A stretch of DNA of 64,000 nucleotides, from assembly GCA_015068455.1 (NCBI GenBank), contig SVKO01000005.1, forward strand, positions 62,001 to 126,000, read 5' to 3'. Under the pieces are notes generated by a model that ran no database searches, was not told where the DNA came from, and saw nothing but the letters and a program-made list of their open reading frames with translations. Below, one piece after another: positions 1 to 64,000 of this stretch. Position 1 is the first letter of the stretch. The number at the start of each line of letters is the position of its first letter. The DNA is from Oscillospiraceae bacterium (GTDB lineage Bacteria > Bacillota > Clostridia > Oscillospirales > Oscillospiraceae). Both the position numbers and the translations under genes were made by a program.

Positions 1-305
1 ACCGTAGAGAGAAGAGCGTCAATGCCGTCTAATTTTTTTGCTGAGACAGGCAGACCGATCACGGGCAGGGTGGTCCTGGCCGCAATGGCTCCCGCAAGAT
101 GCGCCGCCATGCCGGCGGCGGCAATGATTGCGCCGAAACCCGCCTTCCGGGCGCCGGAGGCAAACTGCGCAGCCTCGTCGGGCGTTCTGTGGGCAGACAT
201 GACGCGGACTTCGCAGGGTACGCCGAAGTCACGCAGCGTGGTCACAGCTTTCTCGACCACCGGACAGTCGCTGGCGCTGCCCATGATAATGGCAACCTTT
301 TTCAT
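1..305 (-). CDS. purE: PurE, N5-CAIR mutase (partial, 3' end outside window)
   Basis: Catalytic step of de novo purine synthesis: N5-carboxyaminoimidazole ribonucleotide is converted to CAIR. The first 101 residues are present. They show the class I PurE phosphate-binding segment MGSASDCP (residues 8-15) and the SAHRTP motif (37-42), both in the positions expected for the 160-170 aa family. The ATG at 305-303 is preceded by AGGGGGG. The gene is transcribed leftward from its own promoter through a ZTP riboswitch, so it is probably the first gene of a purine operon that continues beyond the window. Confidence 0.95.
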   Translation of the reverse strand, partial: MKKVAIIMGSASDCPVVEKAVTTLRDFGVPCEVRVMSAHRTPDEAAQFASGARKAGFGAIIAAAGMAAHLAGAIAARTTLPVIGLPVSAKKLDGIDALLST

Positions 306-324
306 AATGTATCCCCCCTAAATA

Positions 325-452
325 CGTGAAAAAACGGACACTCCGACCCAAGCCGGAATGCCCAGACGGTCGGCATCTGATGAATCAGACTGTGTTCCTC
401 CGTTCCCGTGTGGTGACCCACGTTTCCGTCAGTGGCGGAGGAGCTTCCAGCA
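325..452 (-). promoter_or_regulatory. ZTP (pfl) riboswitch with terminator, upstream of purE
   Basis: On the minus strand the leader reads ACTGACGGAAACGTGGGT, then ACCACACGGGAACGG, and after a variable linker GCCGACCGTCTGGGC. These are the two conserved halves of the pfl/ZTP aptamer, and GACGG in the first half can pair with CCGTC in the second, as the family pseudoknot requires. CCGACC of the second half (minus, about 373-368) can alternatively pair with GGGTCGG (352-346), shortly before the T-run at 335-330. This suggests a terminator that ZTP binding prevents, switching purE on when 10-formyl-THF is short. The family assignment is by consensus recognition; the switching model is inference. 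Confidence 0.85.
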
Positions 453-454
453 TC

Positions 455-483
455 AGTATATCATGCGCGCGATTTATTTCCAA
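455..483 (-). promoter_or_regulatory. sigma-A promoter of purE
   Basis: Minus strand -35 TTGGAA (483-478), 17 bp spacer, -10 TATACT (460-455), with a TG one base before the -10 (extended -10). Transcription would start near 448, at the 5' edge of the riboswitch. The stretch from 484 to 641, between this promoter and that of pyrC, is AT-rich and I see no gene in it. Confidence 0.75.
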
Positions 484-641
484 TAGCGCAGAACGGAGAA
501 TATTTTCGAAAAAAAAAGCCCCTTTTTGACTGTTTTGACAACATATATGGGAACTTAAGTACAAAAACCACAAAATATTGTTTTCTTTGGCCTTTTTTTT
601 ACCGATACTGTACAAGATTTGGAAAAGAAAGCCGCTTTGGC

Positions 642-670
642 TTGACTTTAGACTGCCGGCATGATATTCT
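642..670 (+). promoter_or_regulatory. sigma-A promoter of the pyr operon
   Basis: TTGACT (642-647), 17 bp spacer, TATTCT (665-670), with an extended -10 TG at 662-663. The predicted start near 677 leaves a leader of only about 40 nt, too short for a PyrR-type antiterminator/terminator switch. It also shows that the in-frame ATG at 661 lies inside the promoter and cannot be the pyrC start. Confidence 0.8.
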
Positions 671-717
671 GTGAAAAATCCAAAATCCGGATTCACGTCC
701 GGGAAAGGAGCGCCCAA

Positions 718-1992
718 ATGGACTGTTTGTTTTCCAACGCATATGTCTTTCGCGCCGGCGCCCTTGCCGCCGGAGATGTCCGTGTCCGTGACGGCCGTAT
801 CATTCCTGTCGATGATTCCGGCGACCCCGATCAGGTGTTTGACTGCAGCGGTTTATTATTGCTACCCGGTTTCGCAGATGTACATGTACATTTGCGTGAG
901 CCGGGGTTTTCTTATAAGGAGACCATTGCCGACGGTTCCCTGGCGGCTGCACGGGGCGGTTATACCACCGTATGCGCCATGCCGAACCTTGCCCCGGCGC
1001 CGGACAGTCTTGCAAATCTGGAGCAGGAGCTGTCCATCATCCGGCGGGATGCAAAGATCCGCGTGATTCCCTACGGCACCATCACGGCGGGCAGGGCAGG
1101 GGAGCGGCTTTCAGACATGGGGGCCATGGCGCCCTATGTCGCGGGCTTTTCCGACGACGGCAGCGGCGTACAGACCGATGAGATCATGCTGGAGGCCATG
1201 CGCCGCGCCAGAGATCTCGGCAAACTGATCGTCGCCCATTGCGAGGACAACCGCCTGCTGCACGGCGGCTATATCCACGACGGCAAATATGCCAGGGAAC
1301 ACGGACACAGCGGCATCAGCAGCGAATCCGAATGGCGGCAGATCGCGCGCGATCTGGAGCTTGTCGCAAAGACCGGCTGCGGCTATCATGTGTGTCATGT
1401 CTCCACGAAGCAGAGCGTGGAGCTTATCCGGCAGGCGAAGCGCAGCGGACTGGACGTCACCTGCGAGACCGCGCCGCATTATCTGCTTTTATGCGAAGAT
1501 GATCTGCAGGAGGACGGCAGATTCAAAATGAATCCGCCCCTGCGTGCCTTCGATGATATGGATGCGCTGATCGAGGGCGTTTGCGACGGCACGATCGATA
1601 TGATCGCCACGGATCACGCCCCCCACAGCGCTGAGGAAAAATCCCGGGGTCTGGAGAAAAGCGCCATGGGGATCGTTGGTCTGGAGACGGCGTTTGCGCT
1701 GCTTTTCTCCGGGATGGTGCTCTCAAAGGTCCTTCCTTTCAGCAGACTCATGGAGCTGCTGCACGACGCCCCGTGCCGCCGGTTCGGGATCGACGGCGGA
1801 CTGGAAATCGGAGACCGGGCCGATCTGACCGTGTTTGACGTGGGCGCTTCTTACCGCATCGATCCGTCTGAATTCGTTTCCAAGGGCAAAAGCACGCCCT
1901 TTGCCGGTTTTCAGGTCTGCGGCCGCTGCCGCATGACCGTCAGCGCAGGAAAAATCGCCTGGTCCGACGGGACCCTGGAGGGAAAACATTGA
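718..1992 (+). CDS. pyrC: Dihydroorotase
   Basis: Closes N-carbamoyl-aspartate to dihydroorotate, the third step of UMP synthesis. The 424-residue product is a class I zinc amidohydrolase. The metal-binding HVHLREPG (His56 and His58) is followed by ETIADGSLAAARGGYTT, and TDHAPHS (about 298-304) carries the catalytic Asp. The ATG at 718 sits 7 nt after AAAGGAG; the ATG at 661 is rejected because it overlaps the promoter. First gene of a tightly packed operon, with its stop shared with the pyrK start. Confidence 0.97.
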   Translation: MDCLFSNAYVFRAGALAAGDVRVRDGRIIPVDDSGDPDQVFDCSGLLLLPGFADVHVHLREPGFSYKETIADGSLAAARGGYTTVCAMPNLAPAPDSLANLEQELSIIRRDAKIRVIPYGTITAGRAGERLSDMGAMAPYVAGFSDDGSGVQTDEIMLEAMRRARDLGKLIVAHCEDNRLLHGGYIHDGKYAREHGHSGISSESEWRQIARDLELVAKTGCGYHVCHVSTKQSVELIRQAKRSGLDVTCETAPHYLLLCEDDLQEDGRFKMNPPLRAFDDMDALIEGVCDGTIDMIATDHAPHSAEEKSRGLEKSAMGIVGLETAFALLFSGMVLSKVLPFSRLMELLHDAPCRRFGIDGGLEIGDRADLTVFDVGASYRIDPSEFVSKGKSTPFAGFQVCGRCRMTVSAGKIAWSDGTLEGKH

Positions 1993-2711
1993 AGCAGAGT
2001 CTATTTTTGATCTTACATAATAAGCCCATTGCGCCGGACGTCTATGAGATGACCCTGCGGGGCGATACCGGCGCCATTACAGCTCCGGGGCAGTTTGTTC
2101 AGATTCGTCTGCCGGGCTTTTATCTTCGCAGACCCATCTCCGTGTGCGATTTGGAAGAGGATCGTCTCACCATCATCTATAAGGTCGTTGGAAAGGGTAC
2201 CGCCGCCATGGCAAGGCTGCAGGCAGGACAGCGTCTGGATTTGCTGACCGGCCTGGGCAACGGCTATGACCTTGCCGCCTGCGGCAGGGACGTCACGGTG
2301 ATCGGCGGGGGCGCCGGCGTGCCGCCGATGTACTATCTGGCAAAAAAACTGATCGAAAGCGGGGCGAACGTCACTGCGATCCTGGGTTTTCAGTCGAAAA
2401 ACGATGTTTTTTATGAAGAAAGGTTCCGCTCTCTCGGTGCGCAAACCCTTGTGACCACGGTGGACGGCTCGCGTGGCGTGCCCGGCTTTGTGACTGACGC
2501 CATGCAGAACGTCCGTTATGTCTGCGCCTGCGGACCGGAGCCCATGCTCAAGGCGGTCTGGGACCGCGTGAATGCCGGACAGTTCAGTTTCGAAGAGCGC
2601 ATGGGCTGCGGCTTTGGCGCCTGCATGGGCTGCACCTGCGAGACGAAATACGGGAACAAACGCATTTGCAAGGACGGGCCGGTGCTCAGATGGGAGGAGA
2701 TCGTATGGTAA
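1989..2711 (+). CDS. pyrK: Dihydroorotate dehydrogenase B, electron-transfer subunit
   Basis: FAD/[2Fe-2S] protein that passes electrons from PyrD to NAD+. The 240 residues show an N-terminal flavin-binding barrel (RRPISVCD near 48-55), a nucleotide-binding core (GGGAGVPPMYYLAK) and the C-terminal iron-sulfur ligands MGCGFGACMGCTC followed by a fourth Cys in RICKDGP. The start is TTG at 1989-1991, overlapping the pyrC TGA and preceded by GGAGGGAAAA. Together with pyrD it identifies the type 1B, NAD-dependent enzyme. Confidence 0.96.
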   Translation: MKQSLFLILHNKPIAPDVYEMTLRGDTGAITAPGQFVQIRLPGFYLRRPISVCDLEEDRLTIIYKVVGKGTAAMARLQAGQRLDLLTGLGNGYDLAACGRDVTVIGGGAGVPPMYYLAKKLIESGANVTAILGFQSKNDVFYEERFRSLGAQTLVTTVDGSRGVPGFVTDAMQNVRYVCACGPEPMLKAVWDRVNAGQFSFEERMGCGFGACMGCTCETKYGNKRICKDGPVLRWEEIVW

Positions 2712-3619
2712 ATACCAAAGTGAACCTCTGCGGGATCGAACTGGATAATCCCGTCATCCCCGCCAGCGGCACCTTCGGCTATGGCTATGAATTTGCTGAG
2801 CTTTACGATATCGATTGCCTTGGAACATTTTCCTTCAAAGGCACGACCAGGGAGCCCCGCTACGGCAACCCGACGCCTCGCATCGCGGAGACGCCCGGCG
2901 GGATGCTCAACGCGGTGGGACTGCAGAACCCCGGTGTGGACAGAGTGATTTCCGAGGAGCTTCCGAAGCTCAAGGCGGTTTTTCACAAGCCCGTGATGGC
3001 GAACGTCAGCGGTTTTTCCGTTAAGGAATACGTCGAGGTGTGCGAAAAACTCGATGCCGAGCCCCAGGTGGGCTGGCTGGAGGTCAATATCAGCTGCCCC
3101 AACGTCCACGGCGGCGGCATGAGCTTCGGCACGGATCCGAAAATGGCCGCCCGGGTCACCGCGGCGGTGCGTGAGGTGACCCAAAAGCCGCTGATCGTCA
3201 AGCTTTCGCCCAACGTTACCGATATCTGCGCCATCGCCCGCGCCTGTGAGGACGCTGGCGCTGATGCGGTCAGTCTGATCAACACCCTGATGGGCATGCG
3301 CATCGACATCCGCCGCAGACGCCCTCTGCTGGCCAACGGCACCGGCGGCCTGTCCGGCGGCGCGATCCTGCCGCTGGCAGTGCGGATGGTCTACCAGGTC
3401 TACGAAGCCGTGAAGATCCCCATTGTGGGCATGGGCGGCGTCAGCACGGCGGAAGACGTGCTGGAAATGATGCTTGCCGGTGCAACCGCTGTGGAGATCG
3501 GCGCGGCAAATCTCGTCGATCCCTGGTGCTGCCGCGATCTGGTCAACAAACTCCCGCTGGTCATGGAGCAGAATGGAATTGAAAATCTCAACGATATCAT
3601 AGGAGGCGCACATCAATGA
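2705..3619 (+). CDS. pyrD: Dihydroorotate dehydrogenase B, catalytic subunit
   Basis: Oxidises dihydroorotate to orotate with FMN, passing electrons through PyrK. The 304-aa length is normal for PyrD type 1B. NISCPNVHGGG contains the cysteine used as active-site base by type 1B enzymes, and GMGGVSTAEDVLEMMLAGA near the C-terminus binds the FMN phosphate. The ATG at 2705 lies 5 nt after GGGAGGAG and overlaps the end of pyrK by 7 nt. An upstream in-frame ATG at 2666 would run deep into pyrK and has no ribosome site. Confidence 0.97.
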   Translation: MVNTKVNLCGIELDNPVIPASGTFGYGYEFAELYDIDCLGTFSFKGTTREPRYGNPTPRIAETPGGMLNAVGLQNPGVDRVISEELPKLKAVFHKPVMANVSGFSVKEYVEVCEKLDAEPQVGWLEVNISCPNVHGGGMSFGTDPKMAARVTAAVREVTQKPLIVKLSPNVTDICAIARACEDAGADAVSLINTLMGMRIDIRRRRPLLANGTGGLSGGAILPLAVRMVYQVYEAVKIPIVGMGGVSTAEDVLEMMLAGATAVEIGAANLVDPWCCRDLVNKLPLVMEQNGIENLNDIIGGAHQ

Positions 3620-4326
3620 GCAAGGACGTCATCATTGCGGCGGATTTTGCCGGCAGGGAGCAGACGCTCCGGTTCCTCGACAAATTCCAGGACGAAAAGC
3701 CCTTTTTGAAGATCGGTATGGAGCTTTACTATGCCGCTGGGCCGCAAATCGTCCGGGAGATCAAATCACGCGGCCATAAGATTTTCCTGGATCTCAAGCT
3801 GCATGACATTCCCAATACCGTGAAAAAAACCATGGCTGTGCTCTCCGCTCTGGATGCGGATATCGTCAATCTGCATGCCTCCGGCGGCTGTGCCATGATG
3901 AAAGCAGCCCTGGAGGGCCTGCTGCGGCCCGACGGCACCCGGCCCCTGCTGATTGCCGTCACCCAGCTGACCTCCACCGGCGATCAAATGCTGCGCGACG
4001 AGCTCTGGATCGGCCATCCCATGGATGAGACGGTCCTGCACTATGCGAAGAACGCCAGGGATTCCGGCCTGGACGGCGTGGTCTGCTCGCCCCTGGAGGC
4101 GGGGAAGGTGCACACGGTTTGCGGCCGGGACTTCCTCACCGTGACCCCCGGCGTCCGCTTTGCCGGCGGCGCAGTGGGCGATCAGGTGCGCGTCACCACG
4201 CCCTACGGCGCGCGGCAGCTCGGCTCCGACTATATCGTCATGGGCCGGCCCATCACCGCCGCCGAAGATCCCGTGGAAGCTTACCGCCGGGCATATGCCC
4301 AGTTCGTGAAAGGAGAATGCGAATGA
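3616..4326 (+). CDS. pyrF: Orotidine 5'-phosphate decarboxylase
   Basis: Final step to UMP. The 236-residue TIM barrel has the catalytic DLKLHDIPNTV segment with the Asp-Lys-Asp network, and the phosphate-binding MGRPITAAEDP near the C-terminus. The start overlaps the pyrD stop as ATGA, which implies translational coupling. The length fits the group I family found in Bacilli and Clostridia. Confidence 0.97.
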   Translation: MSKDVIIAADFAGREQTLRFLDKFQDEKPFLKIGMELYYAAGPQIVREIKSRGHKIFLDLKLHDIPNTVKKTMAVLSALDADIVNLHASGGCAMMKAALEGLLRPDGTRPLLIAVTQLTSTGDQMLRDELWIGHPMDETVLHYAKNARDSGLDGVVCSPLEAGKVHTVCGRDFLTVTPGVRFAGGAVGDQVRVTTPYGARQLGSDYIVMGRPITAAEDPVEAYRRAYAQFVKGECE

Positions 4327-4967
4327 AAACCCAAATTGCGAAAGACCTTTTGTCCATCAAGGCCGTGTTCTTCCGCCCCTCCGAGCCCTTCATTTGGGCC
4401 AGCGGCATCAAAAGCCCCGTCTACTGCGACAACCGGCTGACCCTGTCGGATGTGAAGGTGCGCACAGATGTGGAAAACGGTCTGGCGTCCCTCATTCAAA
4501 CGTACTATCCCGAGGCTGAGATCCTGATGGGCACCAGCACCGCCGGCATCGCTCACGCCGCCATCACCGCCCATCTGCTGGGTCTGCCCATGGGTTACGT
4601 CCGCTCCGGCGCCAAGGATCACGGCCGGAAGAATCAGATCGAGGGCGCCCTGCAGCCCGGCCAGAAGACGGTCGTTGTGGAAGATCTGATCTCCACCGGC
4701 GGCAGCGTACTGGAGGTCGTCAACATTCTCCGGGAGGCCGGGGCCGAGGTGCTGGGAATCGTGAGCATCTTTACCTATGGGATGCAGAAGGGTCTGGACC
4801 GGCTGAAAAACGCAGATGTGATCAATCACAGCCTGACGGATTTCGATACCGTGGCAGAAACCGCCGCCGCGGAGGGTTACATCCGTCCCGAGGACGTATC
4901 CCGGCTGATCGCTTTCCGCAACTGTCCGTCCGACGAAAGCTGGATCAAAAAGGAGGACGAGGTATGA
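4323..4967 (+). CDS. pyrE: Orotate phosphoribosyltransferase
   Basis: Transfers ribose 5-phosphate from PRPP to orotate. The 214-residue product has the PRPP-binding motif [12 protein letters not shown] and the flexible-loop region [14 protein letters not shown] choose the ATG at 4323, which overlaps the pyrF TGA and lies 7 nt after AGGAG (4311-4315). The in-frame ATG two codons earlier is too close to that site. The stop overlaps the pyrB start. Confidence 0.96.
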
Positions 4968-5881
4968 AGCATCTGATCGACATTATGGAGCTGTCCACGC
5001 AGGAGCTGGAAGAACTCATTGCCTGCGCCGAGGACATCATTGCCAACCCCGCAAAGTATGCGCAGGCCTGCCGCGGCAAGAAACTTGCGACGCTTTTTTT
5101 CGAACCGTCCACGCGTACAAGACTGAGTTTCGAGGCGGCCATGTATGAGCTGGGCGGCCAGGTGCTGGGCTTCTCCGAGGCCTCCAGCAGCTCTGCGGCA
5201 AAGGGCGAAAGCGTTTCCGACACCGTGCACACCGTCAGCTGCTACGCCGATATCATCGCCATGCGCCATCCCAAGGAGGGCGCGCCCCTGGTGGCCTCCC
5301 GCCGCAACTGGGTGCCCATCATCAACGCCGGCGACGGCGGCCACTATCATCCTACCCAGACCCTGGCGGATCTGCTGACGATCCACAGGGAAAAGGGCAG
5401 ATTCACCGGCTTGACCATCGGCCTGTGCGGCGACCTGAAGTTCGGCCGCACCGTCCACTCCCTGGTCAGCGCCATGTCCCGATATGAGGATATCCGGTTT
5501 GTGTTTATTTCGCCGGAAGAACTGCAGGTTCCGGAGTACATCAAGACCGACGTCCTTGAACCGCGCGGGATTCCCTACAAAGAGGTTGCTTCTCTGGAAA
5601 ACGCAATGCCGGAGCTGGATATTCTCTACATGACCCGCGTACAGCGCGAGCGCTTCTTCAATGAAGAGGACTATGTCCGACTGAAGGATACCTACATCCT
5701 TACGCCGGACAAGCTGAGAAACGCGAAGGAAGATCTGAGTATCCTGCATCCGCTGCCCCGTGTCAACGAGATCTCCGTCCTGGTGGACGACGATCCAAGA
5801 GCCTGCTACTTCAAGCAGGTTCTCAACGGCAAATACATGCGCATGGCTCTGATTCTGAAGCTTTTGGAGGTGAAAGTATGA
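4964..5881 (+). CDS. pyrB: Aspartate carbamoyltransferase, catalytic subunit
   Basis: Committed step: carbamoyl phosphate plus aspartate gives carbamoyl-aspartate. The 305-residue product has the carbamoyl-phosphate site [12 protein letters not shown], the lid Ser/Lys region [22 protein letters not shown] and HPLPRVNE. Start and stop both overlap neighbours (ATGA with pyrE, ATGA with pyrI). The immediately following pyrI indicates an allosteric, E. coli-like holoenzyme rather than the lone trimer of Bacillus. Confidence 0.97.
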
Positions 5882-6306
5882 TTATCGGTCAAATCAAGGA
5901 CGGCATCGTGCTCGACCATATCACCGCCGGACGCGGCATGGAGATCTATCGCATTCTCAAGCTCCATGAGCTGGACTGCACCGTGGCCATGATCGAAAAT
6001 GCCGAGAGCGTCAAGCTTGGGCGGAAGGATATCATCAAAGTCGGCAAGGTCATCGATCTCAATTTCGATATCCTTGGCTTCATTGATCCGGGCATCACAG
6101 TGAATATCATCAACGACGGCAAGCTGGTCAAGCGGGCGCACCTCAAGCTGCCCGAGCGCATCCGCGACGTCATCCGCTGCAAGAACCCCCGCTGCATCAC
6201 CTCCACAGAGCAGGAGCTGACCCACGAATTCCGCCTGACCGACCCGGCGCGCAAGGTCTATCGCTGCATCTACTGCGAGAACGAAGCGCCGCAGATCATC
6301 AAGTGA
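5878..6306 (+). CDS. pyrI: Aspartate carbamoyltransferase, regulatory subunit
   Basis: Nucleotide-binding regulatory chain (142 aa) that confers CTP/ATP control on PyrB. The N-terminal half is the allosteric domain. The C-terminal zinc domain has the four cysteines as CKNPRC and CIYC separated by about 22 residues. It is translationally coupled to pyrB and to the next gene. Enzyme-level feedback by PyrI would fit the absence of any attenuator in the operon leader. Confidence 0.95.
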
Positions 6307-6704
6307 ACAAGGCGCTTTCGGTGGCGGCCGGAGCCGTTGAACGCGATGGAAAACTTCTGCTGTGCCGCCGCCCCATGCACAAGGCCCGGGGCGGTCAATG
6401 GGAATTTCCCGGCGGAAAAATCGAGGCAGGGGAGAGCCCCCAGCAGGCCCTGGAACGGGAACTGCGCGAGGAGCTGGGCATTGAGATCCGGGCAGGGAAG
6501 GCTCTGGCGGAAATCACGCACGTCTATCCCGATATCAGCATCCGTCTGACGCTCCTTTCTGCGCGGATCGTCGCGGGTGAGCCGCAACTTCTGGAACACA
6601 CGCAATTGCGCTGGGTGTCGCCCAGGGAGGCTGGGGCGCTGGATCTGTGTCCGGCGGACCGGACGCTGCTGAATCAGATCATGGAGGAAAGACATGATGT
6701 TTGA
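6303..6704 (+). CDS. Nudix hydrolase, MutT/8-oxo-dGTP diphosphatase type
   Basis: The 133-aa protein carries a complete Nudix box, GGKIEAGESPQQALEREL followed by REELGI, between residues 37 and 61. The upstream sequence CRRPMHKARGGQWEFPGG is typical of the MutT/CTP-pyrophosphohydrolase subgroup, so the likely substrate is an oxidised or surplus nucleoside triphosphate. The start is GTG at 6303, overlapping the pyrI TGA. Its place at the end of a pyrimidine operon is consistent with nucleotide-pool cleansing, but the substrate cannot be read from sequence. Confidence 0.85.
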   Translation: MNKALSVAAGAVERDGKLLLCRRPMHKARGGQWEFPGGKIEAGESPQQALERELREELGIEIRAGKALAEITHVYPDISIRLTLLSARIVAGEPQLLEHTQLRWVSPREAGALDLCPADRTLLNQIMEERHDV

Positions 6705-7404
6705 ACGCAAGATCGCAGTGGTGACCGGCGGCGCCACGGGCATCGGTGAATGTATCGCAGAACAGTTTGAAAAAGAGGGTGCAATCGTTTGCATCATCGA
6801 TCTCAAGGAGAATCCCTGTTTTGTCGGTGACGTTGCCGAGCAATCCGTGTTGGAGGACTTTGCCCGCTTCGTGGTGGATAAGCACGGCCATGTGGACTAT
6901 CTGATCAACAACGCCCTGCCGCCCATGCACGGCCTTGACACATGCACATGGGATCAGTTCAACTATGCTCTGCGTGTCGGCGTCAGCGCGCCGTTTTATC
7001 TGGCAAAGCTCTTTGCGCCGTACTTTGCTCCCGGCGCGGCAATTGTGAACATTTCCTCCAGCCGCGACCGCATGTCCATGCCCCAGACCGAGAGCTACAC
7101 CGCCGCCAAGGGAGGCATCGCCGCCCTGACCCATGCCCTGGCTGTAAGTCTGGCAGGGAAGGTGCGGGTCAATTCTGTTTCCCCGGGCTGGATCGACACG
7201 CAATACACCGTATATGATGGCCCGGACGCCCTGCAGCAGCCTGCGGGACGGGTGGGCAACCCCATGGATATCGCCAACATGGTCCTGTACCTTTGTTCCG
7301 AAAAAGCCGGTTTTATCACCGGCGAGAATATCTGCATCGACGGCGGACAGACCCGGCTCATGATCTATCACGGCGAGCATGGCTGGCGTTATGACCCGGA
7401 ATAA
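6694..7404 (+). CDS. Short-chain dehydrogenase/reductase (SDR) of unknown substrate
   Basis: Classical SDR of 236 aa. The Rossmann motif TGGATGIG lies near residues 11-18, NN in LINNALPP replaces the usual NNAG, the catalytic Ser is in NISSSRD, and YTAAK supplies the Tyr and Lys. SPGWIDT and the C-terminal ITGENICIDGGQ are also standard. AGGAGGAAAG inside the end of the Nudix gene precedes the ATG pair at 6694/6697. Role unknown; co-transcription with pyr genes may be incidental. Confidence 0.85.
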   Translation: MMFERKIAVVTGGATGIGECIAEQFEKEGAIVCIIDLKENPCFVGDVAEQSVLEDFARFVVDKHGHVDYLINNALPPMHGLDTCTWDQFNYALRVGVSAPFYLAKLFAPYFAPGAAIVNISSSRDRMSMPQTESYTAAKGGIAALTHALAVSLAGKVRVNSVSPGWIDTQYTVYDGPDALQQPAGRVGNPMDIANMVLYLCSEKAGFITGENICIDGGQTRLMIYHGEHGWRYDPE

Positions 7405-7409
7405 GCATC

Positions 7410-7438
7410 TTGCAAAACGGGATACAATCGGATATAAT
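7410..7438 (+). promoter_or_regulatory. sigma-A promoter of hydE
   Basis: TTGCAA (7410-7415), 17 bp spacer, TATAAT (7433-7438). Transcription should start near 7445, giving a leader of about 95 nt that contains a terminator-like hairpin directly before the hydE ribosome site. Confidence 0.75.
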
Positions 7439-7497
7439 CAAGCTGCACCTGACATTAAGAAACTTCTGCGTGAAAGGTATGGCAAACACGTCACCAC

Positions 7498-7527
7498 AGC
7501 CGTACCCCCGGGTACGGCTTGTTTTTT
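7498..7527 (+). terminator. Intrinsic terminator abutting the hydE ribosome-binding site
   Basis: AGCCGTACCC and GGGTACGGCT form a perfect 10-bp stem with a very tight loop, followed by TG and six T. It ends 11 nt before the hydE ATG, and the AGGA ribosome site starts immediately after it. It could simply end the pyr transcript, but the hydE promoter lies upstream of it, so hydE mRNA must read through. A 16-codon frame (7479-7529, ATG preceded by GAAAGG) covers the whole hairpin and could act as an attenuating leader peptide. Confidence 0.75.
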
Positions 7528-7538
7528 GAGGAACGACT

Positions 7539-8588
7539 ATGACAGAGCAAATAAACGCACTTATCGGAAAACTGCTTGACGAGCATCGGCTTTCCGCCAA
7601 AGAATACGAGGCGCTGATCGCCGGACGGGACGCCGAGGCGGCTGAAATCCTGGCCGGAGCCGCGTCAGAGGTCAGCAGGCGAATTTACGGCAACGCGATC
7701 TATTTCCGCGGTCTCATCGAGATCAGCAATATCTGCAAAAACAACTGTCTGTACTGCGGCATCCGCCGGGGAAATACCGACTGCGTCCGCTACCGTCTGA
7801 CGCCGGAGGAGATCCTGGAATGCGCCGACGAGGGCTACAGCCTTGGCTTCCGCACCATCGTCATGCAGGGCGGAGAGGACCCGTACTACACCGACGAGAT
7901 GGTATGCAGTCTGATCCGTGAGATCAAGCGCCGGCATCCCGACTGCGCCGTGACCCTGTCCCTGGGCGAGCGCTCCCGGGAGAGCTATGCGGCCTTGCGC
8001 GAGGCAGGGGCCGACCGGTATCTGCTGCGTCATGAGACGGCGAACAAAGCGCACTATGCCCGCCTGCATCCGGCGGAGATGTCCTTCGACAACCGGATGC
8101 GCTGCCTGCGCGATCTGCGGGAACTGGGCTACCAGGTGGGCTGCGGCTTCATGGTGGGTTCGCCCTTCCAGACAAACGCCCACATTGCCGAAGATCTCAA
8201 GTTCATCGAGGAATTTCAGCCCGAAATGTGCGGCATCGGCCCGTTCATACCCCACGAGAAAACCCCCTTCCGCGATCACCCCGCCGGGACGCTGGAGCTG
8301 ACATGTTTCCTGCTCAGCGTTATTCGGCTGATCTGTCCGACAACCCTTTTGCCCGCCACCACCGCCCTGGGCACCATCGATCCGCTGGGACGGGAAAAGG
8401 GCATCCTGGCCGGCGCCAACGTGGTGATGCCGAATCTTTCGCCCACGTCCGTCCGCAAAAAGTACGAGTTGTACGACGGAAAGATCTGCACGGGAGATGA
8501 GTCAGCCCAGTGCGTCAGATGCATGGCCGCCCGGATGGAGTCCATCGGCTACCGCATGGTCGTGGACAGGGGAGACGTCAAAAAATAA
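7539..8588 (+). CDS. hydE: [FeFe]-hydrogenase H-cluster radical SAM maturase HydE
   Basis: Radical SAM enzyme needed, with HydF and HydG, to build the diiron subcluster of [FeFe] hydrogenase. The 349-aa length is typical. The cluster motif CKNNCLYCG lies near residues 66-74. VMQGGEDPYYTDE and LPATTALGTIDPLGREKG are characteristic of HydE and separate it from biotin synthase. The ATG at 7539 follows AGGA. hydF, hydG and a hydrogenase are not in the window, so it is a solitary maturase gene here. Confidence 0.93.
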   Translation: MTEQINALIGKLLDEHRLSAKEYEALIAGRDAEAAEILAGAASEVSRRIYGNAIYFRGLIEISNICKNNCLYCGIRRGNTDCVRYRLTPEEILECADEGYSLGFRTIVMQGGEDPYYTDEMVCSLIREIKRRHPDCAVTLSLGERSRESYAALREAGADRYLLRHETANKAHYARLHPAEMSFDNRMRCLRDLRELGYQVGCGFMVGSPFQTNAHIAEDLKFIEEFQPEMCGIGPFIPHEKTPFRDHPAGTLELTCFLLSVIRLICPTTLLPATTALGTIDPLGREKGILAGANVVMPNLSPTSVRKKYELYDGKICTGDESAQCVRCMAARMESIGYRMVVDRGDVKK

Positions 8589-8591
8589 AAC

Positions 8592-8628
8592 TTGCGCCGG
8601 AAATACTGCTTTCCGGCGCAATTCTTTA
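8592..8628. terminator. Bidirectional terminator between hydE and cotJC
   Basis: TTGCGCCGGAAA (8592-8603) pairs perfectly with TTTCCGGCGCAA (8610-8621) around a 6-nt loop. A-rich sequence lies on the left and TTCTTT on the right, so it can end both convergent genes. Confidence 0.85.
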
Positions 8629-9222
8629 CTGGTCAAACGAGGGATTCATACAGTAGACGTTCTTCTGGTTCAGCTTTTCGCGCAGCTTTTCGATGGCCTC
8701 GCCGAAGCGCTGGAAGTGGACGACCTCCCGCTCCCGCAGGAACTTGATCACGTCGTTGACGTCAGGATCGTCCGACAGGCGCAGGATGTTGTCGTAGGTG
8801 ACCCGCGCCTTCTGCTCCGCGGCCAGATCCTCGGTGAGATCCGCGATGGGATCGCCCTTGACCTGCATGGACGCGGCGCTCCAGGGGAAGCCGGAGGCGG
8901 CGGTGGGGTAGACCCCCGCGGTGTGATCCACGAAATACGGCGCAAATGCCGGATCCCGGTACTGGTTATCCTTGAGATTGCGGGTGAGCTGGTGAACAAT
9001 GGCGCCGATCATCTCCAGATGACCCAGCTCCTCGGTGCCGATGTCCGTCAACAGCCCCTTTTGCTCCGGATAGGGCATGGAATACCGCTGGGAAAGATAG
9101 CGCAGGGAAGCGCCGAGTTCTCCGTCCGGGCCGCCGTACTGAGAAATGATGATGGAAGCCAGGCGCGGATTCGGCTTGTCGATCTTCACCGGATACTGCA
9201 GAGATTTTTTGTAGATAAACAT
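8626..9222 (-). CDS. cotJC: Spore coat CotJC, manganese-catalase family
   Basis: Ferritin-like manganese catalase homologue of 198 aa found in the inner spore coat. Metal ligands of the four-helix bundle are recognisable in GTEELGHLEMIGAIVHQL (Glu and His) and, further on, LAAEQKARVTYDNIL and REREVVHFQRFGEA. The start at 9222 is one base past the preceding stop, with GGGGAGG 8 nt upstream. It is expressed in the mother cell in Bacillus; here it is co-transcribed with the fused cotJA-cotJB gene. Confidence 0.93.
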   Translation of the reverse strand: MFIYKKSLQYPVKIDKPNPRLASIIISQYGGPDGELGASLRYLSQRYSMPYPEQKGLLTDIGTEELGHLEMIGAIVHQLTRNLKDNQYRDPAFAPYFVDHTAGVYPTAASGFPWSAASMQVKGDPIADLTEDLAAEQKARVTYDNILRLSDDPDVNDVIKFLREREVVHFQRFGEAIEKLREKLNQKNVYCMNPSFDQ

Positions 9223-9223
9223 A

Positions 9224-9670
9224 TTACGCCTCCCCGTTTTCCCGGTATTCCCACGGCCAGGGCCCGCGCAGCCATCGGAAATCTCCGTCTTGCACCGCGT
9301 CCATGTGGGTCAGAGGGCCGCATTTGCGTTCATAGGCCGCTTTTCCGGACTGATACAGCTCGATATAGGACTGCAGCAGTTCGGCGACCTCGCGGTCGTT
9401 GGGGTGGGTATCAAGATAGAGCGTCAGCTCCGTAATTGCGAAATTCAGCGCCATCAGTTCATTTTTCGGCGTGTCGCTTTTTTCCTTGGTGTTCACCATT
9501 CCCATGAAGGGAAGGTCGAGGCCGGGGAACAGGGTGCCCCGGATCAGGCCGCGTTTTGCCGTATATTGCTTCGGGTTCTCCTGCTGGAAGGGCACGTAGG
9601 GGTTTGCCAGCGGTGCGAATTCCGGCAGGACGCCCAGCATATCGCGTTTCGTTTGGTCGAGATCAGCCAA
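9224..9670 (-). CDS. CotJA-CotJB fusion spore coat protein
   Basis: The 148-aa protein joins two proteins that are normally separate. Residues about 15-50 match CotJA (NPYVPFQ, then RGTLFPGLDLPF). Residues about 67-148 match CotJB (LMALNFAITELTLYLDTHP, then KCGPLTHMD and the terminal RGPWPWEY). CotJA and CotJB are separate products of the cotJABC operon in Bacillus. The start is TTG at 9670-9668 behind a strong AGGAGGG. Fusion is seen directly: there is one uninterrupted frame and no internal ribosome site that I can recognise. Confidence 0.88.
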   Translation of the reverse strand: MADLDQTKRDMLGVLPEFAPLANPYVPFQQENPKQYTAKRGLIRGTLFPGLDLPFMGMVNTKEKSDTPKNELMALNFAITELTLYLDTHPNDREVAELLQSYIELYQSGKAAYERKCGPLTHMDAVQDGDFRWLRGPWPWEYRENGEA

Positions 9671-9743
9671 ACAGATCCCTCCTTGCGTGAATTCGAGCAG
9701 TCGCTCTGCGTCATCTTATGCCGCGCCGTTTCGACAGGTTCTG

Positions 9744-9775
9744 ATCGTATGATTCTGAGCGCAGGGGCATAGGAT
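9744..9775. promoter_or_regulatory. Possible overlapping divergent sporulation promoters
   Basis: On the minus strand CATACGAT (9751-9744) resembles the sigma-E/sigma-K -10 element and would drive the cotJ pair. On the plus strand CATAGGAT (9768-9775), 14 nt after GTATGAT, resembles a sigma-E promoter for cwlD. No good sigma-A promoter is visible for either gene. The -35 elements are weak, so this rests mainly on gene function. Confidence 0.35.
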
Positions 9776-9793
9776 TTCGCGAGGTGGTTATTC

Positions 9794-10507
9794 ATGGAGC
9801 CGATCCGCCGCAATGCGGTATTCTATCTTGCCGCCATTGTGTTTTTTACCCTGCTTGCTCTGCTGACTGCGCAGTACGTTCACAGGGAAGCTGCCGTCAG
9901 CGCCCGGGGCAGCGCGCCCCTGGTCTATATCGATCCGGGTCACGGCGGCGAGGACGGCGGCGCCGTGTCCGTGTCCGGCGCAAAGGAAAGCGCGCTCAAT
10001 CTGGCTGTGTCGCTTCGCGTGAGGGATCTACTGCGCTTCTGCGGCGTGCGCACAGCCATGACAAGGGAAGGGGACTATGCGCTGTATGAAGAGGGGAGCG
10101 CCACCTTTTCTCAGAAAAAGACTTCCGATCTGCGAAGGCGCGTTGCGCTTTTGCGTGAACACCCGGATGCGATCCTTTTAAGCATTCATCAGAACAAGTT
10201 TCCCGAGGCAAAGTATCGAGGCGCACAGGCTTTTTACAAAAATACGCCGGACAGTGCGCTCCTTGCAGAAGCCATTCAGGATTCTCTGCGGCGCGGCATT
10301 GACCCGAGGAATCACCGGAAACCAAAGCAGGCTGAGGGAATTTATCTTTTGGAGAAGATCGATAATCCGGCTGTGCTGCTTGAGTGCGGTTTTCTGTCCA
10401 ATCCCGAGGAGGAGGCGCTGCTTCGAACGGAGGGCTATCAGAAAAAGCTTGTCTGCGCCGTATGTGCCGGTTTGATAAACGGGATCGGCCGGGAGACCCT
10501 ATTGTAA
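9794..10507 (+). CDS. cwlD: N-acetylmuramoyl-L-alanine amidase CwlD
   Basis: Zinc amidase that removes the peptide from muramic acid so that muramic lactam can form in spore cortex. The 237-aa protein has one N-terminal membrane segment (residues 8-27) and an Amidase_3 domain. The zinc ligands are in IDPGHGGEDGGA, a Glu follows in the SAKES region, SIHQNKF carries the second His, and ECGFLSNPEEE the catalytic Glu. The ATG follows GAGGTGG. It sits next to spore coat genes and diverges from them. Confidence 0.9.
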   Translation: MEPIRRNAVFYLAAIVFFTLLALLTAQYVHREAAVSARGSAPLVYIDPGHGGEDGGAVSVSGAKESALNLAVSLRVRDLLRFCGVRTAMTREGDYALYEEGSATFSQKKTSDLRRRVALLREHPDAILLSIHQNKFPEAKYRGAQAFYKNTPDSALLAEAIQDSLRRGIDPRNHRKPKQAEGIYLLEKIDNPAVLLECGFLSNPEEEALLRTEGYQKKLVCAVCAGLINGIGRETLL

Positions 10508-10529
10508 TCGGAAAAAAAGATGGTATAAT
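10502..10529 (+). promoter_or_regulatory. sigma-A promoter of radA
   Basis: TTGTAA (10502-10507, overlapping the cwlD stop), 16 bp spacer, TATAAT (10524-10529) with an extended TG at 10521-10522. It leads to radA 31 nt downstream. Confidence 0.7.
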
Positions 10530-10559
10530 AAAGAAAAACGAGATTTTTGGGAGCAATCG

Positions 10560-11912
10560 ATGAAAAAAACGAAGACAAGCTATTACTGCACGGCCTGCGG
10601 CAACGAAACGCCCCAGTGGTACGGCAAATGCCCCGCCTGCGGCGCCTGGGGCACCGTGGAGGAGCATGTGCAGGCCGCTGCGCCCGCGCCGGGCAGAGCT
10701 GTAGCCGCGTCCCGCGAACCGAAAAAGCTTTCCCAGGTCATGGGCGGCGATGAGATCCGGTTTTCCACCGGCATCGGCGAACTCGACCGGGTGCTGGGCG
10801 GCGGCGCTGTGCTGGGTTCGCTGGTGCTGATCAGCGGTGCGCCCGGCATCGGAAAATCGACGCTTTTGTTGCAGATTTGCAGCGAATTATGCCGTTTTCG
10901 CAGCGTTTTATATGTTTCCGGTGAGGAAAGTGAGAAACAGCTCAAGATGCGCGCCATGCGTCTCGGACTGAATTCTGACGCGCTGATGGTGCTTGCAGAG
11001 ACCAATCTGAGCCAGGTTTTGACCATTGCAGGGGAGAAGAAGCCCGATATCCTGATCGTGGACTCTGTTCAAACGATTTACCTGGAAGAGAACAGCTCCG
11101 CGCCAGGCAGCATCTCCCAGGTGAAGGACTGCACCATGGCCCTTTTGCAGCTGTGCAAATCCACCGGGATCACCGTATTTGTGGTTGGCCACGTGAACAA
11201 AGAGGGCGCCATCGCGGGCCCGAAGGTGCTCGAGCACATGGTGGACTGCGTGCTGTATTTTGAAGGGGAGAAGCAGACCAGCTTCCGGCTGCTGCGCTCT
11301 GCCAAAAACCGCTTCGGCTCGACCAATGAGATCGGGGTTTTTGAGATGTGCGATACGGGTCTGCGGGAGGTGCCGAATCCTTCGCAGATGCTGCTTGCGG
11401 GCCGGCCTCTGGGCGCCCCGGGCACCTGCGTGGCATGCGCCATGGAGGGAACGCGTCCCGTTCTGGCAGAAGTTCAGGCGCTGGTAACAAAATCCAGCTT
11501 CCAGGTGCCGCGCAGGACCGTCAACGGATTTGATTATAACCGGGCGACGCTGCTGATGGCGGTGGCGGAGAAGCGTGGAGGCATCAAGCTGGGATTGTGC
11601 GACGCTTACCTGAATGTGATCGGCGGTCTTTATCTGGATGAGCCTGCGTCAGATCTTCCGGTCATTCTGGCAATCGTTTCCAGTTATCTGGACAAGCCCA
11701 TCGGACAGGAGATCTGCGCCATCGGTGAGGTCGGTCTGACAGGGGAGGTACGGTCGGTATCCAATCTGCCGCAGAGACTGAGCGAGCTGCAGCGGCTTGG
11801 TTTCAAAAAGGTGATATTGCCGCGCCACGGTACCGCAGGACTGATTGCGCCGGATGGAATGGAATTATACCGTGTGCGAACGATCCGTGAAGCCATGGAG
11901 GTTGTATTCTGA
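10560..11912 (+). CDS. radA: DNA repair protein RadA/Sms
   Basis: RecA-like ATPase that promotes branch migration in recombinational repair. The 450-aa protein starts with a C4 zinc finger (CTACGNE, then CPACGAWG). It follows with Walker A GAPGIGKST (near residue 96), the RadA-specific KNRFGSTNEIG, and a C-terminal Lon-protease-like domain that lacks protease function in this family. The ATG at 10560 follows GGGAGC. Own promoter and own terminator indicate a monocistronic unit. Confidence 0.97.
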   Translation: MKKTKTSYYCTACGNETPQWYGKCPACGAWGTVEEHVQAAAPAPGRAVAASREPKKLSQVMGGDEIRFSTGIGELDRVLGGGAVLGSLVLISGAPGIGKSTLLLQICSELCRFRSVLYVSGEESEKQLKMRAMRLGLNSDALMVLAETNLSQVLTIAGEKKPDILIVDSVQTIYLEENSSAPGSISQVKDCTMALLQLCKSTGITVFVVGHVNKEGAIAGPKVLEHMVDCVLYFEGEKQTSFRLLRSAKNRFGSTNEIGVFEMCDTGLREVPNPSQMLLAGRPLGAPGTCVACAMEGTRPVLAEVQALVTKSSFQVPRRTVNGFDYNRATLLMAVAEKRGGIKLGLCDAYLNVIGGLYLDEPASDLPVILAIVSSYLDKPIGQEICAIGEVGLTGEVRSVSNLPQRLSELQRLGFKKVILPRHGTAGLIAPDGMELYRVRTIREAMEVVF

Positions 11913-11914
11913 GC

Positions 11915-11954
11915 AAACGCAGATCCGGAATCTTATCCGGGTCTGCGTTTTTTT
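11915..11954 (+). terminator. Intrinsic terminator of radA
   Basis: AACGCAGATCCGGA pairs with TCCGGGTCTGCGTT (one G-T pair) and is followed by seven T, starting 2 nt after the radA stop. Confidence 0.9.
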
Positions 11955-12028
11955 GGCCCGGCGGAAGCAGAGGGGAGACACTGCCGGTGATCCCGCATTT
12001 AAAGCTCATTTTTTGCCCATGGACGCAT

Positions 12029-12062
12029 CCAACGCAACAAAATAAAAATTTTGTTGCGTTGG
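12029..12062. repeat. Perfect 15-bp inverted repeat overlapping a promoter
   Basis: CCAACGCAACAAAAT (12029-12043) and its exact complement (12048-12062) are separated by AAAA. There is no T-run on either side, so it is not an ordinary intrinsic terminator. Its right arm contains the -35 element of the following gene, which makes an operator plausible. Apart from it, the radA terminator and the promoter, I see nothing in the interval 11955-12193. Confidence 0.7.
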
Positions 12063-12082
12063 GAGTGGAGTTATGCTATAAT
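12054..12082 (+). promoter_or_regulatory. sigma-A promoter of the Xer-type recombinase gene
   Basis: TTGCGT (12054-12059), 17 bp spacer, TATAAT (12077-12082). The -35 lies inside the right arm of the inverted repeat. The leader to the chosen start is about 105 nt. Confidence 0.65.
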
Positions 12083-12193
12083 ATGGACGTGAACCGGGCA
12101 AATGCGCCTTTGGGCGCGGTTTTGGGCCGCTTCTGATGTTTCTGCGCCCTGCCGCCCGATTTCAGCAATACTGTGATTGTGAGGTGCTTTTCC

Positions 12194-13189
12194 GTGCAGG
12201 TCGATCGCGACTGTCCGCAGATTCTGCGTGAATTCCTTTCCTATCATGAGACCATCAAAGGTCAATCAAAAAAAACTGTGGCGGAGTATTATCTGGATCT
12301 GCGCATGTTCCTGCGCTTTGTGGTGCTCATTAAAAATGAAATGCCCTATGATACGGATCTTGATACCGTTTCTATCAAAAACGTCGATACGGATCTTTTG
12401 TCCCGTGTGACGGTCAATGACATTTATGATTTTTTGTCCTATCTTGCAAACGATCGTCCCAGGCATCCAGACGCCCGGGATCACGGCATCGGCTCCGCCG
12501 CCCGGGCGCGCAAATTATCCGCCATCAAATCATTCTACAAATACTTAACGGTTAGAACCAAGCAACTGCAGGAAAATCCTGTCAAAGATATGGAATACCC
12601 GAAACTGCGCCGTTCTTTGCCGCGATATCTGACGCTGGAGCAGTCCCAGCGGCTCCTGCAGGCTGTCAAGGGTCCGAATGCGACCCGGGATCTCGCGATC
12701 CTGATGATCTTTCTGAGCTGCGGTATCCGCATCAGTGAGCTCGTGGGGCTGAATCTGTCCGATGTGTATGACGATCGCATCCGCGTCGTCGGAAAAGGCA
12801 ACAAAGAACGAATCGTTTTCCTCGGTGCAGCCTGCGCCAGAGCCATTGAGGACTATCTTCCCATCCGGAAAAAGACGGTTTTAACCGATAACAACGCCCT
12901 GTTCGGCAGCCGGGACCGCAACCGGATCAGCGTATCCGCCGTCCATCGGCTTGTAAAAAAGCATTTACTTGCCGCCGGACTGGACGCCAGCCAGTTCTCC
13001 GCCCATAAGCTCCGCCACACCGCGGCCACCATGATGCTCTCCGGCGGCGTGGACGTCAAAACAGTCCAGGAGGTTCTGGGACACGAAAACCTGAATACCA
13101 CGCAGATTTACACGCACATCGAAAATACCGAGCTTCGTCTGGCCGCTCAGGCCAATCCGATATCGCATATAGATCTGGATAAAAAATAA
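12194..13189 (+). CDS. Tyrosine recombinase, XerC/XerD type
   Basis: Site-specific recombinase of 331 aa with an N-terminal SAM-like domain and a C-terminal catalytic domain. All catalytic residues are visible: Arg in CGIRISEL, Lys in GKGNKER, HKLRH, His in LGHENL and Tyr in QIYTHI. I choose GTG at 12194 because GAGGTG lies 7 nt upstream; GTG codons at 12173 and 12179 have no such site. It is about 35 residues longer than XerD encoded at 23.0 kb, with an extended linker near residues 85-115. No mobile-element partners are adjacent, so a chromosomal XerC-like role is likely. Confidence 0.85.
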   Translation: MQVDRDCPQILREFLSYHETIKGQSKKTVAEYYLDLRMFLRFVVLIKNEMPYDTDLDTVSIKNVDTDLLSRVTVNDIYDFLSYLANDRPRHPDARDHGIGSAARARKLSAIKSFYKYLTVRTKQLQENPVKDMEYPKLRRSLPRYLTLEQSQRLLQAVKGPNATRDLAILMIFLSCGIRISELVGLNLSDVYDDRIRVVGKGNKERIVFLGAACARAIEDYLPIRKKTVLTDNNALFGSRDRNRISVSAVHRLVKKHLLAAGLDASQFSAHKLRHTAATMMLSGGVDVKTVQEVLGHENLNTTQIYTHIENTELRLAAQANPISHIDLDKK

Positions 13190-13236
13190 AAAAACAGCCG
13201 GAAAACAGGTCGATCCCCTGCTTTTCGGCTGTTTTT
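13190..13236. terminator. Bidirectional terminator between recombinase gene and hisJ
   Basis: AAAAACAGCCG with AAAACAGG pairs with CCTG and TTTTCGGCTGTTTTT, giving a long stem with one bulge, A-rich on the left and T-rich on the right. It serves both convergent units. Confidence 0.8.
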
Positions 13237-13241
13237 GATTA

Positions 13242-14066
13242 TTATTCGATTTCAGAAATCGAAATTGGATAAAAACCGGATTTATTCAGCTGATAAATCG
13301 TTCTAAAACCGCAATTTTCAGCGATTTCAAGCATTTCTTTGAAGAAAAAGCTGACACCTTCCGCGCTGTGAGCGTCGGAGCTCAGAAGGATCTTGCCGTC
13401 CAACTCCCGCAGGCGGCGCAGGAGATCCTCCGCGGGGTATGGGCTTGTACGATATCCCCGGGAGATCGCCCCGGAATTGAGCTCAAATATTTTTCCTGCC
13501 TTGACCAGCAGCTCCATGGCCGCATGGGCGGCGTCCCGGAAGCGTCTGCTCCCGGCATCGTACAGGCCGCACCGTTCATCAAATTTCGTAAGCAGATCAA
13601 AATGGCCGACGATATCGACCTCAGGATTCTCCGCGATCGCCCGATACTGGGAAAAATAGGCCTCCGCCGCCGCGTCTGCGTCGCCGTCAAAGTATCGCAT
13701 GATGCCCTTTCTGGCGATTTCGGCGGTATTATCCACACTGAACAGACCATTCGGCGCAGCCGTGGAGTGCAGCGAACCGATGACATAGTCAAAGCCGGAC
13801 AGCTCCACCTTTGAGCACAGATCAAATTCGATCCCGCAGAACACTTCGATCTGATCGCAGTACGCCTGCTTCAGCCGGCGTGCCTCGCGTATAAACCGCG
13901 GCAGATCCTCGGGCCGGGCGGTCCAGTCGTATTCTCCGTCGATGGGACTGTGAATGCTCAGACCGATGGCGGACAGCCCGCGGCCAACGGCCGCGTTGAC
14001 CATCTGCTCCAGACTTGCCCGTCCGTCGTCGAAACGGCTGTGGGTGTGCAGATCCTGGAGTTTCAT
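13242..14066 (-). CDS. hisJ: Histidinol-phosphatase, PHP family
   Basis: Dephosphorylates histidinol phosphate to histidinol. The 274-aa PHP-domain protein has [11 protein letters not shown] (metal ligands near residue 7-9), GIEFDL, IGSLHS, VGHFDL and SSDAHSAEG. Last gene of the his operon; its ATG overlaps the hisIE stop. PHP phosphatases of this size are the usual Firmicute solution, unrelated to the HAD-type domain of E. coli HisB. Confidence 0.9.
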
Positions 14067-14713
14067 TTTACCATTTTCTCCTGCTTGACCTTTTTGTCAA
14101 TAACGTGACGTCCGGCCATTTCCTTCTTGATATCGTCCAGGGTGATGCCCATTTCCAGCATCAGAACCATGGTGTGGTACATGAGATCGCCGATCTCATA
14201 GATCGTATTTGCCTTGTCGTTGTCCTTGGCGGAGATGATGACCTCCGTGGACTCCTCGCCGACCTTTTTCAGGATCTTGTCCAGGCCCTTGGCAAACAGA
14301 TAGGACGTATACGAGCCCTCCTTGGGCGCGTTTTTTCTGCCCTCGAGCATCTGCATCAGATCCTCGTAGGCAAAGCCCGGCTGGGCGTCGCCCTCAAAAA
14401 TGACCTCATTGAAGCAGGAATCCGTGCCCTTGTGGCAGGCGGGGCCGTCCTTGCGCACCTCCACCACCAGCGCGTCGCGGTCGCAGTCGGCGGTGATGGA
14501 AACGATGTGCTGATAATTGCCGGAGGTCTCCCCTTTCAGCCAGAGCTCCCCCCTGCTGCGGCTCCAGAAGCAGGTCAGACCCTTTTCCATGGAGATTTGC
14601 AGGCTTTCTCTGTTCATATAAGCCAAAGTCAGAACTTTTTTGCTTTCTGTATCCACAATTATGGACGGAATAAGGCCGTTTTCATCATATTTTAAGGATT
14701 CAATATCAAACAT
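14063..14713 (-). CDS. hisI: Bifunctional phosphoribosyl-AMP cyclohydrolase / phosphoribosyl-ATP pyrophosphatase
   Basis: Steps two and three of histidine synthesis in one 216-aa chain (often called hisIE). Residues about 1-105 form the cyclohydrolase, with [28 protein letters not shown] and the zinc cysteines in [12 protein letters not shown]. Residues about 115-205 form the all-alpha pyrophosphohydrolase with [14 protein letters not shown]. The ATG at 14713 begins MFDIESLKY and overlaps hisF by 8 nt. A longer in-frame start would lie wholly within hisF. Confidence 0.95.
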
Positions 14714-15476
14714 GAGTTTCCCTCCTGACGTTGATGCCGTTTTTTGCAAGCATCGTTTTAAGCTCCGCGATAGATACCTCACCGAAGTGGAAGATGGATG
14801 CGGCAAGGCCGGCGTCCACCTTGGGAATGGACCGGAACAGGGTGACGAAGTCCTCCATGCAGCCGGCGCCGCCGGAGGCGATCACCGGCACGTCCACAAG
14901 CTCGCACACCGCGTCGAGCATTTCCAGATCAAAGCCCTGCTTGACGCCGTCGGTGTCGATGGAGTTGAGGACGATCTCCCCTGCTCCCCTGTCAACGCCC
15001 TGGGCGATCCAGCCGAGGGCCTCCATGCCGGTGTCCTCCCTGCCGCCCTTGGCAAACACGCGATACTCGCCGTTCACCCGCTTGACGTCGGCGGAAAGCA
15101 CCACGCACTGGCTGCCGTAGCGCTTGGCGGCCTCGTCGATGAGCTTCGGATTGCGGATGGCGCCGGAATTGACGCTCACCTTGTCCGCGCCGCACTTGAG
15201 CACCCGGTCGAAGTCGTCCAGGGTATTGATGCCGCCGCCCACGGTCAGCGGAATGAAAATCGTGGAAGCGGTGCGGGTCAGAATGTCGGTGAACAGGCGC
15301 CGGCCCTCCGCCGAGGCGGTGATATCATAAAACACCAGCTCGTCGGCTCCGGCGCGGGAATAGTAGCTCGCCAGCTCCACGGGGTCGGAAACGTCGTTCA
15401 GCCCTAAAAAGTTGACGCCCTTGACCACCCGGCCGTCCTTGACATCCAGACACGGGATGATTCTTTTTGTGATCAT
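14706..15476 (-). CDS. hisF: Imidazole glycerol phosphate synthase, cyclase subunit
   Basis: Uses ammonia from HisH to convert PRFAR to imidazole glycerol phosphate and AICAR. The 256-aa (beta-alpha)8 barrel has the catalytic Asp in [14 protein letters not shown] (residue 11) and the second in LSADVKR. Phosphate sites GGGINTLDD and SGGAG are present. ATGA-type overlap with hisA. Confidence 0.97.
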
Positions 15477-16183
15477 TTTGCCGCCTCCAATGCTTCGCGC
15501 AGGTCGATGGCGCCGGTATAGTACGCCTTTCCGATGATCGCACCGTAAAGATCAAGCCTGCGCAGTGCGATCACGTCCTCCAGGCTCGATACGCCGCCGG
15601 AGGCGACGATATCAATGGAAAAGTCCCTGGACAGCTGCTCGTACAGAGCGCGGTTCGTGCCGCGCATGGCCCCGTCGCGGGAGATATCGGTGCAGATCAC
15701 GGTCCGCACGCCGACGGACTGCAGCTTTTCAAAGAAGTCCTCGCAGCGGGTGTCGCTCAGCTCCGTCCAGCCGCGAATGGCCACAAAGCCGTCGCGCAGG
15801 TCCACGCCCACGGCGATTTTCTCGCCGTAACGCTCCACCATGCGGCACAGAAAGTCCCAGTTCGTAATGGCGGCGGTACCCAGGATCACCCGGGCCACGC
15901 CGGCGTCGAGATACTTTTTGACGGTATCCTCGCTGCGGATGCCGCCGCCGATCTCCACCTGCATGCCGGAGGCGGCCACCTCGGCCGCCACGGGATAATT
16001 GGGCGTATCGCCGGTCTTGGCGCCCTCCAGATCCACCATATGGATCCAGTTCGCGCCGGCGGCGCGGAAATCCTCCGCCACAGAAGCGGGATTTTCGTTA
16101 TAAACGGTCATTTGTTTGTAGTCGCCCTGGTAGAGGCGCACCGCCTTGCGGCCAAATAAATCAATTGCCGGTAACAGGATCAT
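15473..16183 (-). CDS. hisA: ProFAR isomerase
   Basis: Isomerises ProFAR to PRFAR. The 236-aa barrel opens with LLPAIDLFGRKAVRLYQGDY, carrying the N-terminal catalytic Asp (residue 8), and has ICTDISRDGAMRGTN with the second Asp. GGGIRSEDTV and ASGGVSSLEDV bind phosphates. Nine bases separate it from hisH. Confidence 0.97.
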   Translation of the reverse strand: MILLPAIDLFGRKAVRLYQGDYKQMTVYNENPASVAEDFRAAGANWIHMVDLEGAKTGDTPNYPVAAEVAASGMQVEIGGGIRSEDTVKKYLDAGVARVILGTAAITNWDFLCRMVERYGEKIAVGVDLRDGFVAIRGWTELSDTRCEDFFEKLQSVGVRTVICTDISRDGAMRGTNRALYEQLSRDFSIDIVASGGVSSLEDVIALRRLDLYGAIIGKAYYTGAIDLREALEAAK

Positions 16184-16192
16184 ACAAAGTCC

Positions 16193-16801
16193 TCACAGTT
16201 CGCAGAATGCGCGCAGAATGTCGAGCCCCACTTCCCCGCTCTTTTCCGGGTGGAACTGGCAGCCCATCACGTTGTCCTTTGCCACGGCCGCTGTCAGCTC
16301 CGCGCCGTATTCCGTGGTGGCAAGCAGGCTGTCGTCACAGTCCGCCGCGTAGTAGCTGTGGACAAAATACACGTGGTTGCCCTCGCGGGTGTTTTTCAGC
16401 AGGGGGTGCTTCGCACGAATATGCAGGGCGTTCCAGCCAATCTGGGGCACCTTGAGATCGTCCGGGATCACGCCGCGCATGGGCACGACCTTGCCGCGCA
16501 GCAGGCCCAGGCCCTCATGCTCGCCGAATTCAAAGCTTTTTTCAAATAAGAGCTGCATGCCCAGGCAGATGCCCAAAAGAGGCGTACCGGCCCTGGCCGC
16601 GCCCACAACCGCGTCCGCCAGGCCGCTGTTGCGCAGCTTGCGGGCGGCGTCTTCAAAAGCGCCCACGCCGGGCAGGATGATTTTATCCGCCCCGGCGATC
16701 TCGGCCGCGTCCGCGCTGACCTTTGCCTCGGCGCCGATCATGGCGAAGGAGCTTTTCAGGGAAAAGAGGTTGCCCACGCCGTAGTCCACAATGGCGATCA
16801 T
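16193..16801 (-). CDS. hisH: Imidazole glycerol phosphate synthase, glutamine amidotransferase subunit
   Basis: Class I glutaminase of 202 aa that feeds ammonia to HisF. GICLGMQLLF contains the nucleophilic Cys, and VYFVHSYY with QFHPEKSG supplies the His and Glu of the triad. The start overlaps the hisB stop by 4 nt. The order hisB-H-A-F-I is the standard one. Confidence 0.96.
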   Translation of the reverse strand: MIAIVDYGVGNLFSLKSSFAMIGAEAKVSADAAEIAGADKIILPGVGAFEDAARKLRNSGLADAVVGAARAGTPLLGICLGMQLLFEKSFEFGEHEGLGLLRGKVVPMRGVIPDDLKVPQIGWNALHIRAKHPLLKNTREGNHVYFVHSYYAADCDDSLLATTEYGAELTAAVAKDNVMGCQFHPEKSGEVGLDILRAFCEL

Positions 16802-17388
16802 GACAGCAGCCCCTTCGTGGACGGGATCTCGTCGGCAAAGGCCTCGTCGATCTTCACCGCGCTCGACAGCGCACGGCCCAGAGCCTTGAACATGGCCTCG
16901 ATGATGTGGTGGGTGTTCTCGCCGGCGAACATCTGGAAGTGCAGGCTGATCTCCGCCTTGCGCACGAAGCCCAGCAGGAATTCCTGCACCAGCTCGGTAT
17001 CGAAGGCGCCCACCTTCTGGCAGGGCAGGCTTACCTGATTGACCAGACAGGCGCGGCCGGACAGGTCAACGGCGCACAGGATCAGCGCCTCGTCCATGGG
17101 CAGGAGCATGGAGCCGTAGCGGACGATGCCGCGTTTGTCGCCCAGAGCTTCTGCAAAGGCCTGACCGAGGACAATTCCGATGTCCTCCACACTGTGATGA
17201 TCGTCCACATTCGTGTCGCCGTCGCACCTGACCGTCAAATCAAAGCGGCCGTGACGGGCAAAGAGCGTCAGCATGTGATCCAGGAAGCCCACGCCGGTGT
17301 CGATCTCGCTTTTGCCCGTGCCGTCAAGGCACAGCGACAGCGAGATATCGGTCTCGGCGGTGGTACGTTTGATCTCGGATTTGCGCAT
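16798..17388 (-). CDS. hisB: Imidazoleglycerol-phosphate dehydratase
   Basis: Manganese enzyme converting IGP to imidazole acetol phosphate. The 196-aa monofunctional form has the two metal motifs DDHHSVEDIGI (about 66-76) and HHIIEAMFKALGRAL near the C-terminus, and GFLDHMLTLFARHG near the N-terminus. There is no phosphatase domain; that activity is supplied by HisJ at the end of the operon. Confidence 0.97.
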   Translation of the reverse strand: MRKSEIKRTTAETDISLSLCLDGTGKSEIDTGVGFLDHMLTLFARHGRFDLTVRCDGDTNVDDHHSVEDIGIVLGQAFAEALGDKRGIVRYGSMLLPMDEALILCAVDLSGRACLVNQVSLPCQKVGAFDTELVQEFLLGFVRKAEISLHFQMFAGENTHHIIEAMFKALGRALSSAVKIDEAFADEIPSTKGLLS

Positions 17389-17389
17389 A

Positions 17390-18457
17390 TCAGTTCCCCT
17401 CCTGCTCTAAGATGGCGCGGGTCTTTTGTAAAAGGACGTCCATCTGCTCCCGCGTGCCGATGGAGATCCGCAGATAATCGGAAATCTTCTCTTTGTCAAA
17501 ATGCCGTACCAGCACGCCGTCGCGCTTGAGGGCGCGGTACAGGGCGCCGCCCTCCATGCGGTCCGTGCGGGCGAAGATGAAGTTCGCCTTCGACGGCAGG
17601 ACGGAGAAGCCCAGCTCCGTGAGCTTTTCCACGGTATATTCCCGGTTTTCCATGATCGTGCGGCAGTTTGAAAGATAATACCCGTTGTCAGCCATGGCGG
17701 CCGCGCCGGCAGCCTGGGCCATGCGGTTGACATTGTAGGGATTGGTGGAATACTTGATGGCGTTGATATCCGCCAGCAGGCTCGCCTGGGCGAAGCCGAA
17801 GCCGAGGCGGGCGCCGGCCAGAGAGTGGGACTTGGAGAAGGTCTGACAGACCAGCAGATTATCGTATTTGTCGATCAGATCCACGCAGCTCTCCGCACCG
17901 AAGGCCACATATGCCTCGTCCACGATGACCACATTGTCCGGGTTTGTGCGCACGATTTGCTCGATTTCACGCTTCGGCAGAGCGATGCCCGTGGGGGCGT
18001 TGGGGTTGGCGATGACGATGGTTTCGCCCAGGCCGCAGTAGTCGCGGTAATCGATGGTGAAATCCTCCCGCAGCGGGATAATGTGCGACGGGACGCGGTT
18101 GAAGTCGGCGAAAACCGGATAGCAGCCGTAGGTGATATCGGCATAGGCCAGCGGATGGGTTTCATCGCAGAAGGCCATGACGGCGAAGTTGATGATCTCA
18201 TCCGAGCCGTTCACAGGCAGAACCTGGTCCGGCTGTACGCCGTATTCCTTCGCGATGGCGCTGCACAGGACACGGCACTGGGGATCACAGTAGAGATTGG
18301 CGCTTGCGCCGGCGTCGCGCATGGCCTGCACCACGGCGGGCGACGGCGGGAAGGGCGATTCGTTGGTGTTTAGCTTCGTATACTGCTGATCCTGGGGCTG
18401 TTCGCCCGGCACATAGGGCACCAGATCGGAAAATTTTTCGCTGAAAAACCGGCTCAT
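17390..18457 (-). CDS. hisC: Histidinol-phosphate aminotransferase
   Basis: PLP enzyme (355 aa, fold type I) transferring the amino group from glutamate to imidazole acetol phosphate. NANPNAPTG-like IANPNAPTGIAL, DEAYVAFG and the PLP lysine in TFSKSHSLAGARLGF are all present. Start overlaps hisD by 4 nt. Confidence 0.95.
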   Translation of the reverse strand: MSRFFSEKFSDLVPYVPGEQPQDQQYTKLNTNESPFPPSPAVVQAMRDAGASANLYCDPQCRVLCSAIAKEYGVQPDQVLPVNGSDEIINFAVMAFCDETHPLAYADITYGCYPVFADFNRVPSHIIPLREDFTIDYRDYCGLGETIVIANPNAPTGIALPKREIEQIVRTNPDNVVIVDEAYVAFGAESCVDLIDKYDNLLVCQTFSKSHSLAGARLGFGFAQASLLADINAIKYSTNPYNVNRMAQAAGAAAMADNGYYLSNCRTIMENREYTVEKLTELGFSVLPSKANFIFARTDRMEGGALYRALKRDGVLVRHFDKEKISDYLRISIGTREQMDVLLQKTRAILEQEGN

Positions 18458-19734
18458 TCCCCTGTTCCCTCCTCAAAACGGATCTCCGCGGCACGGGCGT
18501 GGGCGTCCAGGCCCTCGGCCCGGGCGAATACGGCGATCTTGTCCGCCACCGCCGCCAGGGCGTCGGGGCTGAAGCAGCTGAACTGGGTCTTCTTGATGAA
18601 ATCGTCCACGGAAAGCGGACTGGAGAAACGGGCGGTGCCGCTGGTGGGCAGGGTGTGGTTCGGGCCCGCCAGATAGTCGCCCAGGGACTCGGGACAGTAT
18701 TTTCCCAGGAATACGGAGCCTGCATTGCGCACCCGGTCAAGATACGGCATGGGGTCGTCCACGCAGATTTCCAGATGCTCCGGCGCCAGCTCGTTGGAAG
18801 CCTCCACCGCCTGGTACAGGTCCTTCGTGACCAGGATCATACCGTTATTCTCGATGGAGGCGCGGGCGATCTCCTGCCGCGGAAGCAGCTGAAGCTGCCG
18901 CTCCACCTCCCCGCTCACCTTCTCGGCCAGCTCCATGGAGTTGGTGACCAGAACGGCGGAGGCCATCTTATCGTGCTCCGCCTGGCTCAAAAGGTCCGCC
19001 GCCACGAAGGCGGGATTGCAGGTGCCGTCGGCGATGACCAGGATCTCGCTGGGGCCGGCGATCATGTCGATGTTCACCCGGCCGAAGACCTGGCGCTTGG
19101 CCTCCGCCACATAGGCGTTGCCGGGACCTACGATCTTGTCCACCTTGGGAACGGTCTCGGTGCCGTAAGCCAGCGCGGCGACGGCCTGGGCGCCGCCCAC
19201 CTTGAAGATCTGATCCACGCCCGCCAGCTTTGCAGCGGCCAGGATGGGCGCGGCGACCTTTCCGTCTTTTCCCGGCGGCGTGGTGATGACGATCTGGCTG
19301 CAGCCGGCCAGCTTGGCGGGAATCGCCAGCATCAGCACCGTGGAAGGGTACGCCGCGGTGCCGCCGGGGATGTACAGGCCCACCTTCTCGATGGGGGTGA
19401 TCTTCTGCCCCATCACGACGCCGGAGCGGGTCATGGTGAAGCCCTCGCGCAGCTGCCGGGAGTGGAATTCGCGGATGTTCTCCGCCGCCAGAGCCATGGC
19501 GTCCATCAGCTCGGAGGAAACGGAGGCGACGGCCTCGTCGATCTCCCGGGCGCTGACCTCCAGCGAAGACAGGCGCACCCGGTCAAAGCGCTCGCTGTAG
19601 TCGAACAGCGCCGCATTGCCGCGCCCGGCCACGTCCTCGATAATATTTCTCACCGGTTCGCTCACGTCGAAGCGCTGCATGGAGCGCATCAAAAGAGCGC
19701 CGGGTTCCAAAGTGTCATAGGATAGGATCTTCAT
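18454..19734 (-). CDS. hisD: Histidinol dehydrogenase
   Basis: Zinc enzyme performing the last two oxidations to histidine (426 aa). Family landmarks are [41 protein letters not shown], the zinc/acid-base segment [20 protein letters not shown] and [10 protein letters not shown]. Short gap to hisG, no separate promoter visible. Confidence 0.97.
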
Positions 19735-19740
19735 TTTGTC

Positions 19741-20367
19741 TTACTCCTGTTCAAGCAGCTGCGTCATATTCTCACAGATGGCGCAGATTTCGTCATATTT
19801 AAATTTATAATTGGCCTTGTTGGCAATCAGGCGGGCGCTGATGGGCACTATGGTCTCCAGCGGCGCCAGGCCGTTTTCCAGCAGGGTCTTTCCCGTCTCC
19901 ACGATGTCCACGATCACGTCGGACAGGCCCAGGATGGGGGCAAGTTCAATGGAGCCGTTGAGCTTGATGATGTCGATCTGACGGCTGCGCTGGCTGTAAT
20001 GTCGCCGGGCAATGCGCGGAAACTTCGTGGCCACCCGCAGCGTCCGGGCAGGGTCGTCGCGGAAATCCGCGGGACCTGCCACGCACATGCGGCATTTGCC
20101 CACGTTCAGGTCCAGCAGCTCATAGATATCCGGAGCGTATTCCAGCAAAATATCCTTCCCTGCCACGCCGATATCCGCCGCGCCGCGTTCGACGTAGATC
20201 GCCACGTCCGACGGCTTCACCCAGAAATAGCATACGCCGGCGTCCGGGTTCTGAAATGTCAGCTTGCGATTGGACTCGCGGATCTCCGGGCAGGCGTAAC
20301 CTGCGCGCTCGAACATGGAATAGACCTTTTCTCCGAGGCGCCCCTTGGGCAGAGCAATATTAACCAA
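19741..20367 (-). CDS. hisG: ATP phosphoribosyltransferase, short form
   Basis: First, feedback-regulated step: PRPP plus ATP. At 208 aa it is the short HisG that lacks the regulatory ACT-like domain and needs HisZ, encoded immediately upstream. NIALPKGRLGEKV at the N-terminus, VAGKDIL and the PRPP loop DIVETGKTL are visible. The start is TTG at 20367 with GGAGGTG about 7 nt upstream; it overlaps the end of hisZ by 8 nt. Confidence 0.95.
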   Translation of the reverse strand: MVNIALPKGRLGEKVYSMFERAGYACPEIRESNRKLTFQNPDAGVCYFWVKPSDVAIYVERGAADIGVAGKDILLEYAPDIYELLDLNVGKCRMCVAGPADFRDDPARTLRVATKFPRIARRHYSQRSRQIDIIKLNGSIELAPILGLSDVIVDIVETGKTLLENGLAPLETIVPISARLIANKANYKFKYDEICAICENMTQLLEQE

Positions 20368-21466
20368 TCGGATGCACCTCCGTTCCTTCCATTATCCATG
20401 TCTGTCTGGCGCGGACCGTACCGGCGCCTTCGGGCAGCACGCGAACGCTGCAGCCCTTCGCGGTCAGCGCCTGCGCTTCGGCAATCAACACCGACAGATC
20501 GCTGTCGTCCCGATAGTACAGTGCGGCGTCCACATCGTAGGCGCGGCTTCTGGCATCAAAACGCTCCAGCTGGTCCAGATAAACCGCAAAACCGATGGCG
20601 CTCTGGTTCCGGCCCATCTTGGCCATCAGATTGTCGTAGCGGCCGCCGGACAGCACGCCCGCGGCCACGCCGGAGATGAATCCGCGGAACACCAGACCGT
20701 TGTAATAGTCCATATCGTTGATCAGCGAAAAATCCAACCGGAGGTTCCGGCAGCCAAAGGATTTCAGCAGACGGCTCAGGCGCTGCAGAGCGCGCACACA
20801 GGCGAGGCTTTCCGCGGGCAGGTCCATGGCCTCCGCTTCGTCCAGCGCCGCGTCCAGGGGCCCGTAGAGGCGCACAAGCGCTTCCAGGCTGCTGCAGAAG
20901 GACGCGGGAAGCTGATAACGGCCGCACAGTTCCCGGATCCGGTGCAGATTCTTCTGTCCGACGGCCTGCATCAGCGCAGCGCGCTGGTCCTCGTCCAGAT
21001 CACAGCTGTCCAGCAGGCCGGAGAGCACGCCGATGTGGCTCAGATCCAGGACGTAGTCATCGGAAATGGCGCGCAGGCTGCGCTCGGCCAGCATGACCAC
21101 CTCGGCCATGGCATAGTCGTCCACGGCGCCGATGAGCTCCAGGCCGGTCTGCATGATCTCCTGGAAGCCGTCGCCGTTCTTCGGGACGCGGTAGACGTTC
21201 TCCGTATAGTAGACCTTGCTGATGGCTGCGTCGGGCTCGGTATTCTTGATGATGGACAGCGTCACATCCGGCTTGAGGGCCATGAGGCGGCCGTTGGTAT
21301 CGGTAAAGGTCAGGATCTGCTTGCTCTGCAAAAAGTTGCGGTTGGAGGCGTAGAGATCGTAGGATTCAAATTTGCTGACCTTATACTGCCGGTAGCCGTA
21401 GGCGCTGTAGAGATCGCGCAGGGCCATGACCGTGCGCTCTTCGGAATTCAGTTCGCGTTGAAACAT
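20360..21466 (-). CDS. hisZ: ATP phosphoribosyltransferase regulatory subunit
   Basis: Class II HisRS-like paralogue without tRNA-ligase function, forming the hetero-octamer with short HisG and carrying histidine inhibition. The 368-aa sequence shows LMALKPDVTLSI, YYTENVYRVPK (motif 2 region), LDLSHIGVL and, near the C-terminus, GRYDNLMAKMGRNQSAIGFA. It lacks the anticodon-binding domain. Its coexistence with the 208-aa HisG is the expected pairing. Confidence 0.95.
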   Translation of the reverse strand: MFQRELNSEERTVMALRDLYSAYGYRQYKVSKFESYDLYASNRNFLQSKQILTFTDTNGRLMALKPDVTLSIIKNTEPDAAISKVYYTENVYRVPKNGDGFQEIMQTGLELIGAVDDYAMAEVVMLAERSLRAISDDYVLDLSHIGVLSGLLDSCDLDEDQRAALMQAVGQKNLHRIRELCGRYQLPASFCSSLEALVRLYGPLDAALDEAEAMDLPAESLACVRALQRLSRLLKSFGCRNLRLDFSLINDMDYYNGLVFRGFISGVAAGVLSGGRYDNLMAKMGRNQSAIGFAVYLDQLERFDARSRAYDVDAALYYRDDSDLSVLIAEAQALTAKGCSVRVLPEGAGTVRARQTWIMEGTEVHPIG

Positions 21467-21469
21467 GCG

Positions 21470-21766
21470 TTACTTTCCTTTCTGGCGATCGATGATCATG
21501 CTGTAGCCGCCGGAGCCGTAGTCCAGGCAGCGCTTGACGCGCCCCACCGTGGCGGAGCTGGCGCCGGTTTTTTCGCAGACGCTCTGATAGGAATTGCCCT
21601 CGGACAGAAGCTCCGCCACGCGCAGCCGCTGGGCCATGGACAGGACCTCCTTGATGGTGCACACATCCTCAAAAAAGGCGTAGCATTCGGCCTCGCTGCG
21701 CAGCGACAGGATCGCATGGGCGAGAGCGTCGGTCTGCTCGTTTTTCGGAAAACTCAATCGGAACAC
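21470..21766 (-). CDS. TrpR-like YerC/YecD family regulator (putative histidine repressor)
   Basis: A 98-aa all-helical protein whose SYQSVCEKTGASSATVGRVKRCL segment (two pieces, residues 60-82) is a TrpR/DnaA-type helix-turn-helix. TIKEVLSMAQRLRVAELL precedes it. YerC family proteins have been proposed as regulators of his operons in Firmicutes, and this one is the first gene of such an operon. I prefer GTG at 21766, because AAAGGA lies 6 nt upstream; the ATG two codons earlier directly abuts that site. It probably autoregulates the operon through sites in the promoter. Confidence 0.85.
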   Translation of the reverse strand: MFRLSFPKNEQTDALAHAILSLRSEAECYAFFEDVCTIKEVLSMAQRLRVAELLSEGNSYQSVCEKTGASSATVGRVKRCLDYGSGGYSMIIDRQKGK

Positions 21767-21790
21767 CGCCATTCCTTTTTATTTGCTACT

Positions 21791-21819
21791 ATGTTATCAC
21801 GTTACTTTGTTAAAGTCAA
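21791..21819 (-). promoter_or_regulatory. his operon promoter with candidate operator repeats
   Basis: Minus strand -35 TTGACT (21819-21814), 17 bp spacer, -10 TAACAT (21796-21791) with an extended TG. Plus-strand direct repeats TACTATGTTA (21787-21796) and TACTTTGTTA (21803-21812), 16 bp apart, cover the -10 and the spacer. ACTTTGTTAAAGT (21804-21816) is also palindromic. These are candidate sites for the YerC-like protein. The 5' leader is very short, so no T-box or histidine leader peptide precedes the operon. Confidence 0.7.
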
Positions 21820-21895
21820 GAAAAAAACAGCGGGCGGAATTCACATAATAATCGCCCCGTACCCTCCGGAATCCCGACAAAACAGAAAAAACGTA

Positions 21896-21924
21896 TTTAC
21901 AACGTCCGCCCTGTGAAGTATAAT
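21896..21924 (+). promoter_or_regulatory. sigma-A promoter of pfkA
   Basis: TTTACA (21896-21901), 17 bp spacer, TATAAT (21919-21924), about 60 nt before the pfkA start and divergent from the his promoter. Confidence 0.8.
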
Positions 21925-21984
21925 CATTATATATTTGGAAGTCAAATAACATTCTCAAATTATCACATAGAAGGAGATCTGATT

Positions 21985-22968
21985 ATGGCAAATGCAGTAA
22001 AACGAATCGGCGTGCTGACCTCCGGCGGCGACGCTCCCGGCATGAATGCAGCGATCCGTGCTGTTGTCCGCAGCGCCAATTACCGCGGGATCGAGTGCAT
22101 CGGTATCCGGCGCGGCTGGAACGGCCTGATCAGCGGCGATATCGTCCGGCTGGAGGAGCACAGCGTTGCGCACATCATCTCCCGCGGCGGTACCATGCTC
22201 TATACCGCCAGAAGCAAGGAATTCCGCACAGAGGAAGGCCAGCGCAAGGCGATGGCCACCTGCAAGCTGCTGGGCCTTGACGGCATCGTCGCCATCGGCG
22301 GCGACGGCACCTTCCGCGGCGCGCTGGCCCTGTCCAGCCACGGGATCTCCGTGGTGGGCGTGCCCGCAACCATTGATAACGACATCAGCTGCACCGACTA
22401 CTGCATCGGCTACGATACTGCGGCGAATACCGCCATCGAGTGCATCGACAAGCTGCGCGATACCATGCAGGCCCACGAGCGCTGCTCCGTGGTGGAGGTC
22501 ATGGGCCGCAACGCTGGCCATCTTGCCATGTATGTGGGCCTTGCCATCGGCGCAACGGCGGTGCTGGTCCCGGAGGAAAAGGAGACCTTCGGCCTGGATT
22601 CGCTGGTGGAAAAAATCCGAAGCGCACGGCTCAACGGCTTCACACATTATATGATCGTGGTGGCAGAAGGCGCCGGCAGCGCCGCAGAGGTCGGCGAATA
22701 CATCCGCGAAAATCTGGGGCTCGATCCCCGCGTCACCGTCCTGGGACATATCCAGCGCGGCGGCTCCCCCAATGCCCGCGACCGCGTGACCGCCACGCAG
22801 ATGGGCCATCACGCCGTGGAGCTTCTGGCCAACGGGATGACCAACCGCGTGGTCTGCACCATCGCCGACGGCGAGATCTCCGATGTGGATATTTCCACCG
22901 GCCTCGCCATGCACAAGGGCATCAATCAGCAGCAGGTGGAGGCGCTGCGGGCCATGACCGGCCTCTGA
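21985..22968 (+). CDS. pfkA: ATP-dependent 6-phosphofructokinase
   Basis: Committed step of glycolysis. The 327-aa length is typical of group A bacterial PFK. TSGGDAPGMNAAIR (11-24) binds ATP, IGGDGTFRGA (about 101-110) carries Gly at the position that is Asp in PPi-dependent enzymes, and PATIDNDI has the catalytic Asp; VVEVMGRNAGHLA and HIQRGGSP bind substrate. Gly of the usual PGTIDND is Ala here, not the Lys of PPi-PFK, so ATP use is expected. The ATG at 21985 follows AAGGAG; an upstream in-frame ATG overlaps the promoter. Confidence 0.95.
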   Translation: MANAVKRIGVLTSGGDAPGMNAAIRAVVRSANYRGIECIGIRRGWNGLISGDIVRLEEHSVAHIISRGGTMLYTARSKEFRTEEGQRKAMATCKLLGLDGIVAIGGDGTFRGALALSSHGISVVGVPATIDNDISCTDYCIGYDTAANTAIECIDKLRDTMQAHERCSVVEVMGRNAGHLAMYVGLAIGATAVLVPEEKETFGLDSLVEKIRSARLNGFTHYMIVVAEGAGSAAEVGEYIRENLGLDPRVTVLGHIQRGGSPNARDRVTATQMGHHAVELLANGMTNRVVCTIADGEISDVDISTGLAMHKGINQQQVEALRAMTGL

Positions 22969-22989
22969 TTCCCTGTTTGCAGCAGAATA

Positions 22990-23021
22990 AAACCGGGTAC
23001 GCCATGCGTACCCGGTTTTTT
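22990..23021. terminator. Terminator between pfkA and xerD
   Basis: AACCGGGTACGC and GCGTACCCGGTT form a perfect 12-bp stem around CAT, with a T-run on the right and A-rich sequence on the left. It ends pfkA and can also serve convergent xerD. Confidence 0.9.
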
Positions 23022-23024
23022 ATA

Positions 23025-23909
23025 TCAGGCTCTGGGATGATATTTGTTGTAAACGCTTTTCAAGTTTTGCTGCAGTACCTGGGCGTAGATCTGCGTGGAG
23101 GAAATGTCGCTGTGGCCGAGCATTTCCTGAATCGAGCGAAGATCCGCGCCGTTTTCCAGCAGATGCGCTGCAAAGCTGTGGCGCAGGGTGTGCGGCGTAA
23201 TATCCTTGTCTATCCCCGCCATATCCTGGTAATGCTTGACGATTTTCCAGAATCCCTGGCGCGTCATGCGCTCGCCGTTGACATTGACGAACAGGCTGGA
23301 TTCCAGCGGATTGGCAATCATCTGGGGACGAATGTCGAAAATGTAGTTATGTAAAGCTTTGACCGCCGCGGGATAAAGCGGGATGATCCGGGTCTTCCCT
23401 TTTGCCGTGCAGGAGATAAAGCCGACATTGAGATTGACGTCGTCCACATTCAGCCCGATCAGCTCGCTGACACGGATGCCGGTGGCGTAGAGCAGCTCCA
23501 GCATGGCCTTGTCGCGGTAGCCCTTCATGTCGGTCTGCTGAGGCTGACTCAAAAGAAGCTCCACTTCCTTGCCGGAAAGGATCTGCGGCAGCTTGCGGGC
23601 GTTCTTTTCCACATGGATGTCATGAACAGGATTTTGAGTGCAGACACCGCGCAGAATGGCAAAAGCAAAGAAATTCTTCAGGGAAGCAACGCTTCTTGAG
23701 ACCGTTGCCGGGGATTTACCGGCATTCTGCATCCAGGAAACATAGTCACAGATCTGACTGTGGCGTACGTCGGAAAGCTTCGGCGCAGAAATCTCTGACA
23801 GATAAGCGATGAACTGGCGAATATCCCGCATATATGATGCCACCGTATTTTCGGAGGCATTTTTGGTATGGATCAGATAGTCCTGAAACTGAGCTGCAAA
23901 TTCTGTCAT
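23025..23909 (-). CDS. xerD: Site-specific tyrosine recombinase XerD
   Basis: Resolves chromosome dimers at dif. At 294 aa it has the standard XerD length and all catalytic residues: Arg in TGIRVSEL, Lys in AKGKTRI, PHTLRHSFAAHLL, LGHSDISS and the nucleophile in QIYAQV. The sequence after the nucleophile (AQV rather than THV) is a minor variation. Own promoter on the minus strand. It is not in an operon with the second Xer-type gene at 12.2 kb. Confidence 0.9.
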   Translation of the reverse strand: MTEFAAQFQDYLIHTKNASENTVASYMRDIRQFIAYLSEISAPKLSDVRHSQICDYVSWMQNAGKSPATVSRSVASLKNFFAFAILRGVCTQNPVHDIHVEKNARKLPQILSGKEVELLLSQPQQTDMKGYRDKAMLELLYATGIRVSELIGLNVDDVNLNVGFISCTAKGKTRIIPLYPAAVKALHNYIFDIRPQMIANPLESSLFVNVNGERMTRQGFWKIVKHYQDMAGIDKDITPHTLRHSFAAHLLENGADLRSIQEMLGHSDISSTQIYAQVLQQNLKSVYNKYHPRA

Positions 23910-23984
23910 ACCAATGATTCATCCTTCAAACGCTAAAAAAATAAACGATTTGTAAACGCAGCATGAACAATATGTTGCTAACAT

Positions 23985-24013
23985 AATATAGCTGAAAACC
24001 GCGAAAAATTCAA
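23985..24013 (-). promoter_or_regulatory. sigma-A promoter of xerD
   Basis: Minus strand TTGAAT (24013-24008), 17 bp spacer, TATATT (23990-23985). Just downstream, TATGTTGCTAACATA (23971-23985 on plus) is a 6-bp inverted repeat at the transcription start, a possible operator. Confidence 0.7.
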
Positions 24014-24045
24014 GCAATTTTGGAATAACCAAATTTTTTTGGTAA

Positions 24046-24083
24046 TTATGTACAGATATTATGTAAACGGCGTTATGTAAACT
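24046..24083. repeat. Three direct TTATGTA repeats resembling a dif arm
   Basis: TTATGTA occurs at 24046, 24059 and 24074; the last two extend to TTATGTAAAC. The middle copy in ATATTATGTAAAC (24056-24068) matches the right (XerD-binding) arm of the Bacillus dif sequence as I remember it, but the left half of dif is not present. The repeats lie 30-70 nt upstream of the xerD promoter. The interval 23910-24234 holds these, the xerD promoter and the hairpin below; I see no convincing gene in it. Confidence 0.5.
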
Positions 24084-24113
24084 CTTGAACAAAATCGGAC
24101 GCGGACAAGAAAG

Positions 24114-24166
24114 AATCGCAATATGTGGTTGGGTCGTCTTTGCAAGACCCACCACATATTGCGATT
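24114..24166. terminator. Long hairpin, probable terminator downstream of the TIGR04086 gene
   Basis: The left arm 24114-24135 and right arm 24146-24166 are complementary over 21 bp with one extra T, forming AATCGCAATATGTGG / CCACATATTGCGATT plus GGGTC / GACCC around a 10-nt loop. On the minus strand it is followed by CTTTCTTGT, on the plus strand by TTGATTTG. It is positioned to end the leftward transcript, but the T-run is imperfect. Confidence 0.6.
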
Positions 24167-24234
24167 TTGATTTGATACAGATATGATACCCTTTTGTTAT
24201 TATTTGCGATAAAACAGCAGGTTGCACAAAGGGA

Positions 24235-24627
24235 TTATTTTCCCCTTCCCGCACAAATCAGCGCACATACAGCGGCGCTGATCGCCGCAGCCGGGAGGCT
24301 ACGCCAGGACAGCTCCGATCCTGATTGCAGCGCGTTTCGGATCACACCCAATGCCAGAAGCAGCATCGCAGCGCTTCCCAGGCAGACCGGCAGACGGGCT
24401 CGTCCCGCCAATCGCTGACTCAGAAATGCTCCCGCGCCCGCACCGATGAAGCAGATGAAAACGATACAAATATCATGCGTTCCCTCCGGCAGCACCTGCC
24501 GCTCCATCAAAAAAGCGCACAGCATGCAGGCCGCTGCGATTACCGCAAGCGAAACGGCTGCGCCGATCGCCATTGCACGGATCAGGTGCATCGTGCCGGA
24601 GGCACGGAAGCCTTGCTTAGCGTTCAT
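24235..24627 (-). CDS. TIGR04086-type small membrane protein
   Basis: Four hydrophobic segments in 130 aa (near residues 14-38, 50-70, 77-95 and 107-126) and Gly/Ala-rich helices place it in the TIGR04086/YrzE group of clostridial membrane proteins of unknown function. I assign the family from topology and its position next to yajC and tgt, where such genes are usual. I choose ATG 24627, preceded by AGGGGGAAGGGGA. No promoter is visible, so expression may come by read-through from yajC. Confidence 0.7.
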   Translation of the reverse strand: MNAKQGFRASGTMHLIRAMAIGAAVSLAVIAAACMLCAFLMERQVLPEGTHDICIVFICFIGAGAGAFLSQRLAGRARLPVCLGSAAMLLLALGVIRNALQSGSELSWRSLPAAAISAAVCALICAGRGK

Positions 24628-24666
24628 TCCCCTTCCCCCTCTCACCTGATCCTATGTGACATTGAA

Positions 24667-24700
24667 TAAAAAAATGCCGCCGGAGAACCGGCGGCATTTA
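24667..24700 (-). terminator. Terminator of yajC
   Basis: On the minus strand ATGCCGCCGG, loop TTCT, CCGGCGGCAT is followed by seven T, directly after the yajC stop. Confidence 0.9.
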
Positions 24701-24705
24701 CGGAT

Positions 24706-25068
24706 TTACTTTTCCTTCTTTGCCTTGGCGCGTTCGTTGCGGCGATCCTCGGCGGCCTTTCTGGCAGCCGCCGCCGCGGATTCATTGGAGGCGATGGCCC
24801 ACTTCTTGAACTCCATGCGGACGCGGTCTGCGCCAACCTCGATGACGATGTTGTCGTCCTTGATGTGGCAAACCTCGCCGACGATGCCGCCGATGGTGGT
24901 GATCTCGTCACCGACCTTGAGGGCGTCGCGCATTTGATCTGCTTCCTTCTTTTTCTTCCGTTCGGGACGGATCATGATGAAGTAAAGCAGTACGAACATC
25001 AGTGCGAGCATAATCAGGCTGGTCATGCTGCCGGCGCTGCCGCTGGATGCTGCGGTTAAAAATAACAC
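24706..25068 (-). CDS. yajC: Preprotein translocase accessory subunit YajC
   Basis: Small inner-membrane partner of SecDF. The 120-aa protein has the characteristic single membrane helix followed by a basic stretch (LMFVLLYFIMIRPERKKKKE, near residues 21-40) and the conserved LKVGDEITTIGGIVGEV. A charged Ala/Lys/Arg-rich tail ends it. I place the start at GTG 25068, with GGAGG 10 nt upstream. The longer frame to 25128 runs through the promoter. Confidence 0.93.
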   Translation of the reverse strand: MLFLTAASSGSAGSMTSLIMLALMFVLLYFIMIRPERKKKKEADQMRDALKVGDEITTIGGIVGEVCHIKDDNIVIEVGADRVRMEFKKWAIASNESAAAAARKAAEDRRNERAKAKKEK

Positions 25069-25099
25069 GGTAGGTATACCTCCATTTTCATTTTTTGAT

Positions 25100-25128
25100 A
25101 TTATACCTTGTATTCGGTGTGAATGCAA
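25100..25128 (-). promoter_or_regulatory. sigma-A promoter of yajC
   Basis: Minus strand TTGCAT (25128-25123), 17 bp spacer, TATAAT (25105-25100), lying between the tgt stop and yajC. Confidence 0.8.
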
Positions 25129-25139
25129 GCATTCTTTTG

Positions 25140-26270
25140 CTAAATTCTTCGGTCGAGCCGCTCGGAATATTCTCTGCGGAATTGGGCGAACCGGCCTTCA
25201 TCGATGGCCGCGCGAATGCGGGTCATCAGCATGTTGTAAAAATACAGGTTATGCATCACGCTCAGGCGCATGGCGAGCATCTCCTCCGCCTTGAACAGAT
25301 GGCGAAGATAGCTGCGGGTATAGCGCCGGCAGACCGGGCAGTCGCATTCCGGGTCGATGGGATTCTCATCGCGCTCATATTTGGCGTTCTTGAGATTGAT
25401 CGCGCCCTGCCATGTAAAGAGCTTGGCATGTCTGGCGTTGCGGGCGGGCATGACGCAGTCGAAGAAATCCACGCCCCGCGCCACGGCTTCAATGATATTC
25501 GAAGGTGTGCCGACGCCCATGAGATAGCGGGTTTTGTCCGCCGGCATATGGGGCTCTACGGCCTCAATGATTTCATACATGGTCTCGGTGCTCTCCCCCA
25601 CCGCCAGGCCGCCGATGGCATAGCCCGGCAGATCCAGCTCGGCGATCTGCTGCATATTGCGGATGCGCAGCTCCGGGAAGATACCGCCCTGGTTGATGCC
25701 CCAAAGCATCTGATTCGGATTGACCGTATCCGGCAGGGCGTTCAGCCGGGCGTTTTCCGCTTTGCAGCGTACCAGCCAGCGGTATGTCCGATCGCAGGAC
25801 TGCCTTACATAATCATAGGGCGCGGGATTTTCCACACATTCATCGAAGGCCATGCAGATATCCGAGCCCAGATTCGACTGAATGCGCATGCTCTCTTCCG
25901 GGCCCATGAAGATCTTCCGGCCGTCGATGTGGGAAGCGAAATAAACGCCCTCCTCCTTGATTTTTCGAAGACTCGCCAGGGAAAACACCTGAAATCCGCC
26001 GGAGTCCGTGAGGATCGGGCCGTTCCAGGTCATGAATTTATGCAGGCCGCCCATTTGTTTCACGATTTCATCGCCGGGGCGCAGATGAAGATGATACGTA
26101 TTGGACAGCTCCACCTGGGTGCCGATCTGCTCGAGATCCGCGGCGCTCAGTGCACCCTTGATGGCGCCCTGGGTGCCGACATTCATAAATACCGGCGTCT
26201 GTACCGTGCCGTGGGCGCAGGTGAACACGCCCCGCCGGGCTTTGCCTTCCGTTTTCAGCAGTTCAAACAT
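25140..26270 (-). CDS. tgt: tRNA-guanine transglycosylase
   Basis: Exchanges guanine 34 for preQ1 in tRNAs with GUN anticodons (queuosine pathway). The 376-aa TIM barrel has the nucleophile region VDFFDCVMPARNARH, substrate loop DSGGFQVFS and the zinc site CDCPVCRRYTRSYLRHL with a distal His. It forms an operon with queA 9 nt upstream, the next enzyme of the pathway. No preQ1 riboswitch is visible before queA. Confidence 0.97.
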   Translation of the reverse strand: MFELLKTEGKARRGVFTCAHGTVQTPVFMNVGTQGAIKGALSAADLEQIGTQVELSNTYHLHLRPGDEIVKQMGGLHKFMTWNGPILTDSGGFQVFSLASLRKIKEEGVYFASHIDGRKIFMGPEESMRIQSNLGSDICMAFDECVENPAPYDYVRQSCDRTYRWLVRCKAENARLNALPDTVNPNQMLWGINQGGIFPELRIRNMQQIAELDLPGYAIGGLAVGESTETMYEIIEAVEPHMPADKTRYLMGVGTPSNIIEAVARGVDFFDCVMPARNARHAKLFTWQGAINLKNAKYERDENPIDPECDCPVCRRYTRSYLRHLFKAEEMLAMRLSVMHNLYFYNMLMTRIRAAIDEGRFAQFRREYSERLDRRI

Positions 26271-26279
26271 GGCCGTACC

Positions 26280-27302
26280 TCAGTAAATAAACATGGCGTC
26301 GCCAAAGGAGAAAAACCGGTAGCGCTTCTCGATGGCGTCGCGGTAGGCATCGAGCACCTTCTCCCGTCCGGCAAAAGCGGAGACCAGCATCACCAGGGTG
26401 CTCTCCGGCAGATGAAAGTTGGTGATGAGCGCGTCCATGGCCCGGAACTGATAGCCGGGATAGATGAAAATATCCGTCCATGCGGAGGATTCGCAGAAGC
26501 TGCCGTCGGGCTGCACAAGACTTTCCAGCGTCCTGCAGGAGGTCGTGCCCACGCAGATGATCCGTCCGCCCCGGGCGCGGGTCTCGTTCAATCGCCGCGC
26601 CGCGGACGCGTCGATCATGCATAGTTCGGCGTGCATATGATGCTCGGTGATCTCTTCGGCCTTCACCGGCCGGAAGGTGCCCAGACCCACATGGAGCGTG
26701 ATCTCGACGATATCCACGCCAATGGCGCGGATTTGTTCCAGCAGCTCATTGGTGAAGTGCAGGCCCGCCGTGGGGGCGGCGGCAGAACCGACAATCTTTG
26801 AATAGACCGTCTGGTAGCGCTCCTGATCTCCCAGCTCCTCGCGGATGTAGGGCGGCAGGGGCATTTTGCCCAGGCGTTCCAAAACCTCTAAAAAAATTCC
26901 GTCATAATGGAACTGCACCAGCTTGTTGCCGTCGTCCAGGGCCGCCGCAACCGTGGCAGTCAGCTCTCCGCCGCCGAAAATGAGCTCCTGGCCCGGCCGC
27001 GTCTTCCTGCCGGGACGGGTCAGGCATTCCCAGACGCCCTCTCCCCTGTCGCGCAGAAGCAAAACCTCCACGGCGCCGCCGGTGGGGCGCTCGCCCAGCA
27101 GCCGGGCGGGCAGCACCCGGGAATTATTCACCACCAGGGTATCGCCCGGATGCAGATATTCCGGAAGATCCGTAAAATACCGGTGCTCCCGGGCGCCCGT
27201 CTCCCGATCCAGGCACAGCAGACGGCTGGCGTCACGCCGTTCCAGCGGGGTCTGCGCAATCAATTCCTGGGGAAGATCATAATAAAAGTCGCTTGTTTTC
27301 AC
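26280..27302 (-). CDS. queA: S-adenosylmethionine:tRNA ribosyltransferase-isomerase
   Basis: Adds the cyclopentenediol precursor to preQ1-tRNA using the ribosyl moiety of SAM. The 340-aa protein shows SDFYYDLPQELIAQTPLERR at the N-terminus, TAGLHFT, ITLHVGLGTFRPV, TSCRTLES, and NFHLPESTLVMLVSAFAG near the C-terminus. The start is GTG at 27302 with GGAG 8 nt upstream. First gene of the queA-tgt operon. Confidence 0.97.
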   Translation of the reverse strand: MKTSDFYYDLPQELIAQTPLERRDASRLLCLDRETGAREHRYFTDLPEYLHPGDTLVVNNSRVLPARLLGERPTGGAVEVLLLRDRGEGVWECLTRPGRKTRPGQELIFGGGELTATVAAALDDGNKLVQFHYDGIFLEVLERLGKMPLPPYIREELGDQERYQTVYSKIVGSAAAPTAGLHFTNELLEQIRAIGVDIVEITLHVGLGTFRPVKAEEITEHHMHAELCMIDASAARRLNETRARGGRIICVGTTSCRTLESLVQPDGSFCESSAWTDIFIYPGYQFRAMDALITNFHLPESTLVMLVSAFAGREKVLDAYRDAIEKRYRFFSFGDAMFIY

Positions 27303-27374
27303 AGAAATTACTCCTATGCCCTATGGCTCAATTTCTCGCCACGGTATGGTTCTCCGCGCGTTTGCGCTGGATGT

Positions 27375-27402
27375 ATTATAACAGAAATCCCGTCGAATGC
27401 AA
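27375..27402 (-). promoter_or_regulatory. sigma-A promoter of queA-tgt
   Basis: Minus strand TTGCAT (27402-27397), 16 bp spacer, TATAAT (27380-27375) with an extended TG before the -10. Confidence 0.8.
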
Positions 27403-27414
27403 CATCGGCAGATA

Positions 27415-27447
27415 AAAAGGCAGCGTGCCGTTTCGGCACGCTGCAAA
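27415..27447 (-). terminator. Terminator of ddl-DUF1934 unit
   Basis: On the minus strand GCAGCGTGCCG, loop AAAC, GGCACGCTGC is followed by CTTTTT, just after the DUF1934 stop. Confidence 0.88.
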
Positions 27448-27450
27448 TCC

Positions 27451-27873
27451 TTATTCCGGACGGACGGTGATATGATAATCGATGGTCCCCATGGGCGTGT
27501 TCTCCACCTCAATGGAGTAGCAGAGATGGAATTGGCCGGAATCCTCCTGCAGGTCCACCTCCATTTTTTTCGCAAAGACCCGCAGCAGCAGGGCCCCTTC
27601 TTCGATGCGGTAGAGGGATTCTCCGGACTGGCCCTCCACGAACTCCATGCGGGACTCCACGGCGCCGGTGCGTTCCAGAATGATCTTGCCCGGCTCGATG
27701 CGGAAGGTCGTCGTCGTGTCCGCCAGGCCGGTCAGAGGGCTTTCCTGATAGCTCAGGACGACGGTGTCCCCCTCTCGCTCCATGGTGCCGGCGGTGGTCA
27801 GCTCAATGCTCTCGGGCGCCTCGCCCGGGGTGGTCTGCGTGCCGCGGATCGACATGAATACGTTGTGCTTCAT
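27451..27873 (-). CDS. DUF1934 (YwiB-like) beta-barrel protein
   Basis: A 140-aa protein of the DUF1934 family, which is thought to adopt a lipocalin-like barrel; its function is not established. Typical features are LTTAGTMEREGDTVVLSYQE near the N-terminus, a central TTTTFRIEPGKIILERTG and a C-terminal IEVENTPMGTIDYHITVRP. The ATG overlaps the ddl stop by 4 nt, so translation is coupled to D-Ala ligase, suggesting a cell-envelope connection. Confidence 0.8.
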   Translation of the reverse strand: MKHNVFMSIRGTQTTPGEAPESIELTTAGTMEREGDTVVLSYQESPLTGLADTTTTFRIEPGKIILERTGAVESRMEFVEGQSGESLYRIEEGALLLRVFAKKMEVDLQEDSGQFHLCYSIEVENTPMGTIDYHITVRPE

Positions 27874-28934
27874 TCCTGCTCCGCCAGCTCCAGAAGTCGC
27901 TCGATCAGCGCCGTGCAGCCGATGCCGCTGGCGTCGAACAGCTTGGGATACATGGAGATCGACGTAAAGCCGGGCAGGGTGTTGATCTCATTGAACACCA
28001 CCTGCGCGCCTTCATAGGTCACGAAGAAATCCACGCGGCTCAGGCCCCGGCAGCCCAGGGCGCGGTACACCGTCACCGCATCCTCTCTCACCTTCTGCGC
28101 CACCTCCGGGGAAAGCGCAGCGGGGATCACCGTACTGGAGGTATCGGATATGTATTTTGCCTCATAGTCGTAGAAATCGGCGCCGGCAATGATCTCGCCG
28201 GGCACGGAGGCGATGGGATCGTGATTGCCGAGCACGGCGACTTCGATCTCATGGCCGTGGATAAACTCTTCCACCAGAACCTTGCGGTCATACTTGAGGG
28301 CGTCTCGCAGGGCGTCGCGCAGCTCCGCATGGCTGCGGGCCTTGCTTACGCCGACGGAGGAACCGGTACCGGCGGGTTTGACGAACACGGGATAGCTGAA
28401 CAGCGATTCCACCGCATCCATGACGTCGGCGGGGTCGTCGGAGAAATCGTCCTTGGTGACCAGATGCCAGCGCGCCTGCCGGACCTCGGTGCGGTCGATC
28501 ACGAGCTTGGTCATGGTCTTATCCATGCAGGCGCTGGAAGCGGCTACGCCGGGCCCCACACAGGGAATGCCGGCGACCTGCATCAGGCCCTGGACAGATC
28601 CGTCCTCGCCGTTCGCGCCGTGAAGCACCGGAAAAACGACATCCAACGGCTCAAACACAGCGCCGCTGGGCGTAAAAATAACCAGTCCGTCGCCCCGGGA
28701 CGGGGAGATCGTGCAGCGGCAGCAGTCGGGTTCTGTCATCCACAGATCTTTGGGCAGAAGACTGTAATCTGTGCCGGGATAGAGGATCCATTCCCCCTTC
28801 CGGGTGATGCCCACGGCAAACACCCGGTTGCGTTCCCGGTCGATATTATTCAGGATACATTCGGCGGATCGAAGCGAGACCTCGTGCTCGGGCGAAACGC
28901 CGCCAAAGAGTACACATACGTTACGTTTGGTCAT
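27870..28934 (-). CDS. ddl: D-alanine--D-alanine ligase
   Basis: ATP-grasp ligase (354 aa) supplying D-Ala-D-Ala for peptidoglycan. FGGVSPEHEVSLRSA, VLHGANGEDGSVQG, VKPAGTGSSVGVSKA, the omega-loop DYEAKY and VFNEINTLPGFTSISMYPK are diagnostic. Tyr in the EAKY loop indicates D-Ala rather than D-lactate as second substrate. The ATG at 28934 follows AGGAGG. It leads a two-gene unit with DUF1934. Confidence 0.96.
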   Translation of the reverse strand: MTKRNVCVLFGGVSPEHEVSLRSAECILNNIDRERNRVFAVGITRKGEWILYPGTDYSLLPKDLWMTEPDCCRCTISPSRGDGLVIFTPSGAVFEPLDVVFPVLHGANGEDGSVQGLMQVAGIPCVGPGVAASSACMDKTMTKLVIDRTEVRQARWHLVTKDDFSDDPADVMDAVESLFSYPVFVKPAGTGSSVGVSKARSHAELRDALRDALKYDRKVLVEEFIHGHEIEVAVLGNHDPIASVPGEIIAGADFYDYEAKYISDTSSTVIPAALSPEVAQKVREDAVTVYRALGCRGLSRVDFFVTYEGAQVVFNEINTLPGFTSISMYPKLFDASGIGCTALIERLLELAEQE

Positions 28935-28976
28935 TGCAATGCCTCCTTGTCAACGGGCATGGATTCTTTCTTTACT

Positions 28977-29005
28977 ATCATATGCGATTTGCGCCGCAAA
29001 AACAA
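28977..29005 (-). promoter_or_regulatory. Putative promoter of ddl
   Basis: Minus strand TTGTTT (29005-29000), 17 bp spacer, TATGAT (28982-28977). The -35 is weak. In the same intergenic space, TATAAT at 29059-29064 on the plus strand is the likely -10 for the next gene, without a convincing -35. Confidence 0.5.
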
Positions 29006-29106
29006 GTCATTTTTCCGGTGCTCGACGAATTATTGTGGATTTTTCTTGACGGATGCATTATAATAGAGCGAATCTCGCGGCGCATGCTGCATAGGAGGGA
29101 TCCGAA

Positions 29107-29517
29107 ATGACGATCGAGCTAAGCGCAAAAGAATTCCGAAGGCTCCTGGATATGGTTTTCATCGGCAACTGGGTACTGAACTCTACCCGGGGCGACGACC
29201 GATTCGAGGACTACGACAACGTGGAGAGCAAGCTTTTCGCCCTCTGCAAAAACACGCCCATGGAATCCCTTGTGGAGGAATATCAGGGAAAGAGCGTTCC
29301 CTCCCAGGCCTTCAACGACGGGGGCATCCACGAGGCCATCGTCAATTATGAGGACAATATTTTCTACGATGTTCTGGCCGAAGAGCTGGCACGGCGCGAC
29401 ATGGGATACCCGGAGATCACCTCCCGCAACTATGACGAGCTTGTATCCCGCATGGAGGATTATATCGACGAATTTGAACTCAACGGCACCGACAACATCA
29501 TCGTCGGCGCAGAATGA
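29107..29517 (+). CDS. Small acidic protein of unknown function
   Basis: I do not recognise the family. The 136-aa product is acidic and probably helical, without signal peptide or membrane segment. Recurrent motifs are KEFRRLLDMVFIGNWVLNS at the N-terminus and YDELVSRMEDYIDEFE near the C-terminus. AGGAGGG lies 8 nt before the ATG, codon use matches neighbours, and a strong terminator follows, so it is a real single-gene unit. Cytoplasmic location is expected. Confidence 0.75.
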   Translation: MTIELSAKEFRRLLDMVFIGNWVLNSTRGDDRFEDYDNVESKLFALCKNTPMESLVEEYQGKSVPSQAFNDGGIHEAIVNYEDNIFYDVLAEELARRDMGYPEITSRNYDELVSRMEDYIDEFELNGTDNIIVGAE

Positions 29518-29523
29518 TACAAT

Positions 29524-29558
29524 AAAACGCCCGCAGGAACGTTTCCTGCGGGCGTTTA
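29524..29558. terminator. Bidirectional terminator between unknown gene and rpsU
   Basis: AAACGCCCGCAGGAA pairs with TTCCTGCGGGCGTTT; A-rich on the left, T on the right, shared by two convergent genes. Confidence 0.85.
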
Positions 29559-29576
29559 CTGTCTCATCGGGGAAAA

Positions 29577-29759
29577 TCAATAGAACTTTCTCTTGTTCTT
29601 GCGAGCAGCTTCAGACTTCTGCTTCCGCTTCAGGCTGGGGCTCACGTAATGCTCTCTCTTCTTGACTTCCTGAATGACGCCGGCCTTGGCGCAGCTGCGC
29701 TTAAACCGTTTCAGAGCATTTTCCAAGGACTCGCCTTCCTTGACGCGAATTTCAGACAT
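29577..29759 (-). CDS. rpsU: 30S ribosomal protein S21
   Basis: Small basic ribosomal protein of 60 aa. [20 protein letters not shown] at the N-terminus, [14 protein letters not shown] in the middle and the Lys/Arg-rich C-terminus are typical. The ATG at 29759 follows GGGAGGG; the longer frame upstream has no ribosome site. Its own near-consensus promoter fits high expression. Confidence 0.97.
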
Positions 29760-29806
29760 TGATTTCCCTCCCTCCAACGGCACCGGTTAAATCCAGGTGC
29801 TTTCAG

Positions 29807-29856
29807 GGCCGCTTAAGCGGCCTTGTTATTATAGTGAAAACGGTATTCAATGTCAA
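29807..29856 (-). promoter_or_regulatory. Consensus promoter of rpsU and 5'-terminal palindrome
   Basis: Minus strand TTGACA (29856-29851), 17 bp spacer, TATAAT (29833-29828): both hexamers are perfect. The perfect palindrome GGCCGCTTAAGCGGCC (29807-29822) lies at the predicted transcription start, so the mRNA would begin with a hairpin. A ribosomal-protein autoregulatory or stabilising role is possible but not shown. Confidence 0.9.
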
Positions 29857-29905
29857 GCATTTTTCGCGGCTTTTTTACAGAAAGGGCGTTTTCTCCCCTG
29901 TTCGG

Positions 29906-32326
29906 TTATTTTACGATCAGATTGACCAGTTTATTCTTGACATGAATGACCTTGAACAGGGTCTTGCCTTCGGTGAAGCGGGCGACCTTTTCAACCTTCA
30001 TGGCCTCCGCCACAACGGTATCCTGATCGGAGTCCACGGGAACGCGGATGGTGCCGCGCAGCTTGCCGCAGACCTGGACGGCCATTTCCACAGTGGCGTC
30101 GATGGTCTTGGCCTCGTCCCATTCGGGCCAGGGCATCTGGCAGACCATCTTGCCGGACTCAGCGGCAAAGCCCATCTGCTCCCACATCTCCTCGGCGATA
30201 TGCGGAGTGAAGGGGCTGAGCAGATGCAGCAGGAGCTTGACGTCGCCGCGGCTGTAGCCGTTGGCATAGAACTGGTTGACCATGGTCATGAGCGCGGAGA
30301 TGGCGGTATTCATCTTCAGCTCGTCGATGTCCTGGGAGACCTTGCGTATGGTCTTGTGGACAATGGATTCATTTGCCTCGCTGATCTCGGGATCGTCCGA
30401 ACACAGCTCCTGCAGATTCCACACGCGGTCGAGGAAGCGCTTGGAGCCCTTCACAGCCTCGTTGGACCAGGAAACGGCCTTCTCAAAGTCGCCGATGAAC
30501 ATGATGTGCAGGCGCATGGTGTCCGCGCCGTACTGCTCCACGATCTCATTGGGATTGACCACGTTGCCGCGGCTCTTGGACATTTTCTCGCCGCCCTCGC
30601 CCAGGATCATGCCGTGGGAGGTGCGCTTCTGATAGGGCTCCTTGGTGGGCACAACGCCGATGTCATACAGGAACTTGTGCCAGAACCGGGAGTAGAGCAG
30701 ATGCAGGGTGGTGTGCTCCATGCCGCCGTTGTACCAGTCCACGGGAGACCAGTATTCCAGGGCTTCCCTGGAGGCCAGGGCCTTGTCGTTGTGGGGGTCC
30801 ATATAGCGCAGGAAGTACCAGCTGGAGCCGGCCCACTGGGGCATGGTGTCGGTTTCGCGCTTGGCGGGGCCGCCGCAGCAGGGGCAGGTGGTGTTGACCC
30901 AGTCGGTCATCTTGGACAGGGGGCTCTCGCCGTCGTCGGTGGGCTCGTAGGATTCCACCATCGGCAGCACCAGGGGAAGCTCCTCCTCGGGCAGCGGCAC
31001 CCAGCCGCACTTTTCGCAGTTGACCAGAGGGATGGGCTCGCCCCAGTAGCGCTGACGGGAGAAGACCCAGTCGCGCAGCTTGTAGTTGACCTGCTTGTGG
31101 CCCAGGCCGCGCTCCTCCAGCCATGCGGTCATGGCGGGGATGGCCTCCTTGACCGTCATGCCGTTCAGGAAGCCGGAATTGACCATGATGCCGGTGTCGT
31201 CCTTGAGGGTGAACGCGCCCTTTTCGATATCGCCGCCGGCGACGACCTCGATGATATCGCAGCCGAAGATCTTGGCGAATTCCCAGTCGCGGTCATCGTG
31301 GGCAGGAACGGCCATGATGGCGCCGGTGCCGTAGGTGATCAGAACATAGTCGGAGATAAAGATGGGGATCTCTTTGCCGTTGACGGGGTTGACGGCGCGC
31401 ACGCCCTTGATCTCCACGCCGGTCTTTTCCTTGTTGAGCTCGCTGCGCTCGAAGTCGGACTTACGGGCGGCGGCCTCCACATAGGCGGTGACGTCGTCCC
31501 AGTTTTCGATGCGGTCCTTCCATTGCTTCAGGAAGGGATGCTCCGGAGCAAGGACCATATAGGTGGCGCCGAACAGGGTGTCGCAGCGGGTGGTGTAGAC
31601 CACCAGGTCATCGCCGGCGGTGGTCTTGAAGGTGACCTCCGCGCCGACGCTGCGGCCGATCCAGTTGCGCTGCTGGATCTTGACGCGCTCGATGAAGTCC
31701 ACGTCGTCCAGGTCGTCGATCAGGCGCTGGGCATACTTGGTGATGGCCAGCATCCACTGGCTCTTCTCCTTGCGAATGACGGGGGCGCCGCAACGCTCGC
31801 ACACGCCGTCGACCACCTCTTCGTTGGCCAGCACGCACTTGCAGCTGGTGCACCAGTTGACGGGCATGGTGGTCTTGTAGGCCAGGCCGTGCTTGAACAT
31901 CTGAAGGAAGATCCACTGGGTCCACTTGTAATAGTTGGGGTCGGTGGTGTCCACGCAGCGGTCCCAGTCGAAGCTGTAGCCCAGCATTTTGAGCTGCTTG
32001 GTAAAGTTCTTGATGTTCTTTTCCGTCACCTGGGACGGATGGATATGATTCTTGATGGCATAGTTCTCCGTGGGCAGACCGAAGGCGTCAAACCCGATGG
32101 GAAACAGCACGTTGTAGTTCTGCATCCTGCGCTTGCGGGCAACGATATCGATGGCCGTAAAGGGGCGCGGATGACCCACGTGCAGGCCCTGTCCGGAGGG
32201 ATAGGGGAATTCGATCAGACCGTAGAACTTTTTCCGTGTCGTATCGCCGTTGACGGCGGCGAAAGGCTTGGTCTTGTCCCAATTGTCCTGCCATTTCTTT
32301 TCAATTGCGGTAAAATCGTACTTCAT
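29906..32326 (-). CDS. leuS: Leucyl-tRNA synthetase
   Basis: Charges tRNA-Leu. The 806-aa class Ia synthetase has [16 protein letters not shown] (HIGH signature), a CP1 editing domain in which DDRDWEFA follows VPAH, zinc-type cysteines in CEKCGWVP and CPCCGG, and EKMSKSRGN (KMSKS) in the C-terminal half. I start at ATG 32326 ([12 protein letters not shown]), behind AAGGAAAGTG; a TTG seven codons earlier has no site. Expression is under a leucine T-box. Confidence 0.97.
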
Positions 32327-32362
32327 ACACTTCACACTTTCCTTCAAAATTCAGCACATTTC

Positions 32363-32618
32363 AAAAAAGCCCCTGACCCGATCGGTCAGGGGCGAGGATT
32401 CGCGGTACCACCCTGATTCTGCGCAGAGTTCCCTCCGCACACTCAACGGCCCATAGGGCCCGGCCAGTAACGCGGCCGACGCCCTGCCCTACTTGGTTCG
32501 GACAGGGAGCTCCGGGATGAGCTATGCACAGCAGCCTCCACGCCGGCTCACACCCGCCGCCGGCTCTCTTTGCTGGAATGAAACTGTCTTATTCCCTTCA
32601 TTGCCTTTGTGATTTGCC
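32363..32618 (-). promoter_or_regulatory. T-box leader of leuS, leucine specifier
   Basis: Minus strand. Stem I carries AGAGAGCCGGCGG and GTGTGAGCCGGC, the specifier loop reads AG-CTC-A before TCCC, and the T-box AGGGTGGTACCGCG lies at 32414-32401. The terminator GCCCCTGACC / GGGTCAGGGGC plus six T is at 32393-32363. CTC is a leucine codon followed by the conserved purine. Uncharged tRNA-Leu would stabilise the antiterminator and raise leuS expression. Confidence 0.93.
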
Positions 32619-32623
32619 ATATT

Positions 32624-32652
32624 ATTCTACGGTCAAGGACCGGATTTGTCAA
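32624..32652 (-). promoter_or_regulatory. sigma-A promoter of leuS
   Basis: Minus strand TTGACA (32652-32647), 17 bp spacer, TAGAAT (32629-32624). The -35 overlaps the last codons of rsfS. Confidence 0.85.
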
Positions 32653-33011
32653 GCTTTTTCCAAAGCATCAAGATTGACGGGCGCAGCGTCGCTCCACAGG
32701 TGCTCCAGATCATAGAATTTCCTGGTCTCTTCTGTGAAGACGTGAACGATCAGGCTGCCGAAATCCAACAGCACCCAGGTGCCGCTGCGGTGACCCTCCC
32801 GATGCAGGAGCGGTTCGCCCAGATCGTCCGCCACAGCCTTTTCCACGGCGTCGCACAGTGTATTGACATGGATGGCGGAGGTGCCGGTACAGATCAGAAA
32901 ATAATCTGCCAGCGTGGTCAGATCGGCCACGTCCAGCAGCTGGATGCCGATCCCCTTTTTCTCGATCAGAGCGCTTGCGGCCTGCATTGCGATTTCTTTG
33001 GGTTGATGCAT
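32649..33011 (-). CDS. rsfS: Ribosome silencing factor RsfS
   Basis: Binds L14 of the 50S subunit and blocks subunit joining in starvation. The 120-aa protein has the conserved LADYFLICTGTSAIHVNTLCD (two parts, about residues 35-55) and HREGHRSGTWVLLDFGSLIVHVF. The ATG at 33011 follows AAAGGAG. It comes directly after nadD-yqeK, the usual neighbours in Firmicutes. Confidence 0.95.
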   Translation of the reverse strand: MHQPKEIAMQAASALIEKKGIGIQLLDVADLTTLADYFLICTGTSAIHVNTLCDAVEKAVADDLGEPLLHREGHRSGTWVLLDFGSLIVHVFTEETRKFYDLEHLWSDAAPVNLDALEKA

Positions 33012-33030
33012 GTTTTCTCCTTTCAATGAT

Positions 33031-34227
33031 TCAAATGCCAAGTTGCTTCTGCATGAATTCCAGGGCCTGCCGGGAATGAACGTCGATGCTGCGTCCGCGC
33101 TGCTCCAGCATTTCCACGCTGATTTCAAACGCGCGCAGCATGGCCCGGTCCAGATCGGTCCAGGCGAGGGCTCTGAGTTCCTCAACGCCGTCAAATTCCC
33201 GGTTGGGCTCCATATAGTCAGCCATGTAGACGATCTTTTCCAGCAGGGTCATATCGGCCTTGCCCGTGGTATGCCAGTAGATGGCCGAGACCACCTCCGG
33301 ACATTCGCCGAATACGCCGCCGGCCACGGCAGCGCCGGACTTGGAGTGCAGAAGCTTTTCGTTTTCGATCTCGAAATCCCGAAGAACGGTGCCGTATTTT
33401 TTGCACAGCGCCAGATGGGCGGGCTTGTCCAGCGCCTTGGTGATGTCGTGCAGGATGCCTGCCCGCCGGGCAAGCGCCGGATCGGCGCCCCATTTTTCCG
33501 CCAGGGCCTTCGCCGTCTCGCTGCATCCGATGACGTGATCTCTGCGTTTTTCCTTGTGCAGCGCGAGAGAACGTTCGCGCAGTTCTTCATAGGGCAGATT
33601 TTTCATGGGAAGATCCGTGCCGTACAGGCCGTTCTTCCGGATGATATCCAGGACCTCGGGCGTCAGATAGCTTTCTGCGCAGTCAAATTGGAGCATCCGG
33701 CGAATCAGCGTGGAGGACATCTCCTCGTATTCGTTCTGCACACGCTCCACCCGCGCGCCGTAACGCTCGCGCAGCAGCTTGGTCTGGGCCCGGATTTCGG
33801 CCTCGTCCTTTTTCGACGGTTTCTCCCGTAGGGCCAGACAGATGGTGGCGTAGCGGCAGATGACCTCCGGGCGGGACCAGGTATGAAAGCTCAGGAACAT
33901 ATCCGTACCCATAAGCAGAAACAGCTCGTCATCCGGCCGCTGGTCCGCGATGGCCGCCAGGGTATCGGCGGTATAGCTTGGGCCCACACGCTTGAGCTCG
34001 ATATCGGACACTGTCAGCGCCGGATCTCCCTGCGCCAGCGCCTCGGTCATGGCAAGGCGGAATTCGGGCGCCGGAGAACCGTCCGCCAGCTGCTTATGGG
34101 GCGGAATCAGCGCAGGGATCAGGATGACCTGGTCCAGATGCAGAAGCCGCTTCTGCTCCCGGGCGGCCAGCAAATGCCCCCGGTGGGGCGGATTGAAGCT
34201 GCCGCCGAAAATCCCGATCCGTGCCAT
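33031..34227 (-). CDS. Fusion of nicotinate-nucleotide adenylyltransferase (NadD) and YqeK HD hydrolase
   Basis: A 398-aa chain with two enzymes. Residues 1 to about 200 are NadD: FGGSFNPPHRGHL (ATP binding) and MSSTLIRRML, giving nicotinate adenine dinucleotide for NAD synthesis. Residues about 207-398 are a YqeK-type HD domain (HVIGCSETAKALAEKWG, then RRAGILHDITK and YWHTTG), a family shown to hydrolyse symmetrical Ap4A. In Bacillus these are adjacent separate genes. The ATG at 34227 begins MARIGIFGG. Single uninterrupted frame, so the fusion is direct observation. Confidence 0.92.
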   Translation of the reverse strand: MARIGIFGGSFNPPHRGHLLAAREQKRLLHLDQVILIPALIPPHKQLADGSPAPEFRLAMTEALAQGDPALTVSDIELKRVGPSYTADTLAAIADQRPDDELFLLMGTDMFLSFHTWSRPEVICRYATICLALREKPSKKDEAEIRAQTKLLRERYGARVERVQNEYEEMSSTLIRRMLQFDCAESYLTPEVLDIIRKNGLYGTDLPMKNLPYEELRERSLALHKEKRRDHVIGCSETAKALAEKWGADPALARRAGILHDITKALDKPAHLALCKKYGTVLRDFEIENEKLLHSKSGAAVAGGVFGECPEVVSAIYWHTTGKADMTLLEKIVYMADYMEPNREFDGVEELRALAWTDLDRAMLRAFEISVEMLEQRGRSIDVHSRQALEFMQKQLGI

Positions 34228-34228
34228 C

Positions 34229-34666
34229 TCAGTCTTCCCGATCGCCGCGGCTGCGCTCAATGGCAGCCTGGCGGAAGTATTCGTTTTTCTGCTCCCTGGC
34301 CTGCTTGGCCCTGGCGCGGCGGGACTGAATGCCCCTGCGCACAGGATTCTGGGCGGCAGCTTTGGCGGCACGGCGTTTTTCGGCCTCCTGCTGCCGCTTT
34401 TTCTCGTTGATGCGGAAGATGACGAATTTCGAGCCCAGGGTCTGTACCCCGTCGGCTCCGGTGGAGTCGCAGATGGCGTCGCAGGCCTCCCGGGCGGACA
34501 GGAGCGACGTCTCAAGCACCTTGCCCTTGACGAGCTCCCGGGCGCTCAGCTGGCGCTCGGCCTCGGCGATCACCTGCCCGGTGACCCCGTCTTTTCCGAC
34601 GATCAGTGTGGTCTCCAGGCCGTTGGCCTGGGACCGAAGCGCGGCTCTTTGTTTGCTTGTCAGCAT
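34229..34666 (-). CDS. YhbY-type CRM-domain RNA-binding protein with extended basic tail
   Basis: Residues 1-95 form a CRM domain (LTSKQRAALRSQANGL, VGKDGVTGQVI, LGSKFVIFR) that binds precursor 50S subunits in E. coli YhbY. Residues 95-145 are a highly charged Arg/Lys/Glu/Gln tail absent from the about 97-aa standard family, probably disordered and RNA-binding. It lies between rdgB and nadD, again as in other Firmicutes. Confidence 0.88.
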   Translation of the reverse strand: MLTSKQRAALRSQANGLETTLIVGKDGVTGQVIAEAERQLSARELVKGKVLETSLLSAREACDAICDSTGADGVQTLGSKFVIFRINEKKRQQEAEKRRAAKAAAQNPVRRGIQSRRARAKQAREQKNEYFRQAAIERSRGDRED

Positions 34667-34669
34667 ATT

Positions 34670-35260
34670 TTAACCCTCTGTCAATTTTGTTTGGAACAAC
34701 CGCAGGGCGTTGGCCCTGTGGGATATTTCGTTTTTCCGTGCCTGGGGCATTTCGGAGAAGGTGCAGGCCTCAGCGGGCACATAGAACACAGGATCGTAGC
34801 CAAAGCCGTTGTCCCGGCCGGGCTGTGTGAGGATGCGCCCCTCACAGGTACCACGGACGCAGATCTTCCTGCCGTCCGGCCAGACAGCGGCGATCACACA
34901 CACAAATCGGGCGGTGCGCTCCGCCGTGGGAACGCCCTTGAGATTTTCCAGCAGCAGTTCATAGCGCTGGCGGTCGTTTTGACAGGCCTCGCCGCCGTAG
35001 CGGGCGGAATAGATGCCCGGCGCGCCGCCCAGGGCGTCCACCTCCAGGCCGGAGTCGTCGGCAATGGCAGGCAGTCCGGAAGCACGCATGACGGCCGTCG
35101 CCTTGATCATGGCGTTTTCCTCAAAGGACGCGCCGTTTTCTTCCACATCGATATCAAGCGCCAGCTCGCTCTGCAGCCGTAGATCGACACCGTATTGCCC
35201 CAGAATCGCGGACATTTCCTGCAATTTATGGGGATTTTTGCTGGCGAGAATGAAATCCAT
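34670..35260 (-). CDS. rdgB: XTP/dITP diphosphatase
   Basis: House-cleaning NTPase of the HAM1 family, removing ITP, dITP and XTP (196 aa). FILASKNPHKLQEM, ENAMIKATAV, ADDSGLEVDALGGAPGIYSAR (two pieces) and GFGYDPVFYV followed by KNEISHRANAL are diagnostic. Nine bases after ftsY, same operon. Confidence 0.95.
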   Translation of the reverse strand: MDFILASKNPHKLQEMSAILGQYGVDLRLQSELALDIDVEENGASFEENAMIKATAVMRASGLPAIADDSGLEVDALGGAPGIYSARYGGEACQNDRQRYELLLENLKGVPTAERTARFVCVIAAVWPDGRKICVRGTCEGRILTQPGRDNGFGYDPVFYVPAEACTFSEMPQARKNEISHRANALRLFQTKLTEG

Positions 35261-35269
35261 GGCGATCCC

Positions 35270-36175
35270 TCAGAACAGAGCGGAAACAAAGTTTTCCGCC
35301 TCGAAGGGCATGAGATCGTCGATCCCCTCGCCCACGCCCACGTATTTCACCGGGATGCCGAGGGTATCGGCCACGGCGATGACGATGCCGCCCTTGGCAG
35401 TGCCGTCGAGTTTGGTGACCGCCAGGCCGGTGACGCCGGCGATCTTGGAAAACTCCTTTGCCTGGATCAGTCCGTTCTGGCCGGTGGTTCCGTCGAGCAC
35501 CAGCAGGACCTCCTTCGAGGCATTTGGGAGCTCCCGATCCAGAATGCGGCTGATCTTATTGAGCTCATTCATAAGATTCTGCTTATTGTGCAGACGCCCG
35601 GCGGTATCGCAGATGATGACGTCGGTTCCCCTGGCACGGGCGGCGCTGATGGCGTCGAACACCACGGAGGCAGGATCGGCGCCCTCGGCCTGCCGCACGA
35701 TCTGCACGCCGCTTCTCTGGGCCCAGATCTCCAGCTGGTCGGCGGCGGCGGCGCGGAAGGTATCGGCGGCGCACAGCAGGACCTTCTTCCCTTCCGACTT
35801 CAGCTGGGCGGACAGCTTTCCGATGGTGGTGGTTTTTCCAACGCCGTTGACGCCGATCACCAGCACCACGGAGGGCTTCGTGCTCAGATCAAGCTCGGAA
35901 GGACCCACATTCAGCATATCGGTGAGCACCTCGCGCAGAGCGGATCTGGCGTCCTCCGGGTCGCGGAGTCTGCGCTCACGGACGGTCTGGCGAAGACGTT
36001 CCACAGCCTTTGTGGCGGTCTCCACGCCGAGATCGGCGAGAATGAGGCATTCCTCCAGTTCGTCGTAAAAATCGTCGTCAATGTCGCTGAAGCCGGAAAA
36101 CACGCTTCCCACGGTATTGGCCATGGCGTTTCTGGTTTTCGTCAGGCCCGCCTTGATTTTATCAAAAAAACCCAT
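35270..36175 (-). CDS. ftsY: Signal recognition particle receptor FtsY
   Basis: SRP GTPase docking ribosome-SRP complexes at the membrane. The 301-aa protein is the short form with only a vestigial acidic N-terminal region before the NG domain. G1 GVNGVGKTTTIGKLS, DTFRAAAADQL, DTAGRLHN and TKLDGTAKGG are intact. The ATG at 36175 begins MGFFDKIKAGL; a longer frame would enter smc. The order smc-ftsY is common in Firmicutes. Confidence 0.96.
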   Translation of the reverse strand: MGFFDKIKAGLTKTRNAMANTVGSVFSGFSDIDDDFYDELEECLILADLGVETATKAVERLRQTVRERRLRDPEDARSALREVLTDMLNVGPSELDLSTKPSVVLVIGVNGVGKTTTIGKLSAQLKSEGKKVLLCAADTFRAAAADQLEIWAQRSGVQIVRQAEGADPASVVFDAISAARARGTDVIICDTAGRLHNKQNLMNELNKISRILDRELPNASKEVLLVLDGTTGQNGLIQAKEFSKIAGVTGLAVTKLDGTAKGGIVIAVADTLGIPVKYVGVGEGIDDLMPFEAENFVSALF

Positions 36176-36189
36176 TTGTTTCTCCTTCG

Positions 36190-39100
36190 TTATTCGGTTA
36201 TGCCAAGTGTATCGATCATCTGCTTGAGTTCCAGCTGGATGATCTTGGAGACGCCCTGCTCCTGCATCGTCACGCCGTAGAGGATATCCGCCTGCTCCAT
36301 GGTGCCGCGGCGGTGGGTGATGACGATGAACTGCGTCTTTTTGCACAGGGTGCGCAGATAGCCGGCAAAGCGGTCCACGTTGCGGTCGTCCAGAGCGGCG
36401 TCGATCTCATCAAGCATGCAGAAGGGCGTGGGCCGGACCTTCAGGATCGCAAAGTACAGGGCGATGGCGACAAACGCCTTCTCGCCGCCGGAGAGCAGCG
36501 TGATGGTCTTGAGCTGCTTTCCCGGGGGCTGGACACGGATCTCAATGCCGCAGGTCAGCGGCTGGGACGGATCCTCCAGGACCAGGGCGCCCTTGCCGCC
36601 GCCGAACATTTCGGTGAAGGTCTGGCTGAAGTATTGCCCCATTTTGGCAAACTCCTGGGTAAAGATCTCCTGCATCTGCCCGGTAATGGATTCAATGACG
36701 CCCTCGAGCTCCTGCTTGGCCTGCAGAACGTCGTCGCGCTGTGTGCAGAGGTATTCGTATCGTTCATTGACCAGTTCAAACTGGGCAATGGCGCCGGGAT
36801 TCGGCTCGCCGAGGGCGGAAATCTTTCGCTTCAGATCGGAAATGGTGCGCTGTGCGCCCGCCACGGATTCAATGGGCGCGGCGGCCTCAGCGGCATGGGT
36901 CCGCGTCAGCTCATAGGTGTCCCAGAGCTTGTCCACGATCTGTTTTTCTTCCATCTCGGCGTTGTTTTTCTTTTGTTCGAGCCGCGCAGCCTCACGCTCC
37001 ATATTGAGGATTTCCTTGCTCTTTTCCTGGGCCTCGCGCTCGGATTTTGTCTTGGCGGCCTCATTCTCGATCCGCGCCTGCATGGCGCGCTGCAAAAGAT
37101 CGGTCTGCTCGGCCAAAGCGGCGGACAGCTTGTCTTTCTCGGCATTGGCCGCAAGAATATCTTCGCCAATGGATGCGTTAAGCCCGATCAGGCGGTCGAT
37201 GAGCGCCTGCTTTTGATTCAGATCGCCCTGCATGGACGAGCCGAGCTCGCGCAGATGATCCCGTGCCACAACGCTGGACTGGCGCTCTGCCTCCAGGGCT
37301 GCGGCCTCCACCTTGCGGCGCGTGATCTCATCGGACAGATCCCGGACCTTTTCCAGGGCCTCATTCTGGCTGACGGTGATCTCTGAAAGCTTCCTGCCCG
37401 CCTCATCGAGGCGCTGGTCTAAAAGACGGATCTGGGCGCCCAGCGCGACAGAACGGTCATGATCGAGTCTGCTGCGCTCAGCAAGAGCGGCCAGCTCCTG
37501 CTCATTGGCGCTGATGGCGTCGCTGACGGCGCCGAGCAGCACTTCATGCTGCCGGGTTTCGCCTTCAAAGCGAAGCACGGCATCCTGCGCCTGACGCAGC
37601 TCGTTTTTCGCGCCGTCAAGCTCGTATTCCACCTTTGCCGTCTCGCTTTCGGCGGCCTGGAGGGCTTTCTTCTGTTCCTCCAGGCGGACGGTCTGCTCGC
37701 GGATCTGCGTCTCGAGCCGGGCAATGGCGTTGGCTCTGGACAGGATGCCGGAATTGCGGATGACGGAACCGCCGGTCATGGAGCTGTCGGCGTTGACGAC
37801 CTGCCCGTCCAGGGTAACGATGCGGAAACGGCGGGGATACTTCCTGGAAATACGGATGGCGTCGTCCAGACGTTCGACCACGGCGGTGCGGCCGAGGATG
37901 TGATCGATGATCTGGCGGTATTCATCCTTGCACCGAACCAGCTGCGAAGCGATTCCCACATAGCCGGGATCCGCATCCAGGCCGGGCTCGGAAAGGGTTT
38001 TGCCGCGGATCGCAGTCAAGGGATAGAAGGTGTTGCGGCCCTTATCCCCTGCCTTGAGGTTTTCGATGGCCGCCTTGCCGGCGCGTTCGTCGGAAACGAC
38101 GATATACTGCATGGCGGCGCCCATGGCGGTCTCGATGGCGACGGTATAGTCGTCGTCGGTATGGATGAGCGATGAGATCGGGCCGTGAATGCCCGCAAGC
38201 GCGCCGGCCTTGGCCTGGGTCATGGTGTGCTTGACCGCCTTGGAATAGCCCTCGTAGGCCCGTTCCATCTCGCGGTACATGGACCGCTGCCGACCGGCGG
38301 TCTGGAGATCGATCTCCAGCTGGCTGCAGCCATCGCGCAGGGCGTCGCGCTTCTTCAGCCGGCTGTCGAGCCGAAGCTGATATCCCGCGATGGTGTTTTC
38401 CAGGCCGGCGGCCTCTTCTTTTGCCTGCGTCAGCGCTTTGGTGCAGCGTTCCAGATCGCCGGAAATCTCCTCCATACGCGCTTTTGCCAGAGTGTTCTGC
38501 GCGTTCAGTTCTTCGGTCCTGGCGCCGGAAAGCTGCTCCGCCTGCTCGATCGCGGCGCTCTGCGCCCGCTTGTCGGCCAGTTCATCCTGGATCGCAGACT
38601 GTGTCTCGGTCCATTGGACGAAACTTTTGGTGAGTTCGTCGGCGCTGGCGGCGAAGGCGCGGCTTTCGTCCTGCAGGGCAAGAATCTGGGCGTTCAGTTC
38701 GGCGCTCTGATCGTCGATCTGTGCGATCCTTGCCTCGTGATCTGCAATCTGGCTCAGAATCGACGCGCTGCGGGTATCGGCGTCCTGAAGCTCCAGCTTC
38801 ATGCGCTCGATGTTGGTGCGGTTATTCTGAATATTACTTTCAAAAACGGCGATTTTACCCTCGAATTCCCGAATGGACGCCTGCTTCTCCGAGATTACAT
38901 CCCGTGTCTGCTCCAATTCCGAATCCTGATCATGCAGGGTCTGCGCCAGGGATTCGGACAGGGCATAGAGCCGGTCCAGCTCGTCGTGGGACTGCTGGAG
39001 GATGAAGGCGGCGGATCGGTAATCCTCCTCGGCTTTCTGTGCGCCTGCGGCCAGCCGCTCCAGAGATTCCAGCCAGACCGCCACTTCAAGGCCCTTGAGT

Positions 39101-39762
39101 TCTTCGCGCCAGGCCAGGTACTTTCTTGCTTTTTCTGCCTGCACGCGCAGGGGCTCCACCTGGAGCTCCAGCTCGGAAATCTTGTCGCCGATGCGGGTCA
39201 GATTCTCCTGGGTATTGGCCAGACGGCGCTCGGTCTCCTCCTTGCGGTGACGGAATTTGGAGATGCCCGCCGCCTCCTCAAAGACCTCGCGGCGGTCCAC
39301 ACTGCGCAGGGACAGGATCTCGTCGATGCGGCCCTGGCTGATGTTGGAGTAACCCTCGCGGCCCAGGCCCGTATCCATGAACAGCTCGTTGATGTCGCGC
39401 AGACGCGCCGAACGGCGGTTGATATAGTACTCGCTGTCGCCGGAGCGGTAATAGCGCCGGGTGACGGCGATCTCTTTGGCGTCGTAGGACAGAGCGCCGT
39501 CGGAATTGTCCAGCACCAGCGTTGCCTCGGCAAAGCCCACCGCGCCGCGCTTCTGGGTGCCGCCGAAGATGACGTCCTCCATTTTTGCACCGCGCAGGGC
39601 CTTGGTGCTCTGTTCGCCCATGACCCAGCGGATCGCATCGGAAATATTGGATTTGCCGGAGCCGTTCGGACCGACGATGGCGGTGATATCGTCGCCAAAG
39701 CGCAGAACGGTTTTATCCGGGAAGGACTTGAAGCCCTGGATCTCCAACGATTTCAGATACAC
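36190..39762 (-). CDS. smc: Chromosome partition protein SMC
   Basis: Condensin ATPase of 1190 aa. The N-terminal Walker A is GPNGSGKSNISDAIRW (residue 32 on), coiled coils run from about 165 to 500 and 670 to 1000, and the hinge lies between (GAAMQYIVVSDERAGKAA). The C-terminal half has signature LLSGGEKAFVAIAL and Walker B FCMLDEIDAALDD. The start is GTG at 39762 behind GAGGT. First gene of the operon smc-ftsY-rdgB-yhbY-nadD/yqeK-rsfS. Confidence 0.97.
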   Translation of the reverse strand: MYLKSLEIQGFKSFPDKTVLRFGDDITAIVGPNGSGKSNISDAIRWVMGEQSTKALRGAKMEDVIFGGTQKRGAVGFAEATLVLDNSDGALSYDAKEIAVTRRYYRSGDSEYYINRRSARLRDINELFMDTGLGREGYSNISQGRIDEILSLRSVDRREVFEEAAGISKFRHRKEETERRLANTQENLTRIGDKISELELQVEPLRVQAEKARKYLAWREELKGLEVAVWLESLERLAAGAQKAEEDYRSAAFILQQSHDELDRLYALSESLAQTLHDQDSELEQTRDVISEKQASIREFEGKIAVFESNIQNNRTNIERMKLELQDADTRSASILSQIADHEARIAQIDDQSAELNAQILALQDESRAFAASADELTKSFVQWTETQSAIQDELADKRAQSAAIEQAEQLSGARTEELNAQNTLAKARMEEISGDLERCTKALTQAKEEAAGLENTIAGYQLRLDSRLKKRDALRDGCSQLEIDLQTAGRQRSMYREMERAYEGYSKAVKHTMTQAKAGALAGIHGPISSLIHTDDDYTVAIETAMGAAMQYIVVSDERAGKAAIENLKAGDKGRNTFYPLTAIRGKTLSEPGLDADPGYVGIASQLVRCKDEYRQIIDHILGRTAVVERLDDAIRISRKYPRRFRIVTLDGQVVNADSSMTGGSVIRNSGILSRANAIARLETQIREQTVRLEEQKKALQAAESETAKVEYELDGAKNELRQAQDAVLRFEGETRQHEVLLGAVSDAISANEQELAALAERSRLDHDRSVALGAQIRLLDQRLDEAGRKLSEITVSQNEALEKVRDLSDEITRRKVEAAALEAERQSSVVARDHLRELGSSMQGDLNQKQALIDRLIGLNASIGEDILAANAEKDKLSAALAEQTDLLQRAMQARIENEAAKTKSEREAQEKSKEILNMEREAARLEQKKNNAEMEEKQIVDKLWDTYELTRTHAAEAAAPIESVAGAQRTISDLKRKISALGEPNPGAIAQFELVNERYEYLCTQRDDVLQAKQELEGVIESITGQMQEIFTQEFAKMGQYFSQTFTEMFGGGKGALVLEDPSQPLTCGIEIRVQPPGKQLKTITLLSGGEKAFVAIALYFAILKVRPTPFCMLDEIDAALDDRNVDRFAGYLRTLCKKTQFIVITHRRGTMEQADILYGVTMQEQGVSKIIQLELKQMIDTLGITE

Positions 39763-39822
39763 GCAGCTACCTCTTCTTTCTATCCTTGGCGCATGCGCCG
39801 CAGACTCTCATATTAATTAAAT

Positions 39823-39851
39823 ATTTTAACAGTTTATCGAATGTTTTGCAA
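39823..39851 (-). promoter_or_regulatory. sigma-A promoter of the smc operon
   Basis: Minus strand TTGCAA (39851-39846), 17 bp spacer, TAAAAT (39828-39823) with an extended TG. The 5' leader contains the 12-bp palindrome GGCGCATGCGCC (39788-39799). Confidence 0.75.
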
Positions 39852-39898
39852 GTGAAAAGAAAAAAACGTAAAAAAAGTGTGAATCCGGAAAAAGATGG

Positions 39899-39926
39899 TT
39901 GATTTTCCGAAAACGGGCGCTATAAT
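39899..39926 (+). promoter_or_regulatory. sigma-A promoter of folT-folC
   Basis: TTGATT (39899-39904), 16 bp spacer, TATAAT (39921-39926), about 18 nt before the riboswitch. Confidence 0.8.
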
Positions 39927-39943
39927 GATGACAGCCGCTTCCG

Positions 39944-40105
39944 CAGGGAGTAGGATATGGCGCGTTAAGTACCGGACGGATAGGAGGTTGCCGCCGGGCG
40001 AAGGAGATTCTTTCTCCGCGGTGCCGTATCCGCCGACCGCCCTGACCGCCGGAAGCTGCCGGAAGAATATTTTTCAACCTCCTCCATCGAAATGGAGGCT
40101 TTTTT
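39944..40105 (+). promoter_or_regulatory. THF riboswitch with terminator/ribosome-site hairpin before folT
   Basis: Conserved THF aptamer pieces appear in order: GGGAGTAGGATATGG, GCGTTAAGT, GGAGGTTGCCGCCGG, GCGAA, CGCGGTGCCGTATCCGC. CAGGG (39944-39948) closes with CCCTG (40040-40044). After 36 nt, CCTCCAT (40081-40087) pairs with ATGGAGG (40092-40098) around CGAA, followed by C and six T that end at the folT ATG. The same GGAGG is the folT ribosome site, so this hairpin can block both transcription and translation when tetrahydrofolate is plentiful. Confidence 0.92.
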
Positions 40106-40684
40106 ATGCGCAAATCAACAAATCCCGCCATGAAAACCCGTACGCTTGTTACCTGTGCCCTGCTCGCCGCCATCACTGTCGTGCTGGCGCGGCTGGTCAT
40201 ACCCATGCCCAATGCCACCACCCGTTTTTCCATTGAAGCCGTGCCCGTGTTTCTGGCGGGCATGCTCTTCGGGCCGATCCCGGGCATGCTGGTGGGCTTC
40301 GCCGCCGACGCGGTGGGCTGCCTGTTCTCCGGCTACGGCTACAATCCCCTGTTCTGTGTGCCGCCGCTGCTTTACGGCCTGTGCGGCGGCCTGTTCCGGC
40401 CGCTGCTGGCGCGAAAAATGAACATCGGGACCATCGCCCTGGCCTTTCTCCCGGCGGTGGCGCTGGGTTCGATTCTCTATCAGAGCTGGTCGCTGGCGTT
40501 CGTCTACAATGCCAAGGGTACGTTTAAGGCAAGCTTTCTCTATTTCCTGTCCACGCGCTCGGCTCAGTTTGCCGTCACCTTCGTCCTGGACGTGCTGATC
40601 GTCTGGGCGCTGTATAAATGCAAGGTGTTCCAGGCGGCAAAGCTTTGGCCGCCGCAGAAGGAGGCAAAGCAAAATGACGCTTGA
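40106..40684 (+). CDS. folT: Folate-type ECF transporter substrate-binding subunit (FolT)
   Basis: Integral membrane S component of an energy-coupling-factor vitamin transporter, working with a shared EcfAA'T module not in this window. The 192-aa protein has about six hydrophobic helices and the start region LVTCALLAAITVVLARLVIP typical of S components, with MPNATTRFSIEAVPVFLAG, which suits the FolT group. Folate specificity is supported by the THF riboswitch upstream and folC downstream. The ATG at 40106 uses GGAGG inside the regulatory hairpin. Confidence 0.9.
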   Translation: MRKSTNPAMKTRTLVTCALLAAITVVLARLVIPMPNATTRFSIEAVPVFLAGMLFGPIPGMLVGFAADAVGCLFSGYGYNPLFCVPPLLYGLCGGLFRPLLARKMNIGTIALAFLPAVALGSILYQSWSLAFVYNAKGTFKASFLYFLSTRSAQFAVTFVLDVLIVWALYKCKVFQAAKLWPPQKEAKQNDA

Positions 40685-41996
40685 TCAGGCGCTTTCGTAT
40701 ATCCACTCGGTTACCTGGCGCGGCAGCGTGCCTGGCCTGTCAAGGACCCGGGAGCTTCTGTCCAAGATGGGTGATCCGCAGAACCGGCTGAAATTCATCC
40801 ATGTTGCCGGCACCAACGGCAAGGGCTCCACCTGCGCCATGCTCTCAAGCATCCTGCAGAAGGCGGGCTATAAAACCGGCCTGTATACCTCGCCATACAT
40901 CAACCGCTTCCATGAGCGCATGCAGGTCAACGGCGAGCCCATCTCCGACGATGAGCTGTGCCGGATCACAGAATTTGTCCGTCCTCTTGCCGACGCCATG
41001 GAAGACGTACCCACCGAATTCGAGCTTGTCACCTGCATCGGCTTCGAGTTCTTCGCACGCCGGCAGTGTGAGATCGTGGTGCTCGAGTGCGGCATGGGCG
41101 GCGAATTCGACTCCACCAACGTGATCGAAGTCCCGGAATGCGCGGTGCTGTGCACCATCGGCATGGACCATATGCAGTACCTGGGCCATACCCACGCGGA
41201 GATCGCCCGTACCAAGGCCGGCATCTTCAAGCCCGGCGGCGTATGCGTCACCTATCCGGGGCTGCCCGAGGTGGATGCCGTCTACCGTGAGGCGGCAGAC
41301 GAACGCGAGCTCACCTGGATCCGTGCGGATTTTGGCCGGCTGCATCCTGTGGCCCACAGTCTCCGGGGTCAGGCGTTTGATTTTGACGGCTTCGGCCGGC
41401 TGCACCTTTCCCTGCTGGGCCGCAATCAGCTTTGCAACTGCGCCTTGGCGCTGCACGTTGTGGAGGCTCTGCGGCAAAAGGGCTGGGCGATCCCGGACGA
41501 CGCCGTGCGCGACGGCCTGTCCGCCGTGGCCTGGCCGGGCCGGTTCGAGCTGCTGCGCAGGCACCCTGACGTGATCGTCGACGGCGGTCACAACGTGCAG
41601 TGCATGCTCTCGCTCAAGGAAAACATCATGGACTACCTGCCCGGACGGGAGATCATCGCAGTCACGGGCGTCATGGCGGACAAGGAGTATGAAAAGATGT
41701 ACTTCCCCGTTATGCCCCTGATCCGCAGGTTTATTACTGTGGAGCCGCCCAACCCCCGCGCGCTGCCCGCACCAGAGCTGGCGCGTGCCCTGCAGGGCAT
41801 GGGCGCCGATGCACAGAGCGCCGATACCGTGGAAGACGGCGTCCGCGCTGCCCTGGCCCTGGCCAGGCCGGATGACTGCATTCTGGCATTCGGCTCCCTG
41901 TACATGCTGGGAAAGATCCGAAGCTGCATTTTTGACATGCAGAAACTGACGAAACAGGCAACTGACGTTCCGCCGGACCTTCCCATTTTTATGTAA
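40674..41996 (+). CDS. folC: Folylpolyglutamate synthase / dihydrofolate synthase
   Basis: Mur-ligase family enzyme adding glutamates to folates, which traps imported folate in the cell. The 440-aa protein has the P-loop HVAGTNGKGSTCAML (near residues 43-57), YTSPYINRFHERM, ECGMGGEFDSTN, IGMDHMQYLG and IVDGGHNV. GGAGG 11 nt before the ATG; start overlaps the folT stop by 11 nt. Uptake plus polyglutamylation under one THF riboswitch forms a folate salvage unit. Confidence 0.95.
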   Translation: MTLDQALSYIHSVTWRGSVPGLSRTRELLSKMGDPQNRLKFIHVAGTNGKGSTCAMLSSILQKAGYKTGLYTSPYINRFHERMQVNGEPISDDELCRITEFVRPLADAMEDVPTEFELVTCIGFEFFARRQCEIVVLECGMGGEFDSTNVIEVPECAVLCTIGMDHMQYLGHTHAEIARTKAGIFKPGGVCVTYPGLPEVDAVYREAADERELTWIRADFGRLHPVAHSLRGQAFDFDGFGRLHLSLLGRNQLCNCALALHVVEALRQKGWAIPDDAVRDGLSAVAWPGRFELLRRHPDVIVDGGHNVQCMLSLKENIMDYLPGREIIAVTGVMADKEYEKMYFPVMPLIRRFITVEPPNPRALPAPELARALQGMGADAQSADTVEDGVRAALALARPDDCILAFGSLYMLGKIRSCIFDMQKLTKQATDVPPDLPIFM

Positions 41997-42019
41997 ATCA
42001 ACGAATATTCATCCCGACC

Positions 42020-42048
42020 TTGACAATTCGCAGCGATTGTGCTTAAAT
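42020..42048 (+). promoter_or_regulatory. sigma-A promoter of the leucine T-box unit
   Basis: TTGACA (42020-42025), 17 bp spacer, TTAAAT (42043-42048). No terminator is evident between folC and this promoter. Confidence 0.8.
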
Positions 42049-42059
42049 TGACGCAATAC

Positions 42060-42322
42060 CGATAAATACGATGACGGAATTATGCTTCTGTCGGAGCGCC
42101 CCAGAGAGCCGGCGGGCGGTGCGAGCCGGTGCCAAAGACAGAGTGCAGTCTGCTTCCCGAGTAGACATGGCGAACGCCTGTGCAATTAGCTGTGTACGTC
42201 CGGCCCCGTTACCGGCCATGGACTTGCTTGAGTCCGAGAAAGTGCATCCGCTCTGCGGATGAAGCAGGGTGGTACCGCGAATCGAGATTCGTCCCTGAGG
42301 CTCCGGCCTCAGGGATTTTTTT
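42060..42322 (+). promoter_or_regulatory. T-box leader, specifier read as CTG (leucine)
   Basis: Stem I carries CAGAGAGCCGGCGG and GGTGCGAGCCGG, the T-box AGGGTGGTACCGCG is near 42266-42279, and the terminator TCCCTGAGGC / GCCTCAGGGA plus seven T is at 42292-42322. Lower stem I pairs GGAA with TTCC and TAC with GTA across a kink-turn (GATGAC / CGA). By analogy with the other three leaders here, the codon lies four bases before TTCC, giving CTG with C in the usual purine position. TGC (Cys) one base later is a less consistent reading. Confidence 0.85.
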
Positions 42323-42347
42323 GCAATAACCGAAAGGAGCCAGATCC

Positions 42348-43766
42348 ATGAACATGATTTCCATCAGCGACGTCACCATGAAGCAGTCCGGAAGGGCCGC
42401 CGGCGTCAATCTCAGCTTCCGGGAGAAGATCGAGCTTTCCAAGCAGCTTGACCGCCTGGGAGTGGATGTGATTGAAACGAGTCCCATCGTCAATCCGAAG
42501 GTGGACGCGCTGCTGATCAAATCCATTTCCACCGCCGTCAAGCACGCCGTTGTGGCCGTGCCCACCGGCCTTGCGGAAGAAGACGCCCAGCGCGCCTGGA
42601 ATGCGCTTTCCGAGGCCAAGCGCCCGAGATTGCAGGTCTGCGCGCCCGTGAGCGCAGTGCAGATGGAATATCTGGCCCACAAAAAGCCCGCCGCCATGCT
42701 GGAGGCCATCGGCGAGGCAGTGCGCAGAGCGAAGGATCTGTGCCCCGACGTGGAATTCTGGGCCGACGACGCCACCCGCGCCGATGCATCCTTCCTTTAC
42801 AGCGCCCTTTCCTGCGCCGTCGAAGCCGGTGCGGGAACCATCACCGTCTGCGATACCGCGGGCGCCATGCTGCCCGACGAATTCCTGGATTTCATCACCC
42901 GTCTGTATGAGAACGTCCCCGGACTGAAGGACGTTACCCTGGGCGTCGGGATCTCCAACGAGCTGTCCATGGCCGATTCCTGCGCCATCGCCGCCATCCG
43001 CGCCGGCGTGGGCGAGGTCAAAGCGGCCTCCTATCCCATCGACACCGCCAGTGTGGAAAACCTCGCCAAGATCCTCACAGCCAAGGGCGCGCAGCTGGAC
43101 GCCGGCACCCGGGTACACGTGACCCAGATGCACCGGATCCTGCGGCAGATCTCCTGGATGTTTGAGACCAGCCGCAGCAAGAACTCCCCCTTTGAAAACG
43201 GCGTGCAGGATCACAGCGGCCTCTATCTCACCGCCCATGACGACATGAGCGCCGTCATGAAGATGGTGACCCAGCTGGGCTACGATCTCAGCGAGGAAGA
43301 CGGCGTCAAGGTCTTTGAGGCCTTCCAGCGCATTGCCGAACGCAAGGAAAAGGTCGGCGCCCGGGAGCTGGACGCCATCGTGGCCTCCAGCGCCATGCAG
43401 GTCCCCCCCACCTACCGGATCGAGACTTATGTCATCAACGCCGGCAACGCCATTGCATCCACATCGCATATCAAGCTTCAGAAAAACGGCCAGACCATCG
43501 AAGGCTTGTGTGTCGGCGACGGCCCCATCGACGCCTCCATTCTCGCCATCGAGCAGGCAGTGGGCCATCACTATGAACTCGACGACTTCCAGATCCAGGC
43601 CGTCACCGAGGGGCGCGAGGCCATGGGCGAGACCGTGGTCAAGCTGCGCAGCGGCGGCAAGGTCTACTCCGGCCGCGGCATCTCCACCGATATCCTCGGC
43701 GCCAGTATCCGCGCCTACATCAACGCCCTGAACAAGATCGTATACGAAGAGGAAAACAATTCCTAA
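42348..43766 (+). CDS. 2-isopropylmalate synthase homologue with altered catalytic site
   Basis: The 472-aa protein aligns along LeuA: an N-terminal TIM barrel (1 to about 290) and a C-terminal LeuA_dimer regulatory domain (about 350-465, with VTEGREAMGETVVKLRSGG and GRGISTDILGASIRAY). In LeuA the barrel opens with DTTLRDGEQ; here it reads SDVTMKQSG, so catalytic Arg is Lys12 and the next Asp is Gln13. The metal motif VHTHDD is VGISNE, with Gly201 and Ser203 in place of both His, and the GxGERAGN motif is also lost. Claisen condensation is therefore unlikely. With a leucine T-box and an intact leucine-binding domain, a regulatory or repurposed role is possible. Confidence 0.88.
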   Translation: MNMISISDVTMKQSGRAAGVNLSFREKIELSKQLDRLGVDVIETSPIVNPKVDALLIKSISTAVKHAVVAVPTGLAEEDAQRAWNALSEAKRPRLQVCAPVSAVQMEYLAHKKPAAMLEAIGEAVRRAKDLCPDVEFWADDATRADASFLYSALSCAVEAGAGTITVCDTAGAMLPDEFLDFITRLYENVPGLKDVTLGVGISNELSMADSCAIAAIRAGVGEVKAASYPIDTASVENLAKILTAKGAQLDAGTRVHVTQMHRILRQISWMFETSRSKNSPFENGVQDHSGLYLTAHDDMSAVMKMVTQLGYDLSEEDGVKVFEAFQRIAERKEKVGARELDAIVASSAMQVPPTYRIETYVINAGNAIASTSHIKLQKNGQTIEGLCVGDGPIDASILAIEQAVGHHYELDDFQIQAVTEGREAMGETVVKLRSGGKVYSGRGISTDILGASIRAYINALNKIVYEEENNS

Positions 43767-43778
43767 GAGGAGCAGCAT

Positions 43779-46295
43779 ATGAATTTATCATTCTCCACCC
43801 GCGGCTGGCTCGACGTCAGCTGGGAAGAAAACATCCAGACCGCCCTGGACATGCGCTTCGGAGGCATTGAGGTCTACAATATCCATAAGACCCCCGCGCT
43901 GACCGATCGCGGCGGTCCCTTCCATAAATACAATACCGCAGCCACCGTCCGTCAGCTTCGGGAGAAAAAGCTCTCCATTCCTGTGTTTGACACCTCCTGC
44001 GATATCTCCAGCGAGGACTGCCTGGACGACGTTCGCGACATCATGCAGATCGCCCACAATATGCAGGTGCCTTATGTCTGTGTCGTGGCTTTGTGCGACG
44101 ACGATGAGCGCATCCGCGGCGCGCTCCGCGTTCTCATTCCCGACGCCGAACGCCTTGGCCTGACCATCCTGCTCAAGACCAGCGGCGTGTTCTCCGACAC
44201 CGCCCGCCTTCGCGCCCTCCTCGATGACTTCGCCTGCGATCAGCTGGCCGCCCTCTGGGATATCCACCACCCCTACCGCGATCACGGAGAGAGCGCCGAC
44301 ACCACCATCCGCAATCTGGGCGGCTATGTGCGCCACGTCCATCTGCGCGACTCCGACGACGCCTTCACCTACAATCTGATCGGCGAGGGCACCCTGCCCA
44401 CCAAGGATATGATGCTGGCCCTGTCCTCCATCGACTACGACGGCTTCATCTCCATCGAATGGAAGCCGGAATGGATGATGGACCTGCAGGACAAGGAGGT
44501 CATCTTCTCCCATTTCGTCAACTATATGAGCCGCTTCGACAACCCCCGGGGCAAGAAGCGCACCCTCTATGACAACTATAACCACACCGGTCAGTACGTC
44601 TGGAAGCACGACACCCTGATCTCCGAGACCTTCCCCCAGGTCCTTGACCGCATGGTGGAGGAATTCCCGGATCAGTACGCCTTCAAATACACCACCCTGG
44701 ACTACACCCGCACCTATGAGGAATTCCGGGAGGATGTGGATAATTTTGCCCGCGCCCTGATCTCCATGGGCGTGCGCCGGGGCAGCAAGGTGGCCATCTG
44801 GGCCACAAACGTGCCCGCCTGGTACATCACCTTCTGGGCATCGACCAAGATCGGCGCGGTGCTCGTCACGGTAAACACCGCCTACAAGATCCATGAGGCT
44901 GAGTACCTGCTGCGCCAGTCCGACACCCACACCCTGGTGATGATTGACTCCTGCCTGGACTCGAATTACGCCAAAATTATCAACGAGCTCTGCCCGGAAC
45001 TTGCCTCCACCAAGCCGGGCCAGCCCCTGCACGCCAAGCGCCTGCCCTTCCTGCGCAACGTCATCACCGTGGGCTTCAACATGCCCGGCTGCCTGAACTT
45101 CGACGAAGCCATGGATCGGGCGGATCTGGTCCCCATCGAGGAGGTCTGGCGCATGGCCGCCAATGTGCGGCCGGACGACGTGTGCAACATGCAGTACACT
45201 TCCGGCACCACGGGCTTCCCCAAGGGCGTCATGCTCACCAACTACAACGTGGTCAACGACGGCAAGTGCATCGGCGACCGCATGGGCCTGTCCACCGCCG
45301 ACCGTATGATGATCCAGGTGCCCATGTTCCACTGCTTCGGCATGGTGCTGGCCATGACGGCCTCCATGACCCACGGCGCCACCCTGTGTCCCCTGCCCTA
45401 TTTCTCGGCCAAGGTCTCCCTGGCCTGCATCAATCAGGAGCGCATCACCTGCTTCCACGGCGTGCCCACCATGTTCATCGCCATGTTCAACCACCCGGAT
45501 TACCGCAAGACGGATTTCTCCTATATGCGCACGGGCATCATGGCGGGCTCCGGCTGTCCGCCGGAACTCATGAAGCGCGCCGCCCAGCCGGACGAGATGA
45601 ACATGCGCGGCATCGTCAGCGTTTACGGTCAGACCGAGTCCTCGCCGGGCAGCACCATGTCCGCCTGGACCGACCCGCTGGAGCTTCGCTGCAACACCGT
45701 GGGCTACGACTTCCCCCATGTGGAGTGCAAAATCATCGATCCGGAGACCGGCGAAGAAGTGCCCGACGGAGTCAACGGCGAATTCTGCTCCAGTGGCTAC
45801 AACACAATGAAGGGCTACTACAAGATGCCCGAGGCCACCGCCGCCACCGTGGACGCCCAGGGCTGGCTCCACTCCGGCGACCTGGCATGCCGGGATTCTG
45901 ACGGCAATTACCGCATCACCGGCCGACTGAAGGACATGATCATCCGCGGCGGCGAGAACATCTACCCCAAGGAGATCGAGGAATTCATCTATACCCATCC
46001 GGCTGTACAGGACGTACAGGTCATCGGCGTTCCGGATAAAAAATACGGCGAAGAAATCATGGCCTGCATCGTGCTTAAAAAGGGTCAAAGCGTCACCGAG
46101 GGCGAGATGCTTGATTATATCCGCGCCTCCATGGCCCGGCACAAGGTACCCAGGTACATCGACTTCGTCGACGGCTTCCCCATGAACGCCGCGGGCAAGA
46201 TCCTCAAGTACAAAATGCGCGAGGACGCTACAAAGCGCCTGGGGCTGCAGGACGCCGCCGGGATCGATACGGCAAAAACATCGGAACAGCTTTGA
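43779..46295 (+). CDS. Fusion of TIM-barrel isomerase-like domain and acyl-CoA synthetase
   Basis: An 838-aa protein. Residues 1 to about 265 resemble the sugar-phosphate isomerase/AP-endonuclease-2 barrel, with metal-site-like ALWDIHHPYRDHGE, VRHVHLRD and FISIEWKPEW. Residues about 275-825 form an AMP-dependent acyl-CoA synthetase with YTSGTTGFPKGVML (about 472-485), YGQTESSPG, HSGDLA, GRLKDMIIRGGENIYPKEIE and the catalytic Lys in NAAGKILKYKMRE. GAGGAG precedes the ATG 12 nt after the LeuA-like gene. Context suggests a branched-chain acid, possibly isovalerate, as substrate; the barrel's role is unknown. Confidence 0.85.
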   Translation: MNLSFSTRGWLDVSWEENIQTALDMRFGGIEVYNIHKTPALTDRGGPFHKYNTAATVRQLREKKLSIPVFDTSCDISSEDCLDDVRDIMQIAHNMQVPYVCVVALCDDDERIRGALRVLIPDAERLGLTILLKTSGVFSDTARLRALLDDFACDQLAALWDIHHPYRDHGESADTTIRNLGGYVRHVHLRDSDDAFTYNLIGEGTLPTKDMMLALSSIDYDGFISIEWKPEWMMDLQDKEVIFSHFVNYMSRFDNPRGKKRTLYDNYNHTGQYVWKHDTLISETFPQVLDRMVEEFPDQYAFKYTTLDYTRTYEEFREDVDNFARALISMGVRRGSKVAIWATNVPAWYITFWASTKIGAVLVTVNTAYKIHEAEYLLRQSDTHTLVMIDSCLDSNYAKIINELCPELASTKPGQPLHAKRLPFLRNVITVGFNMPGCLNFDEAMDRADLVPIEEVWRMAANVRPDDVCNMQYTSGTTGFPKGVMLTNYNVVNDGKCIGDRMGLSTADRMMIQVPMFHCFGMVLAMTASMTHGATLCPLPYFSAKVSLACINQERITCFHGVPTMFIAMFNHPDYRKTDFSYMRTGIMAGSGCPPELMKRAAQPDEMNMRGIVSVYGQTESSPGSTMSAWTDPLELRCNTVGYDFPHVECKIIDPETGEEVPDGVNGEFCSSGYNTMKGYYKMPEATAATVDAQGWLHSGDLACRDSDGNYRITGRLKDMIIRGGENIYPKEIEEFIYTHPAVQDVQVIGVPDKKYGEEIMACIVLKKGQSVTEGEMLDYIRASMARHKVPRYIDFVDGFPMNAAGKILKYKMREDATKRLGLQDAAGIDTAKTSEQL

Positions 46296-46299
46296 TCTT

Positions 46300-46331
46300 A
46301 CGGGAGACGGCGCAAGCCGTCTCCCGTTTGT
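46300..46331 (+). terminator. Probable terminator of the leucine T-box unit
   Basis: ACGGGAGACGGC and GCCGTCTCCCGT form a perfect 12-bp stem around GCAA, 4 nt after the stop; the following TTTGTC is a weak T-run. Confidence 0.65.
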
Positions 46332-46357
46332 CTCGTCAGAACCGCAAAAAATTATGC

Positions 46358-46386
46358 TTGACTTTTGTGCAAATGTGTGATACAGT
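46358..46386 (+). promoter_or_regulatory. sigma-A promoter of the isoleucine T-box unit
   Basis: TTGACT (46358-46363), 17 bp spacer, TACAGT (46381-46386) with extended TG. Confidence 0.75.
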
Positions 46387-46394
46387 TCTCGCAA

Positions 46395-46663
46395 CAACCA
46401 AATACGAAAAGCTATGACGAAGACGGTCGGGCGAATCGCTCTCAGAGAGCCGGTGGTTGGTGCAAACCGGCAGCATGGACCCATCAGACCTATCACTTCC
46501 GAGCTGAAGGCCCGAACACTTATGCAAGTAGACGCCTTCCGTAGCCCGCGTTAAGGGATAGGGCCTGTTGGGGCCTGAAGGGGCGGCCGAAGGCCGCAAT
46601 TTGAGTGGTACCGCGGGTATGTGTATAACAGCTCGTCTCAAGTTTGAGACGAGCTGTTTTTTT
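46395..46663 (+). promoter_or_regulatory. T-box leader, isoleucine specifier (ATC)
   Basis: Stem I has CAGAGAGCCGGTGG and TTGGTGCAAACCGG. Its base pairs AGCT-ATGAC-GAAG with CTTC-CGA-GCT, placing ATC followed by A in the specifier position. The T-box GAGTGGTACCGCGGGT ends near 46616, and the terminator ACAGCTCGTCTCA / TGAGACGAGCTGT plus seven T is at 46628-46663. The gene for the first HTH-cupin-acyl-CoA synthetase starts 34 nt later. Confidence 0.93.
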
Positions 46664-46696
46664 ATTCTTCAGGCACAATGCAGAAAGGAAAGTATT

Positions 46697-48964
46697 ATGA
46701 GTCCGAATGCTGTAAACAACCAACTGCTGGACATCGCCCAGCGCATCCGCGCCATGCGCGAAATCTCTGAATATTCCACCAAAGAAATGGCTGAGCGAAT
46801 TGAAATTCCTGAATCACTGTACCTGCAGTATGAGCGGGCGGAGATCGATCTGCCCTTCACCTTCATCCATAAATGCGCCCAGGTCTTCGACGTGGAACTG
46901 ACGGATCTGCTCGAGGGCAACTCCGCCCGCCTGTCCAGCTATACCGTCACCCGCCGCGACCGCGGTCTGGTCACCGCCAGTGAGGACGGCATCACCATCC
47001 AGGACATGGCGTCCAAATTCCGCCACAAGCTGGCCACCCCCTACTGGGTCACCTATGAGTATTCCGAGCAGCTCCAGCATGAGCCCATCCACACCACCAC
47101 CCATGCCGGCCAAGAGTTCGACCTGGTCATCAAGGGCAGCATGAAGGTGCGCGTGGGCGATCACGTGGAGGTCCTGCACGAGGGCGACAGCATTTTCTAC
47201 AACAGCTCCACCCCCCACGGCATGATCGCCGTCGACGGCGCCGACTGCGTGTTCCTGGCGATGATCATGGCCTCCGACGAGACCGACAAGGTCATCAAGC
47301 CCACCCCGCAGCGGGTGCGCCAGCCGGAGCCCAGCCTGCTGTGCGAGAAATTCGTCAAGCCCGTGGAGGATGAGAACGGCTGCCTGCAGTCCATCACCTT
47401 CCCAAACGCCGAAGAATTCAACTTTGCTTTCGACATTGTTGACGGCATTGCCCGCCGGGAGCCGGAGCGCCTGGCCATGATCTATGTGAGCAACGACATG
47501 GAGGAGCGGCGCTTCACCTTCAAGGATATGAAGGACGCCTCCTCCCAGGCCGCCAACTACTTCACCTCCCTTGGCATCAAGCGCGGCGACCGGGTCATGC
47601 TGGTGCTCAAGCGGCACTATCAGTTCTGGTTCTCCATCCTGGGTCTGCATAAGATCGGCGCCATCGCCATTCCCGCCACCAACCAGCTTCTGGAGCACGA
47701 CTTCACTTACCGCTTTGAATCCGCCGGCGTCAGCGCCATCGTCTGCACCGGCGACGGCGACACCGCCCATCAAGTGGAACTGGCCGAGCAGATCATGGGC
47801 ATCAATCTGACCAAGATCATCGTCGGACAGCCGCGCGAAGGCTGGCACGACTTCAATGAAGAGTACGGCCTGTTCTCCCGCCGGTTCCGCCGCCGCGACA
47901 ATTCTCCCTGCGGCAGCGATCCGATGCTGATGTTCTTCTCCTCCGGCACCACCGGCTATCCCAAGATCGTCCAGCACAACTACAAGTACGCCCTGGGCCA
48001 TTTCGTCACCGCCAAGTACTGGCATCAGGTGCGCCGTGAGGGCCTGCATTTCACCATTTCCGAGACCGGCTGGGGCAAGGCCCTGTGGGGCAAGCTCTAC
48101 GGCCAGTGGCTGTGCGAGGGCGCGGTATTCGTCTATGACTTTGACCGCTTCCACGCCGACAAGATCCTGCCCATGTTCGCCAAGTACCACATCACCACCT
48201 TCTGCGCGCCGCCCACCATGTACCGCATGCTCATCAAGCAGGATCTGAGCCAGTACGACCTGAGCTCCATCGAGCATGCCACCACCGCAGGCGAAGCGCT
48301 GAACGCCGAGGTCTTCTATCAGTTCCAGAAGTCCACCGGCCTGGCCGTCGCCGAGGGCTTCGGGCAGACCGAAACCACACTCTCCATCGGCAACCTCCGC
48401 GGCACCGCCATCAAGCCGGGCTCCATGGGCAAGCCCATCCCCTGCTACGGGGTGGATCTGGCCGATCCCGACGGCAATCCCGTGCCCGACGGCGTCAACG
48501 GCGAGATCGTCATCCATACGGACAAATCCATCACCAACGGCTTGTTCCAGTGCTACTACCGCGACGAGGAGAAGACGAAGGAAGCCTGGCATGACGGCCT
48601 GTATCACACCGGCGATCTTGCCTGGCGCGACGAGGACGGCTACTTCTGGTATGTGGGCCGGGCCGACGACGTGATCAAATCCTCCGGCTACCGCATCGGG
48701 CCCTTCGAGATCGAGTCCACCATCATGGAGCTTCCGTATGTCCTCGAGTGCGGCGTTTCTGCCGCCCCGGACGAGATCCGCGGCCAGGTGGTCAAGGCAA
48801 GCATCGTGCTTGTGCCCGGCAAGGAAGGCACCGAGGAACTCAAAAAAGAGATCCAGACCTACGTCAAGAAGCACACCGCCCCCTATAAATATCCCCGCAT
48901 CGTGGTGTTCCGCGACGAATTGCCCAAAACCATCAGCGGCAAAATTATGCGAAATAAGCTATAA
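46697..48964 (+). CDS. HTH-cupin-acyl-CoA synthetase fusion, isoleucine-controlled paralogue
   Basis: A 755-aa three-domain protein. Residues 11-74 are an XRE helix-turn-helix, and residues about 115-190 a cupin (HTTTHAGQEFDLVIKGSMKV, HEGDSIFY, TPHGM). Residues about 240-755 are a medium-chain-type acyl-CoA synthetase with FFSSGTTGYPK (413-423), EGFGQTET, HTGDLAWRDEDGYFWYVGR and catalytic Lys749 in TISGKIMRNKL. The ATG at 46697 follows AAAGGAAAG. Starvation for isoleucine should induce it, so 2-methylbutyrate is the candidate substrate. HTH plus cupin suggests that the enzyme also senses a ligand or binds DNA. Substrate and DNA binding are inference. Confidence 0.9.
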   Translation: MSPNAVNNQLLDIAQRIRAMREISEYSTKEMAERIEIPESLYLQYERAEIDLPFTFIHKCAQVFDVELTDLLEGNSARLSSYTVTRRDRGLVTASEDGITIQDMASKFRHKLATPYWVTYEYSEQLQHEPIHTTTHAGQEFDLVIKGSMKVRVGDHVEVLHEGDSIFYNSSTPHGMIAVDGADCVFLAMIMASDETDKVIKPTPQRVRQPEPSLLCEKFVKPVEDENGCLQSITFPNAEEFNFAFDIVDGIARREPERLAMIYVSNDMEERRFTFKDMKDASSQAANYFTSLGIKRGDRVMLVLKRHYQFWFSILGLHKIGAIAIPATNQLLEHDFTYRFESAGVSAIVCTGDGDTAHQVELAEQIMGINLTKIIVGQPREGWHDFNEEYGLFSRRFRRRDNSPCGSDPMLMFFSSGTTGYPKIVQHNYKYALGHFVTAKYWHQVRREGLHFTISETGWGKALWGKLYGQWLCEGAVFVYDFDRFHADKILPMFAKYHITTFCAPPTMYRMLIKQDLSQYDLSSIEHATTAGEALNAEVFYQFQKSTGLAVAEGFGQTETTLSIGNLRGTAIKPGSMGKPIPCYGVDLADPDGNPVPDGVNGEIVIHTDKSITNGLFQCYYRDEEKTKEAWHDGLYHTGDLAWRDEDGYFWYVGRADDVIKSSGYRIGPFEIESTIMELPYVLECGVSAAPDEIRGQVVKASIVLVPGKEGTEELKKEIQTYVKKHTAPYKYPRIVVFRDELPKTISGKIMRNKL

Positions 48965-48970
48965 TGCCAG

Positions 48971-48999
48971 TTGACAATAACAAATACTTATGATATGAT
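48971..48999 (+). promoter_or_regulatory. sigma-A promoter of the valine T-box operon
   Basis: TTGACA (48971-48976), 17 bp spacer, TATGAT (48994-48999) with extended TG. It begins 6 nt after the preceding stop and no terminator intervenes. Confidence 0.82.
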
Positions 49000-49007
49000 T
49001 CTGAGCA

Positions 49008-49286
49008 AATAAAGGCTAAGACGGAGAGGGTTCCCCTCAGTTCCATTTCAGAGAGCCGGCGTTTGGTGCGAGCCGGTATTGGGCGTTCGGAATTTGTCGC
49101 TCCCAAGCCGGAGAGAAGAAAGCGTAAGCAAGTAGAACTCCCCCGCGTCAGCTGCGTCAGTGCTTAGGGCTTGCTGGAGCCCGATGAGTGGTACATATCG
49201 AGAGGTATGTGCAATTTGAGTGGTACCGCGGGTATGCAATGCTGCAGCTCGTCTCAAGGATCTATCTTTGGGACGGGCTGTTTTTT
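49008..49286 (+). promoter_or_regulatory. T-box leader, valine specifier (GTC)
   Basis: Stem I has CAGAGAGCCGGCG and TTGGTGCGAGCCGG. Its base pairs GGCT-AAGAC-GGAG with CTCC-CAA-GCC, placing GTC followed by G in the specifier position. The 3' part AATTTGAGTGGTACCGCGGG is identical to that of the isoleucine leader, and the terminator stem (CAGCTCGTCTCAA / TTGGGACGGGCTG plus six T, 49245-49286) is also related. The two leaders therefore share origin and differ in specifier. Confidence 0.92.
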
Positions 49287-49316
49287 GTTCGTCCGAATAC
49301 GGAGGATTGAAGATTC

Positions 49317-51611
49317 ATGACCAACAAGACACTGACCGGACTGGACGTCAAGATCCAGGAAATGGCCGGCCGAATCCGCGATCTTCGCGAGATCACCGGC
49401 TTTACCACCGCCGAGATGGCGGAGCGCACAGGCATCAGCGAGGAAGAATATGTTCGCTGCGAGGCCGGCGTCAGCGATCTGCATTTTGCGTTCCTGTATC
49501 GCTGCGCTTTGGCCTTCGGCGTCGACGTCACCGATCTGATCGAGGGCCACAGCCCGAAGCTGCGCTCCTATACCGTCACCCGCAGCGGCCTCGGCCAGAA
49601 GATCGAGCAGGCCCATGAGATGGTCTACTACAACCTGGCCGCCGACTTCCAGAACCGCATCGCCGATCCCCTGCTGGTGGTCAATAAATATTCCGACCGC
49701 GCCTTCCACAGCGATATCGAGCTCACCACCCACTACGGCCAGGAGTGCGATCTGATCGTCAAGGGCTCCATGAAGGTCCAGGTGGGCGAGCATACGGAGC
49801 TGCTGCATGAAGGCGACTGCATCTACTACGACAGCTCCATCCCCCACGGCATGGTGGCCGCCGGCGGCGAGGACTGCATCTTCTATGCCATCGTCCTGCG
49901 TCCCCAGGACGCTCTGCCCGGCGCGTCCCCCGTGGGCGAGACCTATCTGCCCAGAGCAGAGGCAGATTCCGACGAGGAAGAGCGCGTCTACAAGAATTTC
50001 ATCGTCCCCACCGAGGATGAAAACGGCCTGTGCACGGCCATCGCGTTCAAGAACGAAGAGAAGTTCAACTTTGCCTTCGACGTCATTGACGCCCTGGGCC
50101 GCCGCAGCCCGGACAAGCTGGCCATGATCCACGTGTCCAACGACAAGACCGAGCGCCGCTTCACCTTCAAGGATATGAAGGACGCTTCCTCCCAGGCTGC
50201 CAACTACTTTACATCTCTTGGCATCAAACGCGGCGACCGGGTCATGCTGATCCTCAAGCGCCACTACCAGTACTGGTTCGCCCTTCTGGGTCTGCACAAG
50301 CTCGGCGCCATCGCCATCCCCGCCACCTATCAGCTCAAGCAGCATGACCTGAGCTATCGCTTCCAGTCCGCCGGCGTCAGCGCGATCCTGTGCACCTCCG
50401 ACGGCGACGTTGCCCACGAAGTGGAGATGGCCGAGGCAGAGACCGGCCTGAATTTGACAAAGATCATCGTCGGACAGGCCCGCGAAGGCTGGCGTGACTT
50501 CAATGAGGAATTCGGCCTGTTCTCCCGCCGGTTCCGCCGCCGCGACAACTCCCCCTGCGGCTCCGAGCCCATGCTCATGTACTTCACCTCCGGCACCTCG
50601 GGTTATCCCAAGATCGCCGTGCACAATTACAAGTATCCCCTGGGCCACTTCATCACCGCGAAATATTGGCAGCGCGTGACCCCCGACGGCCTGCATCTGA
50701 CCATTTCTGACACCGGCTGGGCCAAATCCGCCTGGGGCAAGATCTACGGCCAGTGGCTGTGCGAGACGGCTCTGTTCGTCTATGACTTCGACCGCTTCCA
50801 TGCCGACGACATCATGCCGATGTTCGCCAAGTACCAGATCACCACGTTCTGTGCGCCGCCCACCATGTACCGCATGTTCATCAAGCAGGATCTGAGCAAA
50901 TACGACTTCAGCTCCGTGCGCAATGCGGCCATCGCCGGCGAAGCCATGAACCCCGAGGTCTACCGCCAGTTTGAAAAGGCCACCGGCCTGCGCATCATGG
51001 AGGGCTTCGGCCAGACCGAGTCCACCGTCATCATCGCCAACCTGGCCGGCGACACCCACAAGGTCGGCTCCATGGGCAAAGCCGTGCCCCTGTACGACGT
51101 GCATCTGCTCACCCCCGAGGGCAAGGACGTCGCCCCCGGCGGCACCGGCGAGATCTGCATGAGCATCAAGGACGGCATCCCCTGCGGCCTGGCGGTGGAA
51201 TACTACCGCAGCCCGGAAATGACCGCCCAAACCTGGCGCGACGGTTTCTATCACACCGGCGATCTCGCCTGGCGGGATGAGGACGGCTTCTTCTGGTACG
51301 TGGGCCGGGCCGACGACGTGATCAAGTCCTCCGGCTACCGTATCGGGCCCTTCGAGATCGAGTCCACCATCATGGAGCTGCCCTACGTGCTCGAATGCGG
51401 CGTCTCCCCTGCCCCGGACGAGGTCCGCGGCCAGGTGGTCAAGGCCAGCATCGTGCTGGTGCCGGGCACCGAAGGCACCGAAGCCCTCAAGAAAGAGATC
51501 CAGACCTACGTCAAGACCCACACCGCGCCCTACAAATACCCGCGCATCGTGGAGTTCAAGGAATCCCTGCCCAAGACCACCAGCGGAAAGATCATCCGCA
51601 GCCAGCTGTGA
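49317..51611 (+). CDS. HTH-cupin-acyl-CoA synthetase fusion, valine-controlled paralogue
   Basis: 764 aa with the same architecture as the preceding gene: XRE domain (about 16-80), cupin (about 120-200, with TTHYGQECDLIVKGSMKV and HEGDCIYY), and acyl-CoA synthetase (about 245-764, YFTSGTSGYPK, EGFGQTEST, HTGDLAWRDEDGFFWYVGR, catalytic Lys in TTSGKIIRSQL). The synthetase halves are nearly superimposable; the stretch TFKDMKDASSQAANYFTSLG is identical. AGGATTGAAG lies before the ATG. A valine T-box and downstream oxidoreductase and aminotransferase suggest isobutyrate as substrate. It leads an operon to ilvE. Confidence 0.9.
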   Translation: MTNKTLTGLDVKIQEMAGRIRDLREITGFTTAEMAERTGISEEEYVRCEAGVSDLHFAFLYRCALAFGVDVTDLIEGHSPKLRSYTVTRSGLGQKIEQAHEMVYYNLAADFQNRIADPLLVVNKYSDRAFHSDIELTTHYGQECDLIVKGSMKVQVGEHTELLHEGDCIYYDSSIPHGMVAAGGEDCIFYAIVLRPQDALPGASPVGETYLPRAEADSDEEERVYKNFIVPTEDENGLCTAIAFKNEEKFNFAFDVIDALGRRSPDKLAMIHVSNDKTERRFTFKDMKDASSQAANYFTSLGIKRGDRVMLILKRHYQYWFALLGLHKLGAIAIPATYQLKQHDLSYRFQSAGVSAILCTSDGDVAHEVEMAEAETGLNLTKIIVGQAREGWRDFNEEFGLFSRRFRRRDNSPCGSEPMLMYFTSGTSGYPKIAVHNYKYPLGHFITAKYWQRVTPDGLHLTISDTGWAKSAWGKIYGQWLCETALFVYDFDRFHADDIMPMFAKYQITTFCAPPTMYRMFIKQDLSKYDFSSVRNAAIAGEAMNPEVYRQFEKATGLRIMEGFGQTESTVIIANLAGDTHKVGSMGKAVPLYDVHLLTPEGKDVAPGGTGEICMSIKDGIPCGLAVEYYRSPEMTAQTWRDGFYHTGDLAWRDEDGFFWYVGRADDVIKSSGYRIGPFEIESTIMELPYVLECGVSPAPDEVRGQVVKASIVLVPGTEGTEALKKEIQTYVKTHTAPYKYPRIVEFKESLPKTTSGKIIRSQL

Positions 51612-51620
51612 GGCGGCATT

Positions 51621-52322
51621 ATGGAATTTAAGCGGCTCACCCTCTTCGCCGGCCATTACGGCAGCGGCAAGACGAATATTGCCCTCAATTATGCCCGGGC
51701 GCTGAACCGGGACCACAACAACGTGGTCATCGCGGATCTGGATATCGTCAATCCCTACTTCCGCACCAAGGATTCCGAGGCGGCGCTCAAAGCCGAGGGC
51801 ATCGGGCTCATCGTATCGGAGTTTGCCAACTCCAACCTGGACGTGCCCGCCATGCCGAAGGAGATCTACGCCCTGGTGGACGACCGGTCGCAGCTGGGTG
51901 TGCTGGACATCGGCGGCGACGACCGGGGCGCCCTCGCCCTGGGCAGATACACCCCCGCCATCGCGGAGGAAAACAACTATGAGATGCTCCTGGTGGTGAA
52001 TATGTACCGGCCCCTCACCCGCACCGCCGACGATACCATCGAGGTCCTGCGGGAGATCGAGGAGGCCTGCCGTCTTCCCTTCACCGCCATCGTGAACAAT
52101 TCCAACCTGGGTCCGCTGACCACTGCGCAGACGGTGCTCAGCAGCATCCCATATGCACAGGAGATCTCCCGCAAAACGGGTCTGCCGGTCAAAATGACCT
52201 GCGCAAAAGAAGATTTATGTCCCAGCCTGGCCGGGCAGGTGGAAAATCTCTTCCCCCTGTCCCTCCAGAAACTATATTACCAAATCGATTCGGAGGTGCC
52301 CTATGGCGAAACTGACGTTTAA
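51621..52322 (+). CDS. P-loop ATPase of the oxidoreductase operon
   Basis: A 233-aa protein with Walker A GHYGSGKTN (residues 11-19), switch-like ADLDIVNPYFRTKD and VLDIGGDDRGALALGRY, placing it among ParA/MinD/CobQ-type deviant P-loop ATPases. It starts 10 nt after the synthetase gene and overlaps the ferredoxin gene by 20 nt, so it is part of the operon. Function is unknown; assistance in iron-sulfur loading or activation of the oxidoreductase is a guess from position. Confidence 0.8.
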   Translation: MEFKRLTLFAGHYGSGKTNIALNYARALNRDHNNVVIADLDIVNPYFRTKDSEAALKAEGIGLIVSEFANSNLDVPAMPKEIYALVDDRSQLGVLDIGGDDRGALALGRYTPAIAEENNYEMLLVVNMYRPLTRTADDTIEVLREIEEACRLPFTAIVNNSNLGPLTTAQTVLSSIPYAQEISRKTGLPVKMTCAKEDLCPSLAGQVENLFPLSLQKLYYQIDSEVPYGETDV

Positions 52323-52509
52323 GGAAGAGCTGTGCAAGGGCTGCGGCCTGTGCGTTGACGCCTGTCCGCGCAATCTGTTGGCCCTGTCAAAGACCCGGCT
52401 CAATCAAAAGGGGCATGCGCCCGTGGAGCTCACTGACCCCGCCGCATGCATCGGCTGCGCCTTCTGCGCGACCATGTGCCCGGACTGTGTCATCACGGTC
52501 GAGCGCTGA
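52303..52509 (+). CDS. 2-oxoacid:ferredoxin oxidoreductase, ferredoxin-like delta subunit
   Basis: A 68-aa dicluster [4Fe-4S] protein with CKGCGLCVDACP (11-22) and CIGCAFCATMCP (49-60), both intact. It carries electrons between the catalytic core and ferredoxin. GGAGG 6 nt before the ATG. The order delta-alpha-beta-gamma is that of Kor/Vor-type enzymes. Confidence 0.92.
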   Translation: MAKLTFKEELCKGCGLCVDACPRNLLALSKTRLNQKGHAPVELTDPAACIGCAFCATMCPDCVITVER

Positions 52510-52524
52510 GAAAGGAGTAAGCGA

Positions 52525-53591
52525 ATGCAGGAAAAAGTACTCATGAAGGGCAATGAAGCCATTGCCGAGGCCGCGATCCTGGCGGGCTGCCGCCACTATT
52601 TCGGCTACCCCATCACCCCGCAGACCGAGGTCGCGGCCTATATGTCCAAGAAGATGCCCAAGATCGGCGGCACCTTCCTGCAGGCCGAGAGCGAGATCGC
52701 GGCCATCAACATGGTCTACGGCGTTTCCGCCACGGGCAAGCGCGTGATGACCTCCTCCTCCAGCCCCGGAATCGCCCTGAAATGCGAGGGCATCTCCTAC
52801 CTGGCGGGTTCCGACCTGCCGGCGCTGATCCTGAACGTCCAGCGCGGCGGCCCCGGCCTGGGCGGCATCCAGCCGTCGCAGTCGGACTACTTCCTTGCCA
52901 CCCGCGGCCCCGGCCACGGCGACTTCCATGTCATCGTTCTGGCCCCCGCCAGCGTGCAGGAAATGGCGGACCTCACCCTGAAGGCCTTTGAGCTGGGCGA
53001 GAAGTACCGCATGCCCGTCATGCTCCTGGCCGACGGCACCATGGGCCAGATGATGGAGCCCGTGGCCCTGCCCGAGCCCACCGAGATCGATCCCACGCCG
53101 AAGAGCTGGGCCGCCACCGGCACCAACTGCGAGCGTGAGCATAACATTGTCAACTCCCTTTACCTGTCCCCGGACGAGCTGGAGCGCACCAACATCGAGC
53201 GCTTCGAGCGCTACGCCGCCATCGAGCGCGACGAGCCCATGTGGGAGGAGTTCATGATGGACGACGCCGAGATCTGCGTGGTTTCCACCGGCATCACCGC
53301 GAGAGTCTCCCGCAACGCCATCGTTGAGGCGCGCAAGCAGGGCATCAAGGTCGGCATGCTCCGGCCCATCACCCTGTGGCCCTTCCCGAAGAAGGCCCTG
53401 CAGGCCGCCGCGGAAAAGGTCAAGGCTTTCGTATCCGTGGAGCTGAACATGGGCCAGATGAAGGAAGACGTCGAGCTGGCCATCCGCTGCACCAAGCCCG
53501 TCAGCCTGTGCTACCGCGTCGGCGGCATGATCCAGACCCCGGACGAGGTGCTGGAAGCCATCAAGAAAGCAAACGAAGGAGGTCAGGAATA

Positions 53592-53592
<1 letters not shown>
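52525..53592 (+). CDS. 2-oxoacid:ferredoxin oxidoreductase, alpha subunit
   Basis: The 355-aa alpha chain has the CoA/TPP-interface sequence [19 protein letters not shown] near the N-terminus, then [31 protein letters not shown] and a C-terminal [16 protein letters not shown]. Sequence alone does not separate 2-oxoglutarate (Kor) from 2-ketoisovalerate (Vor) enzymes. The valine-controlled operon and adjacent ilvE favour branched 2-oxoacids. AAAGGAG precedes the ATG. Confidence 0.9.
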
Positions 53593-54335
<743 letters not shown>

Positions 54336-54338
54336 GAA

Positions 54339-54872
54339 ATGGCTGAAAATCAAATCGTCATCGCCGGCTTCGGCGGACAGGGCCTGCTGTTCTCCGGCAA
54401 GGTGCTGGCCTATGCCGGCCTCATCGAAGGCAGAGAGCTGAGCTGGCTGCCCTCCTACGGCCCGGAAATGCGCGGCGGCACCGCCAACTGCAACGTCATC
54501 CTGTCGGATATCCCCGTGGGCTCGCCCATCGTGCAGAAGCCCGACATCCTCATGGTGATGAACAACCCGTCCCTGGACAAATATGAGAACGCCGTGGTTC
54601 CCGGCGGCAAGATCTTCATCGACTCTTCACTGATCGGCCGGAAGGTGCAGCGCACCGACGTGGAGGCCTATTATGTCCCCGCCACCCAGATGGCCGCCGA
54701 CATGGGCTTCCCCACTCTGGCGAACATGATCCTGCTGGGCACCGTCATCGCCAAGACCGGCTGCATCAACCCTGAGAGCCTCTCAGACGCCCTGCACAAG
54801 GTCATCCCCGCCCGCAAGGCAAATCTCTTTGACGCCAACATGCAGGCCCTGCAGGCCGGCATGGCGTTCTGA
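54339..54872 (+). CDS. 2-oxoacid:ferredoxin oxidoreductase, gamma subunit
   Basis: The 177-aa gamma chain shows IAGFGGQGLLFSGKVLAYAG at the N-terminus, LPSYGPEMRGGTANCNVILS and FPTLANMILLGTVI, all typical. It completes the four-subunit enzyme. It follows beta by 3 nt and precedes the aminotransferase gene by 52 nt, without terminator, so the operon continues. Confidence 0.92.
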   Translation: MAENQIVIAGFGGQGLLFSGKVLAYAGLIEGRELSWLPSYGPEMRGGTANCNVILSDIPVGSPIVQKPDILMVMNNPSLDKYENAVVPGGKIFIDSSLIGRKVQRTDVEAYYVPATQMAADMGFPTLANMILLGTVIAKTGCINPESLSDALHKVIPARKANLFDANMQALQAGMAF

Positions 54873-54924
54873 AACCGTACCAACCCGACCATTGGCCGGA
54901 ATCATTAAAAGGAGGAAAGTAAAA

Positions 54925-55995
54925 ATGGCAATGAATATTTCTATTACCCGTACCACCAATCCGAAGCCGCGGCCCGCGGACGAGAGCAAGCTGGGCTTTG
55001 CCAAGCAGTTCTCCGACCATATGTTCCTGATGGACTACACCGCCGGCGTCGGCTGGCATGACGCCCGCATCGTTCCCTATGCGCCCTTTGAGATGGATCC
55101 GGCCACCGTGGTCCTGCACTATGCCCAGGAGATCTTCGAAGGCCTGAAGGCCTACCGCACCGCCGAGGACAAGATTCTCCTGTTCCGTCCGGACTGCAAT
55201 GCCAACCGCATGAACGACTCCGCCGACCGTCTGTGCATCCCCCGCATCGATCCCGACTTCTTCGTCGAGGCCGTGCGCACCCTGGTGGATGTGGATAAGG
55301 ACTGGGTCCCCCATCTGGACGGCACATCCCTGTACATCCGCCCCTTCATCTTTGCCAACGACGTGGGCCTGGGCGTCCACGCCTCCAAGCACTATGTCTT
55401 CTGCATCATCACCGCCCCCTCCGGCGCCTACTACGCCGAGGGCATCAACCCGGTGCGCATCTACGTCGAGGATGACTACATCCGCGCGGCCCCGGGCCTG
55501 ACCGGCTTCACCAAGTGCGGCGGCAACTACGCCGCCTCCATCAAGGCCGGCGAGCTGGCCGAGGAGCAGGGCTTCGCCCAGGTGCTCTGGCTGGACGGCA
55601 TTGAGAAGAAGTATGTCGAAGAGGTCGGCTCCATGAACATCATGTTCAAGATCGACGGCAAGATCTACACCGCCGCCACCGTCGGCACCGTCCTGCCCGG
55701 CGTCACCCGCCGCTCCATCATCGAGCTGTGCAAGGACTGGGGCTACGAGGTCATCGAGGGCAAGCTGGCCATCGCCGACATCATGGCAGCCGCCCGCGAG
55801 GGCAAGCTCGAGGAAGTCTTCGGCACCGGCACCGCCGCCGTCGTCTCCCCCGTCAAGGAGCTGCGCTGGAAGGACGAGACCGCCTACATCTCCGGCGGCA
55901 AGATCGGCCCCCTCACCCAGAAGCTCTACGACACCCTCACCGGCATCCAGTGGGGCAAGCTCCCCGACACCAAGGGCTGGACCGTGGAGGTCTGA
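54925..55995 (+). CDS. ilvE: Branched-chain amino acid aminotransferase
   Basis: PLP fold type IV transaminase (356 aa) interconverting Leu, Ile, Val and their 2-oxoacids with glutamate. DYTAGVGWHDARIVPYAPFE, LHYAQEIFEGLKAYR, LYIRPFIF, GGNYAASIKAGELAEEQGFAQVLWLDG (in parts) with the PLP Lys following GGNYAASI, and the ELRWKDETAYISGG tail fit the longer bacterial BCAT class. GGAGG 9 nt before ATG 54925. As last gene of the valine operon it supplies the final step from 2-oxoacid to amino acid. Confidence 0.95.
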   Translation: MAMNISITRTTNPKPRPADESKLGFAKQFSDHMFLMDYTAGVGWHDARIVPYAPFEMDPATVVLHYAQEIFEGLKAYRTAEDKILLFRPDCNANRMNDSADRLCIPRIDPDFFVEAVRTLVDVDKDWVPHLDGTSLYIRPFIFANDVGLGVHASKHYVFCIITAPSGAYYAEGINPVRIYVEDDYIRAAPGLTGFTKCGGNYAASIKAGELAEEQGFAQVLWLDGIEKKYVEEVGSMNIMFKIDGKIYTAATVGTVLPGVTRRSIIELCKDWGYEVIEGKLAIADIMAAAREGKLEEVFGTGTAAVVSPVKELRWKDETAYISGGKIGPLTQKLYDTLTGIQWGKLPDTKGWTVEV

Positions 55996-56007
55996 TTCCT
56001 TTATCAC

Positions 56008-56048
56008 AAAAAAGCCGATGCTTCCTGTGTGGAGCATCGGCTTTTTTA
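56008..56048 (+). terminator. Terminator of the valine T-box operon
   Basis: AAAAGCCGATGCT and AGCATCGGCTTTT form a long stem around CCTGTGTGG, followed by T; 13 nt after the ilvE stop. Confidence 0.9.
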
Positions 56049-56070
56049 TATCGCGGAAACCAGTGAACAC

Positions 56071-56099
56071 TTGTATATCATCAAATCCTGTGCTATGAT
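56071..56099 (+). promoter_or_regulatory. sigma-A promoter of the AT-rich membrane-protein gene
   Basis: TTGTAT (56071-56076), 17 bp spacer, TATGAT (56094-56099). Confidence 0.65.
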
Positions 56100-56148
56100 C
56101 CTATCAAGAAAAACAACTCCGAATAATATTTAATACACTGGTGTACAT

Positions 56149-56790
56149 ATGGAAACAAAAGAATTTAAAAAGAAAAACGGATCGTTCAGCATTCAATCAT
56201 ACGCCGCACCGTTGACCGGCTTCAGCATATGCATCATCATTTTTATCTGTGGATTCTTTGTCGATTCATCAGATAAAATGAGAATCGCCTACACGTTGAT
56301 CCTTTTCTGTTTATTTCTCGCTGTTTTTTTTCTGATTCATCCTCATTTGGAGAAATATTGTCTCGACTATCCGGTTTTGTATATTAAAAAAGGGCGTAAA
56401 ATATCAGAGTGCAAGCTGCCTGACAGGTATTCACTAATCATCTCAGAAATGACTGTCAGCAGGAAACTTGATCCTGTTCGTCCTGTTTGGATCATCGGCC
56501 AGAGCTACGTTTCCATCATTGATTCCATGGATCGACAGCAAATACTCGATAAATTGCATTCTTATCACAAACTATATCCCAAAACGCGTTTATTCGGCAC
56601 AAAAATTTACTCAGCATCCATAGAAAATGAATTCGCATATGCTTATTTCGACGGGTTTATTTATGACAAATCCATCCCGGACATTCTTTTCGAGAATGCC
56701 GAGTCATTGATCATTCCCAGATCTATCTTAAACCGCATCGAGCATCCTGTGCTGCTTCTGCCAAATCTTGTAATTGATGAGGAACATTAA
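56149..56790 (+). CDS. AT-rich membrane protein of unknown function
   Basis: I do not recognise the family. The 213-aa protein has two membrane helices (about residues 22-41 and 48-66, ICIIIFICGFFVD and LILFCLFLAVFFL) and a cytoplasmic C-terminal domain of about 145 aa containing RLFGTKIYSASIENEFAYAY. The topology resembles small YcxB-like proteins, but I cannot confirm this. Base composition is much lower in GC than flanking genes and there is no strong ribosome site, suggesting recent acquisition. Own promoter and terminator. Confidence 0.75.
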   Translation: METKEFKKKNGSFSIQSYAAPLTGFSICIIIFICGFFVDSSDKMRIAYTLILFCLFLAVFFLIHPHLEKYCLDYPVLYIKKGRKISECKLPDRYSLIISEMTVSRKLDPVRPVWIIGQSYVSIIDSMDRQQILDKLHSYHKLYPKTRLFGTKIYSASIENEFAYAYFDGFIYDKSIPDILFENAESLIIPRSILNRIEHPVLLLPNLVIDEEH

Positions 56791-56823
56791 AATACCCCCG
56801 ATGCAACCGCATCGGGGGTTTTC
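56791..56823. terminator. Bidirectional terminator
   Basis: ACCCCCGATGC, loop AACC, GCATCGGGGGT followed by TTT; serves the AT-rich gene and the convergent UPF0145 gene. Confidence 0.85.
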
Positions 56824-56834
56824 CTGTCGATCGA

Positions 56835-57146
56835 TCAGACGATCTTGACCGCCGTGCCGTAGGCGACGATCTCGGCGGCGCCCTGCATAATGGCGGAGCT
56901 GCCGTAGCGGATGTTGACGACGGCGTCGGCGCCGAGGTTCTCGGCCTCGTCCACCATGCGCTTGGTGGCGATGGCGCGGGCCTCGTTGAGCATCTCGGTA
57001 TAGCTCCTGATCTCGCCGCCCACCAGGGTCTTCATGCCGGCCATGAAGTCCTTGCCGAAGTTCTTCGACTGGACCACCGCACCGCGCACCAGGCCGAGGG
57101 CCTCAATGTTCTGTCCGGGAATGTAGTCAATATTGTAAAGCTTCAT
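56835..57146 (-). CDS. UPF0145 (YbjQ-like) protein
   Basis: A 103-aa member of the YbjQ/UPF0145 family, small homo-oligomeric proteins of unknown function. ALGLVRGAVVQSKNFGKDF, GEIRSYTEMLNEARAIATKRM, AENLGADAVVNIRY and EIVAYGTAV match the family throughout. Overlaps the upstream membrane-protein gene by 20 nt, so translation is probably coupled. Confidence 0.9.
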   Translation of the reverse strand: MKLYNIDYIPGQNIEALGLVRGAVVQSKNFGKDFMAGMKTLVGGEIRSYTEMLNEARAIATKRMVDEAENLGADAVVNIRYGSSAIMQGAAEIVAYGTAVKIV

Positions 57147-57396
57147 CTTCTTCTCCTCCGTCGATTTCTTTGAGTCTTTGTCTTAAAGCGATAATGATCC
57201 CAACGATCATTGCCGCCAAAACAGCAATGTAAATGCCGATGAAGATCCGCGCGGCGGCCACGCCCCGGGTCTGCATCCAGGCGAAAGCCAAAAAGCCGAT
57301 ATAACTCCCGAAAAGCACGATGAACACCAGCGCCGCGATCCAGGGGGCGATCTTTTTGCGGTTTTTGTTCTTCTGCACGTTCCTCACCTCATTCAT
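57127..57396 (-). CDS. Small two-helix membrane protein
   Basis: An 89-aa protein with two hydrophobic segments (about 17-39 and 50-71), a basic N-terminus (KNKNRKK) and an acidic C-terminus. No family recognised. The ATG at 57396 overlaps the barstar stop but has no ribosome site; GTG at 57378, behind GAGGTGAGGA, is an alternative start. Sits between barstar and UPF0145 genes in one compact unit. Confidence 0.7.
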   Translation of the reverse strand: MNEVRNVQKNKNRKKIAPWIAALVFIVLFGSYIGFLAFAWMQTRGVAAARIFIGIYIAVLAAMIVGIIIALRQRLKEIDGGEEDEALQY

Positions 57397-57667
57397 GCAG
57401 CGTTTTTGTAAATTTCACGTGGAAATCGGGGTTGGATTCGTCCGCGTCCAGCAGCACCTGGCGGAAGACACGGGCGGCGGCGCCGAGGCCGCTCTTTTTC
57501 AGATCGCGTACCTCCAGCCGGGTGGGTTCGCAGATATCGGTCAGGCAGTCGAACATGGCGTCGAAATTCTCGCCGTAGTAATCCGGGAAGTCCAGCAATC
57601 CTGCCATAGCTGCGTGCAGCTCGTGCAGGCTGCCGATGGGCTCGCAAAGTAAAGTCAGTTTTTTCAT
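57389..57667 (-). CDS. Barstar-family RNase inhibitor
   Basis: A 92-aa barstar homologue. The diagnostic segment FPDYYGENFDAMFDCLTDI (about 34-52) corresponds to the barnase-binding loop and helix. The ATG at 57667 (MKKLTLLCEP) has GGAG about 9 nt upstream and lies one base after the stop of the barnase-like gene, so the inhibitor is made from the same mRNA directly after the toxin. It would act in the cytoplasm to protect against toxin not yet exported. Confidence 0.9.
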   Translation of the reverse strand: MKKLTLLCEPIGSLHELHAAMAGLLDFPDYYGENFDAMFDCLTDICEPTRLEVRDLKKSGLGAAARVFRQVLLDADESNPDFHVKFTKTLHE

Positions 57668-57668
57668 A

Positions 57669-58241
57669 TCACGGTTCTCCATACAGAAGTTCAAAGGTCT
57701 CGTAGTGGTCGCCGGTATAGTATATCAATCCGTCGTTGGAATAGACGATGCGTTTTGCCCCGCGGCTCTTTTTTCCCTGGGTGTCGATGTCGCACTCGAA
57801 ATACTTCCGGCCCTTTTTCTTCGGGAGCTGGCCCTCGTAGTTGCCGAAATAATCGCCGCCGATGCTCTTGCCCGGGGCATAGGGCTCCAGCTTGCCCCCA
57901 TCCCAGCCGAGCTTCTGCGCCTGCTTCTTGGTGATGTAATTGTCCGGCAGACGGCCGTAGGTGTGGATATAGAGGGCGACTTCATCCCTGGAGGTATAGA
58001 CGCCGTCCTCGCTGATTTCCGGCGCAGAGGTCTCTGCCTGGGGGATCTGCGCAGGCTCAGCTTCCGGCTGCTGGGCGTCAAAGTCGTCCCAGTCGTCATC
58101 TTCCACGACGTTATCATCTTTTTCGTCGATGTGGAAAATCTCAAGATCGGAATCGTTCAGGATCTCCGGCTTGCCCGACATGCAGGCCGTCAGGCTCAGC
58201 ATCGCCGCCAGAATCAAAAGCAGGCATACGATCCGCTTCAT
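57669..58241 (-). CDS. Barnase-type ribonuclease lipoprotein
   Basis: A 190-aa exported RNase. Residues 1-21 are a lipoprotein signal ending LSLTAC, then an acidic, Pro/Gln-rich linker (about 25-75), then a complete barnase fold (about 80-190). The latter contains YIHTYGRLPDNYITKKQAQK, PGKSIGGDYFGN, the general base Glu in KYFECDI, Arg in RGAKRIVYSND and His in GDHYETF, all matching barnase catalytic positions. The ATG at 58241 follows GGGGAGGCGAGGG. Lipid anchoring of a barnase domain is unusual and suggests contact-dependent or self-shielded use. Confidence 0.9.
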   Translation of the reverse strand: MKRIVCLLLILAAMLSLTACMSGKPEILNDSDLEIFHIDEKDDNVVEDDDWDDFDAQQPEAEPAQIPQAETSAPEISEDGVYTSRDEVALYIHTYGRLPDNYITKKQAQKLGWDGGKLEPYAPGKSIGGDYFGNYEGQLPKKKGRKYFECDIDTQGKKSRGAKRIVYSNDGLIYYTGDHYETFELLYGEP

Positions 58242-58272
58242 ACCCTCGCCTCCCCTTCTCATTGCTGGCCTG

Positions 58273-58301
58273 ATTATACCATCCTTTTTTTCATATAGCA
58301 A
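58273..58301 (-). promoter_or_regulatory. sigma-A promoter of the RNase-barstar unit
   Basis: Minus strand TTGCTA (58301-58296), 17 bp spacer, TATAAT (58278-58273) with extended TG. Confidence 0.75.
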
Positions 58302-58321
58302 GAAACAGGGGCGAAAAATGG

Positions 58322-58350
58322 TTGACGAAGGTAAAAAAAGAAAGTAAACT
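58322..58350 (+). promoter_or_regulatory. sigma-A promoter of the ABC exporter gene
   Basis: TTGACG (58322-58327), 17 bp spacer, TAAACT (58345-58350), divergent from the RNase promoter. Confidence 0.7.
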
Positions 58351-58383
58351 TTATATGAATCAATGGAGAAAGGAAGTGTCGCC

Positions 58384-60225
58384 ATGCCCGGTCCCTGGGG
58401 ATTCGGAGGCCCGCGCGGCTTTCTGACCGACGAGGAAAAACAGAACATGCCGAAGGTGACAAAGCAGCTTCTTGCGCGGATCCTGTCCTATCTGAAGCCC
58501 TACTGGTTCCAGTTTACGCTGGTGTTCGTTACCATCCTTGTGTCGGCGGCGGTGGGCCTGCTGCCGTCGATCATCACCGGCCGCATCGTGGACGAGGCGC
58601 TGATCGGCAAGGATATGAAGCTGCTGATCCAGCTTCTGCTGATGGCCTTTGCCACACTGACGGTTTCCCAGGTGGTGGGCGTGCTGGAGAGCTACATCAA
58701 CGCCTGGATCTCCCAGCGCATCATCTTCGATATGAAGAACCAGATGTACGACCATCTGCAGCACATGCCCCACGCCTTCTTCACTTCGGAAAAACAGGGC
58801 GACATCATCACCCGCATGAACAGCGATATCAGCGGCGTGAGCAACGTCATTTCCGGCACGCTCTCGAGCGTGGTGAGCAACATCGCCACGGTGGTGACCA
58901 CCCTGGTGGCCCTGTTCACCATGAGCTGGCGGCTGGCGCTGGTGGGCATCGTGGTGATTCCCCTGCTGATCCTGCCGACGAAGTCCGTGGGCAAGACCCG
59001 CTGGAAGCTGCTCAGCGAAAGCCAGGAAAAGGCCGACGAGATGAATCAGCTCGTCAACGAAACTCTGAGCGTATCCGGTTCCATGCTGGTCAAGCTCTTT
59101 GCCCGGGAGCAGAAGGAATATGACCGATTCGTCGGCGTCAATGAGGAAGTCACCCGTCTGGCCATGAAGGAGCAGCGCAGCGGCAAATGGTTCCGGGTCA
59201 TCATGGGAATGTTCACCCAGGTCGGTCCCCTGCTCATCTACTTTGCCGGCGGCTGGTTCATCATCTCCCGGGGCGACCCGAATCTGACCGTCGGTACCAT
59301 CACCGCCACGGTGGCCCTCATCAACCGACTCTATAGGCCCGTGCAGTCCCTGCTGGATATCGAGGTGGACTTCACCCGGTCCCTGGCCCTGTTCACCCGC
59401 ATTTTTGACTATTTCGACATGGTCAACACCATCGTTTCCCCGCCCAACGGGAAAAAGCCCCCCGTGGCCCAGCGGGATATCAAGTTCGACCATGTGGCCT
59501 TCTCCTACGATCCTGCCATTCCCCTGCTGACAGATATCGACTTCACCGTGCCCGGCGGCCGGATGTACGCCATCGTCGGCCCCTCCGGCAGCGGCAAATC
59601 CACGGTAGTCAACCTGATCCCCCGTCTGTACGACGTGCTTTCCGGCAGCGTGAGCATTGCAGGCGTGGATGTGCGCCAGTTCGACCTGAGTTATCTTCGC
59701 TCGTGCATCGGCGTCGTGACCCAGGACAGCTACCTGTTCAACGGCACCATACGCGAGAACCTGCTCTATGCCAAGGACAACGCCACCCAGGAGGAGCTGG
59801 AGGCGGCCTGCAAGACCGCCAATATCCACGACTTCATCATGAATCAGCCCGACGGCTACGAGACCCAGGTGGGCAACCGCGGCCTGAAACTCTCCGGCGG
59901 CGAGAAGCAGCGGCTGTCCATTGCCCGGGTGATGCTCAAGGATCCGAAGATCCTGATCCTGGACGAAGCTACCTCCGCCCTGGACTCCATTTCAGAGAAT
60001 TCCATCCAGCAGGCCCTGGAGGTCATGATGCAGGGCCGCACCAGCATCGTCATCGCCCACCGGCTGTCCACCATCCTGAAAGCGGACAAGATCCTGGTGC
60101 TCAAGGGCGGACAGATCGTCGAACAGGGCACCCATGAAGAACTCCTTGGCCAGGGCGGCGTATACCGCGAGCTCTACGAGACACAGTTCCGCACGGTGCT
60201 CGATATGGAGCAGGAAAAAAAGTAA
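58384..60225 (+). CDS. ABC exporter, fused membrane and ATPase domains
   Basis: A 613-aa half-transporter of the MsbA/BmrA type, active as a dimer. Six membrane helices lie in residues about 35-310 and the ATPase domain in about 355-600: Walker A VGPSGSGKSTVVN, Q-loop VVTQDSYLFNGTIRENLLY, signature LSGGEKQRLSIARV, Walker B ILILDEATSALD and AHRLST. I start at ATG 58384 (MPGPWGFGGP), behind AGAAAGGAAG. Substrate unknown, probably lipid or drug. Single-gene unit. Confidence 0.92.
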   Translation: MPGPWGFGGPRGFLTDEEKQNMPKVTKQLLARILSYLKPYWFQFTLVFVTILVSAAVGLLPSIITGRIVDEALIGKDMKLLIQLLLMAFATLTVSQVVGVLESYINAWISQRIIFDMKNQMYDHLQHMPHAFFTSEKQGDIITRMNSDISGVSNVISGTLSSVVSNIATVVTTLVALFTMSWRLALVGIVVIPLLILPTKSVGKTRWKLLSESQEKADEMNQLVNETLSVSGSMLVKLFAREQKEYDRFVGVNEEVTRLAMKEQRSGKWFRVIMGMFTQVGPLLIYFAGGWFIISRGDPNLTVGTITATVALINRLYRPVQSLLDIEVDFTRSLALFTRIFDYFDMVNTIVSPPNGKKPPVAQRDIKFDHVAFSYDPAIPLLTDIDFTVPGGRMYAIVGPSGSGKSTVVNLIPRLYDVLSGSVSIAGVDVRQFDLSYLRSCIGVVTQDSYLFNGTIRENLLYAKDNATQEELEAACKTANIHDFIMNQPDGYETQVGNRGLKLSGGEKQRLSIARVMLKDPKILILDEATSALDSISENSIQQALEVMMQGRTSIVIAHRLSTILKADKILVLKGGQIVEQGTHEELLGQGGVYRELYETQFRTVLDMEQEKK

Positions 60226-60240
60226 ACCGTTCCGCGGATA

Positions 60241-60277
60241 AAAATCAGGCAGTTTCGAAATACTGCCTGATTTTTTT
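60241..60277 (+). terminator. Terminator of the ABC exporter gene
   Basis: AATCAGGCAGT and ACTGCCTGATT form a stem around TTCGAAAT, followed by seven T. Confidence 0.9.
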
Positions 60278-60345
60278 ATTCTTTTGGGCAACATTCTCCG
60301 TTTTCGCGCCTGTTTATGAAATCACTTTTTTAAGGAGGTTTGAAA

Positions 60346-61881
60346 ATGGATGAAAACAATCTGATGCAAAACATCACATCATTCACACTCTATGCCCAAA
60401 AAGCAAGGCTGACACTGACCGGTGACGGCGAGCTTCTGTCCGCCGGAATGGCGGGTGTGGCAGCGGTACAGTTTGAATTCTCATCGGATTGGGACGGCCT
60501 GCAGAAAACCGCCGTATTCACCAACGGGATCCGCACGGTCAAGGTCGATGAAACCCACTGGGCAGACGGCGTATGTGTGATTCCGGCGGAGGTGCTGGCC
60601 GTGCCCGGGAAAACCGTTATGGCCGGCGTTTACGGCTCCAACGGGCTGCATCTGACGTTGCCGACGGTCTGGTGTGTCCTGGGTCGGGTGGAGCCCTCCC
60701 CGGATCTGTCGGGCGAACCGGTGAATCCAGGCCCGGCGCTCAGCGCATTGGAGCGGCGGATTCAGGCGCTGGAACTGGCCGCCGTTACGGAAGAAACTGT
60801 CAGTGAATGGGGCTTTACCAAAAACGCCCTCACGCAGCATCAGAGTCTGGACGCTCTGGTGCCAAGGGCACAGCAGGCAGCCAAAACCAATTCCATGACT
60901 CAGGCAGTGGGCGTAGACGGCACGGGCAAGCTCTGGACGCTTCCCGCCGGACAGGTCCGGACCCTGGCGGCAGCGGAGTCATCCGGGATATATACCTACT
61001 GCGGCGCGGATTTCGATTTCACAACCGTGGATGAAATTATGCAGATGGCGTCGGAAGGGGCGCCGATCCGGCTTGCGCTCATCAATACAGGCGACGTCTA
61101 TGCCCTGAGCCACATGCACGGCGCACAATCCACCGCGCGGATGTTCTTCACCGGCATCACCTGGGGCACCGGCATGACAATGCCCGCCGTGGATGTATTT
61201 GAGCTTGACAATCAATTGGGGATTTCCCGGATTTCCAGCGTGGACCTGTCCCTGCTCGGCAACTACACCAAGCCCGCCGGCGGCATTCCCGCGACGGACC
61301 TGGCAGCCGCTCTTCAAAAGAATCTGCCGTTTTACGTGCATATCAATTGGGGAACCAGTTCATTTATCTGCACCGAGACATATGCCGATATTTACGAAGC
61401 CTTTATTGATGACAACCGACCGATCATTGCCATTATGGATGGAGAATATTCCGGTTTTTTAAGTCATGCAGATCAGAATGAAGCGGTCATTTGTGTCGCG
61501 GACGTGGCGTCCGGAAGCCGAGCTTTGTACGAATTCCATCTGTCGTCTTCTGATGTTCTCAACGTAAATGTCAGAAACATCGGCGACGCGGATGTTCCCG
61601 CCCGGGAAACTGTCAGCGGCTCCACCGTCTCGATTGCGGCTGAGGACAACCACGTCTACTCCTGCGGCGAGATCACCAGTCTGACGATCACAGATTCCGC
61701 GCAGAACATTTCCTTCAAGGTGGACTTCACGTCCGGCTCCACGGCCACGGTCATTAACACGCCCTCCGGCTACAAGGCCCCCGGCGGCGATCTGACCGCC
61801 GAAGCAAACAAGGAGTACGAACTGGATGTGCGCAACGGCAAGGCCGTGCTGACGGCGTTTGAGGCGGTGAGCGCATCATGA
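60346..61881 (+). CDS. Phage baseplate/tail-fibre-like protein
   Basis: A 511-aa protein of modular appearance. Residues 1-115 form a beta-rich N-terminal domain (SDWDGLQKTAVFTNG, PGKTVMAGVYGSNGLHLTLPT) as in upper-baseplate or tail-attached proteins. A short helix at about 125-150 (LSALERRIQALE) resembles trimerisation coils. The remaining residues are low-similarity beta domains. AAGGAGG lies 7 nt before the ATG. It overlaps the next gene by 4 nt. No head, capsid, lysis or integration genes are near. Confidence 0.65.
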   Translation: MDENNLMQNITSFTLYAQKARLTLTGDGELLSAGMAGVAAVQFEFSSDWDGLQKTAVFTNGIRTVKVDETHWADGVCVIPAEVLAVPGKTVMAGVYGSNGLHLTLPTVWCVLGRVEPSPDLSGEPVNPGPALSALERRIQALELAAVTEETVSEWGFTKNALTQHQSLDALVPRAQQAAKTNSMTQAVGVDGTGKLWTLPAGQVRTLAAAESSGIYTYCGADFDFTTVDEIMQMASEGAPIRLALINTGDVYALSHMHGAQSTARMFFTGITWGTGMTMPAVDVFELDNQLGISRISSVDLSLLGNYTKPAGGIPATDLAAALQKNLPFYVHINWGTSSFICTETYADIYEAFIDDNRPIIAIMDGEYSGFLSHADQNEAVICVADVASGSRALYEFHLSSSDVLNVNVRNIGDADVPARETVSGSTVSIAAEDNHVYSCGEITSLTITDSAQNISFKVDFTSGSTATVINTPSGYKAPGGDLTAEANKEYELDVRNGKAVLTAFEAVSAS

Positions 61882-62618
61882 ATCGCAGACGCGCCTTAAT
61901 GAGCGCGGCATCCTCCGGCCCGGCCCCTGTGCATGGCACATGGGAAGACCTATTCGCAAGAATCGCCGACGGCACATACGCAACGGCATATTCCGTTGGG
62001 GAGATTCTGCCGCTTGACCTTGGTACGGAGGGCAATGTAGGAGCGCAGATTGCGGCATTTAACACGGATGATAAAGCGGATGATAGCGGAAAGGCAAAGG
62101 TCACATTCATCACAAAGCACGCTCTTAACACTGCAAAGCGCTGGAATCCACAGTTGTCCCCCTCGTCTGCCCCGTATACTGAGGGAACTGGAACTATTGG
62201 GGGTTGGGCGCAGAGTGAGATTCGTGCCTATATAAGAAACACCGTGAAACCGCTGATTCCATCAGATATCCGCAATCGAATTGTTGAGGTCACTAAAAAA
62301 TATTATACGTACAATACGTCCGGCACTGCCTCAACCCAAACTATTGTTGACGATGTTTGGCTTCCGAGCGCGGGAGAGGTGTTCGGTAACTATGAATCCG
62401 GCATACGTTATTCCGATTTGTTTGGAACGACAGCGGCGGGTTCAGCAGATGCAAAACGAGTCAAGACAAAAAGCAACAGCAGTACGGCAGTAGGCTGGTG
62501 GCTGAGAACAGGCAGTTCAACGTCTAAAAGCAGATTAGCAGTTACAAACGGTTCATCGACTGGTTATAACTCACATTACACAGGTTATTTCCACGCCGTA
62601 GGCTTCTGCATTGATTAA
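61878..62618 (+). CDS. DUF6273-type C-lectin-like protein, phage-tail associated
   Basis: A 246-aa protein with IADGTYATAYSVGEILPLDLG near the N-terminus, a central VDDVWLPSAGEVFG, and a C-terminal VGWWLRTGSST ... HYTGYFHAVGFCID. This is the layout of DUF6273 proteins with a C-type-lectin fold, common on tail tips and among targets of diversity-generating retroelements. The last 60 nt of coding sequence are rich in TAT, TAC, CAT and CAC codons. Family assignment is by motif memory only. Confidence 0.65.
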   Translation: MNRRRALMSAASSGPAPVHGTWEDLFARIADGTYATAYSVGEILPLDLGTEGNVGAQIAAFNTDDKADDSGKAKVTFITKHALNTAKRWNPQLSPSSAPYTEGTGTIGGWAQSEIRAYIRNTVKPLIPSDIRNRIVEVTKKYYTYNTSGTASTQTIVDDVWLPSAGEVFGNYESGIRYSDLFGTTAAGSADAKRVKTKSNSSTAVGWWLRTGSSTSKSRLAVTNGSSTGYNSHYTGYFHAVGFCID

Positions 62619-62630
62619 GGGGGTGCATCC

Positions 62631-62915
62631 ATGTACGCAAAAATCATTGACGGCGTTTTCACGATTGCGCCAAAGAAAATCAACCGCATCATCGACGGAC
62701 AGGAATACACCACCTTCAATCCCACGGGCGAGATGCTTGCGGAGCAGGGCTGGAAACCGGTCACGGAGACCGCCCACGAAGAAGCGCCCGCCGGTTACGA
62801 ATACAGACCGGTCTACACGGATGACGGAGATACGATCCTCCAGTCATGGGAACTGACGGAGCGGGAGCTTTCCGCAGACGAAGCCCTGTCCATCATCACG
62901 GGGGGTGCATACTGA
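62631..62915 (+). CDS. Small tail-associated protein of unknown function
   Basis: 94 aa, starting MYAKIIDGVFTIAPKKI and containing EYTTFNPTGEMLAEQGWKPV; acidic C-terminus. The opening KIIDGVFTIAPKK and the GWKPV phrase are typical of short proteins encoded after tail-fibre genes in clostridial phages. GGGGG lies before the ATG, and the stop overlaps the next start by one base. Confidence 0.65.
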   Translation: MYAKIIDGVFTIAPKKINRIIDGQEYTTFNPTGEMLAEQGWKPVTETAHEEAPAGYEYRPVYTDDGDTILQSWELTERELSADEALSIITGGAY

Positions 62916-63331
62916 TGTTTTTGAGCATAGCAAACCTTATCAGAGAGCGGCTGGAACGAGCTGCGCAGCACATCCCGGAGATCGAAGCCTACGACGTGGT
63001 GTGGCTGTATCCCCGCTGGACGGAGGACGGGCAATACACCACGGGCAAAGTGTGGGAGTATGACGAGAAGCTGTACCGCTGCCGTCAGGATCATACCGGG
63101 CAGGCCGGTTACGAACCGCCCAACACGCCCGCGCTGTGGGAGCTGATCCCGCCTCCGGGCGAGGAAGGAACGCACGACAATCCGTACCAGTACGCACCGG
63201 GCATGGCGCTCATTGAGGGCAAATACTACACCGAGAACGACGTGCTGTACCTCTGCACCAGAGATACGGGAGTCCCTGTGTATCAGGCGCTGGCTGATCT
63301 CGTCGGGCTGTATGTGGATCTGATACGCTGA
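62915..63331 (+). CDS. Protein with carbohydrate-binding-like (CBM5/12-type) repeats, tail associated
   Basis: 138 aa. After a helical N-terminus (LSIANLIRERLERAAQHIPE), residues about 42-75 resemble a chitin-binding type 3 fold: TGKVWEYDEKLYRCRQDHTG and TPALWEL. A second, degenerate copy follows (EGKYYTENDVLYLCTRDTG). Such modules occur on phage tail tips and in chitinases. I start at ATG 62915, overlapping the previous stop; upstream in-frame ATG lacks support. Last gene of the cassette. Confidence 0.7.
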   Translation: MFLSIANLIRERLERAAQHIPEIEAYDVVWLYPRWTEDGQYTTGKVWEYDEKLYRCRQDHTGQAGYEPPNTPALWELIPPPGEEGTHDNPYQYAPGMALIEGKYYTENDVLYLCTRDTGVPVYQALADLVGLYVDLIR

Positions 63332-63342
63332 AAACGAAAAAA

Positions 63343-63378
63343 AGGGCGCCACTGCTTTTGCAGTGGCGCCTTTATTAT
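63343..63378. terminator. Bidirectional terminator between tail cassette and tyrS
   Basis: AGGCGCCACTGC-like left arm (GGGCGCCACTGC, 63344-63355) and GCAGTGGCGCC (63360-63370) around TTTT; T-rich right side and A-rich left side. Confidence 0.88.
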
Positions 63379-63382
63379 TTAA

Positions 63383-64000
63383 TCAATCATGAAGGATGGC
63401 CTTGTGGAACACCTTCTTGCCCTTGCGGATCTTAACGCCCTCTTTCAGAGCTTCCCCGCTGACGGTCTCGTCGATGGCGGCGACCTTCTTTTCATCGATC
63501 ATGACGCCGCCCTGCTGAATCAGACGCCGGGCCTCGCCCTTACTGGGAGCCAGCTTGCAGGCCACCAGCAGCTCGATGACGCCGATGGCGCCGTCGGTCA
63601 GGTTGGCGTCCGTCAGGGTGGTGGTGGGCATGTTCTCGTCGGAGCTGCCCGCGCTGAACAGAGCCTTGGCCGCCTTCTGGGCCTTGGTCGCTTCCTCTTC
63701 GCCGTGGATCAGCTTGGTAAGCTCATAGGCCAGGATCTCCTTGGCAGTATTGAGCTGGCTGCCCTCCCAGGACTCCATCTTCTCGATCTCCTCCAGGGGG
63801 ATGAAGGTCAGCATGCGGATGCACTTGAGCACGTCGGCGTCGTCCACATTGCGCCAGTACTGGTAGAAGTCGAAGGGGCTGGTCTTGTTTGCGTCCAGCC
63901 AGACGGCGCCCTTGGCGGTCTTGCCCATCTTCTTGCCCTCGGAATTGAGCAGCAGATTGATGGTCATGGCATGGGCGTCCTTGCCCAGCTTGCGGCGGAT
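63383..64000 (-). CDS. tyrS: Tyrosyl-tRNA synthetase (partial, 5' end outside window)
   Basis: The C-terminal 205 residues are present and the frame stays open to the window edge (RRKLGKDAHAMTINLLLNSE). KMGKTAKGAVWLD is the KMSKS signature in its TyrRS form. The anticodon-binding domain follows, and the final 65 residues form an S4 RNA-binding domain (CKLAPSKGEARRLIQQGGV, then KIRKGKKVFHKAIL). N-terminal HIGH region and any leader lie beyond the window. Confidence 0.95.
   Translation of the reverse strand: MRRKLGKDAHAMTINLLLNSEGKKMGKTAKGAVWLDANKTSPFDFYQYWRNVDDADVLKCIRMLTFIPLEEIEKMESWEGSQLNTAKEILAYELTKLIHGEEEATKAQKAAKALFSAGSSDENMPTTTLTDANLTDGAIGVIELLVACKLAPSKGEARRLIQQGGVMIDEKKVAAIDETVSGEALKEGVKIRKGKKVFHKAILHD

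What the first reader, a model, noticed from the sequence alone, without database searches (positions are those of the whole stretch)
42020..55995. Three T-box-controlled units that look like a branched-chain-acid to Leu/Ile/Val salvage pathway
Seen: consecutive units led by T-boxes with specifiers read as CTG, ATC and GTC; three acyl-CoA synthetase genes, one per unit (each fused to extra domains); then a four-subunit 2-oxoacid:ferredoxin oxidoreductase and ilvE. Known: T-boxes switch genes on when the cognate tRNA is uncharged, Vor-type enzymes can run as reductive carboxylases, and rumen anaerobes make branched amino acids from isobutyrate, 2-methylbutyrate and isovalerate. Inference: starvation for each amino acid induces activation of its matching fatty acid, with shared carboxylation and transamination steps. 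I am not aware of a described system with one dedicated T-box per activating enzyme.
Basis: partly seen in the sequence, partly recalled or inferred. Interest (0 to 1): 0.92.

Follow-up and report, generated by a model that had tools for sequence, protein, structure and literature searches.

The report
T-box-controlled branched-acid to amino-acid salvage
This gut-type Clostridia genome has lost the normal genes for making leucine, isoleucine and valine and instead carries three separately switched gene units that appear to turn the matching short branched fatty acids into these amino acids, each unit having its own RNA switch that reads the matching tRNA.

Summary
Three promoter / T-box / terminator cassettes read Leu (CUG), Ile (AUC) and Val (GUC) and precede one AMP-forming acyl-CoA synthetase each; a Vor-type oxidoreductase and ilvE close the Val unit. 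The 99.67%-complete genome has no ilvC, ilvD, acetolactate synthase, LeuC or BrnQ. In about 100 related loci the specifier follows the gene: Leu unit 35/35, Ile-clade synthetase 66/66, Val-clade 67/71. Genomes with both the Ile and Val synthetases lack ilvC (0/14, against 58/105 of the rest). The Ile and Val synthetases resemble MacsMa (54% identity; prefers 2-methylbutyrate) and MbcS (2-methylbutyrate/isobutyrate). One alignment column alone separates the two clades completely: Gly in 76/76 Ile-clade, Ala in 93/93 Val-clade proteins, at the acyl-pocket position, where MacsMa also has Gly. The chemistry has been known in rumen bacteria since the 1960s; the dedicated-T-box layout and the LeuA pseudoenzyme appear new. 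Nothing has been shown at the bench.

The parts
42020..42049 (+). promoter-like site of the Leu unit (TTGACA-18-TAAATT)
   Evidence: TTGACA in 33/35 homologous Leu units
42062..42299 (+). T-box 1, specifier CUG (Leu)
   Evidence: RF00230 97.5 bits; specifier; tRNA-Leu(CAG) in the genome
42291..42316 (+). intrinsic terminator of T-box 1
42348..43766 (+). LeuA-like pseudoenzyme (HMGL barrel without catalytic residues + LeuA_dimer domain), candidate leucine sensor
43779..46295 (+). xylose-isomerase-like TIM barrel fused to acyl-CoA synthetase (PRK12583-like), candidate isovalerate-CoA ligase
46358..46386 (+). promoter-like site of the Ile unit
   Evidence: TTGACA in 42/60 homologous Ile units
46405..46643 (+). 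T-box 2, specifier AUC (Ile)
   Evidence: RF00230 93.2 bits; specifier
46627..46658 (+). intrinsic terminator of T-box 2
46697..48964 (+). XRE-HTH + cupin + acyl-CoA synthetase (Ile clade, Gly460), candidate 2-methylbutyrate-CoA ligase
48971..48999 (+). promoter-like site of the Val unit (11 of 12, TG before -10)
   Evidence: TTGACA in 71/78 homologous Val units
49009..49259 (+). T-box 3, specifier GUC (Val)
   Evidence: RF00230 74.6 bits, E=2e-16; specifier; tRNA-Val(GAC) in the genome
49244..49281 (+). intrinsic terminator of T-box 3
49317..51611 (+). XRE-HTH + cupin + acyl-CoA synthetase (Val clade, Ala469), candidate isobutyrate-CoA ligase
51621..52322 (+). P-loop NTPase of the SIMIBI fold class, conserved next to VOR, function unknown
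   Evidence: found in most loci
52303..52509 (+). VorD, 2[4Fe-4S] ferredoxin-type delta subunit
52525..53592 (+). VorB, alpha subunit
   Evidence: NF005507 532 bits, cut-off 399
53592..54335 (+). VorA, TPP-binding beta subunit
54339..54872 (+). VorC, gamma subunit
54925..55995 (+). IlvE, branched-chain aminotransferase
   Evidence: TIGR01123 396.6 bits (cut-off 250) and PRK13357 475 bits (cut-off 307)

Best explanation
[quoted passage not shown] When tRNA-Leu, tRNA-Ile or tRNA-Val is uncharged, its T-box antiterminates its own transcript and an AMP-forming ligase for the matching branched acid is made: isovalerate (unit 1), 2-methylbutyrate (unit 2) or isobutyrate (unit 3). The VOR complex, running as a reductive carboxylase on reduced ferredoxin, converts the acyl-CoA to the 2-oxo acid, and IlvE transaminates it. 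In the Leu unit a catalytically dead LeuA keeps the leucine-binding domain and probably gives leucine feedback on its partner ligase. Shown by computation: the T-boxes, specifiers, promoter-like sites and terminators, gene families, absence of the canonical genes, conserved specifier-gene pairing, the Gly/Ala pocket difference, loss of LeuA catalytic residues. Inferred: exact substrates, direction of VOR, leucine sensing, in vivo induction.
For: T-boxes with own promoter-like site and terminator. Specifier matches gene in 168/172 T-boxes of window and relatives; highest of 10,000 label shuffles 86; Leu codons vary CTG/CTC/CTT and Val codons GTC/GTA, so the amino acid, not the codon, is kept. 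Own genome lacks ilvC, ilvD, ALS, LeuC, BrnQ; both other HMGL proteins are not LeuA. ilvC absent from 14/14 genomes with the Ile+Val pair, present in 58/105 others, and absent from 46/50 further cluster genomes. Ile synthetase 54% identical to MacsMa, whose preferred substrate is 2-methylbutyrate (PMC10455477); best NCBIfam model for both is MbcS, selective for 2-methylbutyrate and isobutyrate, poor on isovalerate (PMC10026030), while the Leu unit uses another ligase subfamily. A469/G460 is the only column fixed >95% in both clades, at the pocket position. Branched acids are known precursors of Leu, Ile and Val in the rumen (PMC7356843).
Against: No biochemical or expression data. VOR and IlvE lie behind the Val terminator only, so Leu or Ile starvation alone should not raise them. 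In several loci the Leu pair has no T-box of its own and trails the Val operon. The Leu-unit ligase's substrate rests on position and T-box only. Four of 50 cluster genomes still carry ilvC. Exceptions in specifier pairing: L085, L114 and L027. tRNA-Ile(GAU) was not found in the assembly, probably lost with rRNA operons. ABC-type importers of branched-chain amino acids were not searched for.
Confidence: 0.86

Rival explanations
1. The cluster is catabolic: branched amino acids are deaminated by IlvE, oxidised by VOR to acyl-CoA, and the synthetases work backwards or clear the acids.
For: VOR and IlvE run this way in amino-acid-fermenting anaerobes (general knowledge); both enzymes are reversible.
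Against: T-boxes turn genes on when the cognate tRNA is uncharged, which is wrong for catabolism. AMP-forming ligases spend two ATP equivalents, and no ADP-forming ligase or Ptb-Buk lies in the unit. The genome has no other route to Val, Ile or Leu.
Confidence: 0.05
2. The acyl-CoAs are made as primers for branched-chain membrane fatty acids, as with MbcS in Staphylococcus aureus.
For: Closest named NCBIfam model is MbcS, whose known role is lipid primer supply (PMC10026030).
Against: VOR and IlvE share the unit; three amino-acid-specific T-boxes have no sense for lipids; co-occurrence with loss of ilvC. A secondary use for lipids is not excluded.
Confidence: 0.05
3. The LeuA-like protein is an active enzyme (isopropylmalate synthase or a new DRE-TIM reaction) and leucine is made from 2-oxoisovalerate by chain elongation.
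For: It has the LeuA fold and family E-values to 1e-95.
Against: 48 of 49 homologues keep at most one of six catalytic or metal-binding residues; below all NCBIfam LeuA cut-offs; no LeuC in the genome.
Confidence: 0.06

Closest known systems
Branched-chain volatile fatty acid carboxylation pathway of rumen bacteria (Allison and co-workers, 1962-1984; cited in PMC7356843)
   Same: Isovalerate, 2-methylbutyrate and isobutyrate become Leu, Ile and Val by activation, reductive carboxylation and transamination.
   Different: Known from tracer work; in the papers I could reach no genes or regulation are assigned, and a 2020 paper still calls the reverse reaction unproven for Prevotella (PMC7709123).
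MacsMa, Methanosarcina acetivorans acyl-CoA synthetase (PDB 3ETC)
   Same: 54% identity over the ligase part; Gly at the pocket position as in the Ile clade; prefers 2-methylbutyrate (PMC10455477).
   Different: No XRE or cupin domain, no T-box; Val clade has Ala in the pocket.
MbcS of Staphylococcus aureus (NF047394)
   Same: Best NCBIfam match of both XRE-cupin synthetases; activates 2-methylbutyrate and isobutyrate (PMC10026030).
   Different: The window proteins score half the curated cut-off; MbcS feeds lipid synthesis and takes both acids with one enzyme.
T-box riboswitches (RF00230)
   Same: Stem I specifier, TGG antiterminator bulge, intrinsic terminator, promoter.
   Different: Usual targets are aaRS, biosynthesis and transport genes; targets that activate branched acids were not found in the papers searched.
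2-isopropylmalate synthase LeuA
   Same: Fold and C-terminal leucine-binding domain.
   Different: Catalytic residues lost throughout the family.

Membership tests
T-box leader RF00230 | covariance-model match at or above gathering score | tested here: met
   T-boxes 1 and 2: 97.5 and 93.2 bits against 93. T-box 3 is below gathering (74.6) but E=2e-16
T-box leader RF00230 | terminator/antiterminator with UGGN bulge | tested here: met
   GTGGTACC followed by strong terminators in all three
T-box leader RF00230 | induction by the cognate uncharged tRNA | not testable with these tools
   needs reporter fusions or in vitro antitermination
MbcS acyl-CoA synthetase (NF047394) | score above curated cut-off 850 | tested here: not met
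   440.5 and 404.9 bits: same kind, not the same equivalog
VOR (2-oxoisovalerate:ferredoxin oxidoreductase) | VorB model NF005507 above cut-off | tested here: met
   532 bits against 399
VOR (2-oxoisovalerate:ferredoxin oxidoreductase) | four subunits alpha, beta, gamma, delta | tested here: met
   POR_N, TPP_enzyme_C, POR, Fer4
VOR (2-oxoisovalerate:ferredoxin oxidoreductase) | branched-chain 2-oxoacid specificity | not testable with these tools
   needs assay
Branched-chain aminotransferase IlvE | TIGR01123 above cut-off | tested here: met
   396.6 bits against 250
2-isopropylmalate synthase LeuA | conserved Arg, metal Asp, Glu, HxH, Asn | tested here: not met
   window protein has K, Q, D in place of R, D, E, no HxH and no GERAGN loop; 48/49 homologues keep at most one of six
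2-isopropylmalate synthase LeuA | LeuA_dimer leucine-binding domain | tested here: met
   PF08502 106.8 bits; 62 of 138 columns >90% conserved against 56 of 330 in the barrel
Canonical ilv/leu pathway | ilvC, ilvD, ALS, LeuC present | tested here: not met

The most novel reading that the evidence does not exclude
A widespread pathway-replacement regulon in gut Clostridia in which the T-box specifier names the substrate of the enzyme behind it (Leu = isovalerate, Ile = 2-methylbutyrate, Val = isobutyrate), a single Gly/Ala pocket residue has split one ligase into two acid-specific ones, and a dead LeuA has been kept as a leucine sensor that controls the isovalerate ligase.
Probability: 0.5. Interest if true: 0.92.

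Novelty: new variant of a known kind. Interest (0 to 1): 0.87.

Why it matters
The need of rumen bacteria for branched volatile fatty acids has been known since the 1960s, but in the papers I could reach the genes and their control are unassigned. This finding gives named genes, substrates predicted from RNA specifiers, a one-residue specificity difference to mutate, and a marker (Ile + Val pair without ilvC) for gut bacteria that live on branched acids released by others. It also shows that T-box specifiers can be used to assign enzyme substrates.

Tried and rejected
Catabolic and lipid-primer readings were weighed and set low (see rivals). The LeuA-like gene as a working isopropylmalate synthase was rejected on lost catalytic residues and absent LeuC. 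A shared operator for the XRE domains near the promoters (TTGTG..CGCAA) was seen in the window but is absent from relatives. Structure searches of the P-loop protein gave only the general SRP/HypB-type NTPase fold, no function. The first, simpler specifier script misread weak T-boxes; a stricter one was used, and L047 (read CGG by script) is GUA in the Infernal alignment. Literature searches for a T-box-controlled VOR or acyl-CoA synthetase gave nothing relevant; the library lacks most subscription papers, so prior description cannot be excluded.
Full report
What is there. Between 42020 and 55995 lie three cassettes. Each has a promoter-like site (42020, 46358, 48971; the three best of five in the region), a T-box and an intrinsic terminator (the three strongest of 17). 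The T-boxes are at 42062-42299, 46405-46643 and 49009-49259; the third is below the Rfam gathering score but has E=2e-16. A codon-blind rule (four pairs after the GATGA bulge, their partner before GAG, codon plus one base in front) reads CTG, ATC and GTC; on the genome's other T-boxes it returns the expected amino acid for valS, tyrS, leuS, ileS, pheS, cysS and trpE, and fails on a few others such as asnB. tRNA-Leu(CAG) and tRNA-Val(GAC) are in the genome. tRNA-Ile(GAU) is not in the assembly, perhaps because the rRNA operons are missing; ileS has the same AUC specifier.

Genes. Units 2 and 3: XRE-HTH + cupin + acyl-CoA synthetase. Unit 3 continues with a P-loop NTPase, VorDBAC and IlvE, with gaps of 52 bases or less. 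VorB and IlvE pass curated cut-offs.

The genome. The window is part of a 2.3-Mb assembly, 99.67% complete. It has no ilvC, no ilvD, no acetolactate synthase (only VorB itself and another weak match, both below cut-off), no LeuC (one aconitase-type protein of about 780 residues) and no BrnQ. All 14 control genomes rang for ilvC, ilvD, TPP_enzyme_N and aconitase; four of 14 for BrnQ. The other two HMGL proteins resemble a Re-type citrate synthase and a carboxyltransferase (my reading of the sequences). The canonical route to Val, Ile and Leu is therefore gone.

Conservation. A search of relatives and of named genomes gave some 108 further loci. At least 57 of the 80 named ones come from ruminant gut catalogues (RGIG and RUG titles), though that collection is rich in such genomes. 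Taking T-boxes with a clear structure, the specifier is Leu before 35 of 35 LeuA-like genes, Ile before 66 of 66 synthetases of one clade and Val before 67 of 71 of the other; the two clades split at the midpoint root of the tree. Overall 168 of 172 match; the best of 10,000 label shuffles matched 86. Related sequences are not independent, but synonymous codon changes (CTG/CTC/CTT; GTC/GTA) and moved or inverted Leu units show that the amino acid is what is kept. Of the four mismatches one (L047) is a script error, since the Infernal alignment shows GUA; L085 and L114 have lost the Ile synthetase and carry its T-box before the Val-clade gene; L027 reads CUC.

Loss of ilvC. Among 119 relatives, ilvC is present in none of 14 genomes with both Ile and Val synthetases, in 8 of 23 with the Ile-type alone and in 50 of 82 with neither. 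Among 50 further cluster genomes 46 lack it. The pattern fits: Ile salvage can coexist with ilvC, Val salvage makes it dispensable.

Substrates. The Ile synthetase is 54% identical to MacsMa over 516 residues, which prefers 2-methylbutyrate (PMC10455477). The best NCBIfam model for both fused synthetases is MbcS, which selects 2-methylbutyrate and isobutyrate and is poor on isovalerate (PMC10026030). The Leu unit uses a ligase of another subfamily, as the beta-branched isovalerate might require. Only one of the 764 aligned positions is fixed above 95% in both clades with different residues: Ala469 in 93/93 Val-clade, Gly460 in 76/76 Ile-clade proteins. It follows the GW motif; MacsMa has Gly there, acetyl-CoA synthetase Ile. 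In acetyl-CoA synthetase this position lines the acyl pocket (Ingram-Smith 2006 studied that pocket; the residue assignment is from memory). The residue sizes Ile, Ala, Gly run opposite to the acid sizes acetate, isobutyrate, 2-methylbutyrate, as a pocket wall should.

The LeuA-like protein. It folds as LeuA but the residues for metal and catalysis are gone: LRDGEQ is MKQSGR, HxH is GIS, and the GERAGN loop is deleted. 48 of 49 homologues keep at most one of six. The C-terminal leucine domain is the best conserved part (62 of 138 columns against 56 of 330). A leucine sensor for its partner ligase is the simplest reading; this is inference.

Mechanism. T-box logic (on when the tRNA is uncharged) and loss of the canonical pathway give the direction: acid + ATP + CoA to acyl-CoA; VOR carboxylation with reduced ferredoxin; transamination by IlvE. 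Rumen bacteria are known to make Leu, Ile and Val from these acids (Allison and co-workers, cited in PMC7356843). Open problem: VOR and IlvE are behind the Val switch alone, so they need basal read-through or another input when only Leu or Ile is short.

Novelty. The chemistry and each part are known kinds. One T-box per activating enzyme, the specifier naming the substrate, the one-residue split and the LeuA pseudoenzyme were not found in the papers searched, a library that lacks most subscription journals.

Noticed in passing
window 29906-32610 (-): leuS with its own T-box, specifier CUC, over the Rfam gathering score.
   Followed up: partly
window 39944-41996 (+): THF riboswitch before an ECF-type folate transporter-like gene and folC, directly upstream of the Leu unit.
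   Followed up: no
window 353-446 (-): ZMP/ZTP riboswitch over the gathering score.
   Followed up: no
L003 and L009 (own genome): T-box with specifier GCA (Ala) before an aminotransferase, and a TGG (Trp) T-box before a TrpB2-like gene.
   Followed up: partly
G003, G016, G025, G030, G054, G062, G072, G085: Genomes with only the Ile-type fused synthetase that keep ilvC: partial salvage, of interest for the order of pathway loss.
   Followed up: partly
L053, L055, L058, L060, L061, L063, L076: The LeuA-like + TIM-ligase pair has no T-box of its own and trails the Val operon behind ilvE.
   Followed up: no
window 51621-52322 (+): Conserved P-loop NTPase next to VOR in most loci; fold like SRP GTPases and HypB, possible maturation factor for the iron-sulfur enzyme.
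   Followed up: partly
window 46697-46950 and 49317-49570 (+): XRE helix-turn-helix domains fused to a metabolic ligase; whether they bind DNA is unknown and no shared operator was found.
   Followed up: partly

Follow-up and report, generated by a model that had tools for sequence, protein, structure and literature searches.

The use of dead enzymes as regulatory subunits is already known. In the HisG-HisZ ATP-phosphoribosyltransferase, HisZ is a dead relative of histidyl-tRNA synthetase that serves as the regulatory subunit for an enzyme of amino-acid biosynthesis. The AdoMetDC prozyme of Trypanosoma is likewise described as a catalytically dead protein that regulates its partner enzyme (PMC6221367). 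LeuA itself (TIGR00973; M. tuberculosis LeuA, 1SR9/3FIG) comprises an HMGL-like barrel, a linker and a LeuA_dimer leucine domain, and is normally inhibited by leucine through the latter (PMC10464499, PMC1919377). Searches of the open-licence literature yielded nothing direct on LeuA-like regulatory subunits, nor any such subunit derived from LeuA and linked to an acyl-CoA ligase; earlier work in subscription journals may exist.

The utilization of branched-chain acids provides a further basis for comparison. Rumen bacteria and ruminococci carboxylate isovalerate, isobutyrate and 2-methylbutyrate to leucine, valine and isoleucine, according to the classical labelling studies (Allison 1962, 1966) cited in PMC7356843. 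No report naming genes for the reductive carboxylation of branched-chain acids was found in the open-licence literature. Among the ligases that act on such acids, MbcS of S. aureus prefers 2-methylbutyrate and isobutyrate, and is poor with isovalerate (PMC10026030).

The present analysis concerns a window of 64,000 nucleotides (the whole stretch of DNA that was analyzed) from an Oscillospiraceae genome, in which a sequence-only reading had drawn attention to a degenerate LeuA homologue, designated here LeuA*. Its ORF (42348..43766, forward strand) is present as described, follows a good ribosome-binding site and encodes a protein of 472 residues. The domain order is that of LeuA, with Pfam matches to HMGL-like (PF00682, residues 4-226, 9e-33) and LeuA_dimer (PF08502, residues 338-464, 1e-30). 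In contrast to LeuA, which has metal ligands, a GERAG loop and an HQHG linker segment, LeuA* lacks all three, and its scores are far below the NCBIfam LeuA cut-offs (319 versus 532 bits and 282 versus 598.7 bits), which places it outside the curated LeuA family.

Individual residues were compared in alignments of LeuA* with true LeuA proteins of the same order. The reported replacement of the DTTLRDGEQ motif is real, but its register was off by one: the corresponding residues are DVTMKQSGR rather than SDVTMKQSG, such that Asp8 aligns with the first Asp. Within this motif Asp8 and Thr10 are retained, the metal-binding Asp is replaced by Gln13, and Lys12 occupies the place of the catalytic Arg, whose loss had been correctly recognized. 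The substitution of VHTHDD by VGISNE also stands, at residues 200-205, with the HxH metal histidines (HCH) replaced by Gly201-Ile-Ser203. Tyr229 takes the position of the loop Asn of NGxGERAGN. The divalent metal site (Asp of LRDG, HxH and Asn of NGxGERAGN) is consequently missing from the window protein, and the position of the catalytic Glu (SAED), which is not conserved, is occupied by Asp140. The GERAG part of the loop is deleted, as had been claimed, in nearly all of the 92 family members described below; deletion of the linker segment containing NAFAHExGIHQHG had been overlooked. The C-terminal leucine domain, on the other hand, was rightly called well preserved, and retains the GDG..D and GxGxSTDI motifs.

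The structural comparison with LeuA that had been suggested was based on an AlphaFold (AF2) model with a mean pLDDT of 86.9 and a pTM of 0.60, the latter value leaving the relative placement of the domains unsure. The best solved folds were methylthioalkylmalate (MAM) synthase and M. tuberculosis LeuA, including its leucine-bound form, and the barrel can be superimposed on the LeuA domain of L. monocytogenes (3EWB; TMt 0.94, rmsd 1.5).

The losses in LeuA* are common to 92 intact relatives, which are 40-78% identical to the window protein. They are therefore not the result of chance or local decay, and a decayed or misread gene was ruled out. The metal Asp is retained in none of the 92 aligned members, the two HxH histidines in one and two members, respectively, and the metal-loop Asn in four; 86 members are devoid of all four of these ligands. 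The catalytic Glu is retained in 22 members and the catalytic Arg in 32, with Lys in its place in 50. GDG and GxGxS(T)D of the leucine domain are almost invariant across the family. A replacement set of metal ligands was also considered and rejected: no conserved group of His, Asp or Glu residues takes over from HxH, and two of the four metal/loop ligands coexist in just one of the 92 members. In the phylogenetic tree, LeuA* and true LeuA form two separate groups with support of 100/100.

The loss of the catalytic motifs might also suggest a functionless remnant, retained by its position in the operon. Such an explanation is scarcely credible, given that the ORF is intact in 92 divergent relatives and that 25 positions are invariant and many more nearly so, which implies purifying selection. 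Another alternative, which the sequence-only reading had left side by side with that of a regulatory subunit, is an enzyme whose chemistry has changed and no longer depends on a metal, with isovaleryl-CoA or a similar acyl-CoA as its substrate. In keeping with this, the model shows a well-formed barrel, in which residues Asp8, Asp141, Arg144, Asp169 and Lys225 are invariant or nearly so. Nevertheless, we regard changed chemistry as unlikely, since the metal ligands, the GERAG loop and the HQHG linker are all lost, no family-specific constellation of new ligands is seen, and the pathway proposed below has no missing step for such an enzyme to fill. Of the two possibilities, the losses, the gene pairing and the leucine-type leader described below favor the regulatory subunit. 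Asp8, Asp141, Arg144 and Asp169, being invariant or nearly so in the alignment, could still mean a remaining ligand or reaction, which counts against a purely regulatory LeuA*.

LeuA* was found in 16 of 60 relatives, and a scan of a genome collection yielded 80 loci, mostly from rumen and gut Clostridia, with some from Eggerthellaceae and one from an Erysipelotrichaceae isolate. One of the Eggerthellaceae loci (L102) carries, within 10 kb of its LeuA*-TIM-Lig pair, a second, distant LeuA-like match, possibly a true LeuA.

The acyl-CoA synthetase fusion reported beside LeuA* was confirmed as the next gene, which encodes TIM-Lig (43779..46295, forward strand). In this protein, a sugar-isomerase-like TIM barrel (residues 1-265; Pfam AP_endonuc_2) precedes an acyl-CoA synthetase (residues 276-838; AMP-binding and AMP-binding_C), a putative isovaleryl-CoA synthetase. 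Its acyl-CoA ligase motifs are intact and invariant, and it resembles the PRK12583 fatty acid ligases more than MbcS. The model of the TIM domain (pLDDT 93.7) has the UlaE epimerase as its best fold. From this match to UlaE-type epimerases, together with the sugar-isomerase family pattern, E133, D161, H188 and E227 are predicted to be the metal ligands of the domain.

In all 49 well-covered loci, i.e., those in which 8 kb are present on both sides of LeuA*, TIM-Lig adjoins LeuA* as the next gene. The two genes overlap by 4 nt in 46 of the 91 measurable pairs and by 1 nt in nine, as would be expected of translationally coupled genes; the pair in the window is separated by 12 nt. There are exceptions to the pairing. 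A single LeuA* (L044:15476-16903), which branches off first within its group when the tree is drawn from the midpoint, lacks an adjacent TIM-Lig despite a continuing contig, and ends a ParA-VOR-IlvE operon (VOR being the oxidoreductase described below). In this genome (G009) TIM-Lig lies on another contig, so that the partner of LeuA* there could be VOR. Conversely, a sister clade of TIM-Lig occurs without LeuA*, directly behind a T-box, in eight of the 60 relatives (L137-L144). The specifier is CUC (Leu) in seven of these eight T-boxes, namely those with a recognizable Stem I. The ligase would thus belong to leucine with or without LeuA*, which looks like an added regulator, accessory rather than essential. 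Each of the eight LeuA*-free TIM-Lig proteins has the full set of four predicted metal ligands in its TIM domain, as compared with 21 of 76 that are paired with LeuA*; the window protein carries K133.

These exceptions bear on whether LeuA* senses leucine for the pathway as a whole, through VOR or a multi-enzyme complex, instead of for TIM-Lig alone. The operon in G009, the eight relatives with TIM-Lig only, and several loci in which LeuA* directly follows IlvE would all accord with such a role. Against it, TIM-Lig is adjacent in every well-covered locus, often with the 4-nt overlap; the VOR, HCL and IlvE genes are all missing within 10 kb in about one-third of those 49 loci; and VOR, being common to three amino acids, would be a poor target for leucine alone. 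We therefore consider a whole-pathway regulator improbable, and retain TIM-Lig as the preferred partner of LeuA*.

Downstream of TIM-Lig, two further ligases, HCL2 (46697..48964) and HCL3 (49317..51611), are encoded on the forward strand, each composed of an HTH-cupin part and an acyl-CoA synthetase. They are a putative 2-methylbutyryl-CoA synthetase and a putative isobutyryl-CoA synthetase, respectively. Their nearest named family is MbcS, of which they are relatives rather than members, since both score below the curated cut-off of 850 bits (440 bits for HCL2, 405 for HCL3) and add the HTH-cupin part. Moreover, MbcS feeds fatty acid synthesis, whereas HCL2 and HCL3 are placed here in a proposed route to branched-chain amino acids. 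The HTH-cupin part might also enable these ligases to bind DNA or, by way of the cupin, to sense a ligand. HTH-cupin-ligases occur in 30 of the 49 well-covered LeuA* loci.

The remaining genes of the cluster, all on the forward strand, encode an oxidoreductase and an aminotransferase. A P-loop (ParA/CbiA-like) ATP-binding protein (51621..52322), with a weak CbiA match and no named family, is found in 30 of the 49 well-covered loci; adjoining the VOR genes, it is possibly an accessory factor of the oxidoreductase. It is followed by a 68-residue ferredoxin-like protein with two CxxCxxCxxxC motifs (52303..52509), the probable delta subunit, and by the alpha (52525..53592), beta (53592..54335) and gamma (54339..54872) subunits of a 2-oxoacid:acceptor oxidoreductase. 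The alpha subunit passes the curated NCBIfam VorB cut-off (532 versus 399 bits), while the beta (TPP) subunit has PorB_KorB-type matches and the gamma subunit PRK08537/PorC_KorC matches, in both cases below cut-off. With four subunits and a curated alpha, the complex corresponds to a 3-methyl-2-oxobutanoate:ferredoxin oxidoreductase (VOR). The last gene (54925..55995) encodes IlvE, the branched-chain amino acid aminotransferase (PRK13357, 475 bits against a cut-off of 307; ilvE_II, 397 bits against 250).

T-boxes switch genes on under amino acid scarcity, and each of the three ligases in the window stands behind a T-box of its own on the forward strand. The leucine-type leader that had been recognized above LeuA* was borne out (42062..42299; Rfam RF00230, 97.5 bits), with the specifier CUG (Leu) read from the aligned Stem I. 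HCL2 is preceded by a leader with the specifier AUC (Ile; 46405..46643, 93.2 bits) and HCL3 by one with GUC (Val; 49009..49259, 74.6 bits). The Leu and Ile leaders pass the RF00230 gathering threshold of 93; the Val leader is below it, yet its antiterminator and Stem I are kept. As a control, the T-box on the reverse strand (32385-32610) before the leucyl-tRNA synthetase gene of the same window (leuS, 29906-32347) reads CUC (Leu), as it should.

Since reading the specifier codons by regular expression proved noisy, a covariance model of Stem I was used instead, by which 117 leaders were found in 91 sources. The specifier is Leu in 60 of 61 leaders before LeuA*, Ile in all 31 before HCL2, and Val in 18 of 21 before HCL3 (the exceptions being two Ile and one Leu). 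Some 24 of the 117 matches are training sequences chosen partly by codon, in addition to the leuS leader; without the training leaders the independent counts are about 47 of 48 for Leu, 26 of 26 for Ile and 12 of 15 for Val. According to a published survey, specifier codons agreed with gene function wherever the function was known (PMC2494555).

Taken together, three ligases under Leu, Ile and Val T-boxes, a VOR and an IlvE point to the synthesis of branched-chain amino acids from branched-chain acids, a pathway that the sequence-only reading had missed. The substrate preference of MbcS for 2-methylbutyrate and isobutyrate fits MbcS-like ligases under the Ile and Val T-boxes and a different ligase under Leu. 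The predicted chemistry is the same as that of isovalerate carboxylation in the rumen, which was defined by labelling; no paper in the open-licence literature was found to name the present genes, their T-boxes or a LeuA* regulator.

The opposite direction of flux was also considered. Some 2-oxoacid:ferredoxin oxidoreductases operate oxidatively, IlvE can do so as well, and MbcS-like ligases handle the same acids, such that the locus might degrade branched-chain amino acids, with LeuA* sensing leucine and turning degradation on. This would conflict with the T-boxes, whose activation under scarcity is the opposite of a degradative need, with ligases that spend ATP in making acyl-CoA, and with the standard biosynthetic genes tested, which are missing from the genome. 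Degradation is accordingly a quite remote alternative, and a biosynthetic direction is preferred.

The gene content of the genome (2.3 Mb, 99.7% complete) was examined in this respect, and no true LeuA, LeuD, IlvC or IlvD was found in it. It had been stated that leuB, leuC and leuD are not adjacent to LeuA*; for leuD, the one of the three covered by the search, this absence extends to the whole genome. The search for a second, intact leuA, which had also been advised, gave none. The possibility that such a gene does the work was thus rejected: besides LeuA*, the genome encodes two HMGL proteins, one homocitrate-synthase-like and devoid of LeuA_dimer, the other of the oxaloacetate decarboxylase/pyruvate carboxylase B type. 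The former, a second DRE-TIM protein whose motifs are intact, is encoded on contig C7 of G000 (L002:1111-2532, reverse strand) and presumably resembles the clostridial Re-citrate synthase.

Among the 60 relatives, leuD (counted at E < 1e-40, to exclude aconitases) is present in one of the 16 genomes with LeuA* and in 30 of the 44 without it. In 297 genomes of the order, the corresponding numbers are three of 50 versus about 184 of 245 (Fisher 9e-21, relatedness ignored). LeuA* thus tends to accompany the absence of the standard leucine pathway.

Several other features were observed in the window. A THF riboswitch (39944-40044) lies ahead of the gene for a probable folate transporter (40106) and of folC, and a ZMP/ZTP riboswitch (353-446, reverse strand) is found near the window start. 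A protein of 513 residues (60340-61881) without an NCBIfam match at 1e-10 is encoded beside another ORF of unknown role. A PADLOC search was negative.

The locus would make leucine, isoleucine and valine out of branched-chain fatty acids in three steps. The acids would be converted to acyl-CoA by three dedicated ligases, one per amino acid, each turned on by its own uncharged tRNA via the Leu, Ile or Val T-box. The acyl-CoA would then undergo ferredoxin-driven reductive carboxylation to the 2-oxo acid by the four-subunit VOR, and IlvE would complete the synthesis of the amino acid. TIM-Lig is probably the isovaleryl-CoA synthetase. In this scheme LeuA* would be a LeuA-derived pseudoenzyme, unable to make isopropylmalate, whose C-terminal domain would bind leucine and pass the signal to TIM-Lig, presumably within a complex and in the sense of feedback inhibition. 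The ligase, as the first ATP-consuming step, would be a natural feedback point, and the leucine branch would be controlled twice: at transcription, by the tRNA-Leu T-box, and at the enzyme, by leucine.

The family-wide catalytic loss, the conserved leucine domain, the adjacency to the ligase and the Leu T-box all favor a regulatory role. We consider it probable that LeuA* has lost catalysis and serves TIM-Lig as a leucine-binding regulatory subunit or close partner in the synthesis of branched-chain amino acids from branched-chain acids. The likeness to HisZ lies in a dead enzyme relative acting as a regulatory subunit: LeuA* combines a dead catalytic site with an intact effector domain and is genetically coupled to the ligase, with the exceptions noted above. 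It differs from HisZ in fold, amino acid and partner. Whereas the AdoMetDC prozyme and its partner are paralogues, LeuA* is unrelated in sequence to TIM-Lig.

A broader proposal is put forward more tentatively. The LeuA-derived pseudoenzyme family may constitute the leucine-feedback subunit of the ligase, having taken over as the epimerase-like barrel of the latter decayed, and the cluster may represent the missing genes for isovalerate, 2-methylbutyrate and isobutyrate carboxylation in rumen and gut anaerobes, each amino acid having its own ligase under T-box control.

Since the early 1960s, branched-chain fatty acids have been recognized as growth factors of fiber-degrading rumen bacteria, and their passage into leucine, valine and isoleucine has been followed. 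The window locus proposes a full gene set for this route from branched-chain acids to branched-chain amino acids, in which the tRNA leaders assign each ligase to one amino acid. With these genes and leaders proposed, the pathway could be tested directly and predicted from genome sequences, with regard to cross-feeding and isoacid feed supplements, and LeuA* would add a clear case of the reuse of an allosteric domain through a dead enzyme.
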